Positions 1 to 64,000 of a stretch of DNA of 64,000 nucleotides are shown here, in pieces (position 1 is the first letter of the stretch; every line of letters begins with the position of its first letter). The notes beneath the pieces are model-generated. The model worked only from the letters and a program-made list of their open reading frames with translations, did not search any database and was not told the DNA's origin. Both the position numbers and the translations under genes were made by a program. The DNA lies in NCBI GenBank assembly GCA_029834535.1, contig JAQMWT010000113.1:1-64000 (forward strand), in the 5' to 3' direction. Source of the stretch: Chrysophaeum taylorii (taxonomy: Eukaryota; Sar; Pelagophyceae; Pelagomonadales; Pelagomonadaceae).

Positions 1-874
1 CGCGTCGCGCGACGCCGGGGGCGATCGCGGCGAAGGGCGGACCGAGGGCCGCGAACCCCCCCCCCAAAACCGCGCCGGCGCGGAGCGCGAGGCCCGCGAC
101 GCGGCGCTGGTGGTCCACGTCGAGCCGACCCAGCACGCCGCGCACGGCATCCTCGGAGGGTTGGAGGAGCGCGCGCGCGACGAGCGACCCATAGTTCTGC
201 GAAATCGCGTACACGCCCGCCGCTCGCGGCGAACTTCCCAAAAGCAAAAGCTTGTCGGCGTCGGTGAGGGCCTGCTTCAACACCGCCTGCGCCGACAGCA
301 CGAAAGCGTTCCGGGCGCGCTCCCACTTGGGCGGCTGCCGCGGCAGTAGCGCCCGCCAATCCGGCCACCCGCACAGCCGCCCGAGCCCGAGACCCGTCGA
401 GTACGCGATCTGCGCCCACCCGCACGCCTCGAGGGACGCCGGGAGCCCCGCGAGCGTCACACCGCTGCACAGCGTCCCGCAGGACTCGGCCAACACGCGC
501 GGCCCCGCGACCGCGCGCGCGACCGACAGCGCGTGCGCCGGCTCGCTCAAAGCCTCCAGACCGGCGGCGACGCAGTACAGCCGCACCACGGGTCCCCCAA
601 AGTATCCGAGCAAACACGCGACGCCCACGCCCCCGACGGCTGGAACCCACGCGAGACCCACGTCTTCGGGGCTTCTGATCACGGCAATCCGAAACCCCTC
701 GCGAAGGACCAGCACTCCCGACAGCACCAGCTCCAGCCGCGTCCGCGCGACCCCGACCACCTCGTACGGCAGCTTCAGGGTCACCTGATTCAGGACCACG
801 CTCACCACCTTCTGCGCGACGGCGCCCAGCGCGACCAATCGAACGCCACCGAAGCCGCGGCGCACGACCTCCAT
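1..874 (-). CDS. RFT1: RFT1 family protein, N-terminal part (cut by window start)
   Basis: Starts at the ATG complementary to 872-874 and reads without a stop to the window edge (about 291 residues). RFT1 is a multi-spanning ER membrane protein needed for N-glycosylation, in the step where the Man5GlcNAc2-dolichol intermediate becomes available in the lumen. The match rests on remembered family sequence: an early block EVVGVARTRLELVL followed by LREGFR (human EIVGVVNVRLTLLY...LAREAFR), and a later block VLKQALTDADK...GVYAISQNYGSLVARALLQP (human FLKQILTEGER...[20 protein letters not shown]). Hydrophobic stretches agree with a membrane protein. It is divergent from the oxygenase-like gene at 1539, with 664 bp between them. 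No intron is needed in the visible part. The C-terminal half lies outside the window. Confidence 0.85.
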   Translation of the reverse strand, partial: MEVVRRGFGGVRLVALGAVAQKVVSVVLNQVTLKLPYEVVGVARTRLELVLSGVLVLREGFRIAVIRSPEDVGLAWVPAVGGVGVACLLGYFGGPVVRLYCVAAGLEALSEPAHALSVARAVAGPRVLAESCGTLCSGVTLAGLPASLEACGWAQIAYSTGLGLGRLCGWPDWRALLPRQPPKWERARNAFVLSAQAVLKQALTDADKLLLLGSSPRAAGVYAISQNYGSLVARALLQPSEDAVRGVLGRLDVDHQRRVAGLALRAGAVLGGGFAALGPPFAAIAPGVARR

Positions 875-1538
875 CCTTCTCAACGGAAGAATAATAATAT
901 AGTCTTTATTCGGGCTCGAAAGAAGTCCGCCCAGGATGGTCAGGTCAGGTCAGGTCAGGTCGTCGTCTGCCCTCTCCCCCGACTCAAGTGACACAATGCC
1001 ATTGCGAGGCGCCCTCCGGTCGGCTCTTCTACGCCGCCTCAAAGCGCACGCCTGGTTATTTTTTGCTCCGCCGAGCTGGGTAAATAAAATAAATAAAATA
1101 AATAAATTAATAAAATAAATAAAATAAAATAAAATAAATCGCAGAGTAGTAGTAGAGGGCAGCTTCCTCCTATGGCCGGCCGCGAGCCCTCTTCGCGCGT
1201 CACAACAACGACAGCCTTGGGCAACGCTGCCTGCGTCACGACGCCCATTTATCCGACGAGCATCCTGGCACGGCTTCAAAAAACAACAACTTCCAAAGCC
1301 CACAGTTTTTGCGACGGACGTCGTCGCCTCCGTAAAACAATAAGTCTGAGCATACAACACTCTAGCTCTTCCCCCAATCGAAAACAAAAGAGCCCCGACA
1401 CGACGACACGGGCGGCTGATGTTGTTCCCGAAATTTCAATGAAGGCAAAAAATTTGAGGTGTGTGAGTCAGGCTGTGGCAAGGGGTTGACTTTTTTTGCA
1501 AAAAAGTGGTGTGCCTACACACACACACACACACACAC
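875..1538. promoter_or_regulatory. divergent intergenic region with simple repeats
   Basis: This gap between two divergent starts must hold both promoters. It contains a GGTCA tandem repeat (938-961), an AT-rich (TAAA)n-like tract (about 1078-1138) and a CA dinucleotide run (about 1516-1539) that runs directly into the start codon of the plus-strand gene. No clear TATA box or other defined promoter element was recognised. Short open frames here look like chance. Confidence 0.4.
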
Positions 1539-2975
1539 ATGTGGGTGGTGTGGTGGTTGGTGGCGTCGGCCAAGGCACAGGTGTTAGTGGTGGACTCGTT
1601 CGTCGGCGAAGCGGCGCGTGGGTCGCTTCTTGCACAGATGTCGACGAGCTCCGAGGAGTGTGTCGTCGACGGCGAGCTCGCGGGGGCGATTCGGGGGTAT
1701 TTGGGTGGAGCGACTGAGACGAGTAGCACCGAGGTGGTGCCGTGCCGGAGGGCCTTTGGGTCGGTGGCCGCGCACATCGACCACTTCACCTCGGGCGAGG
1801 AGGCGGAGATTTCTGTGGTGGCGTACCTAACGGACGCGCCCGATTCGTCGCTCGTCCTCGCGGACCGCGAGACGTCGGAGGAGTTTGAGGTGGAGATTCG
1901 CGCGGGGCGGCTGGTGAGCTGGGAAAACCACCGGTTCGTGCACGGCGTCAAGGGCTCGGGCGAGCGCGCGATGCTGGGTCCGGTGGCGATGTCTCCCAAA
2001 ACGCGCGCGCTCTTGAAGGTTGGCGTCCCGTCGCCCCTCCCGACCCCGGTGCCCACGAGTCTCCCTTCTGCCAGCCCTCCCAATCCCACATCCTCGCCGT
2101 CCTTGTTGCCGACACCAATGCCGACGTCGCTTCCCGTAATCGAGCCGACAGCGACGCCGTCGGAAGTGCCGATTGCAGCGCCGACGGAAGTGCCGATTGC
2201 AGCGCCGACGGAAGTGCCGATTGCAGCGCCGAGTCTGGTGCCGAGTTTGTTGCCAATCGCGGCGCCAACGTTGATTCCTACGAACTCCCCGGTCAAGACA
2301 ACGTTCCAACAGATCCGGCTCTTGGCGAGCTTCTCGTACCGATCGAGTCTGCTCGAGCAGCGGCCGAGCGCCATTCTATTTTTTAGCTCCTTCCAACGTC
2401 AGCCAGCGGTCTACGCCCTCGTTCTCTTCAGAATCTTCGTCAGGAACGGCATCCTGCGCAACACGAACCTCTTGTCTGCCATCACGACCATTACGCTCTC
2501 CAATAATCAATTCAGCGTGCGCCGGCGCTTCTTGTACACCGCCCGTCGCAGGCTCGACGAGACGCCCTTCGACGAGGGCGCACTGCAACGCTGGCTCGAA
2601 GAAGACGGAACCAGCTTCAACGTGACCAACACGACCAACTACACCGTCGACTGCTCGGTGTCTCTCACCACGGAAACTAACGAAACTACGACTGCCACCG
2701 GCGAGAACGCGACCACTGTCCTCGAGGCCTCGACGTACCCCCAGGAAATCGAGGCGAACGGTAACGGCACGCTGCACACCGATTTCGTTGGTAACGCCAC
2801 CTTCACCGACTACAATGTCTCGGTCGCTTCTGACGACGTCACGGACGCTCCGACGCCCGCAGATGTCTGTACTTCGGACGACGACTGCGATTACGGCGAA
2901 ATCTGCAGCTTCTATCGCCGCCGGCTCCTCTTCGGCTCTTATTTTCCAGTACAAGGCACCTGCGTCCCGGAGTGA
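1539..2975 (+). CDS. secreted 2OG-Fe(II) oxygenase-like protein with Pro/Thr-rich repeats and Cys-rich tail
   Basis: The ATG at 1539 is preferred over an upstream in-frame start at 1506 because it begins a good signal peptide (MWVVWWLVASAKAQ); about 478 residues. Residues about 15-150 resemble a 2-oxoglutarate/Fe(II) dioxygenase: an H-x-D pair (HIDHF, near residue 79), a middle strand VVAYLT, then GRLVSWEN...FVHGV with a distal His near residue 133 and a following Arg (GERAML). Such enzymes hydroxylate protein or small-molecule substrates; the substrate here is unknown. Next comes a Pro/Thr/Ser linker with three copies of an 8-residue unit containing APTEVP, then an N-glycosylation-rich segment and a Cys-rich tail (CTSDDDCDYGEIC...GTCVP). 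The linker style is common in secreted stramenopile proteins. An unrecognised intron around 2300-2500 is possible, since that part reads less naturally. Confidence 0.6.
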   Translation: MWVVWWLVASAKAQVLVVDSFVGEAARGSLLAQMSTSSEECVVDGELAGAIRGYLGGATETSSTEVVPCRRAFGSVAAHIDHFTSGEEAEISVVAYLTDAPDSSLVLADRETSEEFEVEIRAGRLVSWENHRFVHGVKGSGERAMLGPVAMSPKTRALLKVGVPSPLPTPVPTSLPSASPPNPTSSPSLLPTPMPTSLPVIEPTATPSEVPIAAPTEVPIAAPTEVPIAAPSLVPSLLPIAAPTLIPTNSPVKTTFQQIRLLASFSYRSSLLEQRPSAILFFSSFQRQPAVYALVLFRIFVRNGILRNTNLLSAITTITLSNNQFSVRRRFLYTARRRLDETPFDEGALQRWLEEDGTSFNVTNTTNYTVDCSVSLTTETNETTTATGENATTVLEASTYPQEIEANGNGTLHTDFVGNATFTDYNVSVASDDVTDAPTPADVCTSDDDCDYGEICSFYRRRLLFGSYFPVQGTCVPE

Positions 2976-3623
2976 GCAAGAAGAAGAAATCTGTCGTGGG
3001 CGCACGTCGCGAGCTTCCTCGTCGCAAGAAGACGGACTTCTCAAACCAAGCTTCTTTTCAAAAGGAAGGAAGGAAGGAAGGAAAGAGCCCGCTCTCGTGG
3101 AGCCATCGACAAGAGCGTTCAGATGTTGTTGTCTTTATATAGCAGAGCGTGAGCCTCCGGCGCGTTCTCTTCTTCTTCCAAAGAGGAGGAGAAGCAGCAG
3201 CCGCCTCTGGACCACCATCACCACAACCACCACCACCACAATATTCCCCATTTTATTTCTGCCGACTACTGCCCGACACGTGTGTGTGCGTTGTACGCGT
3301 ACGCACCCATCTAAATAAAAGTATATCCTCTCATCGAGTAGTCTATCCACGGCATCTAGAAACGACGAAACTCCCGACGACGACGCAAAGACAAACCTCA
3401 GGCGGGGCAGTACGTAGGGGTCTCGCGAGTCGAGTCGAGTCGAGTATCACTCGTCGTCGACGCGTCGTGGATCGGGAGAAAAAGAAGAAAAGGAATTGGA
3501 AGAAGAAGAAGAAGAAGAAGAAGAAGAAGAAGAAGAAGAAGAAGAAGAAGGGGGGGAAGGTAGTCAAGAAGAAGAAGAAGCAGCAGCAGCAGCAGCAGCA
3601 GGGGGTGAATTCGAAAAAGAAGA
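2976..3623. repeat. intergenic simple-sequence cluster
   Basis: This stretch between two convergent genes is dominated by short tandem repeats: (GGAA)n near 3063-3084, CCA-rich DNA near 3210-3240, GTCGA repeats near 3425-3444, a long (GAA)n tract about 3499-3551 and (CAG)n about 3580-3601. Long frames made of poly-Lys, poly-Glu or poly-Gln here are products of the repeats, not genes. Confidence 0.7.
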
Positions 3624-5240
3624 TCAAGAGGGGGGTGACGGGAGGGTCCCAACCCCAGGGGTTGCACTCGCGGGGGCTGAAGCGGCGGCGGCGTTACCGC
3701 CGGCGAGGGGGGGGTGCGTCGCGGAGACGTGGTGTGTGAAGTCGATGGGGGGCGGCCTCTGGGGTGGGTGGCCGGGGGCGGCGGTTCTGGCCCTGAGAAT
3801 CTCGAAGACGAGGTCAACGTTGGTCCGACCCATTTCCTCAAAGGCAGGAGTGCGGGTCACGGCGTCGAAGTTGGCGAGGATAAAGTTGAGGCACTTATCG
3901 CGGAGCGAGTTGGCCGTGTACTGGTCGGCCGCGTGGAAAATAGCGGCGGCATTGTCGACGCTGATGGAGGCGAGCATCTTTCCCTCGCACATGCGCTTGA
4001 GGCGGTCGATCCCGAAGCGATCGGCAGCCTGGAAGAGGTCCATCGCGACGTCGAGGGGTATGTCGACCGAGTCGGTGTAGAGATACTCGAGCAAGGCGAG
4101 GAAAATCGAGTGCTTGACGTCGTCGATCGCGATTTCCTTGGCGCGGGCCTCGACCATCTCGCCCGTGAGCAGAGCCTTAAAGTACGGGCAGCGCGTGCAA
4201 AGGACGCGGTGGGCGCGGACCGTGTACTTGCCGTCCTCCAATTTAAAGGCCACGTCCGAGAGGGTCGGGGTGTCGACGAGGGCACGGAGGTCGCTGACCA
4301 GGCTGCTCGCGGGAATGTCAGCACCCCCGAACCCGAACTTGAACTCGAGAAAATCGTTCAATCGCGATTGGCCGTCGTATCCGCCGAACACGAAGAGCGA
4401 GTCCTTGTAGACGACGGCGACGTGGCAGAACCGGTGGCCCGGGGCGTAGCCAGATGTGGTCTGAACCGGGGACCACTTGCGCGTGTCGAGGCGGAGCTCG
4501 TGGAAGTCGTTCATCGCCGAGCCCGTCGACCCCCCGAAGACGTACATGGACTGACCGTGGCAGACCGCGACGTGAGAGTCGCGAGGAATCGGCGATGGTC
4601 CGTCGGTCGCGAAGGCACTCCAGGACCGCGTGCGAAAGTCGAACACGTGGACATCGTTCAGATGCCGCGTGCCGTCGTGGCCCCCAAAAAGGTACATGCA
4701 CGCGTCTTTCGCGACGCACGTCGCTCGATACCGCGCGCGCGGTACCCTGCCCTCGTTCGCCACCGGCGCCCACGAGCACGTCACAAAATTGAACTCGTGG
4801 AAGTCGCACCGGTAGCTTCCGTCGTACCCCCCGAACACGTACATCGAGTCCTCGTGGACCACGGCAGCGTGCGAGTGTCGCGGAGACGGCGCCAGACCGG
4901 ACAACGCGCGCACCGGCGCCCACGACGACGACGCGAACGAAAATTCGTGGAAATCGTTCACCCGCGAGGTTCCGTCGAACCCCCCGAACACGAAGAACGA
5001 ACTCCCCCACACTACCGCCACGTGCCGGTCCCGCGGCGACGGCGCCGCCCCCGACGCCGGCCTCACGAGGGACCAGCACCGCTTCGCGAGGTCGAACTCC
5101 CAGCAGTCGTTCACACGGTTGCTCCCGTCGTACCCCCCAAAGCACACCATCTTGTCTCGCCAGATCGCGGCCACGTGCAAAGACCGCTGGCACGGACCCT
5201 CATCGTACGACACGCGCACCCAGCACCTACTACTGCTCAT
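3624..5240 (-). CDS. Kelch-BTB domain protein
   Basis: 538 residues from the ATG complementary to 5238-5240. Residues about 15-310 hold six kelch repeats, visible as recurring FGGYDG/FGGFDG/FGGHDG turns, each followed by a conserved V/L-N-D-x-x-E-F and a Trp (for example CFGGYDGSNRVNDCWEF), expected to form a beta-propeller. Residues about 325-430 form a BTB/POZ domain (LSDVAFKLEDGKYTVRAHRVLCTRCPYFKALL), followed by a BACK-like helical part (DNAAAIFHAADQY...LRDKCLNFI). The tail of about 50 residues is Pro/Ala-rich. Kelch-then-BTB order resembles LZTR1 and protist proteins, which usually act as substrate adaptors for cullin-3 ubiquitin ligases; the role here is inferred from that. Long plus-strand frames over this interval are shadows. 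Confidence 0.92.
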   Translation of the reverse strand: MSSSRCWVRVSYDEGPCQRSLHVAAIWRDKMVCFGGYDGSNRVNDCWEFDLAKRCWSLVRPASGAAPSPRDRHVAVVWGSSFFVFGGFDGTSRVNDFHEFSFASSSWAPVRALSGLAPSPRHSHAAVVHEDSMYVFGGYDGSYRCDFHEFNFVTCSWAPVANEGRVPRARYRATCVAKDACMYLFGGHDGTRHLNDVHVFDFRTRSWSAFATDGPSPIPRDSHVAVCHGQSMYVFGGSTGSAMNDFHELRLDTRKWSPVQTTSGYAPGHRFCHVAVVYKDSLFVFGGYDGQSRLNDFLEFKFGFGGADIPASSLVSDLRALVDTPTLSDVAFKLEDGKYTVRAHRVLCTRCPYFKALLTGEMVEARAKEIAIDDVKHSIFLALLEYLYTDSVDIPLDVAMDLFQAADRFGIDRLKRMCEGKMLASISVDNAAAIFHAADQYTANSLRDKCLNFILANFDAVTRTPAFEEMGRTNVDLVFEILRARTAAPGHPPQRPPPIDFTHHVSATHPPLAGGNAAAASAPASATPGVGTLPSPPS

Positions 5241-6925
5241 ACCGCGAACAGGGGTTTTGTATTGTATTCGTCTTCCTCCTTCGCAAACTTAATTTAATTT
5301 AATTAATTAATTAACACGTCGTGTACTAACAAGTGTTGATCAGTAACTATACAGTAACTAACTAACTAACTAACTAATATAGGCCAGGGGTAGGCTAATC
5401 CCGCGGAGGATCAGGGACGAGGGGCGCTAAAAGGAGCGTGGGGCGAAAAATGTGACGCCCACGCGACGCGGGGACCGCATTTTGGCTGACAGCCGTATCG
5501 TCGTCGTCGTTAATAACTTTTCCTTCTACGTCCCCTTCCCAGAACGCGCCCCGCTGCGAACGTTCCAACCGGCCCGAGGGGGGAAAGTGTTGTTAAGCGT
5601 AGCCTTCCATGGGTTTCTTGAAAGCCGGCTTCTAAGAGAGGGGGGTACGAACGGGAGCACGGGCGTTCAGGGGTTTGGGGAATTAATTATGCGGAGACAG
5701 GAGGGACGCCTGGAAGGCGGAGATAACGCGGTGCCTAATCGGAGTCATCGCCGAGCTGCGGGGAAGGCGAAGGGAGGACGGGCCCCGCCCGCAGGTCATA
5801 CCCATGCTGCCGCCGGACGTATGTGCGATGATCTGTGACGTCCCACTGGGCGGGTAAAGGGTTTATCAGTACAATGTTTGTAGCAACTCCCAGGCTCAGA
5901 AAGCCGGAATGGATGATCATCGCTCAGAGGGAGAGAAAGAAGAAAAAATAAGCAAGCTAAAGAAGAAGACGGGAAAAGAAGGCAGGGAGAGACAGAAACG
6001 TAGAGAAAAGCTGGGGGAGAACAACGAAACGAGCTCATAGCGCGGTGTAGAACGAAGGGGGCGGTAGAAGCCATACGACTTGGTGTGGAAGGAGAGAAGG
6101 AAATTGGGACTTGGTTCGGTGGCAGGGCCGCACAACGGGTTATTATAATTATTACAATGGTTTGAAACTCCGAGACCCAAAGAGCCAGAATGGATGTTGG
6201 CGCAGGGATTATCGTAATCAAGCGGGGGGCATTCACTGCGAGCCCGCCCGCGGCATGCTCGTTGACCAGGAATCCACCAAAGTCCGTTTTGCTCGAGTAT
6301 TGATAATTTGCACACCATGATCGCATCTATTAAAGCGAAATATATGCCTGAAAGTACGGCAGCACGTTGACGAGATTGCCGCGAAAGTCTGCCCTGCTCG
6401 GACGCGACTCGCGAGGACGCCAATACAATATCCCAGCGTATCGCGCGACGAGAGGATCTTTCTTTGGGTTGACGTCCTATAGGTCTGGATGATCAGCTTG
6501 GCGCGCGCGATCGGGGCGATGCACGCCTCGGCAATCGCCCCATTCATTGATGCCGCCTGCGAGGAAATAAATACATCACAAAATTAGGCTTCTCCATTGG
6601 TCTGTTGGTCCTACCTGTGTCTAGGTCCTAGAACAAGGAGGACATCCTTCTCGCACTCTGAGGCGTTCATCGATTTTGAACGTGCCACGGAAGCTCTAGA
6701 CGCCCGGCACATCCCTGAGGCCAAAAGCGCACGCGAGCGCCTAGCGCCGCGGTACAGTCTCGCGGATTTCGGCACCGCGACTCGCCACTCTGTCGTCGAC
6801 GTCAAAAGAAGTAGAGACCACCTCAAATTTTAAAATTTGAGGTAGCACTCCAGAAAAGCTCAATATGACGTCATAGACTCCAGTTGTGAATCGTTGAACG
6901 GCCCCAGAGGAACGACGATAGGGAC
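5241..6925. other. long intergenic region with degenerate repeats, no gene seen
   Basis: Holds an AATT-rich tract (about 5289-5313) and (CTAA)n (about 5354-5380). A sequence of about 45 bp near 5868-5915 (ACAATGTTTGTAGCAACTCC...) reappears diverged near 6155-6195. The stretch about 5712-5772 is a decayed piece of the short interspersed element seen whole near 33745-33896 (shared words GGCGGAGATAA and GTCATCGCCGAG). Open frames here have no recognisable protein character. Confidence 0.5.
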
Positions 6926-7477
6926 ATGCGGCCAAGGCATGCTTCTGACACTCCCGACCTTAGCCCGCAGGAGCCATCCGAGCCGCGTCGAAAGTCGGCG
7001 GGCGCGGCGTTCTCGACAGAGCACGCGTTGCGAGTGGGCATTTCCCACACCGTCGAATCTCCGAAGCGCGGAAGTTTCCGATTGGAAGAGTTCAAGGACG
7101 ACACCCTGGATCTGGAACGAAGCGAAGAGCGAACGCAGCGCAAGAAACACTACCTCCAGCAGCTCGAGGCGCTCGAGGAGGCGGGTGCAACGCTGCGCGA
7201 AGCGTGGTCTGATCTCATCCGATCGAGCAATCACCAACTACTCCAACTCCGTCGCGAGCTCGACGTCCGCCGCTTAGAGCGCGATGACAAGAGGCGAACA
7301 CTCAAGGAAACTCGGGAACGCTGCGCGGCCGAACGGGCCGCCCTTATCAACGCCCTCACCACGACGAAGCTCACCATCGCCGAGCTTTCCCTCGAGATAG
7401 ACGACATCAACCTCAAGTTGAGACAACCCGCGCCCCCACCACAAGTAGAGGCCAGCGCCACCCCTGAAGTAGCGTAG
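6926..7477 (+). CDS. hypothetical coiled-coil protein (183 residues)
   Basis: From ATG 6926 to a TAG ending at 7477. The first 60 residues are Pro/Ser/Arg-rich and probably disordered. Residues about 60-165 are a continuous charged helix with heptad-like Leu spacing (LQQLEALEEAGATLREAW, LLQLRRELDVRRLERD, LTTTKLTIAELSLEIDDINLKL), so a coiled coil is the safest description. No signal peptide, membrane segment or enzymatic motif is visible. Its nearest neighbour at 8251 is also a small coiled-coil protein on the same strand; the two do not look like close copies. Coding is supported by length and by amphipathic composition only. Confidence 0.55.
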   Translation: MRPRHASDTPDLSPQEPSEPRRKSAGAAFSTEHALRVGISHTVESPKRGSFRLEEFKDDTLDLERSEERTQRKKHYLQQLEALEEAGATLREAWSDLIRSSNHQLLQLRRELDVRRLERDDKRRTLKETRERCAAERAALINALTTTKLTIAELSLEIDDINLKLRQPAPPPQVEASATPEVA

Positions 7478-8250
7478 CTATCCTTCGTCCCAAAATGAAG
7501 CCACGTGTTATCGTTATCGACTGCGCAGACTTATCGACAATCGTCTCAGCATCTAGCCACCCGAGGTGTACACTTGGCTGATTGGGCCGGTATAAATGAA
7601 ATGCATAAATCTTTTCAAGGGCGGCGGAAACTGCAGGGATCTCGGCATCTTCGTAGACCGCTGTTGTAATGGCATCAATTTATAGTGTCCTTCGATCACT
7701 CGATCTTGGGACTGGTCTTGCCCATCCTCCGAATTGCCACGCGTGCTCGCGCGCATCCTGACTCCGAAAAAAAAACTTGACCTCTGCTGCCACACGGGCC
7801 GAGTAGTGACACCGACGTCTGTCGCCGTCCTGGATCTGCAGGGAAAGGGGCCCTTGATTGCCATTTCATCCAGTCATCATCATGAGGGCCCTCCGCTTTT
7901 ATTAAACGCGACAAAAAAAAATACACCGACCCCCCTGCTACTACCCGTCGATTATCGCGCCAACAATATTGACAAGAAGAGGGGTCGAGCGCCAACAGAG
8001 GGGCAGTCTGTTCATGCGCCTTCAAGAACAACCTAGGACAACTTCTGCCTGCGAGACCCACACAAAGTATACCACCCGGTCCGCGCATGGCCTGGCGGTT
8101 GTCGATTGGAGTGTGGCCGCGGCGGGGTTGTGGCAATACTACGTTGGCAGCACGAGACGACGGCGGTAACGGCTGTCAGGGATTTTTGTATCCAGCAGGA
8201 TCCTCATCCAACGGACAATTTATTGCTTTAACGGTCAAAACCGTTTCGTC
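7478..8250. other. intergenic region, no gene seen
   Basis: No convincing frame, repeat or RNA gene was recognised between the two coiled-coil genes. A 146-codon minus-strand frame at 7696-8136 has no recognisable domain and an irregular composition. Confidence 0.4.
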
Positions 8251-8610
8251 ATGGCGTTGGAAGCCGTGCAGGGTCTTGCCGCTAACAACGCTGCGCTCGC
8301 CGCGCGCGAGAGTGCATGGGAAGCGCGGTGCGCTGGCCTTGAGAAGCGGCTCGCGGCCGTTGGCGACGAGCTCCGGCGTTCTCTCGATTCCGTCGAGCGC
8401 GAGCGAACGGCGCGTCGTTCCGTTGAACGGCAAATAGCGACGCTGCGCGCGGACGTCGCGTTGCTCACAGAGCGACACCATGACCTCCGAGCCGAGAACG
8501 AGGCGCTGAGCGCGCGGGTCAAGGAAGTCGAGAAAGAACTCGAGCGCGAACGAGACGACAGAGCGCTCGCGGCACGTCGCCGTATTGACCTTCTTAAGAC
8601 GCTCGCGTAG
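8251..8610 (+). CDS. small coiled-coil protein (119 residues)
   Basis: ATG at 8251, TAG ending at 8610. Almost the whole protein is one long amphipathic helix with Leu/Ala/Val at heptad positions (AALAARESAWEARCAGLEKRL, LRADVALLTERHHDLRAENEAL, VKEVEKELERERDD), typical of a parallel coiled coil, perhaps a cytoskeletal or scaffold peptide or one exon of a larger protein. It has no signal peptide. Function unknown. It could also be a remnant of a longer coiled-coil gene. Confidence 0.5.
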   Translation: MALEAVQGLAANNAALAARESAWEARCAGLEKRLAAVGDELRRSLDSVERERTARRSVERQIATLRADVALLTERHHDLRAENEALSARVKEVEKELERERDDRALAARRRIDLLKTLA

Positions 8611-9690
8611 TCGTCTCAGGAAAGAGCACGGGTTTGCCACTGATCGCATCGCCCGAAAAAGACGGCACGGATGTTGACCGCTAGAGCCTTATTAGTTCGA
8701 AGGTCTCCGTACATCTCTACGCAACCTTCTCGATTGTCAGAGATAGCTGGCGCACGGTCGCCGTTTCAGCAGCCGGAGATAAGATCGATGAGAGGCTCCA
8801 CTATGTACGCGAGCAGCTCTGTATCCCACAGTCTACGTACTAAACGCGTTCTACCAACGCTGCAGCGCTAGGAGGTACCGTCCACCACACCCACAAGGCG
8901 CGGAATGCGGTCGTTCGCCGTCGCGGTGGTCACCCACAACCTGGTGGCCTGCCTGAGATTACTCACTCCACCAGCCTCAGGGTATTGCGTCGCCCGGCGC
9001 GTCTCAAAGTGCACGCATAAGCCAGACGCGGTACCTGGTGTGCCCTTGTCGAACCGCGTGCTGGCTGGCTGGCTGGCTGGCTGGCGTGCAGTACTCGTAG
9101 GAAACACTGTCAGCCCGGGCGGTGTTGGCTCTTCTGCCAATACTGTCAATGCAGAACTCGTGCTGTGAGTCGTGGTCCTACAAGGCAAGAACGCCCAGCC
9201 TCGCACTACAAACTAGTCGTAAGATTTCTTATCACTCAGGTTCGCCGTACGGCTACATCCTTGAGAAGCCGTGGTACTCGGGATTAATTGATCAGCGACG
9301 TCAAGAGGGCGGTGTTGTCTTGGTGGTCGTGTGTTCTGGTACTCCTCTGGGCGACCACTACAATGTTTGCAGCAGCCCTGGCGCTCGTTGGTAGCAATTT
9401 TATCCTCGGCGGCGACAAAGAACGACAACATTCACATCATCTGCAACCTGTTCCAGTGATCTCGGTTCCTCTCGCCGCCGATTCACCCCGGGCGCTCGAA
9501 TCTCGAACTTTATTATGATATGAGCTGGCCCGTCGCGCATACCACTTTTTTTTCCTGCCGCGAGCATCATCGCACCGCTTCTTGCTGCCAAACGAATCAC
9601 CAGCAACCACCAAACGGTGTTGCCCTTACCCTGATCGCCGACCGCAAGGTTGCGATGGAGGACGGTGCCTCATGAATCCTGAGCCTTGCG
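8611..9690. other. intergenic region, no gene seen
   Basis: Contains a (CTGG)n run near 9059-9083. No supported gene was found. Confidence 0.4.
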
Positions 9691-9699
9691 AGGGCATCC

Positions 9700-9990
9700 G
9701 CCCTCCCGGCGTAGGTTGGCACCTGTTCGCCTCCCGGGCGGGCCGGTTGGCAGCCGGAACGTTCGCAGCGGGACGGGGTATGGCCGGGGGGCGCAGACGG
9801 AAGGTTATCGACGAGTTGGTTGTCAGTCACATCGCGGTCTCCTCGTCGCATGCCGACAAGCCTGATGATCACTCTCCGCCGACCCACCTTTCGGCGCCCC
9901 TCGTCTACAGAGACAGACCCGTGATTCTGGACTGGTTCCTGTCGGTCCGGCCTGGCTCCCACGCTCGGGCGCTCGTGCCTACGACTTACC
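9700..9990 (+). repeat. dispersed repeat of about 290 bp, copy 1
   Basis: The sequence from the GGGCGGGCCGG block to the GGCCTGGCTCCCA block recurs inverted at about 24178-24425 and, more diverged, at about 34030-34330. The open frame across it (GRLAAGTF...RPGSHAR) is shared by copies 1 and 2 only because the DNA is shared. The other two copies start in a common CTAGCTAACTTCAGACCTC edge. No terminal inverted repeats or polymerase III boxes were recognised, so the class is unknown. Confidence 0.6.
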
Positions 9991-10009
9991 TCTCGTGATG
10001 TTCGCTTCG

Positions 10010-11920
10010 AGGACGTTCGACCGCGCAGCGTCGCTCGGGAGCAGCTTAAGTGCCGCGTCGAGTTGCGTCTTAACCGTCGAGAGCTGGGCCTCCCGAAGAG
10101 GGCTTGAATGACGACAGGTTGACTTTCATGGCTTCCAGAAGGGCCTCGGGGTAGTCGTTCGCCGGGCGCTCGATCGAGGGCCTTCTCGACGGCGGCGGCG
10201 TTGATGGTCCTCCATCGCCGCCTCCTGGCGCGCCGCAGCCTGCGGCTAGTGGTTCTGCAACCATCACGAGCTGCCTTCTATAGAACGTCGTTGCTGAACG
10301 CGGCGAGGCGTCCTCCATCAACTCGATCACACGTTTAGTTACTTTTTTCATCGTTCGACCAGCGACCTCGTCGGCGACACCTCGGCTGGCGCTTGGCCGC
10401 AAAACTCGTGGCGGCGCGGTCGAAGATGTGGTCCCGGTCCCGTTGGCACGAGTCGACACCGGCGCGCAGCTTCCGACGCTCACGTCTCGAAGACGGCGGC
10501 GTCGTGATACTTCGAGGTGCTCAACTCGAGTTCCGTGCCGTCGAAGGCCCTCCGGAGCTCCGACGTCTGGTTGACCGGCGCCCGTCGCCAACGTAGACTG
10601 CCCCTCGCTCCAAGGTGCTGCCCTGGCCCCAGGCCCGGATCGAGCGTGGTCTTCTTGGTCTCTGGATTATTGGTGTCGGTCGGAGACTAGATCCGGCCCG
10701 GAAGGGCCGCGACGTCGTGGATCGTAGACTGGCAGTCGACAGACAGCTTCGCCAACCAAGCCCGGATCTCGAGAAACTGGGGGTATGTGGCGATCTCGGG
10801 GTGTCGTCGACGGCCTCATACTCGGCGGTGGTCGCGACGGGTTGTGGATTATCCTGGCAGACTCTGAAGAAAGGATAGCCGGCGGGAGCTCGCAACCTCC
10901 GTGGCGCTCCTGGCGAACTCGGTGGAGCGCTCGACTCAGGTCGCCGAACCGATCGGCGATCGCCTCGGCTTCGCCAGCCGCGCTCTGCTCGGAGATCTCG
11001 TGCGCGCTGAGCGTCCAGTTCTCCGTCTCGCCGCCTCGTTTTTTGACGCGAACGCGGGCGGTAGCGATATCCTTGCGATCGAGCGCGTACGTCGCCGCCG
11101 CCGCGTCGACGACCTCACCGTAGCCCGGCGCGAGGGTGACGGCGAGCTCGTGAAGGACGCCCATCTAGGAGCGCAGGTCGCGAATGAAGCGTTCAGAAGA
11201 CGGGAGCTCCACGTCCCTCGCCCGCCGCGACTCGATCCTGCGGCTACTCAAACTACTCCTCCTCGAACTGGACGCGACCCTCGGCAGCAGCAGCCAGGAG
11301 CACGATCTCCTCCATTTGCTTCGCCTCCTGGTTGACGGCGGCGTAATAATTGTCCTTGAGTTGTCGTCGCATGTCCCGAGGGTCCGATTTCTTCAATCTA
11401 TTCCTCGTCCACGCCTTGGCCTCCGCGTCCTGCCGCCGCCTTCGACCAAGCCTTGGTCGCGCGAGCTCGCCGACGGATGGCTGCACCTTCGCAGCATCGC
11501 GGTCGTGCTGGTTCTCCCTCGCGGCAAAAACTAGGAAGCTCGTTCCGTTCCCGGAGTCGCTCCTCCCGACATGCGACCTCGTACTCGCGCTCGGCCTCGA
11601 GACGCCCCGAATCGCCCGCGGCGGCCAACTCCGTCTCGAGAGAGAGCCTCGGCGCCGCGGGCCTGGTTCGGTACGCGCTCGACTGCGATAGCGCGCCCTT
11701 CTTGCGCCGCCTTGGCTGTCTTGAGCTGTCTGGTTGTCTCTTAGCGCGAGCGATCGCCGAAGCTAGCGTCGCGACGACAACGGTCGCGAGAATTCTCTTC
11801 GAGCGCGCGAACAAATCGACCCGAGGGGCTGTCGGCTTGTCGCTCGGATCGCCGGACACGATTCTCCGCGTCGCACCCGCCACGATGCCCTTGAGCCCGA
11901 CGGTGACGGTCTGGGTGATT
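10010..11920 (-). pseudogene. decayed unrecognised protein-coding sequence, copy A
   Basis: On the minus strand several adjacent frames read like protein but are interrupted, so this is a broken gene or element. Readable pieces, in order: an Arg/Glu-rich helical part (EAEREYEVACREERLRERNE, about 11.55 kb), KDNYYAAVNQEAKQMEEI (about 11.3 kb), LAPGYGEVVDAAAATYALDR to EAIADRFGDLSRALHRVRQE (11.15-10.9 kb), DNPQPVATTAEYEAVDD (about 10.83 kb), ELSTSKYHDAAVFETR (about 10.5 kb) and AQLSTVKTQLDAALKLLPSD (about 10.08 kb). The parts below about 11.0 kb align with copy B at 20.05-21.0 kb in opposite orientation. The sequence near 10000 reads ACGAGAGGTAAGT on the minus strand, which could be a splice donor. 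I do not recognise the family. Confidence 0.45.
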
Positions 11921-12453
11921 GTCTTTCAAGCGTAAAGTATTATCCCGGTCGCCGTAGTAGTGCTCTCCACAATCCCAGCACCTCCTCGGGCATTCCACCC
12001 CGCCGAGCAATCCTGGTTAACCTCGTCGCCAGGACGAATCGTCGTTTTCAAGTGCCGCGAGAGAGCGTCCGAGATCCGACGGATGATTATTGCTCGCATC
12101 GGTGCTTCTTTGTCTCGATTCTTCGGCGCCAGATCAGATCCCATCCCGGCGACACTCCGTCGAGCAGACATAAAACCGGACCGGCAAGTCGCCCGATATG
12201 CAAAAGATCCGTTCGAGATCCAGGGGCGCCCCCCGTTTATCCTCTCCGAAAGCATAGTATTTTGAAGCAGCATGCGCACTGTTTCGCGCCCTTTTGTTTC
12301 GCCATCGCGCCTCCCGATATTGTTGTATAATCAACTTCAATCAACGTCAAAATAATAATACCGTAGTAGTACGTCCCCTTACCCCCCTCCTTGATTGTAA
12401 ACCAACGTAGTAGTAGGGTTTTTGCTTGATTTCTCCAACCGGGCGCCGGCGTC
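11921..12453. promoter_or_regulatory. upstream region of the Ala-rich gene
   Basis: No gene was recognised. It must contain the promoter of the gene starting at 12454. GTAGTAGTA-like short repeats occur near 12363 and 12408. Confidence 0.3.
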
Positions 12454-12761
12454 ATGTTGAGGTTGATGTTGGTGGTTGGTGTCGCGGCTGGGTTCCTGAT
12501 GGTGCCCACGCCGAAGAGCGAGCGTGCGTTGTTCGCGCGGAAGAAAAAGAAGGTGTTGGTCAATCCGGATGGGAGTCTGCCGGTGGTCGGGCAACAGCCC
12601 TATGGCATCGTTCCGGTGGCGGTCGAAGAGGAGGCTGTTGTCGGGCAGCCCTTTGGCGGGGCGGCGGTGGCGGGCGAAGAGGAGCCGGTTGTGGTCGCCG
12701 AGCCGGCGGTCGTCGAGGAAGAAGGCCCCGTCGTGGAAGAGATTGCGCTCGACCCCGAGAT

Positions 12762-12792
<31 letters not shown>

Positions 12793-14067
12793 CTAGATTC
12801 GGGTCGGCTCGCCGTCGAGGCGGCTCTCGAGGCGCCGAGCATCCCGGCGTCGGAGGCGGCGTTAGAGGCTTTCCCGGAAGACGACGAGGTCGCGGCGAGT
12901 GGACAGGCAGTCCTCGCGAAGCTCGAGGCCGCGCGCGCGGCGCCGGAAGGATCCGACTCGCTGGAGGCGGCGATCGCTCTCGAGGGATCCGACTCGGGCG
13001 CGTTGGAGGATAAGCTGGAGGAGCTGAAGACGGCGGCGGCCGCCCTCGACGTGGCGGCGGCGAGCGAGGAGGCGAAGATCGTCGCTGCCGCCATCGAGGC
13101 CGCCTCGGCCCTGCTGCCTGCCGATCACCCGAGCATGGCGGCGGCCGAGACGCGTCGCGCGCAGCTCGTCGCGTCGAAACGTCTCGAGGAGGCAGCGATT
13201 GGCGAGATCGAAGACGCTCTCGCGGTCGCCGCGGAGGCCGGGATCACCGATGACGAGTTTCTCGCGCCGTACCGCGAGAAACTCGAGAGAGCGCGCGTCT
13301 CTATGGACGCCGTCCTCGCGGCGACGGCCGGAAACGACGTCGCGGCCGTCGCGGCGGCGATCGAGTCGGCTATCGACGCCGGCGTGTCGCCCGAGTCGCG
13401 CGAGATCGCGGCGGCGACTGCAAAGCGCGCCGCCCTGCTCCTCGACGACGCCGAGCGGCGCGCTGCGGCTTTTCCTCCCGACGTGGCCGCCCTCCGCGAC
13501 GCGATCAAAATCGCCTCGGACGATGCGGCACCCGACCGCGTCGACGCGGCCTGCGCGGCGCTCGCGGCTGCCGAGCGCGTCGCCACCCTCGCTGCCGAGG
13601 GCGCGGCGGCCAAAGCGAAGCGCGACGAGATGATCGCGGCCTTGGAAAAAGAAACCCTCGTCCAGAAAATCGATGCCCTCAAGACCCTCGGTCTCGAGAC
13701 GATCGACCAGCGCCAAAAACGCCGCGATCAGCTCATACTCTACCTCGCCAAGCAGCGTTCCCTCGCCCTCTGCCGCGAATGGTGTCTCGAAGACGGAACG
13801 CCCCTTTTTCGCCTCAATCCCGACGGCACCGCCGACGCCTCTGCCTCGGCCGGGGGAAAACGCGGCTCCTGGGAAGTCCTCGACGAGACCGACTTCACCT
13901 CCACGATCCGCGTCTCCCTCAAACTCCTCGCCTCGCCCGCCGCCCCGCCCAAGCCCCACATCCTTACCGGCCTCGTCGCCGCAGACACCTTCGACGCCAC
14001 GCTTTCCACCAAACTCTTCGGACAGGACATCCAGGAGCCCTGCAGCCTCACCGCTTCCTTACCCTAA
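12454..14067 (+). CDS. Ala-rich helical protein with putative plastid-targeting leader (537 residues)
   Basis: The ATG at 12454 begins a hydrophobic leader (MLRLMLVVGVAAGFLMVP). A Phe directly after the likely signal cleavage point (VAAG/F), followed by a basic stretch (KSERALFARKKKK), resembles the bipartite ASAFAP-type leader of heterokont plastid proteins; this is inference. Residues about 45-130 are Val/Glu/Pro-rich and end in a run of Ser encoded by TCG repeats (12769-12792). Residues about 130-400 are a long Ala/Glu helical array (repeated AAAIEAA and AVAAEAG-type segments). The last 130 residues (DGTPLFRLNPDGTADAS...FTSTIRVSLKLL...LFGQDIQEPC) look like a compact beta-rich domain. No family was recognised. 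It is convergent with the 621-residue gene, 116 bp apart. Confidence 0.7.
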
Positions 14068-14183
14068 TACCGATACATCCCTCAAGAAACAAAGAAAGAA
14101 TAATGAATGCAAGAAGTAGAAGCGCGCTGCAGCTATAGGAGCAGCGCAAGAAAAAAAAAAATGATTCAAGATTCAGTGTCCAG

Positions 14184-16049
14184 TCAGCTTGGGAGGGCGG
14201 TGAGGAGGTTTGCCGCCGAGGGGTGGGTGCGGAGGGCGAAGGCGTGCGTGGAGAAGCGCGCGAGGTCGTTGGCCCTGAAGGCGAGTTCGTTGGGATGGGT
14301 AAGTTGTGCGGAGGCGGGCGCGGGCGCGGCGGCGGGCGGCGTGCGACGGTTTGACTGATTTTCCTGGGGTGCGGCGGGCTTGTAGGGGTTGACGGAGACG
14401 TCGGCGCTCTCGTCGACGAGGCGGGAGTGGGCAAACTTGTCTGACTTGACGAACAAGGAGGGAACGACCTCGAGGACGCTGCGATAACCGACGAGGAATT
14501 TGGAGACGAAGTGTCCCTCGTCGTCGGATTTGAGGTGTCGGAGGATGGCGCGCGGCGAGGAGCTGAGGCAGAGCTCGCAGACGAAGAGGAGGGCGACGTA
14601 GGTGCGGAGCATGTAGCCGTCGTCGCGGACGATGGACAAATTCCCGGCGGAAGAGACCTTGCGTAGGCCGTCGATGCGCTTGGTGGCGAGGCGGTCGACC
14701 AGGACGAGGAAGAGGGCGGAGAAGCGCGGGAGGTCCGAAGAAACGACGCGGACGATGTCGGCGAGGCCGGCGCGGGCGTCGCCGCCGACGACGCGGAGCT
14801 GGTAGATTTGGACGAGAACGTCCTGGTTGCCGAGGACGTAGGATTCGTCGACGGCCGCGTCGTACTCGCGCTCGAGGAGCAAACGGACGTCCTGGACGAT
14901 GGACAAGGCGAGGGCCTGGACCTCGGCGGAGGCGGCGTCGTCGGCGCGGGGGTCGTCGCGGCGGCGCGCGGCGAGGGCCGCGACGAGCGTCCCGAGGCGG
15001 AGGAAGACCCGGCTGCGGCAGAGGGCGCCCATCTTGGCGGCGAGGGGTCCGTGGCAGAAGGGGTCTGTCTGCGGGGCATCGTCCGAGAGAAACACGTCGG
15101 CGGCGTCGACGAGGCGCTGGAGCTCGTCGAGGGCGTCTTGGAGAAATCGTCGCTCGGGTCGTTGCTCGAGGCAGAACTCGTAGGCGTCGACGATCGTCGC
15201 GACCGCGAGGCATCGCTCGTCGAGCGGTCGTTCGTCGTCGCCGGCGACGGCCAGCCAGCTCGTCATCGCGAGGTCGCGCGGCGAGGTTCGGGAACTTGAA
15301 GTCCGTTGCGCGCTCGCACGCACGGCCGCCGCGACGGCCGCGTAGTATGCTTCGACTAGACAGTACCGCGCTATTCGCGTCGAGGGATGCGCGAAGACGA
15401 GCGCCTGGATCGCTGCCCGCGACACCTTCTTGTCGGCCAGCAGAACGCTCGCGGCGAGCTCGTAGGGTCGCCCGGTCAACACGTACCGCTCGACGGCCGA
15501 CTCGAGGACCTTTCGCGCGCGGCCCGCGTACGCGTGCGCCAACGCCCTCCGGAGCCGAGCGCACGACGCGCTCCGGAGGGCGCGCCCCGCCTGCCGCGCG
15601 AACCGCCGCCCGCACCCGGCGACAGACCGCAGCACGCCCACGTCGCACCCGAGGCACTCCTCAAGCAGCACGCGCCGCGGTCTCGCTAGCTCGAGGCACC
15701 TCTCCAACTTCTGCACCGCTTTATCGTCGTGTCGCGTCGCGACGCACAGCAGGTTGTGGGCCTCCTTGGCTTCCGACGACCACAAGCCAAACAACGACAA
15801 ACTCCGCGCCATCGTCTCATCCGACGACGATTGCCCGCCGAGGTTTTTGCTGCTGCTACCCATCTCCTCGACCTTGTCCTCGTCTGCTTCGGACGACGAC
15901 GAACAACGCGCCAACGATGCCGGCGCCTCGACGTCCTCAGAAATAATCGCCTTTTCTTCCGAGGGAAGGGGAGGGGGCCGCACCCACCACCTCCGGATCC
16001 ATGCCGCGATCCACCGCGCCACCGACGCAACCAACCTCCACAACAACAT
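14184..16049 (-). CDS. membrane-anchored protein of unknown function (621 residues)
   Basis: ATG complementary to 16047-16049. The N-terminus (MLLWRLVASVARWIAAWIRRWWVR) is a Trp-rich hydrophobic/amphipathic segment that may act as a signal anchor. Residues about 30-75 are acidic and Ser-rich. Residues about 85-540 are a helical, Leu/Ala/Arg-rich region with no recognised motif and no TPR or ARM consensus I would defend (for example LAASVLLADKKVSRAAIQAL, LVQIYQLRVVGGDARAG, LRTYVALLFVCELCLSS). The tail is Pro/Ala-rich. Strong third-position GC and length argue for a real gene. A short intron near the Pro-rich tail cannot be excluded. Plus-strand frames across it are shadows. Confidence 0.7.
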   Translation of the reverse strand: MLLWRLVASVARWIAAWIRRWWVRPPPLPSEEKAIISEDVEAPASLARCSSSSEADEDKVEEMGSSSKNLGGQSSSDETMARSLSLFGLWSSEAKEAHNLLCVATRHDDKAVQKLERCLELARPRRVLLEECLGCDVGVLRSVAGCGRRFARQAGRALRSASCARLRRALAHAYAGRARKVLESAVERYVLTGRPYELAASVLLADKKVSRAAIQALVFAHPSTRIARYCLVEAYYAAVAAAVRASAQRTSSSRTSPRDLAMTSWLAVAGDDERPLDERCLAVATIVDAYEFCLEQRPERRFLQDALDELQRLVDAADVFLSDDAPQTDPFCHGPLAAKMGALCRSRVFLRLGTLVAALAARRRDDPRADDAASAEVQALALSIVQDVRLLLEREYDAAVDESYVLGNQDVLVQIYQLRVVGGDARAGLADIVRVVSSDLPRFSALFLVLVDRLATKRIDGLRKVSSAGNLSIVRDDGYMLRTYVALLFVCELCLSSSPRAILRHLKSDDEGHFVSKFLVGYRSVLEVVPSLFVKSDKFAHSRLVDESADVSVNPYKPAAPQENQSNRRTPPAAAPAPASAQLTHPNELAFRANDLARFSTHAFALRTHPSAANLLTALPS

Positions 16050-16204
16050 GGTGGTGCCTGTGACGACCGGGGGGGTTGAGGCACACTCACACTTGAACTA
16101 GATTCCTTGCCTTTTGCTTTCCGTCCTTCTTTTGTAACGAACTAATAACTAAATTCTTCATTCTGGGTGGGAGGAAGAAGGGTCTAGGGTCACTAGGAAA
16201 GGGG
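16050..16204. other. upstream region of the 621-residue gene
   Basis: AT-richer DNA between the minus-strand start and the first Helitron. No gene seen; presumably promoter. Confidence 0.3.
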
Positions 16205-17513
16205 TCCTTACTACTAATCGACGACAGATGTTTGTCTGTTTGTCTGTCTGTTTGTTTGTCTTTAAATGTCGACTGCTAAGAGGGGGGTGTGTGGGGGGGG
16301 CATGAAGGATGTGGGTGGGTTGTCTTTAAATGTCGACTGCTAAGAGGGGGGGGTGTGGGGGGGGGCATGAAGGATGTGGGTGGGTTTGTGGGGTAGGAGG
16401 GATGTGCCTGACGGGCGGAGATAAGTACGCGGGACCTAGTCGGGGTCATCGCCGAGTCGTGGGGCACGTTTGTCTTTAAATGTCGACTGCTAAGAGGGGG
16501 GTGTGTGTGGGGAGCATGAAGGATGTGGGTGGGTTTGTGGGGTAGGAGGGATGTGCCTGACGGGCGGAGATAAGTGGGTGGGTTGTCCCCCGATTCAGGG
16601 TAAGGATCAGGTAGGCGCGCGAGCCAGACATTGATCCTCCAAGCCGTCTACGGCGACCTCGCAGACTGTTTCCACGACCCGCGGCGGCTCTTTCGGCGCG
16701 CCATTCTCACGCCCCGTCGAAACGATGTTGTCGATGCTGACAACGCGCGCATGACCGCGGCCTTTTTATCCCGGAGACGAGGCGTCGGACTCTTTTCGGC
16801 CGACTAGGTTGGGTCGGAAGACGACGCCTCGCTCTTTACAGTCGAGTTTTCGACTCCCTGACAACCAACGGCATGCTGACTTTGAGCGCGAGCTTAAAGT
16901 CTTCGCAACCTCGACCCGTTGCACGGCTACTTCAACGGTACCAGATACATGATCGATCGTGTCGTTGTCACCGAGGCTCCTCCAACCTGTATCTCTTAAG
17001 GCCCGCCGACGCCCAACGATCAACAAGAGCCAGGGCCAGACGCCCCGCGAGGTCGGAGTCCTCTTGCCCAAGCCCGTCTTCTGCCACGTCCAGATCTACG
17101 TGGCTCTCTGTCGATCGGCAACCCTCCACCCTACCCCACACGTGCGGCGCAATACCGATAAGCCCCCTCCCGGCGTCTACACGCGCACTGTAGGTGAACT
17201 ATAACTGGGACCAGGTGAGCTTATTTGGACCAGGTGGACTTACTGGAGTAAGAGATTGGGACTAGGTGAACTTACTGGGGCCAGGTGAACTTACTGGGGG
17301 TTTTAGAGTAAACTCAAAGCCTGACAAAGGTTAGCGGCGTGTGCGGATCAAAGCAGCTTAGATTGGCGGAGGTGAGAGCGACGAGCTCGAAGGAGTGGGT
17401 GTGAGCACGAGTGGGTTTACGCCGAACTCACTGGGGTTAGAGATTTGGACTGGGTGAACTTACTGACAAGGGGTTAGAGATTGGGACTAGGTGAACTTAC
17501 TGGCCTGCGCTTG
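16205..17513 (+). mobile_element. Helitron copy H1 with decayed helicase C-terminus
   Basis: The 5' end reads TCCTTACTACTAATCG and the 3' end CTGGCCTGCGCTTG followed by T. Those are the same termini that flank the clean insertions at 52961-54041 and 47437-48564, although here the base before the element is G. Near the 5' end lie TGTTTG repeats and three pieces of a short interspersed element (words TTTAAATGTCGACTGCTAAG at about 16262, 16325 and 16475). From about 16633 to 17150 it carries a broken Helitron/Pif1-like helicase C-terminus. The 3' third is a minisatellite of GTGAACTTACTGGGACCAG-type units. It sits inside a retroelement fragment (17514-18060). Confidence 0.7.
16633..17150 (+). pseudogene. 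Helitron/Pif1-like helicase C-terminal fragment
   Basis: Pieces in three frames match the last third of Helitron helicases in order: RAILTPRNxDVVDADNARM-like DNA, the block GDEASxFFSAD, LNSLTTNGM, the TRYMIDRV region and finally INKSQGQTPREVGVLLPKPVFCHVQIYVALC, which is the T-x-N-K-S-Q-G motif V and the QLYVALSR motif VI of superfamily 1B helicases. Frame changes and stops make it non-functional. The same fragment with the same damage recurs in the other Helitron copies of this window, so it was broken before the family spread. Confidence 0.7.
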
Positions 17514-18060
17514 TTGTGTATTCAGGACAAGCGAGTGTGGAAATCTCTTCTTATGCAGTGCATATTCAGTGCAGAATTTTCGATATGGGACATCCGAGGG
17601 ATAGTGCCCCGGGTTTGCAATGACCTGCACAGCCTTGATGGCTTGGGCATTTGAAGAATGGTGCGCGTCGTGAAATAATATGGTTGCGCGTTTGTGCACG
17701 TCGCGAAAAGCGAGAGTACCACGAGAGGGCACCTTTCGGTCAAATGAAGCATTTTTCTGATGGGCTTGACGAGGGGTGATCAACGGGATGTGCTTCTCTT
17801 TGGAAGTCTTGGAAGTAGATGGTGATGTATCATCCAAAGACGGAACGTGAGACATAAACACGCGACCAACAGAATCAACATCAAATTGTGTATGTTCGAC
17901 ACCAATAGACACGGTGCCAAGACACATAAAAAGTTTCGAAGAAGGCGAGCCGTTAGACGAAGAGTTGCCGTTCGTGGGAGGCGCAGCAGCGTGACCCGGT
18001 GCTCCCCCATCGCCTTCGCGCAGACGAACCTTGGCCCCTCTTGAACCCTCTGTTTCAACC
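17514..18060 (-). mobile_element. fragment of a Ty1/copia-like polyprotein, interrupted by Helitron H1
   Basis: A minus-strand frame contains ILFHDAHHSS...KFCTEYALHKKRF, which has the spacing of the His/Cys zinc-binding segment just before a copia integrase core (L-H-x4-H ... C-x-x-x-x-L-x-K). This is a fossil piece of a few hundred bases. H1 ends exactly at its edge, so the Helitron probably jumped into it. Assignment to copia is by motif spacing only. Confidence 0.35.
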
Positions 18061-18626
18061 AAAGGCCCTGCTGCGCCGGTCGTCCATACTTTCTTACTTA
18101 TAACCCTCCTCTTGACGAGGGCAACAGCCCCAAACAAGCCGAGGCGGCGGAGTGTAGCGCGACTGGCAACCTTATAGCCTCTATTCTCGGAGGCGGCTTC
18201 ACCTCACTGTTAAAAGGGAACGCCGAGGGTAGCGTCCTTTCTCCGAAGGGGGCGCTTGCGACAGCCTCAACTTTATGTAGCGAAAATTGCGTGGGCAATC
18301 AAGTAGATCCGGAGAAGCCACCCATCTTTTCCGTGCTATTGATGATGCTCGCGGCGTTCTTGAATTCCGTCTTGCCGAGGTCGCTATACCTGATCCGGGC
18401 CGCCGCAATAAATTCTTGTTCATGCGCAGTAGGGCAACATTGTCCGTCTCGCCCGCGTCAAGCCGAGAATGCCATCAGGGCAGAGTGCTTTGACTGGCTG
18501 GGCATGGCCTTGAATTTATTTCCGAACAAAAATATGAACCTACAGTGAAGCGAGCTTCGTGAATTAATTCCTGACGATGCTTAAACCTTACCTCGTGTTT
18601 TCTCCACAAAGAGAGAGCCCTTCTCA
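18061..18626. other. intergenic region, no gene seen
   Basis: No supported gene. Short frames on both strands lack recognisable domains. The segment lies just upstream of a sulfotransferase-like gene and may hold its promoter or an unrecognised first exon. Confidence 0.3.
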
Positions 18627-18659
18627 TTGTTGATAAAAGACTCCACCGTCGTCAAAAAG

Positions 18660-19410
18660 GTGTTCATCCTCCTCAACGTTTATGTTGCCAACGCCGCCTC
18701 CATCGACGAATTGCCGCGCTCCAAGATGATCGCTGCGACGATGGAGCGCGCCTTTCCGCTCGCCGACGAGACCGTCGCTTGGGATTCGGTTGAGTGGTTA
18801 AAATATTCGACGATTCTTGTTTCGGGACCGCAAAGATCAGGTACGACGTATTTTGCCACCGCTCTTGCGAAGACGCTCGGCTACGCGCACGCCGACGAGA
18901 TGGCAACTGTAAAGCTCACGCAGCCTGACGGATCGGTGCAAGTTATATCCCCAAAGACATCTTTCCAAGACACCCTCAAGAATAAGGCGAACGTTGTCCT
19001 CCAACGGCCGGGCTGGTCTCACCTTTTGCACAAGGTATCGAACCCCCGCGTCTTCGTCGCCTTCGTCGCCAGGAACTGCCTCGACGTCTTCCGGTCGCAG
19101 AACCGGATCATGGTCGGCACGGCGGATACGGGCTGGACGTGTCGCTTCGGCAGAACAGTCGAATGGTCGAATTTCGACAAAGATCCCGAATTAAAAAAAC
19201 ATGTAGAATCGGAGCACGACATGATCTGCACCATCAAGCAGCAGGCCTACCGAAACTACCAGCGCGGGGTCCTCGAGGCCCGGGGAATCGCGACGGGGGC
19301 TCGCGACGGCCCCCGTCGCCTACGCCTCCTTCCGCTCTTTCGATTCGTACGTCAATAGCACCATTCGCAACCCACACCTCGACCCCAAGCAAATCGCCAC
19401 CTATCCATGA
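18660..19410 (+). pseudogene. sulfotransferase-like gene, copy 1 (altered C-terminus)
   Basis: Encodes a P-loop sulfotransferase-like protein: ILVSGPQRSGTTYFATALAK is the 5'-phosphosulfate loop and VFVAFVARNCLDVFRSQNR fits the 3'-phosphate-binding strand and helix of PAPS-dependent sulfotransferases. The leader VFILLNVYVANAAS is signal-anchor-like, but its first codon is GTG where copy 2 (minus strand, 32638-33332) has ATG. The first in-frame ATG is at 18726, so the true start is uncertain. Against copy 2, a 13-bp insertion at 19297-19309 shifts the frame, giving an odd tail that stops near 19358. The frame it left continues cleanly to a stop at 19408-19410 (ending IATYP). Either this copy is recently damaged or it uses the altered tail. 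Confidence 0.6.
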
Positions 19411-20040
19411 TAGCTGAGAGAGGTTTACTAGCTGACTATCCAACCGACAAACTCGCCCAGCAGTGACTCCCTACCAACACGCGCTCAGGCTGGGCGGCAG
19501 CCGCTTCTATAGAGGGGGGGGGGGCTGCGGCCCCCCTTTAATAATGTGTCGTGCTAGGGGGCCGCGCTCGCGCGCTAAGAGAGCTAGAAGAGGCCACGGC
19601 TCTTTCTTTTCGTCAGCCCTCGCGAGAAACCCTAAACCTTCAAGCCCCCCCCCACCCCTCTTATTCGCAGTCGACCCTTATTAATTACACAAAAATTGCC
19701 GTTTGATGCCTGAGCCCAAGAATGTTTCAGTGTTGGGAATTCACTAAACCAAGTGAACGTGAACCACGTCACCACGGTCACCACGCAAGTATGGTGAAGT
19801 GACTTGAAGTGAACACATCATCCAAGGTGAATGAAAGTGAGGGATTTCCGGATACAAAGCTTCGGTGAAGTGAAGTGAAGTGAAGTGAATCGATTTCAGT
19901 GAACCTGGTGAAGTGCTAGCATCGTGAATTCCCAAAGTTGGTATGTTTTTTGGTATTGAGTGGTTTTTGATATCGGGTTGCCTGTACAACTTTATGCAAA
20001 CTTGCCCACCGCCGAAGTTCAAGTACCTTGGATACCGTCC
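19411..20040. other. intergenic region with GTGAA repeats and a G/C-rich palindrome
   Basis: Near 19516-19542 a run of G followed by CTGCGG and a run of C could form a strong hairpin. Near 19640-19680 lies C-rich DNA followed by GCAGTCGACCCTTA, an edge word of the short interspersed family. From about 19740 to 19920 the sequence is rich in GTGAA units, tandem at 19864-19890. About 45 bp near 19930-19990 are shared, inverted, with each tandem unit (for example near 49455). No gene seen. Confidence 0.4.
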
Positions 20041-21480
20041 GGCAAGGGGCGTAGCTGGCGAGGCCAATGCGATCGTCGATCGGTTCGGCGACCTGAATCG
20101 AGGGCTTCAGCTCGTTCGTCAAGTTCACCAGGAGCGCTAGATGGAGCCGACGCTGCGGCGGTTCTTGAGTAAGAGCAAGCCCTACCAGAATAATCCACAA
20201 CTCGTCGCAACCGCCGCGTACGAAGAGGCCTTCGACGCCGAGGTCGCGACCTAAGCCCATTTTCTCGAGAAGCGGGCCGGGTTCTCCGTCGACAGTTGGT
20301 CTACTTTTCACGACGTCGCGGTCGTTCGCATCGTATCGACGCCAACGATCCAAAGACCAAGACCACGCTCTACGCGCTCCGGGCCTGGGGCATGCTCCGA
20401 GGGGGACAGTCTGTGCGCTACGTCGGCGACGGCGACCTCGCGCGGTCAACGGGACGTCGGAGCGGACCTCGGACGGCGCGACGGCACGCGGCGGAACACG
20501 AGAACGACACGACAAACGAGCTCGAGGGCGATTTTTGGCACGTTGAAGTATTGCCACGCCGCCTTCTTCAACTCTTTTACACGAGCGTCGAAAACCTGGG
20601 TGGTGTCGTTCCAATGGGACCGCATCTTCGGCCGCCGCGACACCACAAGTTTTGCGACCAAAGCGCCAGCGATTCGTTGCCGACGAGGTCGCTCATCAAA
20701 CGTCGACGAAGGTAGAACTACAAGGCGCAGGCTACCGCGCGCCCGGAGGCGGCGATGGAGCACCTTGGCCGTCGCGCCGCCACGGTCGTCGAGAATGCCC
20801 TCTTCCAATCGCCGGGTGGCCGACTACGCCAAGGCCCTGGAGGCCATTAAACTCTATGCCGTCATCAACGAGTAGGCCCTCGTCGGTAGGACCCAGCTCT
20901 CGACGGTCATAAGCCGACTCGACGCGGCACCAAAGCCGCTCCCGACCGATGCTGCTCGGATGGAAGTTTTCGAGGCGAAAATCGATTGGAACGTCATCGG
21001 CATGGGCGACGTCAAACCCAAGTCCTACGCGTCGGCAAGGACGGACCCGCGGATCGGCCAGGCAGGTTCCAAGGCCTACGTCCGATTCCTCACCTCAAGT
21101 GCGTCTGCGAGCATATCACGACCAACTCCTGCGAGTTAGTCGCCGAGGCGGTTGTCCCGGGCGAGCGCCGATGGCGGCTGCCAGCGCTCGGTGGCCCGGC
21201 GTCTCGAACTCGACGCCAGGCGGCGGCACTTGAGAGCGTTGACGAGCTCGAGGCCAATGCCGAGGAGCGCGGCGCCTCTCGCCCCCAGAGGAAGCGGACG
21301 CGGGCAACGAGTTGCCGCTCGAAGCTGCCGACGTTCGACTTGGCGTTGGTCGGGTCACGCGTCGAGGTTCTCTGGGAGTGGGCTGCTACTGGATGCCCGG
21401 CACCGTCGAGGCTGAAAAAACGAGGACGGACGCAAGAAACTCGGGCTGGGGTTGGATCATTGTTTCCTATGACGACAGTT
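20041..21480 (+). pseudogene. decayed unrecognised protein-coding sequence, copy B
   Basis: Plus-strand counterpart of copy A. Shared peptides in order: IVDRFGDLNRGLQLVRQ (20.07 kb; copy A IADRFGDLSRALHRVRQ), NNPQLVATAAYEEAFDAE (20.2 kb), SVDSWSTFHDVAVV (20.29 kb), LKYCHAAFFN...WDRIFGRRDTTSFATK (20.55-20.66 kb), LEAIKLYAVI and TQLSTVISRLDAAPKPLPTDAAR (20.84-20.96 kb). After that it continues with IDWNVIGMGDVKPKSYASAR, where copy A has a possible splice donor. Stops and frame changes interrupt it. The two copies differ a lot, so the duplication is old. No family recognised. Confidence 0.45.
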
Positions 21481-22507
21481 GAAATCAGCGCGTGGCCCTG
21501 CGCGAACCGCCTACCTTTAACGGCCCCAAGCCGGCTTCCTGGCGCTTCGATGGACGTCGACGACGACGACGACGACTTTGCATTGCTGTGTTTGGCGGGC
21601 CGCGACCCCGGTTTTCCCCGAGGACGCCCGGTGGAAAGACCATAGCACTAAAAGTGGCCCGAGCGCGGAAAAGGTTCATTCTAAAAGCTCGCACGAACTT
21701 CATTATTGGACATTCTCGACGACGCGCCGGCTATTTTATTTTATTTGGAAGCGATGGCATCGCGTGGAGTGAAGCCACCTAGGCTCCCGCCTCCCGAGGG
21801 GCCAAAATACCAAACTCCCGTGTAGACTCTGCAAATCGGCACAGCTTCCGACTTCGTTCCAAGATTTAAATAGGCACCATTTGAGGTCAACTCGACGACG
21901 GACAAACCAACCCGCGCGCTGTAGGGCTGGCATTGGCGGCGCAGGTGACCCCCGAGTTTCTCATCCGACCTTACCAGCCTAAGGGGGAAGGAAGTGCTTA
22001 ATTGAAAAGCGAAAGGATTTGGCGAATTAGCACAACAAGAAAGGAGAGAGCATCAATAGGCCAACAACAACGCCGGTGTTGTATGGTTGTGCTTGACGAA
22101 CACCGAATGGCTCGCAGATCATGTCCTCGGAATCGAGAGGCTGAGCCGCGGCTATATATATTGTCGCCGCCGCCGCCCGCAAGGAGGCTTTCTTTCATCG
22201 AGAAGTCTTCTAACGACGAGGCATGTAGCCACGAACTACTTCATCCGCTTGTACTTGACTTTGCATGACTTGTTGACTTCCCGCCTCTCTGCTCCCCACA
22301 TTTCCCTGACACTTGATCTACGACCACGACGCTCGTCTTTCCTTCCCGTCGCACATCGCACCGACGCTGCTTATGACTTTATGCGCGGTCGTTCGTTTTC
22401 CGGCGGCGCCGCCTATTGAAATCCTTGTTGCTCCTCGTGATGTTAAAGCTGATGACGCGTGATTACCTTGTGTTCTCGCGACAGTGGGCCGCCTCGCCCG
22501 GACAAAA
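21481..22507. other. intergenic region, no gene seen
   Basis: A short GAC-repeat stretch near 21559-21578 gives poly-Asp in one frame. No frame with protein character, repeat family or RNA gene was recognised. Confidence 0.35.
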
Positions 22508-23959
22508 TTATGGGGGCCTGTTTGGGAGGTCTGGCATCATGCTGCAACCGTCGTTTAACATCGTCTCGTCGCGTCTTTCTTCAGAACCATGTTTTTGCGG
22601 ACGAGGCGGCTTAATAAAAGCTCGGCTTACAGCCTCGAACTCGTTCGTGAAATCAGAAAGGTAGTGACCGAGATAGCGCATGGCGCTTTTCGCACCTGGA
22701 GAGGAGCAGACGCCGGCCGCGCAGGCGCCAATAGAAAAGCCGTGCTTGCACGGGAGCGGGTCGCGCTGGAGCTCTTCGGGTATGCCCGTATCGCCGAGCC
22801 AGTGTTCATAGTAGTGGCGTTCAAACTGCGCCACCTCTGATGGACTCATCGGCTCTTCGTGCATCCGAATCCACGCCGGCGTCGCCCACCAGAAATTGTA
22901 CCAACCAACCCCAAGAGTATCCGGCGCTATGGAGAGGTGCTCGACTTGGTCGAAGTGATCGAAGATTGGAGGTATGTATCGCCACGCCCCGACGAACGTG
23001 CGGAATTCAATCATTTCCTCGAGAGTTCGGTAGCCACGGACAGAAAAGTGGTCCGGGTTCCGTTCCCAACGCGGTTGCTTGCTGTCTGACGCGTGCGTGA
23101 CGCCCTTGTTATGGAAGTACAACAGTAGCTCGTCGTCGCGCCTCTGCTGGCGCGCGTGGCTCCAGAGCGCGTGGAGTGCCGGGTATTCGTATTCGTTTTC
23201 AAACTGGACATTAAAGGTCGCCAAGCCGTCGGTGAACTCGTTGACCAGGGCCTTGAGATCGGCGACGGCGGCCGTCGACGTCCGATTGGCGTCGCCGCAA
23301 TTATTTCGAACGAAACCTTTGACAACGGGAGAGTTAGCTATGACAGTCGCGAAAACGTGAAACTGGGCGCCAGGCATAAGGCCCGCGAGCCGCATCGACA
23401 GGAGCTGGGCGCGCGCGATTTCGAAGCCGTGGCACACCGGGTTGCCGATCAAGGTCAGTCCGTAGAAAATCGTCACCCGGCTCGAATTTTTCGCTGGCGC
23501 GAGCCCGAGTTTCGACGCACACTTGCGTGGGTAACTCGGCGACGACCGCGCCGGCAATTCTACCCAGGCAGCGCGGCTTACAGCCCGCGTCGCGTTGGAC
23601 AACGAGGCCCGCGGGCCTTCGAAATCTACCGGTTCGAATATCATGCCCTCGAACGTAGGCATCAGGCCGTCGCATTCGCTGCTGGATGCCTCCGGCTCGG
23701 GCGAAGCATCGCATCGGCACATCTTGACGCGTTCAGGCGCTGGATCGCAACGAAAGGCAAGGTTGGTGCACGCGATAAACGTCTCCTCAGGCTCCAATCG
23801 CACGGCCACAAAGCGCCAGTGGTTGTCGCCGTCGCAGGCGCCGTATTGAACCAAACCGCCGGCGCATGAGCAGCGCCCGCCCTCAGCAGCGCACGGTAAC
23901 CACTCACCGCGCGCTAAATTTATGGTCGCGACGACCAGGACACGGCCAAGCAAAACCAT
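22508..23959 (-). CDS. secreted glycosyltransferase-like protein with N-terminal Cys-rich domain
   Basis: The ATG complementary to 23957-23959 gives 483 residues with a signal peptide (MVLLGRVLVVATINLARG). Residues about 19-80 form a Cys-rich module (CAAEGGRCSCAGGLVQYG...CTNLAFRCDPAPERVKMCRC). Residues about 155-400 resemble predicted glycosyltransferases of algae and bacteria: an opening strand VTIFYGLTLIG, the pair ELLLYFHNKGVTH (the K-G motif), then RTLEEMIEFRTFVGAWRYI, GWYNFWWATPAWI (the NFWWA motif) and ERHYYEHWL. These motifs are recalled from family alignments; sugar and acceptor are unknown. It is a single-copy, intact relative of the gene triplicated at 50-61.7 kb and has a longer C-terminal tail (KPPRPQKHGSEERRDE). 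It probably acts in the secretory pathway. Confidence 0.65.
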   Translation of the reverse strand: MVLLGRVLVVATINLARGEWLPCAAEGGRCSCAGGLVQYGACDGDNHWRFVAVRLEPEETFIACTNLAFRCDPAPERVKMCRCDASPEPEASSSECDGLMPTFEGMIFEPVDFEGPRASLSNATRAVSRAAWVELPARSSPSYPRKCASKLGLAPAKNSSRVTIFYGLTLIGNPVCHGFEIARAQLLSMRLAGLMPGAQFHVFATVIANSPVVKGFVRNNCGDANRTSTAAVADLKALVNEFTDGLATFNVQFENEYEYPALHALWSHARQQRRDDELLLYFHNKGVTHASDSKQPRWERNPDHFSVRGYRTLEEMIEFRTFVGAWRYIPPIFDHFDQVEHLSIAPDTLGVGWYNFWWATPAWIRMHEEPMSPSEVAQFERHYYEHWLGDTGIPEELQRDPLPCKHGFSIGACAAGVCSSPGAKSAMRYLGHYLSDFTNEFEAVSRAFIKPPRPQKHGSEERRDETMLNDGCSMMPDLPNRPP

Positions 23960-24001
23960 CCTTGTGAAACACCACCGTCTTGTGTCAAGTCGTAGTAGCA
24001 C

Positions 24002-24177
24002 GGGGACATTGTAGGGTTTTTAATGGTCGACTGTTAAGAGGGGAGGGGGGGCATTGGGGTTGTGCAAAGAGATTGTCTTCTTGTCGCTGAATGCACTGAG
24101 TTCTTCCTTTCCCCAAACAGCGCACTACCCTGAAATAGCATGCCAATATCTTTCCCGCACAGTGCCCAGCGTGCTAA
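24002..24177. other. upstream region with an edge of the short interspersed family
   Basis: Contains TTTTTAATGGTCGACTGTTAAGAGG at about 24016-24040 in short, a diverged edge word of the family seen whole at 33745-33896, right upstream of the minus-strand gene. The rest shows nothing recognisable. Confidence 0.35.
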
Positions 24178-24425
24178 CTAGCTAACTTCAGACCTCTCCC
24201 GAGCATGGGAGCCAGGCCGGACCGACAGGAGCCAGTCCGGAATCACGGGCCTGTAGACGAGGGGCGCCGAAAGGTGGGTCGGCGGATAGTGATCATCAAG
24301 CTTGTCGCAATGCGACGAGGAGAAAGCGATGTGACTGACAACCAACTCGTCGATAACCTTCCGTCTGCGCCCCCCGGCCATACCCCGTCCCAATGCGAAC
24401 GTTCCGGCTGCCAACCGGCCCAACG
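24178..24425 (-). repeat. dispersed repeat of about 290 bp, copy 2
   Basis: Inverted relative to copy 1 (9700-9990), with long shared blocks (GGGGCGCC, GTGACTGACAACCAACTCGT, CCCCGGCCATACCCCGTCCC). Its left edge CTAGCTAACTTCAGACCTC is also the edge of copy 3 at about 34021. Confidence 0.65.
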
Positions 24426-24928
24426 TGCAAGCTGGGGGATATATCGCCATTACAGCTAGAGTGGTGCTCCATGTGAAAGATAATTACTACTTTATCGAGG
24501 CTTTCTGCTTTCATGCCGACAAAAGTAGTAGTTTTTCTTGTGGCGCCTTCTTCCACCTCTTATCCTGGGTGGAATTTTAAGCAGCGCCTAAATTCTAAGA
24601 AGCTTGGTACGAAGCTCTCGGCTACGATGATGATACCCAGAGGCACCACACTAGAGATAGAAAATTTGAATTAGGGTTAGTACCCCCCTCTATTCTAGGT
24701 TAGTTCCCTTAACTTTTCCACCCTTTTGATTTAAGAAAACGCCGTGTTATTCACACCGGCTGTTCTCGTTGTAGAGATAGAAACGAGAACAGACTGCCAC
24801 TGCTCTCGACTCTGCACACACAGAAAAAATTACTCTTCTCTGGGTATTGTGTACCAGTCCCGGTATCAGCAGAGTATCAGGATTTCCAGAAGAGTATCGC
24901 TCCCTTACGTTCCTGAACCCAGGCAAAA

Positions 24929-25950
24929 ATGCCAACCAACCAAGAACTTCAAAAAGAGTTGGCCACCCAGAAGACCGAACATGCTCAAGCCATGAAAGAC
25001 CAAGAAGCTCGCATAGAGGCAAGGCATCAAAGGGGGATGCTAGCGCAAAAACAATACAACGACGCTCGCTTCCAAGCTCAGCGCAACTCAACGCCGTGCT
25101 GACACCCCCTGCCGTTGCTGCTGCGGCTCCGCCTCCCACTCCGGCTCAACAAGATCCCAAGACTAAGGTTAACACCTTTAGTGACCCACCTAGCGCCGTC
25201 CTCAAGTCAATGGACAACGCGCAAGTCACACCCCAAATGCTTTCGTTTCGCGTCATGCACTTGTTCGTTGAACATCTGATGCCTGAAACAGGCATAACTC
25301 AATACTTCCTGCAGGGCCTCTACACGTGGGAATCCGTCTTGCTCGGATTTAATGATCTCGCTGACGCTCTTCTAAGCCACTGCATCCAGGAATACGACAA
25401 GGACCCCGATCACCACGCTCCATCAGGGAACACACAAGATTTCCAAGGCCGTTACGTCTACTACAAAGGCGTCTACCGAAAGTTCGGCAAACACTTCCTG
25501 GAGAACGTCTACGAGCCCAAGCTCCAAGAACTTAAAGACCAAGACAAGGACACGACCAATACCACAAAAGGAAAGATGTATCCGATCACCCAACCTCACC
25601 TCCAAGGAAAAGAAGCCGACTTCATCGTGTACCTCCGCGAGACCGTGCACCCCCTCTTTCGCCGTTTCCTGCATGCCGGTAGCGACTCCGTCAAGCACCC
25701 AGCATACGACGAAATTGACGCACTCGGATCTTCCCATCCGATAGGACTCGAATTTGTGCTCAAAGTTCGCCTAGCACTTGACAAGCACACGGGCCAGAAC
25801 CACGTCCACCATACGCATTATGTCTATGATGCCTTCCTGGACACGCCGTTCTACCCGGAGATCCGTGCGCCTGCTCACTACATTGATTACATGCGCCATG
25901 TCCACCAGCAACTGCGCCAGATTACTAGCGATTCCTCCATCAAACTCTGA
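24929..25950 (+). pseudogene. gag-like region of copia element 1
   Basis: A long open stretch of charged, helix-rich protein (MHLFVEHLMPETGITQYFLQ, DFIVYLRETVHPLFRRFLHA, HYIDYMRHVHQQL) occupies the gag position ahead of the protease. No zinc knuckle was recognised. The gag-like part of the second element is different in sequence. Assigned from position and character. Confidence 0.6.
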
Positions 25951-27070
25951 CAAGATCCTCCAAGAAATACACCAAATACTACGGTTCAAGTACCCTCCAA
26001 GTTTGCTCGACTCCCGCGCCCCATCGCACATCAAAGGTTTCACGCGTCTTGCCGATTGTTTGCGTACTCCAAACGACTCCTTGTTACTCGACGAAGACAA
26101 GGAAGCGATAAACCATCTTCTCAAGCTCATCGCCCGGATTACAGTCATCTCCACCTTCGAGTCAGCTTTGTCGCTGATGGTTGCCGACGAAGCCTGTGCC
26201 GCCAACCACATCTTGCTCAATCAGGCACCAAGCATTACGATACCGAAATTCCCGACTTCATCCACCATTTCACCCAGAGTCGCAGATTTTCTTTGTGCAA
26301 CTTACACTCCAGTCAAGTCACCCACGAAGACAAACTCGCTGCACGGATGCAATGGACCAGGCACCGAAACTTCATTAATTGATGGTGGTGCATCATTCTG
26401 GTTCACTCGCACAATACAAAACTTTGTTCCCCGAGTCCATACGCCGGATTCCCGAACACACCATTCATATGGGAAGAGGCACCCTTATCAGCCACTTCAT
26501 CGGTGTCAAACCGTTGTACTTGCAGGCTGCAGGCCTCTCCTCCAAGGAAACACAAGACTCAACCGGTTATGCATTATATCTCGTCTTTCTGGTCGTCCCG
26601 CAATTCCGAAAAGGTCTCCAGGTTATAGCGACATCTCAGCTCAAAGCTCTGCATGTACAGGCCACCGATACACCGCTGCCCCACGAACCATATCTGTACG
26701 AACTTATGAATACATCAACCGAAGATCCGCACGATTATAAGACTCTTCTAGGAAAAACCGCCGTAGTCCTCGCCACTCGCAAACCTATTGGCCTCTTGTC
26801 CCTGCCGTCCCATCCAAAGCATTTACAACTGTGCTTAGTTTACACACAAGAAAACGAATGTCACTCAAGGATGAGATTGCACACATCACACAGAATGTCG
26901 CCAAGACACGCTCTAAATCGCAAACGCTTGATTTCGCCAAGCTACAGAATCATTCCCTGTTTTAAACTGAGCTCATCAACCACCTCCCGCGTACTGTCGT
27001 CCAATACGCATTCACTGGCTCCGCGGCCCTCTCTGTGCAAGCACAACCCCCTCCGCTCCAAACAGCCATT

Positions 27071-28660
27071 ATTGCAGGTGGACTTCACCAAGAAGATTTT
27101 GACGTTTTTCGCAAACGATTCGCTAAACGCCTTACTGTCGTGGTCACCTGCGAAATCAACCCTATTATGCGCACCCGTGCGCAACAACTCTTTCCGCACG
27201 CTCAGCACTATGCGGACCTAAGGAAGCTCAATGCCGCATTACAAACCGGCAACATACGCCTACCTCCTCTCGACTTGGCAGTCTTCACATTGCGCTGTCA
27301 ACATCTGAGTGTAATGAAAGAATACGACGGCTATGCCGCTCCAGTGACCGCCGACCTTTTTGTCAAAGAACAAATCCGCTTTGTTCGTTGCACGCTCCCG
27401 ACCTACGCCATTGTCGAGAACGTACCTCCCAACCCCCGAACTCATCACGAGTATGCTCAACTCGCAAAAGGTTATCAGCGCTTAGGCTACTTCCGACACT
27501 CCGGTGTCTACAATGCCTCTGCTTTTGGTGACGTCATCAGCAAGACACGCTATCTCGCTGTCTATGCCCGACACCCGCTCACGGGCTATAACCTCGAGAA
27601 AACCGCTTCTCCTTGGTTAACCTCGCCTCCGAGCATGGCTCCTCTCCTGGACCCCCGTCACACCATCCCTGACGATCTCTGGATCGCCAACCCCGCCCTT
27701 CGTGGCACAGTGCCCCGCTCCACCTTGGACCTACTACCAGTACAAGGCCACCTACTCCTACAAGCCCGCCAACGTCTCGAAACTCTCGATTTCCGAACAC
27801 GCACGCATCTGTCAAATGCTTGCACGGTTCAACAAGCCCTTCACGGACCTAGGTCTCGACGCCAACGGCACTCCCTACGCCGCCATGACCAATATCTCCT
27901 ACCTCTTGACTTTCACATTGCTGCACAATCACTTGTCGCAACATCCGACTCTGGCCGCTTGGAACACACTACGCTGCTTTCATGCCTCCGAGTCCCAACG
28001 TGCTTATCACTTGGATGGAGCCATCACCGGCACTATCGCTACTGCCATTGCCTGTGGCTACTTCCCGCGCGCCTCCCTCACCCTCCATACCAGGCCCCCT
28101 CGCATCTTGGACTGTTCTCACGAACCCGCAGTCTTTTCCCCAACGCACGCCTTTTCCCTGGATGTTCCCAAGGGCACCGCCTTTCTGGTTGTCGCCTACA
28201 CCACCTCCTTGGCCGCCGCTCACAGCAGCACGCGCCCCTCCACGTGGGTCCACTACATGAATCGCTCGCATCCCGGCTTTGCCGCGATCGACTCACGAGG
28301 GCGAAATACTCTCGATGACCCCACGGGACTCATAATGTCCAAAGCCCGCCCCACCTATGCGGACTACGTCGGCCACATCGGCGACACGCTTCAGAAAAGC
28401 ACCGAGTGCTACTCGGTCACTGGCTCGTACCCAACAAACACGAGCTACTCCAACGCCTTGCTGCTGATCTCTCCCAACCACATCCGCTATGCGACCCTCA
28501 ACGAAATCGCAAAGTTCGGACGCCACTCGGACCCGGAACTGCTTCGTCTCTTCCAGCAACACCCGCCGTACTTCGCGTTTAAGGCACTGGCCGACGCCGT
28601 CCCGCACCACATGCTGCAGGCAAAGTACAGCGCTGTCCTCGCACTACACGAATCACATCA
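27071..28660 (+). pseudogene. cytosine-C5 DNA methyltransferase-like domain of copia element 1
   Basis: Between protease and integrase the plus strand shows the ordered motifs of C5 cytosine methyltransferases: motif I-like AGGLHQEDFDVF (27.07 kb), motif II CEIN (27.15 kb), a motif IV region with a Cys-Gln pair (DLAVFTLRCQHLS, 27.28 kb), motif VI IVENVPP (27.41 kb), motif VIII-like SKTRYLAVYAR (27.54 kb), then about 300 residues that would be the target-recognition part, motif IX-like IRYATLNEIAKF (28.49 kb) and motif X-like LADAVPHHML (28.59 kb). The length of about 520 residues suits a complete domain with a large recognition region. In live enzymes this domain methylates cytosine in DNA; whether this fossil did is not known. 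It is much diverged from the domain at 42.5-44.2 kb. Confidence 0.75.
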
Positions 28661-28951
28661 TCACGTGAACCTTCACATCGAATGGGCAACGATACGCCAT
28701 GGCATCCCCAGCCCCGGAGACGTCAACCAGGTCGCAGAATTCTTCTCAACCATCTCCAGCCGTCTCGTAGCAGAGGAGGATCTCAACCTCACCTCCCTCT
28801 TCAATGCCGTTGCAGATGCTCACCATGATGCGATCCGCAAGCCGAGCAAATCGAAAAACTCGAGACGCTTCTTACCGAGGCAACCGTTGCCAAAGTCCGA
28901 GTTGACAAGCGACCCAGTCCCCCTAGCGCGTCGACTGCCGCTCTGCCGCCC

Positions 28952-30046
28952 TTGCACAAGCCCGGCACCATTCAGCACGCCAAAAGAGTGCTTTTGGTCA
29001 CGCGCTGGCACCGCATCCATCACCAGCAACCCGAGATTCTTCGCCGCACGATTGCCGCGAATGTAACGAATCTTCGCCCAGGTGATGATCGGTATCTGCA
29101 AGGCTGCAGCGAATGCAAGCGCTGCCAATCGCATGTCAACTTCCGTCACAAGAACACCTCCTGGTCACAGGATGAACTGGCCTATGCTCCTGGCCAACAT
29201 CTCCACATGGATGTCTCATACCCGAGCATCAGCAAATGCTATGGTGGCTTTCGTTACATCATGCATTTTGTGTGTATTATCTCAGCACACAAGTGGGTGT
29301 ATTTCCTGCGGAAACTAGGCGCGCAAGACGTTCTGGCTGGCATCCTCTGTGTGGTCAATGTGATTAAGGTCGAATTCGATGTCAATGTGAAAATCATCTC
29401 GTCTGATGCATTTTCAACTTTCCGCTCCGAAGCACTCCACCCGCTCAAGGTGCAACTCGGTATCCAGTTTCAAATCATTGGTCGCCACCTACACCAGCGG
29501 AACTTCGCGGAAAACATCATCAAAGAAAACACCCGAGGCACTGTAGTTCGTCTCCTCAACCTGCGCAGTGTCCGCATCGAAGGAAAGCCCATTGCCGCCC
29601 AGTATTATCATCCATTTGCTCTGCTGCACAAGATCCAAGCCGACAATCAGCGCTCTCATGGACTGCCCTCGCGCACAAACATGACCTGCACCGTCCCCCG
29701 GCGCATCATGTCACCCATGGCACCGCTCTTGAAGCTCCTTCCCTTTGGCGAACCTGTCACTTTCGTCTATCCCCAACGCCACAAACTGGAACCCTCCAGC
29801 ATCCCCGCCTCCTATCTCACCAGCAACAACTACGTCCCCAATCTCCCCGGCACGGACCGATTTATCCGTGATGTTCATAGCTCCCTCCTGCTTGTACATC
29901 AGGGGCGATATGGAAAAATCATCACCTCTAACGACTTCCACGTTGATGCAGACATGCCAGTCAACCGAACAAAGAGATCGAACGGATCAAAGCACTCGCA
30001 CAGATCCCAACAGAGGCACCGCAAGAGGACCCGCTACCAGCTATAA
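28952..30046 (+). pseudogene. integrase region of copia element 1
   Basis: Contains a His/Cys zinc segment (RWHRIHHQQ...GCSECKRCQ) followed by the catalytic core, with an Asp in LHMDVSYP and a second Asp in IISSDAFSTF, then an Asn/Glu-rich helix region, as in the D,D-35-E cores of Ty1/copia integrases. Confidence 0.75.
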
Positions 30047-30317
30047 GCGAACAGCAAATGCCGGAAGCTAGACAGGAATCGCATAATGAGGGCGAGACTC
30101 ACGATGACGAGCAGGGTGACAAAACTCACGATGACGACGAACATAAAGAACCGGATCCAACCTCCACTGCTGATCCAAGTCCAGTCAGCGACGAGACACC
30201 CGAACAGGATTTTTCTTTCCTCAACCGGCCACCTCCGCCGGATAATAGCATTCCGATGCTAAACGAAAAGATCGCCTAGAGGCTGTTCTCGGCGATTCAG
30301 GTTTTACCCCAGTTCTC

Positions 30318-32637
30318 GTGCATCGCAACCAGAGTGATAAACTCAAAACAGATCTCAAGGACGAACGCGGATTTCGCATCCCCAAAGGCCAACTCTATAT
30401 TGTGAAACGTGTCGATGATGGAAAACTCTTCACCAGACGCATTATCGCCTCCGAGTATGGTCGCAACTGGAAATACCAGCAGGAGCAATCCACGGCTCGC
30501 GCCACAGCCAACATGTCCAGCACATTTATGTTCCTCATCAGTGTCAGCGCTCTGCACCAGGGCCATGCCGCCAGCATCGCATATGATCTCAACATTAGAA
30601 GGGATGCTAAGCCACCAAATGATGTCCCGAAAGGATGTCTCCTAGCTAATACCACACAAGACTATGGTATCGTGGGCGGCACCGCACTGGATCTGCAGAG
30701 AGAAACCGACGCAGAACTCTTGTACGTTGACTTCCCAAGGAAGCCGTACCACTCATCTGTATTGGTCGACCATCTGGACAACGACAATTCTGTTCTCGAG
30801 AACTATGTGTGCCATGACGAACTGTCACCGGCAGAGTATTATGCGCGTCAATGGAACCAAGAATTCTGTTGTATAACCTCCTCTCTTTTATGGGACATCT
30901 CAGCGCATCAACACTACCACCTAGCTTCTCGTCACAGACACGCCTTCATGCACGACTCTGGCGAACTCGGACACCTCTTTCTAAGCCAAAGTGATCCGAA
31001 TCAAGACATTCTCCAAGAAGTCATGGACTATGACTTGCAGCACATCGACCATGTCGTGTTACAGCTCGTGGCTGCTGAAGATATTGTCTATGAGCCTGAA
31101 AAGAATGTCGAACTCAAAGAACTCAGCGAAGAAGACAAGTTTAAGCACATTGCTTCGATTCGCAATGAACTTGAAGGCTTATGTTCCAACGGTGTCTTTA
31201 AGCTTGAACCTTTACCGCCAGACCGTTCGTCTATCTCGACGAAACTCGTGCTGAAGATCAAGTATTTTGCTGACGGCACTCCAGACCGCTATAAAGCTCG
31301 CCTAGTCGCCCGAGGTTTCTTGGCACATGTAGGCATTGACTTTTATGCCACATCTTCCCAAACCGCAATGCTCGCCACCAACCGGTTATTGCTCGCCATC
31401 GCTGTGAAGCACAAGCACCCGGTCGCGCACGCGGACATTCTCCAGGCGCTCATCCAATCGGCACTCGACCGCCCGGTATTGATCGACTTCCCTCGAGGAA
31501 TACATGTCTCGCAAAACCGTGTCCAGCAGATACAGAAGAACCACCCAGAGTCCAAGCTCGCTTTTAGACTCGTCAAGGTTCTCTATGGCCTCAAACAGTC
31601 CGCTTTGTTATGGAACATTAAGCTCGACTCTTTCCTTCGACAACATGAGTTTGAACGCTCACAAGCCGATACTTGCCTCTATATCAGTTGGGATCGATCT
31701 GTCAACCGATGGGCTCTCCTATCCGTCTCCGTCGATGATCTATTGATCACTGGCACCAACACTGCCAAAATAACATCTCCTCGCACCGCTCTGGAGAAGG
31801 AATATGGCAAAGGCACTTGGCATGACAACATTAGATCCTTCCTTGGTATCGATGTGCATTACAACGTCTCCGCTGGTCATCTCACTATGAATGTAGCAGC
31901 GAAGATCACCAAGATGCTCGCCGAGCATAAGCTCAACCTCCATGCTATGGACGTCCCCTACTCGGACATCCTCACTCAACAGCCTTCAGCTAAGTTTCTT
32001 TCTGACTTGGCTCCTACATTAGAAATATTACGCAAGCACTTTCCTCACTACTGTGGCACTAGTATTCACTTGTCTGTCACATGTCGCCCTGATATAACCT
32101 TTTACTTCGCTTTTTGAAGGGTACTCCGCATGATTCTCTCGACTATTCATCCGACAGCCCCTCTATTACGCCCTTTATTCCGCATCTGATCACAAACTAT
32201 CCTGAGTTGCATCACCTTCGTTCGCCCATTATTTGTTTTACTGATGCCAGTTTCGCTGATCGTTCTGACCCTCGTTTAAGATCTCATTCTGGTGCATGTA
32301 TTTTCGTCTTTGGCAATCTCGTATTCTGGTCTAGCAAACGCCAAACTCTTACTGCCAAAAGCACCATGGAAGCTGAACTTATCGCCGCCAGCGCAGCCGC
32401 CGATGAGTGTCATTGGTTCCACAAACGCTTCTCCTCTCACCCTTATTTATTTTCGTGTGATCAAGCTCACGCTACTCCCCTGCTTATTGATAACGCTAGC
32501 GCGTTACACGTCGCTAATCACCCTAAAGTCAGTGCTCCCTCTCGTCATATCAACTTACGAGCATTTCGCATTCGTGACTACCAGGCCAATTCGGTCATTC
32601 GACCTCTCTGGTGTCCTACTCGCTACCAGGTCGCCAT
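30318..32637 (+). pseudogene. reverse transcriptase-RNase H region of copia element 1
   Basis: Typical copia RT words: KYKARLVARGF-like DRYKARLVARGF, HADILQALIQS, VLYGLKQSALLWN and the catalytic VSVDDLLITG. RNase H follows: GACIFVFGNLVFWSSKRQ, STMEAELIA and ECHWFHK. The region stops at about 32637 where unrelated inverted host sequence begins. Confidence 0.85.
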
Positions 32638-33332
32638 TGGGGTGCGATTGGTGGTGTTGACGTACGAATCGGAGGAGCGGAAGGGTGGCGTAGGCGACGG
32701 GGACCGTCGCGATTTCCCGGGCCTCTAGGACCCCGCGCTGATAGTTTCGGTAGGCCTGCTGCTTGAGGGTGCAGATCGTGTCGTCGTGCTCCGACTCGAC
32801 GTGGTTTTTTTAGATCGGGTTACTTGTCGAATTTCGACCATTCGACAGTTCTGCCGTAGCAACACGTCCAGCCCGTATCCGCCGTGCCGACCATGATCCG
32901 GTTCTGTGACCGGAAGACGTCGAGGCAGTTCCTGGCGACAAAGACGACGAAGACGCGAGGGGCTCGATACCTTGTGCAAAAGGTGCGACCAGCCCGGCCG
33001 TTGGAGGACAACGCTCGCCTTATTCTTGAGGGTGCCTTGGAAAGTTGTCTTTGGGGATATAACTTGCACCGATCCGTGAGCTCTACAGTTGCCATCTCGT
33101 CGGCGTGCGCGTAGCCGAGCGTATTAGCGAGAGCGGCGGCAAAATACGTTGTACCTGATCTTTGCGGTCCCGAAACAAGAATCGTCGAATATTTTACCCA
33201 GTCAACCGAATCCCACGCGACGGTCTCGTAGGCGAGCGGAAAGGCGCGCTCCATCGTCGTGGCGATCATCTCGGAGCGCGACGCTTCATCGATGAAGACG
33301 GCGGTGGCAACAACGTTGAGGAGGATGAACAT
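32638..33332 (-). pseudogene. sulfotransferase-like gene, copy 2 (broken)
   Basis: ATG complementary to 33330-33332 starts a signal-peptide-like leader (MFILLNVVATAVFIDEA), then KYSTILVSGPQRSGTTYFA (5'-phosphosulfate loop) and VFVVFVARNCLDVFRSQNR (3'-phosphate site), very similar to copy 1 at 18.66-19.41 kb. Compared with copy 1 it lacks about 10 bases near 33083, which shifts the frame. An extra base near the RAPRVF block restores it about 120 bases later, and another shift near 32818 ends the long frame at FDK. It is therefore a host pseudogene. Its 3' end is joined to the RNase H end of copia element 1, so the two were brought together by an insertion or rearrangement. Confidence 0.7.
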
Positions 33333-33731
33333 CTCGTCAGTGGTGAGGACGTGTAAAGAAAGAGGCGACGCGACTGTCTCCCCCCCCCCCTCCCCCGTTC
33401 CCTCCCCCCCCCTTAGCAGTCGACCTTAAAAGACACCACCACATCGTGGCGAGGTTTCGTGCAAAATTACATACGTAAAAATACTAGCCTTCGTCTCGTG
33501 TCCCGAATCACTAGACTCGACCCGTCCCTGCCCTCGTTACCCTGCCAAGGTCCAACCCTCAAGTTTTTCTGCCACATCAGAACTACACCCTAACTCCAAC
33601 GGACCGCTGTTCCGTCCGGAGACTACAAGGTGGTTTGCGTGCACAAGTTTCGCCAAACGGCCTACAGTACAAGTGACGACTATAAACATGCCTGCTATAC
33701 ACTGTCTGCTAGTCTCCACACTAGAAACACT
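33333..33731. other. upstream region of sulfotransferase copy 2
   Basis: C-rich tracts at about 33380-33412 are followed by TTAGCAGTCGACCTTAAAAG, an edge word of the short interspersed family. No gene seen. Confidence 0.4.
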
Positions 33732-33744
33732 GACAATGGGTAAC

Positions 33745-33896
33745 CACTCTTCGCCTGCCCCACGACTCGGCGATGGCCCCGACTAGGTCCCGCGTACTTA
33801 TCTCCGCCCGTCAGGCACATCCCTCCTACCCCACAAACCCACCCACATCCTTCATGCCCCCCACACACCCCCCCCTCTTAGCAGTCGACATTTAAA
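33745..33896 (-). mobile_element. short non-autonomous element (about 152 bp) with 13-bp target-site duplication
   Basis: Flanked on both sides by GACAATGGGTAAC (33732-33744 and 33897-33909), a perfect 13-bp direct repeat that marks an insertion. Read on the minus strand it runs TTTAAATGTCGACTGC, a G-rich stretch, GGATGTGGGTGGG, GATGTGCCTGACGGGCGGAG and ends GTCATCGCCGAGTCGTGGGG-like. Pieces recur at 5712-5772, 16.26-16.56 kb (three times), 24.02, 33.41, 35.86, 35.96 and 62.95 kb. The long duplication suggests mobilisation by a LINE-type machinery, but no polymerase III boxes or tail were recognised. Confidence 0.65.
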
Positions 33897-34020
33897 GACA
33901 ATGGGTAACAAAGAAGAAGAAGAACTGGTCTACAGCATTATATATGTAGCTATTCTCCGTACGGAGGACGGGGCGCTTGCGCTTAGTCCTGTGGGCATTG
34001 GATGGGTCTAACTAACTAAC

Positions 34021-34335
34021 TAGCTAACTTCAGACCTCTCCCGAGCATGGGAGCCAGGCCGGACCGGCAGTAGCCGGTACGGAATCACAGAGGAAAATCA
34101 CGCAGTTGGGGCAGGGCGACGGACGAGGACGGGCTTGTTGATGGTGGACCGCCACTGTGCGCGGTCTTGTGCGAGGTCGTGCAAAAGCGTCGCAGGCCGC
34201 AGACGTTTTGGTCCACGAACAATCGACCTGTCCGTCGCGTTCTGCCCAACCGAGCGAACCCCATCCCAGCGCGGACTTTCCGGGTGCTAACCGGCCAGCC
34301 CGGGAGGCGAGCAGGCACCGTCTCACTCCGGGACG
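34021..34335 (-). repeat. dispersed repeat of about 300 bp, copy 3 (diverged)
   Basis: Begins with CTAGCTAACTTCAGACCTC and GAGCATGGGAGCCAGGCCGG, exactly as copy 2 does, then diverges in the middle and regains similarity near 34250-34310 (CGGGAGGCGAGCAGGCACC corresponds to the GCCTCCCGGGCGGGCC block of copy 1). Confidence 0.5.
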
Positions 34336-34723
34336 GCCGGGGCCGCCGCAGGGAGCAAGCGTGTTAGGCGCCGTCTTCCATCGCAAAAGAAAAAACAACT
34401 GTTGAATAATGTGAGGGGGGTGGGTCAGTTGAGGAGAAGGGAGAATAAGGGCGAGATGAGGGTACTGAGCATTTGTCAGGAAGAAAAGAGGTGTCCGTCC
34501 GTCCAGAATAATAGAGAAGTATGTGGGGAGACGTCGTAAAGTCTGCAGCTAGCGATGAGGAAGAGGAGGTCGGACATGTACTGCTCCAAATTTGGAGGGG
34601 GGGCTGACCTCACCTCGCCTCAAATGTTTCTTCGCCGGACGGATCGGATAGTAAGGGCTTTGTCAGCACAGTGATCGATCAACATTATTTGCGAATTAAA
34701 ATATCCAAAGCAAGTTATAAGTT
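34336..34723. other. intergenic region, no gene seen
   Basis: No frame, repeat or RNA gene recognised. It lies downstream of the minus-strand sulfotransferase gene and probably holds its 3' untranslated region. Confidence 0.3.
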
Positions 34724-35620
34724 CTAGCCGCAAAAGTCGCGGATCTTGGGATGCTTCTCGACGAACTGGTCATAGAAGCAAGTGTGATTCGCTTTGAAAA
34801 AGGCGGCGACATGGTCGTAGTTCGCGATGACGTTGCGGAGGTCGTCGTCGGTGATCTTGACGGAGCGCTTGGTCGGCCTGACGGTGTCGGCGGACATCCC
34901 TATCCACTTGAAGAGGCGGCGGAGCTCGGCGTCGACGTCGAGGCAGAGAGCCTCGTAGGTAAGAAACAAAAAACCTTCGTGGCCTAGAGTGGTGTTCAAG
35001 GCGAGCACTTCGCGGCGCACAAGACTGGTAAAACTCGCGGCGGAACTCGCGAGTTTCTGTGGATCGACAGTCATTAGGCTGTGATTTCGTGCGAGGCAGG
35101 CTTCTTGCGCCGGGCCCGTCTTGTAGACAAAATGGCTGCCGCACTCTTTTTCGAGCCAATTCGCGCGAATTGAGCTCACGGTCCACTTAATCACGTTGGT
35201 CCGCGCGTAGAAAACTAGGAAAATCCCGGCGGTCCACGTAGGGGCCGGCATCTGCAAGAAGTCGGCGTGTCGTTGCCCGAGCGAAATGCCTATCGCTCGA
35301 CCCTTCAAGTCGCACGCTCGCGCGACCGGTTCGCAGTGCTTCGTCGGGCAAGCCGGGCTTTTCTGGAGCGCGCGCAGCCGCCCTGCCGTCCAGTGATAAT
35401 TTTGGCAATATTCGTGCACGAACCACGCGAACCGCTTATCGTCTTCGAGCGTGCGCGCGAGATACGTCGACCCAGTTCGTGGAAATTTCAGCACCACCAC
35501 GACTTTGTTGGGGGATATATGCTCTTCCTTGTTCGTCGTGAAACTCTTCTTCGACATAGGCTTGGGGGGCGCATCGGCGGCCACCACAACCATCAGGAAA
35601 AGGGACAACAATATCATCAT
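34724..35620 (-). CDS. secretory-pathway sulfotransferase-like protein (298 residues)
   Basis: ATG complementary to 35618-35620 begins a signal peptide or anchor (MMILLSLFLMVVVAADA). Residues about 38-58 are the 5'-phosphosulfate loop (NKVVVVLKFPRTGSTYLARTLED) and residues about 133-155 the 3'-phosphate site (FLVFYARTNVIKWTVSSIRANW), in which the R-T-N-V-x-K-W-x-x-S pattern is typical of Golgi carbohydrate sulfotransferases. A GFLFLTYEALCLD strand and the conserved LRRLFKWIGM helix follow. Such enzymes transfer sulfate from PAPS to glycans; the acceptor here is unknown. It ends with a Cys-Gly and is intact. It is only distantly related to the two copies at 18.7 and 33 kb. Confidence 0.75.
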   Translation of the reverse strand: MMILLSLFLMVVVAADAPPKPMSKKSFTTNKEEHISPNKVVVVLKFPRTGSTYLARTLEDDKRFAWFVHEYCQNYHWTAGRLRALQKSPACPTKHCEPVARACDLKGRAIGISLGQRHADFLQMPAPTWTAGIFLVFYARTNVIKWTVSSIRANWLEKECGSHFVYKTGPAQEACLARNHSLMTVDPQKLASSAASFTSLVRREVLALNTTLGHEGFLFLTYEALCLDVDAELRRLFKWIGMSADTVRPTKRSVKITDDDLRNVIANYDHVAAFFKANHTCFYDQFVEKHPKIRDFCG

Positions 35621-35765
35621 CGACTACAACTGTGTGGCATTTTTCTAGAAAACTTTTTCTAATTAAAAAAAAAAAAAACGGGCGTTATTTAATATAAAAG
35701 TGGAGGCATCTTGCAGGTCAAGCACGGTTCTAAGTGTCAACAACGGCCATCGAACGGATCGCGGA

Positions 35766-35970
35766 TCCTAACTACTAATCGACAGATGTTTGTGTGTCTG
35801 TTTGTTTGTTTGTTTGTTTGTTTGTTTGTTTGTTTGTTTGTCTTTAAACGTCGACTGCTCAGAGGGGTGTGTGTGGGGGGAGCTTGAAGGATGTGGGTGG
35901 GTGGGTTTGTGAGGTAGGTGGGATGTGCCTGACGGGCGGAGATGTTTGTTTGTTTGTCTTTAAATGTCGA
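35766..35970 (+). mobile_element. Helitron 5'-end fragment with (TTTG)n
   Basis: Starts A/TCCTAACTACTAATCGACAG, the Helitron 5' terminus, followed by about 40 bases of (TTTG)n (35801-35840). It then runs into a piece of the short interspersed element (GTCTTTAAACGTCGACTGC...). A minus-strand Helitron 3' end abuts it at 35971. Confidence 0.6.
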
Positions 35971-36156
35971 CAAGTGCAGGCCAGTAAGTTCACCTAGTCC
36001 CAATCTCTAACCCCAGTAAATTCGGCGTAAACCCTCTCGTGCTCACATCCACTCACCCCACTCTCCTTTGAACTCGTCGCCGTCACCCCCGCCAATCTAA
36101 GCTGCTTTGATCCGCACACGCTGCTATCCTTTGAGTTTACTCTAAAAACCCCAGCA
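35971..36156 (-). mobile_element. Helitron 3'-end fragment (H2)
   Basis: The minus strand ends CTGGCCTGCACTTG at 35971 and is followed by T. It is similar to the 3' part of H3 up to about 36155, then truncated at the border of the copia LTR. Confidence 0.6.
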
Positions 36157-36166
36157 GGTTCCCTGG

Positions 36167-36479
36167 TGCAGAGCATTTAGCAAGCAGTGGTAAGTCACCT
36201 GGGAAACCATCCCGTCTCATCGTGAACGTCTGGAAAGGTTAATTCGGGGAATGGAGCTTATGTTCCCTATATCCTCAGAACACGACAGGCGGCATCTAGA
36301 ACTACACGAGAAAGGTTAAGTGTATAGTGCTACATACCTCGGGGCGCGCTAGACCATGATGATGAGCGTAGGCACAAATCAGAGGACTATTTGATTGTGT
36401 AGAAAGGAAGAAGAAGGGTAAGGAAGAGATCACGTTCTCAACGGATGGATAAGGGTAAGAGGCAGCAGATTTCTCTGCA
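36167..36479 (-). repeat. truncated LTR of copia element 2 (downstream copy)
   Basis: About 313 bp that match 48677-48989 with few differences. Further pieces of the same sequence occur in tandem units 2 (52635-52960 plus 54042-54140) and 3 (57790-58093 plus 59159-59257). It is truncated on the left at a Helitron fragment. Confidence 0.75.
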
Positions 36480-36729
36480 CCCCCTCGAGATGTCCTAAGC
36501 GCAAGGTGCGACTGTAGAGCATCTCTTGAGAAAGATGATGATGAAGAAGAAAGAAAGAGAAAAAAGGAAGTAATACAGTCTTGATGATCACAGAGGTCAC
36601 ATACGAAGCATCAAGAGTGTAGAAGGGTCTTAGGACTTGGACTTGGTGGAGCTGAGAGTCGATTTGACCCTTTTGAACAGAACATTAAGAAACACAGATA
36701 CAACAGACAGTGAGTTAGGATTGTTAATC

Positions 36730-38270
36730 ATCGTCAGCTTCTGCTGTAAGGTGGTGAACACCAATAGCTGAACGATGTGGTGCCAAGAGAAGGGTGAGTG
36801 CAAGTAGAGCATTCAGTATGGATAGCGATAGAGAACCTAGTTGAAAGGTGTCCAGTTGGTTTTCCAAAAAAAGGTTGGACTTGGCGAACGAAGAACGAAG
36901 ATAGAAGAGTCTTCAGATTCACACGAGAGCGGACGGAATGCTCTGAAGCATGAGAGCAACTTGTCACGTAGATGAAGGAGGTGATCGTCCGGGGAGGAGT
37001 AGTTGGTAGCATGTTGATCATGAGCGGTGAGTATTAAGCGAGACAACAGCTCTGTGATCTTGTACAGTGTATAAGTAACACGTGGGTGTTGGCTGTAGGA
37101 AGGAAGAACCGGTTCTCCAGGGTGGTGTTTCCTGGAGTTGGTCGACTTGTTGGCACAAAAAGTCGGAATCAGCAAGCGAAGCAGAAGGCGTAGGTATCGG
37201 TGGCGAAGATATCTCCAGAGTAGCGTCTAGCGTGGAGTGTGAGTAGTTTAACGACGTTTCGGTCAACGTTAAAAAAAAAGGAAGGGGTGCAGGAAGCCTT
37301 AATGTTCTGCCTGAACATAAGTGTGGCCGAACATTACATTCCGGAGTAATAGCGGTTCTGTATCATCAGAGGACGATGCGTAGTTGTTAAGATGTTGTAC
37401 ACGCGATCAGATAACAGTATGAATCACATGGTGGTATTTGGTGGCTTGAACATATAGCCTGAGTTTTACGAGCTTGTGTTTGCTCGAGTGTTACAAGAAG
37501 GTTAAGATGCTCCAGGTGCATCTGAGTAATAAGTGGAGTCTGTGGCTGCATCGGTTACTGATAAGACTAAGTGAGCAAGTGACGAATGTTGCGATTTCTG
37601 GTCAAGAGCATATGTAGCTCCTTTGGCAAATGATACGCGCGCATACGTTAGGTTTTATGGGCGCCTGATCGGTGTTGTGACAAGCACAACAAATGTTAGC
37701 GGTGATAGTTGAGATGGGAATATGACCATTCTTCTTGTGGTCATCTGTGTTAAGGTGACTCAGCACATCAGTGGGGAGTTCACTAGGTGCTTGTGACTTC
37801 GAATTATATGTGGTAGAAGCAAGAAATGTAGGCTGTCCTAAGTCGTTGAGACACTGCGTACAATAGGATGACGGAATGAAACGTTCACGTTCGGGGCATC
37901 TGTAGCAGCCAATAGAAGTAATAGCAGGAGCAGCTTCCCAAAATGTAGTAATGGGTAGGCGCATAGATATGGAGGTCGTAAGTTCCACAAACAGTAAAGA
38001 GTCAGCAGATTCATATATCGAGTTGAGTGCCGTAGAGATTTCCGCTCACATAACAGAAGAGAGAAAGGGCGTAGCAGGAGTACGGAAGCTCTCAGAAAGA
38101 GAGAATCCTCGTTCAATCAGGGTAAAATCCATGTTGAGGCCATCGCTGGTGTCGGTGAGACAGTAGCAGCCTGGGAGGTAGTAGAAGTGACAGTGGTTAT
38201 GGTTTGTCGCTTTTGAAACAACTTGGGAGAGATGCCACGGCCAGGGATAGTTTAACGACGTTGCGGTCAC
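36730..38270 (-). other. coding-like DNA downstream of RNase H in copia element 2, with Cys-rich motif
   Basis: Copia elements usually have little beyond RNase H, but here about 1.5 kb of minus-strand DNA still reads like protein in several frames. One piece (about 37.9-37.65 kb) has a Cys pattern GCYRCPERER...YCTQCL...CCACH that could bind zinc. Two copies of the T-x-x-S-L-N-Y sequence (37244-37264 and 38248-38268) lie in it. It may be an additional protein of this element; no family was recognised. Confidence 0.4.
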
Positions 38271-38285
38271 TAGAGTTAGGTATCT

Positions 38286-40613
38286 TCAATCCTGTAAAGG
38301 ATTGTGGTGAGAGGCATGATGCATACCGAGTAGAGAACGAAAAGTGGAGAACTCAGCCGCACGTGGTTTTGTAAAGCCATCCGCCACGTTCAGATTGCCG
38401 GGAACATGATGGACTCGTATTTTCTGAAGCGATATGTACTCACGAATCTTAAACCATCTAGTCGACAGTGCCTTGGATCGAGAGGACCCATCTGGGTAAT
38501 TAGAGGTGTGAACAGCGGCAGCATTGTCAGACAAAAGAGGTAGGCTTCTGATGAAGCGCATATCTTCAGCAATTGGGTTGTCATTGTCATCAAAGTCAAC
38601 AGGGTCAGCGGTGTTCTCACCATTAGCATTATTGACGTAGAAGGTGGGGTTGACGACAAAGGAGAGTTCCAACAGCAGCTTGCGTAGCCAAACAGCTTCA
38701 TCAGCACAAATACTGAGGGCAATCAACTCAGCTTCGTGAGTTGAGCAGGAGACAATCGGTTGAAGTTTGCTTTTCCAACCAATAAGGCAGTTGAAAAGAT
38801 AGAAGACAAACCCGGTGGTAGATTTCCTATCTTCCTGTGCTAAGGAAGGGGCATTGTCAGCGTCAACCATGGCAACTAAGGGGTCAAACTGTCCAGTAGA
38901 TACATCCTGTGGTTGGTAGTCGACCACAGTGGATAGATCAATTCGATTAGCGGAGACAGTGCGAAGGTGAGCTTCAATGGCATTACCTTTAGGGTGAAAC
39001 CAGAGGCGAAGTGAGCGGTTTTCCGGCTTCTTGAGGTAGCGAAGTAAATGCTCTAGCATTTGGACGTGAACATACGTAGGTGCATGCATACCACGCGAAC
39101 ATCTGCCCAAGGCTTGCGAGAAGTCAGGTCTGCAGGCAACTTGCATGAACACCAGCTTGCCAAGGAGGGTGGCAAAGTGCGAGTTGATGTACAACTCTGT
39201 TTCAGTGCTGGGAGTGCCATCTTTATACTTGAAGGACGATGACATAGGATATTTAAGCGGGGTCAGTTGCTGCAAGACTGGGTGATCAGCGAAGAGTTCA
39301 TCCAGCTTGGCTTGCACATCCAGAGAAATGGAGCCGTCAGATGTGCGACACACACGCATGCCTAGGAGGGTATGGACAGGTTCAAACTGCTCTACAGCAT
39401 ACCGTTTGTGGAGGGCATCCTGTAATTCAGTACGAAGAGGGTCGTCATTGGACACAATAACAATGTCGTCTACAGACAGACTGCATACGACGAACTTAGC
39501 ATGTGCGGATACTCGAGCATATAGGCAAGAGTCCGAATGCAGGCGTTTGTAACCAAGGCTACGGAAGAAGCCGTCTATCTCTTTGTTCCAAAGGGATGGT
39601 GATTGCCTAAGTCCATAAAGTGACTTCAGCAGTTTCGGTAGACGTCGGCCCTTGTACTTAGCGTCATCGGGGTCGATAAGCTTGATGCCGTCTGGTAACT
39701 GAACATAGACATTGGCATCGATGTCAGACTGAACGAAGGCGTTCGGGACGTCTGCATGGTAGACAGGCAATTGCTTGTATGCTGCAATAGCTAGTAGTAC
39801 CCGGATTGCGGTCATAGTGGCCATGGGGCTGAAGGTACCAAAGAAATCGGCGCCAAGAGATGCTAGGAAGCCACGTAGTACAAGGCGAGCCTTGTGCTTA
39901 ACGTATTTGCCTGCAGAGTCTGTTTTAATCTTCAGCACCATCTTGCTGTCAATAGGACGAGAGACACCGTCGGGTAAGGAAAGTTTGAAGCAGCCAAAGC
40001 GGATAATGTCGTGGAGTTCCTTGGCGATGGCCTTGAGGTAGGCGTGCCTGTTTTCAGGCGACAAACCGTGGAGGCACTTAAGTTTATATTCGTCAATGGA
40101 AACGTCCGCTTCTTGGACCTTATATTCGTCAGGACCAACAGTGGCTGGTGAATTATAGTTTAGCGACGTTGCGGTCGAGGCAGTGTGCGCAACTTCGGGA
40201 TAAGCGGAAACAGCGTCAGTAGGAGTAGTAGGGGCAGATTCCAGTTGGATATGGATAGTAGGGTCGGTACGTAAGACCTGGGTGATAAACTCTGTAGAGA
40301 CCAGAAGGTATTCCTCCAAGTCAGCCAGAGATGCAGAAGTAGCGCCAAACTCGGATGAGTTGTGATCAATAAAGCTGGTCGGCGCCAGGTACGTAAGTGC
40401 ATATTGTAAGGAAGAAGTGCCGAAGGCAGCAGCGTGTTCAGTGAACGCAGATAAAAGGGGCTGAGGAATAGGGCACGTAGGTGAACCATCAGCAGTTAAA
40501 AAGGTTGCAGCTGGGATGCTGGATGCGCACTTGGCGTGGGCGAAGTAACCATCGACGTGCGGGTAGCGGGCAAGTAAGTCAGTGCGCAACGGGAGAAGAA
40601 GACGAGCTAACAA
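38286..40613 (-). pseudogene. reverse transcriptase-RNase H region of copia element 2
   Basis: A long open stretch with RT words KHKARLVLRGF, HADVPNAFVQSD, KSLYGLRQSPSLWN and catalytic LSVDDIVIV. RNase H words follow: DRKSTTGFVFYLFNCLIGWKS-like, STHEAELIALS, DEAVWLRK, LSDNAAAV and the C-terminal NVADGFTKP. This is a typical complete Ty1/copia RT-RNase H. Confidence 0.9.
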
Positions 40614-40899
40614 CGCATGTTCCCCTCTGAGCAGATAGCAGACCAGAGGATACCACCACGGAGATGAAGGGCGGAGAGGGCGGGAGACTTGAACGTAAGA
40701 AAGTGGTGGCGAAGATCCCAGCGGAAATCGGCGAGCTTGCCACCAGCGGCTTTGTAAGCACCAATAGTAGACGCTTGTAACCGGGCTCGGATAGTTTTCA
40801 TAGAAGTGGCCTTGCGAGTGTTAGGCTGTTTGGAACCTGGGACAAGAATGAGGTCATCTTGTGCAAAAAGGTCTTTGTAAGAAGGAAGCAAGGGCGGCG

Positions 40900-42087
40900 G
40901 TGACATAGAGCCAGATTCGTCGGCGGTAGCGTCAGAAGATGGAGAAGAGGCCGGAGTAGGGGACGAAGAAGGAGGAGCTGAAGGAGGTGGGGAGTGCCCC
41001 CTCTGAGGATGAGGAGTCCTTGTCCCCTCTGAATGACATGGTCTTGGATAGTGGTGTGGGGTGTGAGCGAGAAAGGCGCGGAAGGAGCGTGTGGCGGAGG
41101 AGCTAGTTCAGGATCAGGAGTAGGATGCTGCAACATGTAGAGGAATTGCAGCTTGGACGAAACACGAATTTGTCCGTTTTCAGGGTTGAGGACGACGTCA
41201 GCGAGATGGTCGACGCGTGGGGAGACGAGCGGGTTTTGTGCGTTGGCGCAACAGAGATACAGATATTTGCGGCGGCACGGTTCCCACTTGTGGTGTTCAT
41301 GGGGCTCCAATAGGAGGTAACATTCAGCGCCAAAAATCTTGAGCATATCGTGTTGGGGAGTGCTGAGTTGGTTGTAGAGTAGCTGTTGCGGACTCAGAAT
41401 AGCATGATGAATGCGCTCGAGCGTGGCGTTCGGGAGAAGGTTATAGCTTTGAACGGTGTGTATCACCGCCCATGGGAACATGATAGCGGGTTCCACGATC
41501 TTGGCGCCACGATAGTGAGCATTAAGGAGAGAACGAAGGCGAGTTGAGGAGGCGGAGGCGATGAAACCGATGGCAGACTCAACTTCAAAGTTAAAGTGGT
41601 GCATGTACGGCGGGAAGGCAATGAGTTGAATGCCCTTATCGACGCGGTACGGGGAGGTAATGTGCTGGCTAAAGTAAGGCTTGAATGCATCGGAGTAGAG
41701 GGTGCGCATGTGCACATTGAGTTGTGTACGACAGAAGTCATACACAAAATCCAGAGCTTGAGTGAACTCCGTGGCGTTGGTGGTGCGTGTAAAGTACACC
41801 AAGAGAAATTTCGAAATGAGTTCCTTGAAGACGATGATATGTGTGAAGCCTCCCCATTCGGATGGGATGGTCACATAGCCGCCGTCGCACGCCCAGACTT
41901 CACCGGCTTTGTGGGTTTGCTCAAAGAAGGCTTGGTCGCATTGAAATGCTTGTGCGGGTGGCGCTTGTTGTGTGCGATGCAGTCGGTGCATAAGTCGCGA
42001 TATATATGGTATGTCAGAAGCAGAGAATCCAGGGCGAGCAAGTACGTTGGGGGCCTTGGCAGCGACGTTGTCGGGGCAGTGATGCAC
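40900..42087 (-). pseudogene. integrase region of copia element 2
   Basis: Catalytic-core residues in order: Asp in WACDGGYV, Asp in TLYSDAFKPYF and Glu in FEVESAIGF, the D,D-35-E pattern of retroelement integrases, followed by YNLLPNATLERIHHAILSP and FGAECYLLLEPHEHHKW, the region linking to the C-terminal domain of copia integrases. Confidence 0.85.
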
Positions 42088-42519
42088 CCGGTGAAAGCGA
42101 TTAGCACGTTCTTTGGCATTGAGATATTCGGTGGATCCGTGTGCGAGGACTTACGAAGAATTGGATGAGCGGGAATGTGCCGTTTGCGCCGAACATCGAA
42201 CTTGAGTTCGGTGTCTAAGGCAGTGGAGGCGGTGCGTCGTCATCCTGGTGCACAGCAGGGTCACTTGGAGGTGCATCCTCATTATCACGAGTAGCGAGAG
42301 TATCTTCGTAGGACGACGATATATAGTTTAACGACATTTCGGTCAAGCAGTTGCTGGAAATAGACATCATAAAAGATTGTGCCAAAGACAAGGTATCTGT
42401 GCTGCACGTGGTGGAGGCTTGGTCAACGGTCATGAAATTGGATACATAGGATTTCTTCGTCACGGCAGCAGTATGTTGGAAGGTAGGGTCCAACATAAGG
42501 GATTTAATATCGGCGACGA

Positions 42520-44205
42520 TGAGCGAAAGGTGCTTGTACAGAGTGCTGTACGTACCGGCAGGCAGAGCATTGCTGAGCATGTCACAGCAAAGGTCATGGC
42601 GTAGAGACAAGAGGAAAGATTCCTGTTGTTTGGTGTGGTTGTTAGCACGAATCAACTCCGGTCGAGTGGGGTAGCGTAATTTCCCGTTGCGAGGGTCGAG
42701 TAAAATAATATTGGCATACCCTCGGACGGTTGGCAATGGAGCAAGCATTGAGTGGATTTTAGAGCCGAGTTTGCGGTCACTTCCACGAAGGTACCCTATA
42801 TAGCGACTATGAGATAGGTGATGATCTTCCAGAGCAAAAGAGAATCCTTGTAATCGAAAGAGTTGTCGGTGGCCTTGTAGGTAAGGCAGCCAGGCATCAC
42901 GAGAGCGCATCTGGACACGAGGTTTTGTATGGCGGTGCCATAGGTGGTAGCGGAGCCAACTTGGGGAAGGGCTTGGACTATCCACAAGTAACCCATAAAC
43001 GGCTCCAGATATATGGACCTGTCCCGGTCGCGGGGGATGTCGGAAGCAGTGAACGTATACGTGCTCCCAAAGGCGTTGATGGGAGTGGAGTTTTTGTGGT
43101 GGCGTTCTCTATGGTGAGGTTGCCGTCGGAATGGTGGCCACCAGTTAAGAAGTAGGAGTTGTGTGATGTTGATGAGGTTGTAAGTAATAACCTGTGTGAC
43201 GGTTGGTTAGTTTCGAAAACGGTTATGTAATAGGACACAGGAGTGGGTGAGTTAGTAGTAAGCTTGCAAACACGTTATAGAGGATTGTAAAAATCTTGAC
43301 GTGTATAGGATGTGTTGCATTGGGTAATGGCTCCATAGAGGAGCGTTTAAAGCACAACTGATGGTAAGTACACTCGGATTGAACAGAGTGAGTACGTTGC
43401 TCGTGAGCCTGTTGTGAGTGAAGGCGAAGTAGTAACATATTGAGGGATTCAAGGTCAGCCATAGTAAGCTGAGCAGAACCTGTGCGAGAGTAAGGTGCAA
43501 ACGTTTTAGGAACGGGTATATATGGAGGATCGGGAACACCCGGATCCAGTCTTTAGATATGTGGTTAGGTAGCCAAAGGCGCTTGGGAATAGCTTGTAGA
43601 TCATCCACGATCTTTAGGAAGGGGCGTGGATGGAGGATGGGCCACGATGATAGTTTAATTGGTCCAGTAGAATATCTGCGTGCGACGCATATCCACCTTT
43701 CTCTAGATTGGTAGTCGCCACATAGGTAGGTCGGGAACCTATCAACAACATCGACACAGTAATCAAGGGTAGTATAGATAAGGTTGGCCACTGTGATGTG
43801 GTCTTGATGACAGTACTTATGCGGAGGCGTCATCTCAGCCAGTAGTACCAAGGGCTGGAGTAGCTTGATGACAGACAGCATGCTGTCGAAAAGAGAATCG
43901 TCCAGCAGACTGTATAAGTCTTCTGACTTTTTTTGTTTTAGTAAATTCCTGTTTGTGCAGGGCGGAGTGATCTCAATTATATCACAATAGAATGTGCGCC
44001 TTTCCTCGGGTGAGATTAGGTGGAGATGGTTAATAAAGGCGGGGAGAGATTCAAATAATAGTACAGTAGGAAAACGGTGGCGTAACATACGAACAAGCGT
44101 ATCATCAGACTCAACAACAACTTTTACATTGATATTTAAGCCTAAGTCATTAGTGGCTTGAGACAGGAACGCCGGAGTTGACAAACCAGAACAAAGTAAC
44201 ATGAC
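42520..44205 (-). pseudogene. cytosine-C5 DNA methyltransferase-like domain of copia element 2
   Basis: On the minus strand the motifs of C5 methyltransferases appear in order: motif I-like MLLCSGLSTPAFLSQA (44.20 kb), motif II VVVESDD (44.11 kb), acid after motif III, motif IV IIEITPPCTNRN with a Pro-Cys pair (43.97 kb), motif VI LLAEMTPP (43.84 kb), motif VIII GDYQSRERWICVARR (43.71 kb), a long variable region, then motif IX-like LRYPTRPELIRA (42.65 kb) and motif X-like LSNALPAGTYSTL (42.54 kb). Spacing from motif I to VIII is close to that of bacterial M.HhaI, recalled from memory. The same order protease-methyltransferase-integrase is seen in element 1. In live enzymes the Pro-Cys supplies the nucleophile. 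The T-x-x-S-L-N-Y copy at 42324-42344 sits between this domain and integrase. Confidence 0.8.
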
Positions 44206-44599
44206 AGAGGGTTTGCGGAGATTGAACTCTTGTGAGAGAAAAACTGGCCGTGCGAGTAGTCAACTCAACGGCTGCGTATTTTGCTGAACAAATTTGTTCT
44301 GTTTCCGAAGATTGAGAACCAAAGGGCGAATCCACGGTCTGGTAAAACTCGTTGGAGTAGGTAATTGTAATATGCTAGTAGCTCCCTGTTTTCATGGTAT
44401 CGCTTGAGGGGAAATGCAAGGGAGCGAAGTTCCAGCCGCTTGTCGCGCGCGATGTTGTAAGTGATACAAGGGAGAGCGGGTAAATTAGCTGCGACATAGT
44501 GTATGGGTATACGTACATCTTTGTCTATGCGGCTCGTGACAGCGCTGAGCTTTGGCTCAGCTCGATCGTTGAACACGGTGGTAAGATTGGTCTGGTTCC

Positions 44600-44960
44600 A
44601 TTCGAGCATGCTCAGGATAGCGAGATGTCGGTCATGCACTGGTTGAAGACATAAAGCGAAGTCGATCTTAACGTAGCCAACTTGTGGATGATCTGGTAGG
44701 GGAATAACGATGTTGCGTGTTAACATCATGTGTGATGCCCGTTGTTGTCCTGTTGCCGTCTGAATAACAATCGGAGCGTATGTGGAGTCCAATGGAATTA
44801 TATGATTGGGTATTGCGAAATCGTAGGTGGACATCAATGAGATGGTAGCACAAGAGTCAAAATATAGAAAAGAGCAATGTGGAGGGACACTGTTTACCTT
44901 CATGTAGTTGGTGAGGAAGGCGTTTTCCGAATGTGGGCAAGTAGTGGAGAGGCTGGCGGT
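44600..44960 (-). pseudogene. aspartic protease region of copia element 2
   Basis: The word LYFDSCATISLMS at about 44.85 kb has the D-S-x-A-T form of the retroelement protease active site, followed by strands GQQRASHMMLTRNIVIPL and HLAILSMLEWNQ where the flap and second half would be. Confidence 0.65.
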
Positions 44961-46116
44961 AAAGAAGTTCTTCAGCAATAACAGATTCGTTGGAATAATG
45001 ATCGGTTGAACAGGTGGTGATGGTTCGTCAGCCTCATCAGCCATGCCGTGCTTTTCGTCAAATGACGATAGAGAAGTGTGATCGGCATCCCTTTTGGTTT
45101 CGGCTTGTGATGGTAGGTTGAGGGCAGATTGGACCTGTGAAGATAGCGAGGACAATAATGCTGGTGGTAAAGCCGAGATGGCGGAAGCGGTAAAGAGGTT
45201 AGACACAGTATTGGAAGGATTACCCTGTGTGTTTGTAGTAGGAGGAGTTGTTGTTGGGGTGGGAGCAGTAACGACAGTATGGTGTTGTGGCTCCACGTAG
45301 TTTAACGACTTTTCGGTCGAGGATAGATGAACGTCTACATCATAAATGATGTCTTCTGCAAACATGAGCTGTTCGTTTAGACGAAGTAAACTACTGTTGT
45401 CCTCAGTAGATGTCGTTGACAGGATATCGGCTGATTGTAGCAAAGTCTCAAATAACTTGTTGATATTCTGTTGTAGCTGAGCCGTGGTATCATTATCTGT
45501 CACATGCTTCGTGAGTTCGCTACACTGTTCTCGCAGGGTGTTTAAGGTGTGGTTTGTTCGATCTAATAATTTCATGTTAGACCGAGAGGACCTGTCAAAA
45601 GTGCGGGGGTAAATTGGACGGTCATGGGACTGTCCGGCAGTTTTCTTGGTGACGTAAGAATCACCAGGACGATAATACGATAAATCGCTGCGAGAGAAAG
45701 GCTGGCGAGCATCATTAGAGTTACGCAAGCGTCTAGCATTAAACGTGGAAGATGTACCAGGTTGGGACGAAGTGATGAAGGCGAGTGTGTTAGCAGTTTG
45801 AGTCAGACTTTTGTCCGATGAGTCCAAAGTATGTGTAAGTACTAACTTTGGCTTTGGTTGAGATGATAAACCTTTGACATAGGGTTGCCAAGAAACAGGG
45901 CGTTCTAAGCGTCTTTTGTTCGACCCATTTGATACGACATTGTAAAGGTCTAATGCGTATTCTAAAATGTAGCTTGGGTTGGTAGGGTGACACAATCGTT
46001 CAGCTTCTGGTACAGGTCGAGATGAAGATCGGGTTTCGTACATATAACACCAATCTACCCAACCACGATCATAACGGTTGTTGCTGGTATTATCGGCATA
46101 GTGCCGATGTATCTCT

Positions 46117-47121
46117 TCATAGATTTTTTCTGCAAAGAGTGCCAAAGTCGAATTGAAGGTCAGTCTCTTCCTGGTTAAGTTGGTAAGAGATTTGCCTAAA
46201 TGCTAGGACAGCTTCGATAAATACATGGACATACCAGTTAGGATTATAAACAACAGAGTTAAATTGCTGTTTCAAATAAGACACATCAGTAGTCGTAACA
46301 GACTCGTAGTGACTAAAGGCGATGAGCATAATAGCTCGAGCCTTGTTGGGTAAATAACTTTTGTTGTATACCTCATTGATGGCGGGCCAGGCCGCAAGTG
46401 CCGGTTTTCCAACACTTTCAAGATTGAAGTAAGTATGCAAGAATGTAGCGTACGTGTTCTGGTAGGTGTGCCAGTCAGCTGCAGTTAACGAAGACATGGT
46501 AACCGGGGCACGAACACGGGTGTCGAAAGCTAGTGCCTTCGGGTGCGCGCGATTTAAGATTCGTTCCTCTTCTAAGAAACGAGCATTGATTTCAGGACGT
46601 AATGCCTTGACTTCATAGTCGTAACAGACAGTAGTTAGCTGAGCTACTTCTGCATCAGGTAAGTGGGGGAAAGCTTCGTTGGTGAAATGCCATTCCTGAT
46701 ACTCAGGGGGCAACTCATCAACAGCTAAACGGAGATCAGCAGCCCTATCGGTCTTCCATTCCAGGAAAACGCGATCGAGAATTTGATTCCGGAGGATTTC
46801 GTAGTCCTTGCATGACCGAGTATATGCTTCATACGAGTCGTACTCGAGGAAAGCATCGGCATGACTGGACCGTAGTAATTGCTTGATATGCTTGATTTGC
46901 AAGGATACCTTGCGGTTCTGAAGCTGAAAGCGGTTGCCCTCATTAAGAAACTCAACTACAGGAGCTTCGAGCTTCAATATATCCGCACCTGTGATCGCCT
47001 TGGGTGCGGCTCGTACTGCGTGTTCTGCCATAGCAGTTGACGGGGAACCTGTGGGTTCAGTCACGCAGTTGACAAAGTCTAGACATTCTAAGGGGGTCTG
47101 TCTATCGGTGTCTATGTACAC
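46117..47121 (-). pseudogene. gag-like region of copia element 2
   Basis: An open stretch of about 334 codons, helix-rich and charged (LKLEAPVVEFLNEGNRFQLQ, TYATFLHTYFNLESVGKPAL, KARAIMLIAFSHYESV), lies first in the element and ahead of the protease. It fits a capsid-like protein by position. Confidence 0.65.
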
Positions 47122-47436
47122 TCATCGATTTTTCGATGGAAAATGTGTCTATATGACGACTGTGCAAGCTGTGAGTCCAGAGTAGTGTCGCTAAGCGTAG
47201 TCGCTCAGGCAGCTGGTTAGTTTTGGTGCTCTCAAGGAGCTTGTTAAGCATTGCCATGTAATGTACGAGTGGACGTACCCAAAATATTCCATAACATGTG
47301 TGCAAGAGTACAGGTTAGCCAATTACACACCCATCAACATTAACATGGCAATACGATGCTATGAACAGGTGCACACAAGGTTACACGATCACGTGTGCAA
47401 AAAGATATTATATACAGCCCAATGGTAATGGCGATA

Positions 47437-48564
47437 CAAGTGCAGGCCAGTAAGTTCACCTAGTCCCAATCTCTAACCCCAGTAAGTTCACCTAATCCCA
47501 GTAAGTTTCATATAAGTTCACCTGGTCAGTAAGTTCACCTAGTCCAAATCTCTAACCCCAGTAAGTTCGGCGTAAACCCACTCGTGCTCACACCCACTCC
47601 TTCGAGCTCGTCGCTCTCGCCTCCGCCAATCTAAGCTGCTTTGATCCGCACACGCCGCTAACCTTTGAGTTTACTCTAAAACCCCCAGTAAGTTCATCTG
47701 GTCCCAGTAAGTTCACCTGGTCACTATATTCACCTAATCCCAATCTCTAACTCCAGTAAATTCACCTGGTCCCAGTAAGTTCACCTATAGTGCGCGTGCA
47801 GACGCCGGGAGGGGGCTTATCGGTATTGCGCAGCACGTGTGGGGTAGGGTGGAGTCGTCGACCCAGATGATTATATCCTCGGGGTTGCCGATCGACAGGG
47901 AGCCACGTAGAGCTGGACGTGGCAGAAGACGGGTTTGGGCAAGAGGACGCCGACCTCGCGGCGCGTCTGGCCCTGGCTCTTGTGGCCCTGGCTCTTGTTG
48001 ATCGTTTGGCGTCGGTGGGGCTTGAGGGATACAGGTTGGAGGAGCCTCGGTGACACGACACGATCGATCATGTATCTGGTACCGTTGCAGTGGCCGTGCG
48101 ACGGGTCGAGGTTGCGAAGACTTTAAGCTCGCGATCAAAGTCAGCATACCGTTGGTTGTCAGGGAGTTGAAAACTCTACTGTAAAGAGCGAGGCGTCGGC
48201 TTCCGACCCAACCTAGTCGGCCGAAAAGAACTCCGACGCCTCGTCTTCGGGAAAAAAAGGCCGCGGTCATGCGCGCGTTGTCAGCATCGACAACATCGTT
48301 TCGACGGGGCGTGAGAATGGCGCGCTGAAAGAGCCGCCGCGGGTCGTGGAAACAGTCTGCGAGGTCGCCGTAGACGGCTTGGAGGATCACTGCCTGGCTC
48401 TCGCGCCTACCTGATCCTTACCCTAAATCGAGGGTTAAACAAACAAACAAACAGACAGAAGACAGACAGACAGACAGACAAACAGACAAACATCTGTCGA
48501 TTAGTAGTTAGGACAAACAGACAGACAGACAAACAGACAAACATATGTCGATTAGTAGTAAGGA
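47437..48564 (-). mobile_element. Helitron H3, complete ends, nested in the copia LTR
   Basis: The minus strand starts TCCTTACTACTAATCGACAT at 48564 (preceded by A) and ends CTGGCCTGCACTTG at 47437 (followed by T); 1128 bp. Taking it out gives GGCGATA/TATTGAC, an A-T target with no duplication, as Helitrons use. Inside: a second internal 5'-like word, TTTG/TCTG repeats, the broken helicase C-terminus (about 48400-47830) and a minisatellite of AAGTTCACCTGGTCCCAGT units. In its helicase piece a 15-bp tandem insertion makes KSQGHKSQGQ. Confidence 0.8.
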
Positions 48565-48989
48565 TATTGACAAGCGTGTCACATGTCGAGGCTAGGTCGG
48601 CGCGGTAACGACCCAATACCCATAGGTTACGTGCATGTTGACACATGGTTTCTCAGGGACCCGCCTGGGCCGATAACCTGCAGAGCATTTAGCAAGCAGT
48701 GGTAAGTCACCTGGGGAACCATCCCGTCTCATCGTGAACGTCTGGAAAGGCTAATTCGGGGAATGAAGGTTATGTTCCCTATATCCTCAGAACACGACAG
48801 GCGGCATCTAGAACTACACGAGAAAGGTTAGGTGTATAGTGCTACATACCTCGGGACGCGCTAGGCCATGATGATGAGCGTAGGCACAAATCAGAGGACT
48901 ATTTGATTGTGTAGAAAGGAAGAAGAAGGGTAAGGAAGAGATCACGTTCTCAACGGACAGATAAGGGTAAGAGGCAGCAGATTTCTCTG

Positions 48990-49182
48990 TATCTCCAAAA
49001 ACAAGTGGTCCCCGGCACTCCAGATACGTACCGTGCTCCTCTCCATCCAAGCCCTCCTCTCCGCGCCAAACCCCGACGATCCCCTCGACAACACCGTCGC
49101 TGAGCTCTGGAAGACCGACCCCGACGCGGCCCACGCCAAGGCCACCGAGTGGACGAGGACCTACGCCCGCGCTGCCGCCTAA
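48990..49182 (+). pseudogene. UBE2N: 3' fragment of ubiquitin-conjugating enzyme Ubc13/UBE2N, unit 1
   Basis: Reads [14 protein letters not shown] then [31 protein letters not shown] and a final [12 protein letters not shown] before TAA at 49180-49182. This is the C-terminal third of Ubc13 (human [42 protein letters not shown]). Ubc13 makes Lys63-linked ubiquitin chains with a Uev partner. The part before ISKNKW, including the active-site Cys, is missing; the copia LTR begins exactly there. The frame is intact but has no start, so it is a gene remnant unless spliced to something upstream. Confidence 0.85.
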
Positions 49183-49450
49183 TCTAGCTACGAAACAAAC
49201 GCGTTTCGAATGCACTCGCTAAGATCCGGCGAGCCCATCGTCACCTTAATATTTAAGTCCGATTTTACATCATCTCGTGCTGCTGCTGCTGCTGCGTCGG
49301 TCTCATCCTACTACCGTCATACCCCCCGACAACGCTGCGGCCGTCTGGAACTGTGACGGACGGACGGACGTCGTCGTCGTACCAGTGATTCAAATCACTT
49401 CACAGGACTTTGCGTGATGACCGTGGTAAAGTGGTTCACGTTCGATTCGT

Positions 49451-50032
49451 TTGCAACAGGCAACCCAATACCGAAAAGCACTCGATACCAAAAACCACCT
49501 CTCGCGCGAGGTCAGTCCCGAGGAGGCCGGCATCTTGAAGGCGCCATCGGCGTCGCGGAAGAAGGACCTCTCTCGTATCCGCATCACCGACGGCCACGGT
49601 TCGGTCGAGCTGTCGGGCGTCCTCGAGGCGCGCGGAGAACAAGAGACTGCTCGGGACACCGTGGAACAAGAGAGAGAAGGACGCGGCGTACGCGGCGCTG
49701 ACGGAGGCCTTTGCCCGTCGCGGCGGTGGCTGCGTCTACGAGGACCTGTCTGCGAGGACCTGCCCGAGGGTGTCACCGCGTGCGAGGCGAGCGGCCTCAA
49801 GATGTGCGAGTTTTTTTGCGGCGACATCAAGGCGCGGGCCTGTTCGAAGGGGAAAACGACGATAAAAAGGAGCGCGATGCTCTTGCTGCCGCTGCGGCTG
49901 TTGCTGCTGGCGACGACGGCGCCGACTAGCCCGACCACCCCCTCCACCCCGACGTTGCGACTCCCCACAGCACCAGTGTGGACCCGTATCGACCTAGTCA
50001 CTGTTCGCTTTGGCTGCTGTCTGGTTTTGTAG
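49451..50032 (+). CDS. unassigned open frame upstream of the glycosyltransferase-like gene, unit 1
   Basis: An open frame with no ATG until MCEFFCGDIKARACSKG, followed by a hydrophobic stretch RSAMLLLPLRLLLLATTAP and a Pro/Thr tail. It repeats in units 2 (about 54686-55183) and 3 (about 59790-60251). Other frames of the same DNA also read openly (for example EKDAAYAALTEAFARRGGGCVYEDL), so the true frame is uncertain and this may be a decayed exon. Weak support. Confidence 0.2.
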   Translation: MQQATQYRKALDTKNHLSREVSPEEAGILKAPSASRKKDLSRIRITDGHGSVELSGVLEARGEQETARDTVEQEREGRGVRGADGGLCPSRRWLRLRGPVCEDLPEGVTACEASGLKMCEFFCGDIKARACSKGKTTIKRSAMLLLPLRLLLLATTAPTSPTTPSTPTLRLPTAPVWTRIDLVTVRFGCCLVL

Positions 50033-50081
50033 TGCCAAAATATAAGTTTCTGTTGAACGGTCACCGCACAATTTGACACAG

Positions 50082-51447
50082 ATGGTTGTCCTTGGTCATG
50101 TCGTGGTCGTCGCGACGATTAGTTTAGCGCGCGGTGAGTGGTTAAGGTGTGCCGCTGAGGGTGAATCCTGCCCTTGCGCCGGCGGTTTGGTTCAATATGG
50201 CGCCTTCGACGACGACGACGACGAGAAGAGGCGCGTTGTCGGCGTGCGAGTGCAGCCCGAGAAGTCGAGCATCGCGTGCACCAACAACGCCTTTGGGTGC
50301 GATCCAGCTCCTAGACGCGACAAGTCGTGTCGATGCGACACTTCGCCTCCGCCGGGGGCTTCCATCAACAGCGTATGCGAAGGCTCGCTTACCTCGGACG
50401 GCATGGTAATCGAACCGAATGATTTCGAAGGCCCGCGGGCCCCGCTATCCGATGCGGCGCGGGCTGTGAGCCGCGCCGCCTGGGTGGAAATACCGGCGCG
50501 GTCGTCTCCGAGTTACCCGCGCAAGTGCGCGGCGGAACTAGGGCTGTCGCCGGCAAAAATTCGAGTCGGGTGACGATCTTTTACAGTCTGACTTTGATCG
50601 GTGACCCGGTGTGCCACGGGTTCGAGATCACGCGCACCCAGCTCCTGTCGATGCGGCTCGCGGGCATTCTGCCCGGCGCCCGGTTCCACGCGTTCGCAAC
50701 CGTCCTGACCGAATCGCCCATCGTCGAGTCGACGGTGCGCGATAGGTGCGGCGACGCCAATCGGACGTCGGCGGAAGCGGTCGCCGAGCTCCTAACCCTG
50801 TTCAACGATCTCACCGACGGTTCGGCAACCTTCAATGTCCAGTTCGAGAACGAATACGAATACCCCGCGCTGCACGCGCTTTGGAACCACGCTCGCGAGC
50901 GATCGCCAAGGCGCAAAAACGAGCTACTGTTGTACTGCCACAACAAGGGCGTCACGCATACGGCAGACGGAGAGCCGATGTGGGGCAGCCCCAGAAGCAC
51001 ACTACCTATGGCTACCGCACTCTCGAGGAGATGGTCGTATTCCGGAACTTCGTGGGGGCGTGGCGCTATATTCCCCCCATCTTTGATCACTACGACCAAG
51101 TCGAGCACCTCTCCATAGCGCCGAGTACTCTTGGAGTTGGCTATTTCAACTTCTGGTGGGCGACACCGGCCTGGATTCGAATGCACGACGAGCCGTCGCG
51201 GCCGTCAGAGATGGCAGGCTTTGAGCGACACTACTTCGAAGCCTGGCTCGGTCACAAAGGCATTCCCCATGAGCTCCAGAGCGACCCGCTCCCGTGCGAG
51301 CGTGGCTTCTCTATCGGCGCCTGCGAGGCCGGCTTCTGCTCCGAGCCAGGTGCGAAAAGCGCCATACGTTATCTCCGACACTACGAATCTATTTTGAAAA
51401 CAGAATTCGGAGAGGTAACGCCCCCGAGCTTCCTCTCATCGCCGTGA
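50082..51447 (+). pseudogene. glycosyltransferase-like gene, unit 1 copy (two 1-base deletions)
   Basis: Starts at ATG 50082 with the same signal peptide (MVVLGHVVVVATISLARG) and Cys-rich module as units 2 and 3. A run of A near 50555 has five bases instead of six, and a run of C near 50990 has four instead of five. Each shifts the frame, splitting the gene into three pieces. Everything else, including the K-G and NFWWA motif DNA, is preserved up to the stop at 51445-51447. Both changes lie in homopolymers, so sequencing error is a real alternative to decay. Confidence 0.75.
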
Positions 51448-51586
51448 GCTGGCTACATGTCTCGCGTCGCGCTAGTTGAACTTCCTTCTCGCATGGGCGG
51501 ACTCTCATGTCATGCGTCGCAGTATAGTTTTCACTTATCGCACTGATCCTCTCTACGAGCGGGCGACGGCGGCCATGCTTGCCTCT

Positions 51587-52525
51587 GGTCAGTAAGTTCA
51601 CCTAGTCCAAATCTCTAACCCCAGTAAGTTCGGCGTAAACACACTCGTGCTCTCACCACCCTTCGAGCTCGTCGCTCTCGCCTCCGCCAATCTAAGCTGC
51701 GATGATCCGCACACCCCGCTAGCCTTTGAGTTTACTCTAAAACCCCCAGTAAGTTCACCTGGTCCCAGTAAGTTCACCTGGTCCCAGTAAGTTCACCTGG
51801 TCACTCAGTTCACCTAGTCCCAATCTCAAACCCCAGTAAGTTCACCTGGTCCCAGTAAGTTCACCTACAGTGCGCGTGTAGACGCCGGGAGGGGGCTTAT
51901 CGGTATTGCGCAGCACGTGTGGGGTAGGGTGGAGTCGTCGACTCAGAAGAGCATATCCTCGGGGTTGCCGATCGACAGAGAGCCACGTAGAGCTGGACGT
52001 GGCAGAAGACGGGCTTGGGAAAGAGGACGCCGACCTCGCGGGGCGTCTGGCCCTGGCTCTTGTTGATCGTTTGGCGTCGGTGGGGCTTGAGGGATACAGG
52101 TTGGAGGAGCCTCGGTGACAACGACACGATCGATCATGTATCTGGTACCGTTGCAGTGGCCGTGCGACGGGTCGAGGTTGCGAAGACTTTAAGCTCGCGA
52201 TAAAAGTCAGCATGCCGTTGGTTGTCAGGGAGTTGAAAACTCTACTGTAAAGAGCGAGGCGTCGGCTTCCGACCCAACCTAGTCGGCCGAAAAGAACTCC
52301 GACGCCTCGTCTTCGGGAAAAAAAGGCCGCGGTCATGCGCGCGTTGTCAGCATCGACAACATCGTTTCGACGGGGCGTGAGAATGGCGCGCTGAAAGAGC
52401 CGCCGCGGGTCGTGGAAACAGTCTGCGAGGTCGCCGTAGACGGCTTGGAGGATCACTGCCTGGCTCTCGCGCCTACCTGATCCTTACCCTAAATCGAGGG
52501 TTAAACAAACAAACAAACAGACAGA

Positions 52526-52558
<33 letters not shown>

Positions 52559-52634
52559 AACATCTGTCGATTAGTAGTTAGGACAAACAGACAGAGAGAC
52601 AAACAGACAAACATATGTCGATTAGTAGTAAGGA
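51587..52634 (-). mobile_element. Helitron H3 copy in unit 2 (3' end lost at the duplication joint)
   Basis: The 5' terminus TCCTTACTACTAATCG is complementary to 52634. The 3' terminus is absent because the unit starts inside the element. It contains the same broken helicase C-terminus (about 52456-51890, KSQGQTPREVG and FCHVQLYVALCR words) and the minisatellite. Confidence 0.75.
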
Positions 52635-52960
52635 TATTGACAAGCGTGTCACATGTCGAGGCTAGGTCGGCGCGGTAACGACCCAATACCCATAGGTTAC
52701 GTGCATGTTGACACATGGTTTCTCAGGGACCCGCCTGGGCCGATAACCTGCAGAGCATTTAGCAAGCAGTGGTAAGTCACCTGGGGAACCATCCCGTCTC
52801 ATCGTGAACGTCTGGAAAGGCTAATTCGGGGAATGAAGGTTATGTTCCCTATATCCTCAGAACACGACAGGCGGCATCTAGAACTACACGAGAAAGGTTA
52901 GGTGTATAGTGCTACATACCTCGGGACGCGCTAGGCCATGATGATGAGCGTAGGCACAAA

Positions 52961-54041
52961 TCCTAACTACTAATCGACAGATGTTTGTCTGTTTGTTTGT
53001 TTGTCTGTCTGTCTGTCTGTCTGTTTGTCCCTCGATTTAGGGTAAGGATCAGGTAGGCGCGAGAGTAAGGATCATGTAGGCCCGCGAGGCAGCCATTGAT
53101 CCTCGAAGCCGTCTACGGCGACCTCGCAGACTATTTCCACGACCCGCGGCGGCTCTTTTAGCCAGCGCGCCATTCTCACGCCCCGTTGAAACGATGTTGT
53201 CGATGCTGACAACGCGCGCATGACTGCGGCCTTTTATTCCCGGAGACGAGGCGTCGGAGTTCGGAGTTCAGCTGACTAGGCTGGGTCGGAAGACGACGCC
53301 TCGCTCTTTACAGTAGAGTTTTGAACTCCCTGACAACCAACGGCATGCTGACTTTGATCGCGAGCTTAATGTCTTCGCAATCTCGACCCGTCGCACGGCC
53401 ACTGCAACGGTACCAGATACATGATCGATCGTGTCGTTGTCACCGAGGCTCCTCCAGCCTGTATCCCTTAAGGCCCGCCGACGCCAAACGATCACCAAGA
53501 GCCAGGGCCAGACGCCCCGCGAGGTCGGCATCCTCTTGGCGAAGCCCGTCTTCTGCCACGTCCAGCTCTACGTGGCTCTCTGTCGATCGGCAACCCCGAG
53601 GATATCCTCTTCTTGGTCGACGACTCCACCCTACTCCACACGTGCTGCGCAATACCGATAAGCCCCCTCCCGGCGTCTACACGTGCTCTGTAGGTGAACT
53701 TACTGGGACCAGTTGAACTTACTGGGGTTAAAGATTGGGACTAGGTGAGCGGAGTGACCAGGTGAACTTACTGGGGCCAAGTGAACTTACAGGGGTTTTT
53801 AGAGTGAACGCAAAGGCTAGCGGCGTGTACGGGTAAAAGCGGCTTAGATTGGCGGAGGTGAGAGCGACGAGCTCGAAGGAGAGTGGGGTGAGTGGGTGTG
53901 AGCACGAGTGGGTTTACGCCGAACTTACTGGGGTTAGAGATTGGGACTAGGTGAACTTACTGACCAGGTGAACTTACTGGGACCAGGTGAACTTACTGGG
54001 GTTAGAGATTGGGACTAGGTGAACTTACTGGCCTGCACTTG
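52961..54041 (+). mobile_element. Helitron H5, precise insertion with empty site in unit 1
   Basis: 1081 bp, starts TCCTAACTACTAATCGACAG, ends CTGGCCTGCACTTG. Unit 2 reads GGCACAAA/element/TCAGAGGAC while unit 1 reads GGCACAAATCAGAGGAC at 48884-48899, so the element entered between A and T with no target duplication, the Helitron signature. Its 3' end is CTTG rather than the usual CTRR. Contents in order: TTTG/TCTG repeats, the broken helicase C-terminus (about 53100-53640) and the AACTTACTGGGACCAGGTG minisatellite. Confidence 0.85.
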
Positions 54042-54140
54042 TCAGAGGACTATTTGATTGTGTAGAAAGGAAGAAGAAGGGTAAGGAAGAGATCACGTTC
54101 TCAACGGACAGATAAGGGTAAGAGGCAGCAGATTTCTCTG

Positions 54141-54333
54141 TATCTCCAAAAACAAGTGGTCCCCGGCACTCCAGATACGTACCGTGCTCCTCTCCATCCA
54201 AGCCCTCCTCTCCGCGCCAAACCCCGACGATCCCCTCGACAACACCGTCGCTGAGCTCTGGAAGACCGACCCCGACGCGGCCCACGCCAAGGCCACCGAG
54301 TGGACGAGGACCTACGCCCGCGCTGCCGCCTAA
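54141..54333 (+). pseudogene. UBE2N: 3' fragment of Ubc13/UBE2N, unit 2
   Basis: Apparently identical to the unit 1 fragment ([11 protein letters not shown] to TYARAAA, TAA at 54331-54333), with open frame and no start. Preceded by the LTR piece, here separated from its upstream half by Helitron H5. Confidence 0.85.
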
Positions 54334-55232
54334 TCTAGCTACGAAACAAACGCGTTTCGAATGCACTCGCTAAGATCCGGCGAGCCCATCGTCACCTTAA
54401 TATTTAAGTCCGATTTTACATCATCTCGTGCTGCTGCTGCTGCTGCGTCGGTCTCATCCTACTACCGTCATACCCCCCGACAACGCTGCGGCCGTCTGGA
54501 ACTGTGACGGACGGACGGACGTCGTCGTCGTACCAATGATTCAAATCACTTCACAGGACTTTGCGTGATGACCGTGGTAAAGTGGTTCACGCTCGATTCG
54601 TTTACAACAGGCAACCCAATACCGAAAAGCACTCGATACCAAAAACCACCTCTCGCGCGAGGTCAGTCCCGAGGAGGCCGGCATCTTGAAGGCGCCATCG
54701 GCGTCGCGGAAGAAGGACCTCTCTCGTATCCGCATCACCGACGGCCACGGTTCGGTCGAGCTGTCGGGCGTCCTCGAGGCGCGCGGAGAACAAGAGACTG
54801 CTCGGGACACCGTGGAACAAGAGAGAGAAGGACGCGGCGTACGCGGCGCTGACGGAGGCCTTTGCCCGTCGCGGCGGTGGCTGCGTCTACGAGGACCTGT
54901 CTGCGAGGACCTGCCCGAGGGTGTCACCGCGTGCGAGGCGAGCGGCCTCAAGATGTGCGAGTTTTTTTGCGGCGACATCAAGGCGCGGGCCTGTTCGAAG
55001 GGGAAAACGACGATAAAAAGGAGCGCGATGCTCTTGCTGCCGCTGCGGCTGTTGCTGCTGGCGACGACGGCGCCGACTAGCCCGACCACCCCCTCCACCC
55101 CGACGTTGCGACTCCCCACAGCACCAGTGTGGACCCGTATCGACCTAGTGACCGTTCGCTTTGGCTGCTGTCTGGTTTTGTAGTGCCAAAATATAAGTTT
55201 CTGTTGAACGGTCACCGCACAATTTGACACAG

Positions 55233-56600
55233 ATGGTTGTCCTTGGTCATGTCGTGGTCGTCGCGACGATTAGTTTAGCGCGCGGTGAGTGGTTAAGGTG
55301 TGCCGCTGAGGGTGAATCCTGCCCTTGCGCCGGCGGTTTGGTTCAATATGGCGCCTTCGACGACGACGACGACGAGAAGAGGCGCGTTGTCGGCGTGCGA
55401 GTGCAGCCCGAGAAGTCGAGCATCGCGTGCACCAACAACGCCTTTGGGTGCGATCCAGCTCCTAGACGCGACAAGTCGTGTCGATGCGACACTTCGCCTC
55501 CGCCGGGGGCTTCCATCAACAGCGTATGCGAAGGCTCGCTTACCTCGGACGGCATGGTAATCGAACCGAATGATTTCGAAGGCCCGCGGGCCCCGCTATC
55601 CGATGCGGCGCGGGCTGTGAGCCGCGCCGCCTGGGTGGAAATACCGGCGCGGTCGTCTCCGAGTTACCCGCGCAAGTGCGCGGCGGAACTAGGGCTGTCG
55701 CCGGCAAAAAATTCGAGTCGGGTGACGATCTTTTACAGTCTGACTTTGATCGGTGACCCGGTGTGCCACGGGTTCGAGATCACGCGCACCCAGCTCCTGT
55801 CGATGCGGCTCGCGGGCATTCTGCCCGGCGCCCGGTTCCACGCGTTCGCAACCGTCCTGACCGAATCGCCCATCGTCGAGTCGACGGTGCGCGATAGGTG
55901 CGGCGACGCCAATCGGACGTCGGCGGAAGCGGTCGCCGAGCTCCTAACCCTGTTCAACGATCTCACCGACGGTTCGGCAACCTTCAATGTCCAGTTCGAG
56001 AACGAATACGAATACCCCGCGCTGCACGCGCTTTGGAACCACGCTCGCGAGCGATCGCCAAGGCGCAAAAACGAGCTACTGTTGTACTGCCACAACAAGG
56101 GCGTCACGCATACGGCAGACGGAGAGCCGATGTGGGGCAGCCCCCAGAAGCACACTACCTATGGCTACCGCACTCTCGAGGAGATGGTCGTATTCCGGAA
56201 CTTCGTGGGGGCGTGGCGCTATATTCCCCCCATCTTTGATCACTACGACCAAGTCGAGCACCTCTCCATAGCGCCGAGTACTCTTGGAGTTGGCTATTTC
56301 AACTTCTGGTGGGCGACACCGGCCTGGATTCGAATGCACGACGAGCCGTCGCGGCCGTCAGAGATGGCAGGCTTTGAGCGACACTACTTCGAAGCCTGGC
56401 TCGGTCACAAAGGCATTCCCCATGAGCTCCAGAGCGACCCGCTCCCGTGCGAGCGTGGCTTCTCTATCGGCGCCTGCGAGGCCGGCTTCTGCTCCGAGCC
56501 AGGTGCGAAAAGCGCCATACGTTATCTCCGACACTACGAATCTATTTTGAAAACAGAATTCGGAGAGGTAACGCCCCCGAGCTTCCTCTCATCGCCGTGA
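55233..56600 (+). CDS. secreted glycosyltransferase-like protein, unit 2 copy (intact)
   Basis: 455 residues from ATG 55233; an upstream in-frame TTG adds only three residues and is not needed. Signal peptide MVVLGHVVVVATISLARG, then a Cys-rich module (CAAEGESCPCAGGLVQYG, a poly-Asp stretch, CTNNAFGCDPAPRRDKSCRC). From residue about 165: VTIFYSLTLIGDPVCHGFE, FNVQFENEYEYPALHALWNH, ELLLYCHNKGVTH (K-G motif), YRTLEEMVVFRNFVGAWRY, GYFNFWWATPAWI (NFWWA motif) and ERHYFEAWLGHKGIP. The same architecture is found in the minus-strand gene at 22.5-24.0 kb, from which it is clearly diverged. A role in glycan synthesis in the secretory pathway is inferred; donor and acceptor are unknown. Confidence 0.7.
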   Translation: MVVLGHVVVVATISLARGEWLRCAAEGESCPCAGGLVQYGAFDDDDDEKRRVVGVRVQPEKSSIACTNNAFGCDPAPRRDKSCRCDTSPPPGASINSVCEGSLTSDGMVIEPNDFEGPRAPLSDAARAVSRAAWVEIPARSSPSYPRKCAAELGLSPAKNSSRVTIFYSLTLIGDPVCHGFEITRTQLLSMRLAGILPGARFHAFATVLTESPIVESTVRDRCGDANRTSAEAVAELLTLFNDLTDGSATFNVQFENEYEYPALHALWNHARERSPRRKNELLLYCHNKGVTHTADGEPMWGSPQKHTTYGYRTLEEMVVFRNFVGAWRYIPPIFDHYDQVEHLSIAPSTLGVGYFNFWWATPAWIRMHDEPSRPSEMAGFERHYFEAWLGHKGIPHELQSDPLPCERGFSIGACEAGFCSEPGAKSAIRYLRHYESILKTEFGEVTPPSFLSSP

Positions 56601-56739
56601 GCTGGCTACATGTCTCGCGTCGCGCTAGTTGAACTTCCTTCTCGCATGGGCGGACTCTCATGTCATGCGTCGCAGTATAGTTTTCACTTATCGCACTGAT
56701 CCTCTCTACGAGCGGGCGACGGCGGCCATGCTTGCCTCT

Positions 56740-57680
56740 GGTCAGTAAGTTCACCTAGTCCAAATCTCTAACCCCAGTAAGTTCGGCGTAAACACACTCG
56801 TGCTCTCACCCACTCCTTCGAGCTCGTCGCTCTCGCCTCCGCCAATCTAAGCTGCGATGATCCGCACACCCCGCTAGCCTTTGAGTTTACTCTAAAACCC
56901 CCAGTAAGTTCACCTGGTCCCAGTAAGTTCACCTGGTCCCAGTAAGTTCACCTGGTCACTCAGTTCACCTAGTCCCAATCTCAAACCCCAGTAAGTTCAC
57001 CTGGTCCCAGTAAGTTCACCTACAGTGCGCGTGTAGACGCCGGGAGGGGGCTTATCGGTATTGCGCAGCACGTGTGGGGTAGGGTGGAGTCGTCGACTCA
57101 GAAGAGCATATCCTCGGGGTTGCCGATCGACAGAGAGCCACGTAGAGCTGGACGTGGCAGAAGACGGGCTTGGGAAAGAGGACGCCGACCTCGCGGGGCG
57201 TCTGGCCCTGGCTCTTGTTGATCGTTTGGCGTCGGTGGGGCTTGAGGGATACAGGTTGGAGGAGCCTCGGTGACAACGACACGATCGATCATGTATCTGG
57301 TACCGTTGCAGTGGCCGTGCGACGGGTCGAGGTTGCGAAGACTTTAAGCTCGCGATCAAAGTCAGCATGCCGTTGGTTGTCAGGGAGTTGAAAACTCTAC
57401 TGTAAAGAGCGAGGCGTCGGCTTCCGACCCAACCTAGTCGGCCGAAAAGAACTCCGACGCCTCGTCTTCGGGAAAAAAAGGCCGCGGTCATGCGCGCGTT
57501 GTCAGCATCGACAACATCGTTTCGACGGGGCGTGAGAATGGCGCGCTGAAAGAGCCGCCGCGGGTCGTGGAAACAGTCTGCGAGGTCGCCGTAGACGGCT
57601 TGGAGGATCACTGCCTGGCTCTCGCGCCTACCTGATCCTTACCCTAAATCGAGGGTTAAACAAACAAACAAACAGACAGA

Positions 57681-57713
<33 letters not shown>

Positions 57714-57789
57714 AACATCTGTCGATTAGTAGTTAGGACAAACAGACAGAGAGACAAACAGACAAACATATGTCGATTAGTAGTAAGGA
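56740..57789 (-). mobile_element. Helitron H3 copy in unit 3
   Basis: 5' terminus complementary to 57789, 3' end cut by the duplication joint, same broken helicase piece and minisatellite as in unit 2. Confidence 0.75.
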
Positions 57790-58093
57790 TATTGACAAGC
57801 GTGTCACATGTCGAGGCTAGGTCGGCGCGGTAACGACCCAATGCCATAGGTTACGTGTTGACACATGGTTTCCAGGACCCGCAGGGCCGATAACCTGCAG
57901 AGCATTTAGCAAGCAGTGGTAAGTCACCTGGGAACCATCGTCTCATCGTGAACGTCTGGAAAGGCTAATGGGAATGAAGGTTATGTTCATATCCTAAGAA
58001 CACGACAGGCGGCATCTAGAACTACGAGAAAGGTTAGGTGTATAGTGCTACATACCTCGGGACGCGCTAGCCATGATGATGAGCGTAGGCTAA

Positions 58094-59158
58094 TCCTACT
58101 ACATCGACAGATGTTTGTCTGTTTGTTTGTTTGTCTGTCTGTCTGTCTGTCTGTTTGTCCCTCGATTTAGGGTAAGGATCAGGTAGGCGCGAGTAAGGAT
58201 CATGTAGGCCCGCGAGGCAGCCATTGATCCTCGAAGCCGTCTACGGCGACCTCGCAGACTATTTCCACGACCCGCGGCGGCTCTTTTAGCCAGCGCGCCA
58301 TTCTCACGCCCCGTTGAAACGATGTTGTCGATGCTGACAACGCGCGCATGACTGCGGCCTTTTATTCCCGGAGACGAGGCGTCGGAGTTCGGAGTTCAGC
58401 TGACTAGGCTGGGTCGGAAGACGACGCCTCGCTCTTTACAGTAGAGTTTTGAACTCCCTGACAACCAACGGCATGCTGACTTTGATCGCGAGCTTAATGT
58501 CTTCGCAATCTCGACCCGTCGCACGGCCACTGCAACGGTACCAGATACATGATCGATCGTGTCGTTGTCACCGAGGCTCCTCCAGCCTGTATCCCTTAAG
58601 GCCCGCCGACGCCAAACGATCACCAAGAGCAGGGCCAGACGCCCCGCGAGGTCGGCGTCCTCTTGGCGAAGCCCGTCTTCTGCCACGTCCAGCTCTACGT
58701 GGCTCTCTGTCGATCGGCAACCCCGAGGATATCCTCTTCGGTCGACGACTCCACCCTACTCCACACGTGCTGCGCAATACCGATAAGCCCCCTCCCGGCG
58801 TCTACACGCTCTGTAGGTGAACTTACTGGGACCAGTTGAACTTACTGGGGTTAAAGATTGGGACTAGGTGAGTGGAGTGACCAGGTGAACTTACTGGGGC
58901 CAAGTGAACTTACAGGGGTTTTAGAGTGAACGCAAAGGCTAGCGGCGTGTACGGTAAAAGCGGCTTAGATTGGCGGAGGTGAGAGCGACAGCTCGAAGGA
59001 GAGTGTGAGTGGGTGTGAGCACGAGTGGGTTTACGCCGAACTTACTGGGGTTAGAGATTGGGACTAGGTGAACTTACTGACCAGGTGAACTTACTGGGAC
59101 CAGGTGAACTTACTGGGGTTAGAGATTGGGACTAGGTGAACTTACTGGCCTGCACTTG
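58094..59158 (+). mobile_element. Helitron H5 copy in unit 3
   Basis: Same insertion point in the LTR piece and same contents as 52961-54041, but shortened by scattered small deletions (1065 bp), including in the 5' terminus (TCCTACTACATCG). The 3' terminus CTGGCCTGCACTTG is intact and followed by TCAGAGGAC. Confidence 0.8.
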
Positions 59159-59257
59159 TCAGAGGACTATTTGATTGTGTAGAAAGGAAGAAGAAGGGTA
59201 AGGAAGAGATCACGTTCTCAACGGACAGATAAGGGTAAGAGGCAGCAGATTTCTCTG

Positions 59258-59445
59258 TATCTCCAAAAACAAGTGGTCCCCGGCACTCAGATACGTACCG
59301 TGCTCTCTCCATCCAAGCCCTCCTCCGCGCCAAACCCCGACGATCCCTCGACAACACCGTCGCTGAGCTCTGGAAGACCGACCCCGACGCGGCCCACGCC
59401 AAGGCCACCGAGTGGACGAGGACCTACGCCCGCGCTGCCGCCTAA
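59258..59445 (+). pseudogene. UBE2N: 3' fragment of Ubc13/UBE2N, unit 3 (with small deletions)
   Basis: Same fragment as units 1 and 2 but with four or more deletions of one or two bases (for example CACTCAGATAC for CACTCCAGATAC and GATCCCTCG for GATCCCCTCG), so the frame is lost. Confidence 0.8.
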
Positions 59446-60335
59446 TCTAGCACGAAACAAACGCGTTTCGAATGCACTCGCTAAGATCCGGCGAGCCCAT
59501 CGTCACCTTATATTTAAGTCCGATTTTACATCATCTCGTGCTGCTGCTGCTGCTGCGTCGGTCTCATCCTACTACCGTCATACCCCCGACAACGCTGCGT
59601 CTGGAACTGTGACGGACGGACGGACGTCGTCGTCGTACCAATGATTCAATCACTTCACAGGACTTTGCGTGATGACCGTGGTAAAGTGGTTCACGCTCGA
59701 TTCGTTTACAACAGGCAACCCAATACCGAAAAGCACTCGATACCAAAAACCACCTCTCGCGCGAGGTCAGTCCCGAGGAGGCCGGCATCTTGAAGGCGCC
59801 ATCGGCGTCGCGGAAGAAGGACCTCTCTCGTATCCGCATCACCGACGGCCACGGTTCGGTCGAGCTGTCGGGCGTCCTCGAGGCGCGCGGAGAACAAGAG
59901 ACTGCTCGGGACACCGTGGAACAAGAGAGAGAAGGACGCGGCGTACGCGGCGCTGACGGAGGCCTTTGCCCGTCGCGGCGGTGGCTGCGTCTACGAGGAC
60001 CTGTCTGCGAGGACCTGCCCGAGGGTGTCACCGCGTGCGAGGCGAGCGGCCTCAAGATGTGCGAGTTTTTTTGCGGCGACATCAAGGCGCGGGCCTGTTC
60101 GAAGGGGAAAACGACGATAAAAAGGAGCGCGATGCTCTTGCTGCCGCTGCGGCTGTTGCTGCTGGCGACGACGGCGCCGACTAGCCCGACCACCCCTCCA
60201 CCCCGACGTTGCGACTCCCCACAGCACCAGTGTGGACCCGTATCGACCTAGTGACCGTTCGCTTTGGCTGCTGTCTGGTTTTGTAGTGCCAAAATATAAG
60301 TTTCTGTTGAACGGTCACCGCACAATTTGACACAG

Positions 60336-61703
60336 ATGGTTGTCCTTGGTCATGTCGTGGTCGTCGCGACGATTAGTTTAGCGCGCGGTGAGTGGTTAAG
60401 GTGTGCCGCTGAGGGTGAATCCTGCCCTTGCGCCGGCGGTTTGGTTCAATATGGCGCCTTCGACGACGACGACGACGAGAAGAGGCGCGTTGTCGGCGTG
60501 CGAGTGCAGCCCGAGAAGTCGAGCATCGCGTGCACCAACAACGCCTTTGGGTGCGATCCAGCTCCTAGACGCGACAAGTCGTGTCGATGCGACACTTCGC
60601 CTCCGCCGGGGGCTTCCATCAACAGCGTATGCGAAGGCTCGCTTACCTCGGACGGCATGGTAATCGAACCGAATGATTTCGAAGGCCCGCGGGCCCCGCT
60701 ATCCGATGCGGCGCGGGCTGTGAGCCGCGCCGCCTGGGTGGAAATACCGGCGCGGTCGTCTCCGAGTTACCCGCGCAAGTGCGCGGCGGAACTAGGGCTG
60801 TCGCCGGCAAAAAATTCGAGTCGGGTGACGATCTTTTACAGTCTGACTTTGATCGGTGACCCGGTGTGCCACGGGTTCGAGATCACGCGCACCCAGCTCC
60901 TGTCGATGCGGCTCGCGGGCATTCTGCCCGGCGCCCGGTTCCACGCGTTCGCAACCGTCCTGACCGAATCGCCCATCGTCGAGTCGACGGTGCGCGATAG
61001 GTGCGGCGACGCCAATCGGACGTCGGCGGAAGCGGTCGCCGAGCTCCTAACCCTGGTCAACGATCTCACCGACGGTTCGGCAACCTTCAATGTCCAGTTC
61101 GAGAACGAATACGAATACCCCGCGCTGCACGCGCTTTGAAACCACGCGCGCGAGCGATCGCCAAGGCGCGAAAACGAGCTACTGTTGTACTGCCACAACA
61201 AGGGCGTCACGCATACGGCAGACGGAGAGCCGATGTGGGGCAGCCCCCAGAAGCACACTACCTATGGCTACCGCACTATTGAGGAGATGGTCGTATTCCG
61301 GAACTTCGTGGGGGCGTGGCGCTATATTCCCCCCATCTTTGATCACTACGACCAAGTCGAGCACCGCTCCATAGCGCCGAGTACTCTTGGAGTTGGCTAT
61401 TTCAACTTCTGGTGGGCGACACCGGCCTGGATTCGAATGCACGACGAGCCGTCGCGGCCGTCAGAGATGGCAGGCTTTGAGCGACACTACTTCGAAGCCT
61501 GGCTCGGTCACAAAGGCATTCCCCATGAGCTCCAGAGCGACCCGCTCCCCTGCGAGCGTGGCTTTTCTATCGGCGCCTGCGAGGCCGGCTTCTGCTCCGA
61601 GCCAGGTGCGAAAAGCGCCATACTTTATCTCCGACACTACGAATCTATTTTGAGAACAGAATTCGGAGAGGTAACGCCCCCGAGCTTCCTCTCATCGCCG
61701 TGA
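60336..61703 (+). pseudogene. glycosyltransferase-like gene, unit 3 copy (nonsense codon)
   Basis: ATG 60336, identical signal peptide and Cys-rich module. At 61137-61139 the Trp codon TGG of units 1 and 2 (ALHALW) is TGA, which would end the protein after about 267 residues, before the K-G and NFWWA motifs. The rest of the frame is open to 61703 with a few replacements (for example E-H-L-S to E-H-R-S). It is a recent pseudogene, or a truncated secreted protein keeping the Cys-rich module. Confidence 0.75.
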
Positions 61704-61842
61704 GCTGGCTACATGTCTCGCGTCGCGCTAGTTGAACTTCCTTCTCGCATGGGCGGACTCTCATGTCATGCGTCGCAGTATAGTTTTCACTTATCGCACT
61801 GATCCTCTCTACGAGCGGGCGACGGCGGCCATGCTTGCCTCT

Positions 61843-62752
61843 GGTCAGTAAGTTCACCTAGTCCAAATCTCTAACCCCAGTAAGTTCGGCGTAAACACAC
61901 TCGTGCTCTCACCCACTCCTTCGAGCTCGTCGCTCTCGCCTCCGCCAATCTAAGCTGCGATGATCCGCACACCCCGCTAACCTTTGAGTTTACTCTAAAA
62001 CCCCCAGTAAGTTCACCTGGTCGCAGTAAGTTCATTCACCTGGTCACTCAGTTCACCTAGTCCCAATCTCAAACCCCAGTAAGTTCACCTGGTCCCAGTA
62101 AGTTCACCTACAGTGCGCGTGTAGACGCCGGGAGGGGGCTTATCGGTATTGCGCAGCACGTGTGGGGTAGGGTGGAGTCGTCGACTCAGAAGAGCATATC
62201 CTCGGGGTTGCCGATCGACAGAGAGCCACGTAGAGCTGGACGTGGCAGAAGACGGGCTTCGCCAAGAGGACGCCGACCTCGCGGGGCGTCTGGCCCTGGC
62301 TCTTGGTGATCGTTTGGCGTCGGCGGGCCTTAAGGGATACAGGTTGGAGGAGCCTCGGTGACAACGACACGATCGATCATGTATCTGGTACCGTTGCAGT
62401 GGCCGTGCGACGGGTCGAGGTTGCGAAGACTTTAAGCTCGCGATCAAAGTCAGCATGCCGTTGGTTGTCAGGGAGTCGAAAACTCGACTGTAAAGAGCGA
62501 GGCGTCAGCTTCCGACCCAGCCTAGTCGGCCGAAAAGAACTCCGACGCCTCGTCTTCGGGAAAAAAAGGCCGCGGTCATGCGCGCGTTGTCAGCATCGAC
62601 AACAATCGTTTCGACGGGGCGTGAGAATGGCGCGCTGAAAGAGCCGCCGCGGGTCGTGGAAACAGTCTGCGAGGTCGCCGTAGACGGCTTGGAGGATCAC
62701 TGCCTAGCTCGTGGGCCTACCTGATCCTTACCCTAAAACGAGGGACAAACAA
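61843..62752 (-). mobile_element. Helitron H3-like copy opening a partial fourth unit
   Basis: Begins with the same GGTCAGTAAGTTCACC joint as units 2 and 3, carries the broken helicase piece (about 62705-62180) and minisatellite, but ends at about 62752 in ACAAACAAAT next to stacked 5' termini instead of the LTR. Its sequence differs slightly more from units 2 and 3, in places matching H5-type copies (GCGAAGCC in place of CCCAAGCC). Confidence 0.65.
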
Positions 62753-62762
62753 ATCTTAGCAG

Positions 62763-63016
62763 TCCTAACTACTAATCGACAGATGTTTGTTTGTCTGTTT
62801 GTTTGTTTGTTTGTTTGTTTGTTTGTTTGTTTGTTTGTTTGTTTGTTTGTTTGTTTGTTTGTTTGTTTGTTTGTCTTCCTAACTACTAATCGACAGATGT
62901 TACCCCACAAACCCACCCACATCCTTCATGCTCCCCACACACCCCCCCCCCTCTTAGCAGTCGACATTTAAAGACAGATGTTTGTCTGTTTGTTTGTTTG
63001 TTTGTTTGTCTGTCTG
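62763..63016 (+). repeat. stack of Helitron 5' termini and (TTTG)n
   Basis: Two truncated 5' ends (TCCTAACTACTAATCGACAG at 62763 and 62877), separated by about 90 bases of (TTTG)n, then an edge of the short interspersed family (CTCTTAGCAGTCGACATTTA, about 62950) and more TTTG repeats. The next full 5' end follows at 63017. This looks like repeated insertion or slippage at one place. Confidence 0.6.
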
Positions 63017-64000
63017 TCCTAACTACTAATCGACAGATGTTTGTCTGTTTGTTTGTTTGTCTGTCTGTCTGTCTGTTTGTCCCTCGATTTAGGGTAAGGA
63101 TCATGTGGGCCCGCGAGCCACACATTGATCCTCCAAGCCGTCTACGGCGACCTCGCAGACTATTTCCACGACCCGCGGCGGCTCTTTCAGCGCGCCATTC
63201 TCACGCCCCGTCGAAACGATGTTGTCGATGCTGACAACGCGCGCATGACCGCGGCCTTTTTTTCCCGGAGACGAGGCGTCGGAGTTCTTTTCGGCCGACT
63301 AGGTTGGGTCGGAAGACGACGCCTCGCTCTCAAGAGTCGAGTTTTGAACTCCCTGACAACCAACGGCATGCTGACTTTGATCGCGAGCTTAAAGTCTTCG
63401 CAACCTCGACCCGTCGCACGGCCACTGCAACGGTACCAGATACATGATCGATCGTGTCGTTGTCACCGAGGCTCCTCCAACCTGTATCCCGTAAGGCCCG
63501 CCGACGCCAAACGATCACCAAGAGCCAGGGCCAGACGCCCCGCGAGGTCGGCGTCCTCTTGGCGAAGCCCGTCTTCTGCCACGTCCAGCTCTACGTGGCT
63601 CTCTGTCGATCGGCAACCCCGAGGATATCCTCTTCTGAGTCGACGACTCCACCCTACCCCACACGTGCTGCGCAATACCGATAAGCCCCCTCCCGGCGTG
63701 TACACGCGCACTGTAGTTGAACTTACTGGGACCAGGTGAACTTACTGGGGTTTGAGATTGGGACTAGGTGAACGTGACCAGGTGAACTTACTGGGACCAA
63801 GTGAACTTAAGAGTGAACGCAAAGGCTAGCGGCGTGTACGGATCAAAGCAGCTTAGATTGGCGGAGGTGAGAGCGACGAGCTCGAAGGAGAGTGGGGTGA
63901 GTGGATGTGAGCACGAGTGGGCTTACGCCGAACTTACTGGGGTTAGAGATTGGGACTAGGTGAACTTACTGGGACCAGGTGAACTTACTGGGGTTAGAGA
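63017..64000 (+). mobile_element. Helitron copy H7, runs off the window end
   Basis: 5' terminus TCCTAACTACTAATCGACAG at 63017, TTTG/TCTG repeats, the word CCCTCGATTTAGGGTAAGGA, broken helicase C-terminus (about 63125-63640, with RAILTPRR, LNSLTTNGM, TITKSQGQTPREVG and FCHVQLYVALCR) and the AACTTACTGGGACCAG minisatellite to the edge. The 3' terminus is outside the window. Confidence 0.75.

Follow-up and report, generated by a model that had tools for sequence, protein, structure and literature searches.

The 64,000-nucleotide stretch of Chrysophaeum taylorii DNA analyzed here (the window, on contig C113 of the 70.8-Mb, 697-contig assembly that we searched) contains two copia-type retrotransposons, one on each strand. 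We refer to the minus-strand element as E2, to the window's other element as E1, and to a third family in the genome as E3. These three related copia-type families carry a homologue of C5-cytosine methyltransferases upstream of the integrase. A protease-like part precedes the methyltransferase in E1 and E2; that side lies outside the E3 sequence that was read. Positions of the elements and their parts are given in Table 1.

Table 1. The two elements of the window and their parts
Feature	Position	Strand	Remarks
E1 coding part: gag-like, protease-like, methyltransferase, integrase, reverse transcriptase	24781..32728	+	frameshifted
E1 methyltransferase domain	27065..28616	+	frameshift near 27.63 kb
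Whole E2 element	36167..47436	-	11.27 kb; bounded by genome-wide matches
E2 ORF1, first part, gag-like	46120..47121	-	open frame; gag named from position only
E2 ORF1, second part	44268..46202	-	protease-like word DSCATISLM at 44832-44864, by eye
In-frame TGA followed by CTA, methyltransferase frame	44260..44262	-	at the same place in 33 of 36 E2 loci, window copy included
E2 ORF with methyltransferase motifs I-VIII	43255..44259	-	frame correct up to about residue 243, frameshift beyond it (window copy)
Motif I, LLCSG	44167-44202	-	
Motif II/III, VVVESDD	44101-44121	-	
Motif IV, DIIEITPPC	43957-43983	-	
Motif VI, LVLLAEMTPP	43822-43851	-	
Motif VIII, GDYQSRERW	43693-43719	-	
E2 ORF with methyltransferase end	42218..43108	-	motifs IX-X at 42551-42685
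Motif IX, LRYPTRPEL	42653-42685	-	
Motif X, LSNALPAGT	42551-42583	-	
E2 integrase	40801..42150	-	weak Pfam rve (E 0.0019) and SH3_retrovirus (8.4e-5), both below cut-offs
Integrase D, D, E words	41866-41895, 41671-41700, 41563-41595	-	by eye
E2 copia-type reverse transcriptase	38289..40820	-	Pfam RVT_2, E 5.2e-42

The limits of E2 emerge from matches across the genome. With a query from the 5' end, the best 40 of 307 candidates lie on 40 separate contigs and begin at query positions 1-8, mostly at 5 (position 47436). With a query from the 3' end (best 40 of 2914 candidates), 39 main rows stop at query positions 434-443, mostly at 434 (position 36167); the window's own match was left out, and six extra rows are short fragments. 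The 3'-end query, which also included repeated flank, drew these 2914 candidates versus about 300 for the 5' end. A blastn comparison of the element's ends within the window returned no repeat, and the longest exact word common to the 5' 337 nt and the 3'-side 2.4 kb is 10 nt. Ends that are sharp genome-wide, together with the failure to find an LTR in the window copy, are unusual for a copia-type element. The terminal 311 nt of E2 (36167-36477) recurs upstream of the element at 48679-48989 in the same orientation (97% identity), with a less similar occurrence near 52749 (75%).

All three families are assigned to the copia class by an RVT_2 reverse transcriptase with the integrase upstream (RVT_2 at 5.2e-42 in E2, 3.5e-42 in E3 and 1.6e-38 in E1), so their backbone is not of the DIRS, LINE or Gypsy type. 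The rve match is weak and under its cut-off in each. For E2, Pfam gave no match at E<=1 in the first part of ORF1 and nothing significant for a protease in the second part. RNase H, which would be expected at the end of the reverse transcriptase from position alone, has no match in that ORF.

An earlier note, made from the letters of the window, had proposed that a complete C5-methyltransferase domain with its motif words in canonical order lies at 42520-44205, between the protease and integrase of this element. Translation places motifs I, IV, VI, VIII, IX and X in collinear order on the minus strand, the strand of gag, protease, integrase and reverse transcriptase; the proposed span closely fits that of the motifs (42551-44202), and the order of the ORFs, together with RVT_2, agrees with a location between a protease-like part and the integrase of a copia-type element. 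All the main motifs are there, but the window copy is frameshifted and its pol is spread over several frames, in contrast to an open copy. The order of the motifs is canonical; two of the words are not: motif VI reads AEM rather than ENV, and motif X SNA rather than GN. We assigned the motif numbers by eye; the profile comparison and the E1/E2/E3 alignments described below support them. The E1 domain at 27065-28616 goes unmentioned in the note.

Related copies are abundant in the genome. Queries with the respective domains returned at least 122 E2 matches at no fewer than 120 sites (best 120 of 1209 candidates; two sites with a second, split row), at least 152 E1 matches (150 of 466 candidates scored; some sites in two rows) and at least 149 E3 matches (best 149 of 999 candidates). 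Every one of the 120 listed E2 sites is more than 500 bases from each of the 149 listed E3 sites. Two contig pairs, C25/C521 and C10/C297, have matches at equal or near-equal coordinates and look like duplicates or two haplotypes; the counts for the three families, though lower bounds, are therefore also slightly inflated. At 65 of 150 listed RVT_2 places, the same strand bears an E2/E3 methyltransferase site 2.5-7 kb upstream, and at 0 of 150 it bears one downstream; the other 85 are not proof of domain-less reverse transcriptases, since both the RVT_2 and the E2/E3 counts are among the matches listed. At one locus (L064, C344:73500-79000), the 3' end of an element abuts, by eye, an E3 copy that starts near methyltransferase motif VIII.

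Over motifs I-VIII, E2 and E3 are 50-53% identical. Two database proteins resemble them more distantly: P0001, a 392-aa protein from an MMETSP transcript, and P0002, a 269-aa ENA protein from a contig of 9613 bases. Each is 35-45% identical to E2/E3 (P0002 is 38-39% identical to the window E2 domain), and they are 57% identical to each other. A protein database query with the E2 alignment returned P0001 as its one relative, and a third search returned both; a query with the E1 alignment found no relative among 7997 candidates scored. Close viral relatives were not found in IMG/VR with P0001 and the E1 alignment as queries, a result that covers close relatives in that database only. P0001 and P0002, known as protein records alone, show that domains related by sequence occur in records beyond this genome.

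The Pfam search of the E2 domain, which the earlier note had put forward as a check, gave a divided answer. The window E2 ORFs have no DNA_methylase match at E<=1, and two of six further E2 copies appear at E<=10, the better at E 0.0088; in the wider family, P0002 narrowly exceeds the cut-off (23 versus 22 bits) and P0001 falls narrowly under it (20.2 bits), while E3 of locus L063 yields nothing. Because the window copy fails Pfam, the identity of E2 is relational, and the case is carried by E1, P0002 and profile matches.

The E1 family fits Pfam DNA_methylase better than the E2 family does, and its C5-METHYLTRANSFERASE identity was reached by three routes: Pfam, NCBIfam dcm and Foldseek. DNA_methylase matches four of four E1 copies (best 1.1e-8), as does dcm (best 3e-8, under that model's own cut-off). 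In a Foldseek search with an AF2 model of the window E1 copy, the best 50 of 159 PDB rows at E <= 0.001 are all C5-methyltransferases (top 4.2e-8) and include HhaI, HaeIII, DNMT1, DNMT2, MET1 and DIM2; the model has a pLDDT of just 51.5, and motifs IX-X lie outside it. A PDB sequence search with E1 gave nothing significant, with one cytosine methyltransferase at E 0.036. The same search with P0001 also gave nothing significant; its one cytosine methyltransferase, at 0.49 among DARPin rows, was taken as chance.

A comparison of profiles connects E2 to this anchor. A profile of E2, E3, P0001 and P0002 matched that of E1 at E 1.9e-7 with 93.7% probability, a match that spans 204 collinear columns and has Pro-Cys, Glu and Arg in register; profiles from shallow alignments of E2 and E1 reached just E 0.032, and a reverse transcriptase used as a negative control gave 17 columns at E 0.16. 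Motifs IX-X, a segment missing from P0001 and P0002, align over one copy each of E1, E2 and E3 as R..(T/S)..E and NA(V/L/I)P, with the Gly of GN replaced, and BLASTP of E2 against E1 over the motif IX-X part plus integrase gives 1.6e-19. Chance occurrence of the motif words, a candidate explanation that we considered, is rejected by the E1 and P0002 Pfam matches, the 1.9e-7 profile link, the IX-X alignment and Foldseek, and is largely refuted.

That the domain is some other Rossmann-like fold is, on the same grounds, a very remote prospect. It would account for the missing Pfam match in the window E2 ORFs and for the absence of any match to NCBIfam C5-methyltransferase models in P0001, P0002, E3 and three E2 sequences. 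The E2 structure model, a poor one (pLDDT 53.6, from an alignment of 3 sequences), is ambiguous in the same direction: VIA-align ties DNMT3 and Rossmann dehydrogenases at equal Z. Its top Foldseek hit is DNMT3A/3L at 2.4e-4, a ranking and not a phylogeny, and we take its strand-helix order to be that of the C5-methyltransferase fold. E1, P0002 and the comparison of profiles all supply significant matches that speak against a different fold, as does the collinearity of the main motifs. The domain of E1, E2 and E3 is thus almost certainly a C5-methyltransferase homologue.

Searched with Pfam DNA_methylase, the genome has at least 57 matches (123 of 474 candidates scored). By eye, 55 of the 57 listed coincide with places found in the E1 search; the remaining two, C634 (DNMT2-like by eye; 4.1e-19) and C621 (DNMT5-like by eye; 7.9e-18), look like host genes. 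These also have the Pfam domain but are no near kin of the element domain: the E2-type profile meets them at E 0.047 and 0.0039, respectively, keeping motif IV in register; by itself, the E1 profile gives only short matches at chance level. At least 120 E2 and at least 149 E3 sites lie beyond the 57 listed Pfam matches, so Pfam-based DNMT counts may miss such copies.

We then considered whether the domain is maintained. Conservation and dN/dS may look better in our sample than over all copies, because L003-L020 of E1 had been retrieved through their Pfam match and loci L053-L062 selected for long open frames; the other E2 loci are the best matches to the window, and the E2 set is not random. 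Among the 36 E2 loci, the Pro and Cys of motif IV are present in 35 of 35 with letters there, the motif VI Glu in all 36 (as AEM), the motif VIII Gln and both Arg in 35 of 35, and motif I opens with a Met in 33 of 35. Of the 231 codon columns compared, 137 do not vary, and conservation averages 96% per column, which makes invariant catalytic residues weak evidence alone. In E1, Pro-Cys is found at 19 of 19 loci (a biased set, 18 having been fetched by Pfam match), and the motif VI Glu at 19 of 19 (as ENV, once ENA); motif VIII lacks the Gln and retains one Arg (SKTRY in many copies). The window's own E1 copy reads RCQ in motif IV, with Arg-Cys in place of Pro-Cys. E3 (L063), P0001 and P0002 retain the motif IV Pro-Cys, the motif VI Glu and QxRxR in motif VIII. 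The Asn of ENV is replaced in E2/E3, and motif X has Ser or Ala where Gly is expected. Conservation of the motifs across related copies, which the earlier note had named as decisive, was thus tested, and many copies in the genome keep them intact; with so many relatives, the motif set is not a product of chance. Retention of the catalytic Pro-Cys, Glu and Gln/Arg across E2, E3, P0001 and P0002 at 35-57% identity is the stronger sign of function.

Rates of substitution tell a similar story. The 36 E2 loci have a pooled dN/dS of 0.153; the median of 614 pairs is 0.179. The values for six longer E2 copies are 0.136 (motifs I-VIII), 0.274 (target-recognition part), 0.191 (motifs IX-X) and 0.262 (integrase), and 5 copies give 0.160 for the reverse transcriptase. 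The corresponding values for four E1 copies are 0.158, 0.157, 0.140 and 0.101, with 0.208 for the reverse transcriptase (3 copies). In both E1 and E2, the methyltransferase is under purifying selection about as strong as that on the reverse transcriptase. The presence of the domain within the polyprotein of at least three families, together with this constraint, speaks for a function in replication and against a mere passenger.

Selection could also preserve a catalytically dead scaffold that binds nucleic acid or helps to assemble the particle; DNMT3L, for example, is catalytically dead. The derived motifs (AEM in motif VI of E2, the missing motif VIII Gln of E1, Ser or Ala for Gly in motif X) are what such a history might leave, and with them activity may be altered or lost. 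We nevertheless consider a dead scaffold quite unlikely, since the Pro-Cys and the motif VI Glu are invariant in the sampled E2 and E1 loci, E3, P0001 and P0002. There is a good likelihood that the domain is catalytically active.

How the enzyme might be expressed is suggested by a stop codon. In 33 of 36 E2 loci (all except L026, L035 and L054), a TGA stands in the methyltransferase frame 4 or 6 codons ahead of FLSQ, a word that precedes motif I; the following codon is CTA in 25 of these 33, and the frame is open for at least 150 codons upstream of the TGA in 26 of 33. The E3 copy at L063 also has an in-frame TGA upstream of motif I, with only 16 codons before it read. A C after UGA favours readthrough. 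These features suggest that the E2 methyltransferase may be the first domain of a UGA readthrough product. The Met that heads motif I would permit a fresh translation start there; no second conserved Met was seen by eye between the TGA and that Met in the E2 loci. The gag and pol of E1 lie in different, overlapping frames (400-2133 and 2097-7952 in L059), and the protease-like part and the methyltransferase share one frame. Open pol frames of 1691 aa (L053) and 1952 aa (L059) link the methyltransferase to the reverse transcriptase.

Given that the listings for this 70.8-Mb genome run to hundreds of matches, and that C634 and C621 alone look host-like among the Pfam matches listed (123 scored of 474 candidates), element-encoded enzymes might act in trans on the host genome, altering silencing or integration target sites and not mainly the element. 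Readthrough-dependent expression, as inferred for E2, would yield little enzyme, and we regard such action as improbable.

Taken together, we place a probability of roughly 0.55 on the following explanation as a whole: the domain was captured once, long ago, has been kept by selection, and probably methylates the element's cDNA before integration. The capture would have occurred in a common ancestor of E1, E2 and E3. Readthrough of the UGA in E2, and perhaps E3, or frameshifting in E1 would then produce a limited amount of a gag-protease-methyltransferase-integrase-reverse transcriptase polyprotein, and the enzyme would be packaged in the virus-like particle alongside reverse transcriptase and integrase. 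Its presence in one polyprotein with these enzymes would make new cDNA the nearest substrate in the particle. After reverse transcription, it would most likely methylate cytosines of the new cDNA, which could then resemble host DNA or meet favourable chromatin at integration. De Mendoza et al. offer methylation of cDNA as their account of SymbioDIRS-Dnmt3 as well (accessible text of PMC5890265). For cDNA as the main substrate taken by itself, the odds appear slightly short of even.

A test for CpG decay among the 36 E2 loci shows no excess of CpG transitions (CG 35/1612 copy-sites, CA 58/3454, CC 41/2614, CT 78/3246), so that self-methylation at CG followed by decay is not favoured. Element stretches have CpG observed/expected ratios of 0.89-1.05 and host stretches ratios of 1.18-1.46, and the two also differ in base composition. 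DNMT2 methylates tRNA, and the chief rival to cDNA is RNA: acting as an RNA m5C enzyme, the domain might methylate the element's genomic RNA or its tRNA primer in the particle and thereby help packaging, priming or RNA stability. The absence of CpG decay among E2 loci would fit, as would the activity of C5-methyltransferase folds on RNA (DNMT2, DNMT6; accessible text of PMC12344493), and RNA methylation has been raised as a possibility for SymbioLINE-Dnmt (de Mendoza et al.; accessible text of PMC5890265). An RNA-specific feature was not found in the domain, however, and the domain travels with integrase and reverse transcriptase, where DNA is also present; we judge an RNA substrate unlikely.

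Carriage of DNA methyltransferases (DNMTs) by retrotransposons is already known. As far as the accessible text of de Mendoza et al. (2018; PMC5890265) extends, it describes such enzymes in DIRS, LINE and Gypsy elements and bears out the earlier note's statement that retrotransposons of dinoflagellates and charophytes have captured them. One parallel there is KnitGypsy-Dnmt3 of Klebsormidium nitens, which, like E1 and E2, has a C5-methyltransferase inside the Pol frame and under purifying selection (Ka/Ks < 0.2). It differs in its Gypsy backbone and DNMT3-clade enzyme, whereas E1, E2 and E3 are copia-type with a very divergent enzyme, which in E1 and E2 lies between the protease-like part and the integrase and in E2 behind a UGA. 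SymbioDIRS-Dnmt3 and SymbioLINE-Dnmt of Symbiodinium likewise amount to hundreds of retrotransposon DNMTs in one genome, and SymbioDIRS-Dnmt3 domains methylate CG in yeast; their backbones are DIRS (tyrosine recombinase) and LINE, in contrast to the RVT_2 copia type found here, and the abundant Copia elements of Symbiodinium are described there as being without any DNMT domain. Work cited in PMC5890265 reports DIRS elements with Dam-like methyltransferases, which also give an element its own DNA methyltransferase, but one that is adenine-specific and structurally unrelated to C5 enzymes. One sentence in the accessible text of PMC12344493, citing the 2018 paper, places some members of DNMT3 within LTR Copia and DIRS elements; that text gives no architecture for a Copia carrier, and the carriers in the cited paper are of the Gypsy, DIRS and LINE types.

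In the literature that we searched, from which subscription journals and preprints were mostly absent, and in the accessible text of PMC5890265, PMC12344493, PMC9998398, PMC3145265 and PMC12477816, no copia element was described as carrying a DNMT at this place in its polyprotein. What appears to be new here is the copia superfamily, the position between protease and integrase, the very divergent enzyme, its presence in three families and the in-frame UGA of E2. A broader proposal, that these elements belong to a copia-type clade present in more than one species, in which a C5-methyltransferase is obligatory, UGA is read through, ordinary LTRs are lacking and the element modifies its own nucleic acid in the particle, strikes us as doubtful.

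With such a domain in a copia-type lineage, the question of what a retrotransposon methylates becomes testable in another superfamily. Cytosine methylation is a main weapon against transposons, and here a copia-type genomic parasite seems to own a tool for marking DNA or RNA.

The window has several other repeats and genes. A 248-nt dispersed repeat at 24174-24421 (+), picked up by the E1 5'-end query, occurs with about 97-98% identity at 39 other places (best 40 of 1087 candidates). On the minus strand, 17535-17834 is a fragment with 36% identity to the stretch of E2 pol that immediately precedes the integrase core, and the ORF that contains it (17487-18203) has, by eye, a likeness to the E3 family. 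A repeat unit of about 5.1 kb, which holds short GTGAACTTACTGG-type tandem pieces, makes up many stretches of 84-100% similarity at 47.5-63.8 kb and also near 16.8 and 36 kb. Host-like ORFs at 3624-5288 (-), 18585-19358 (+) and 34724-35623 (-) appear by eye to be of Kelch/BTB type and sulfotransferase-like.
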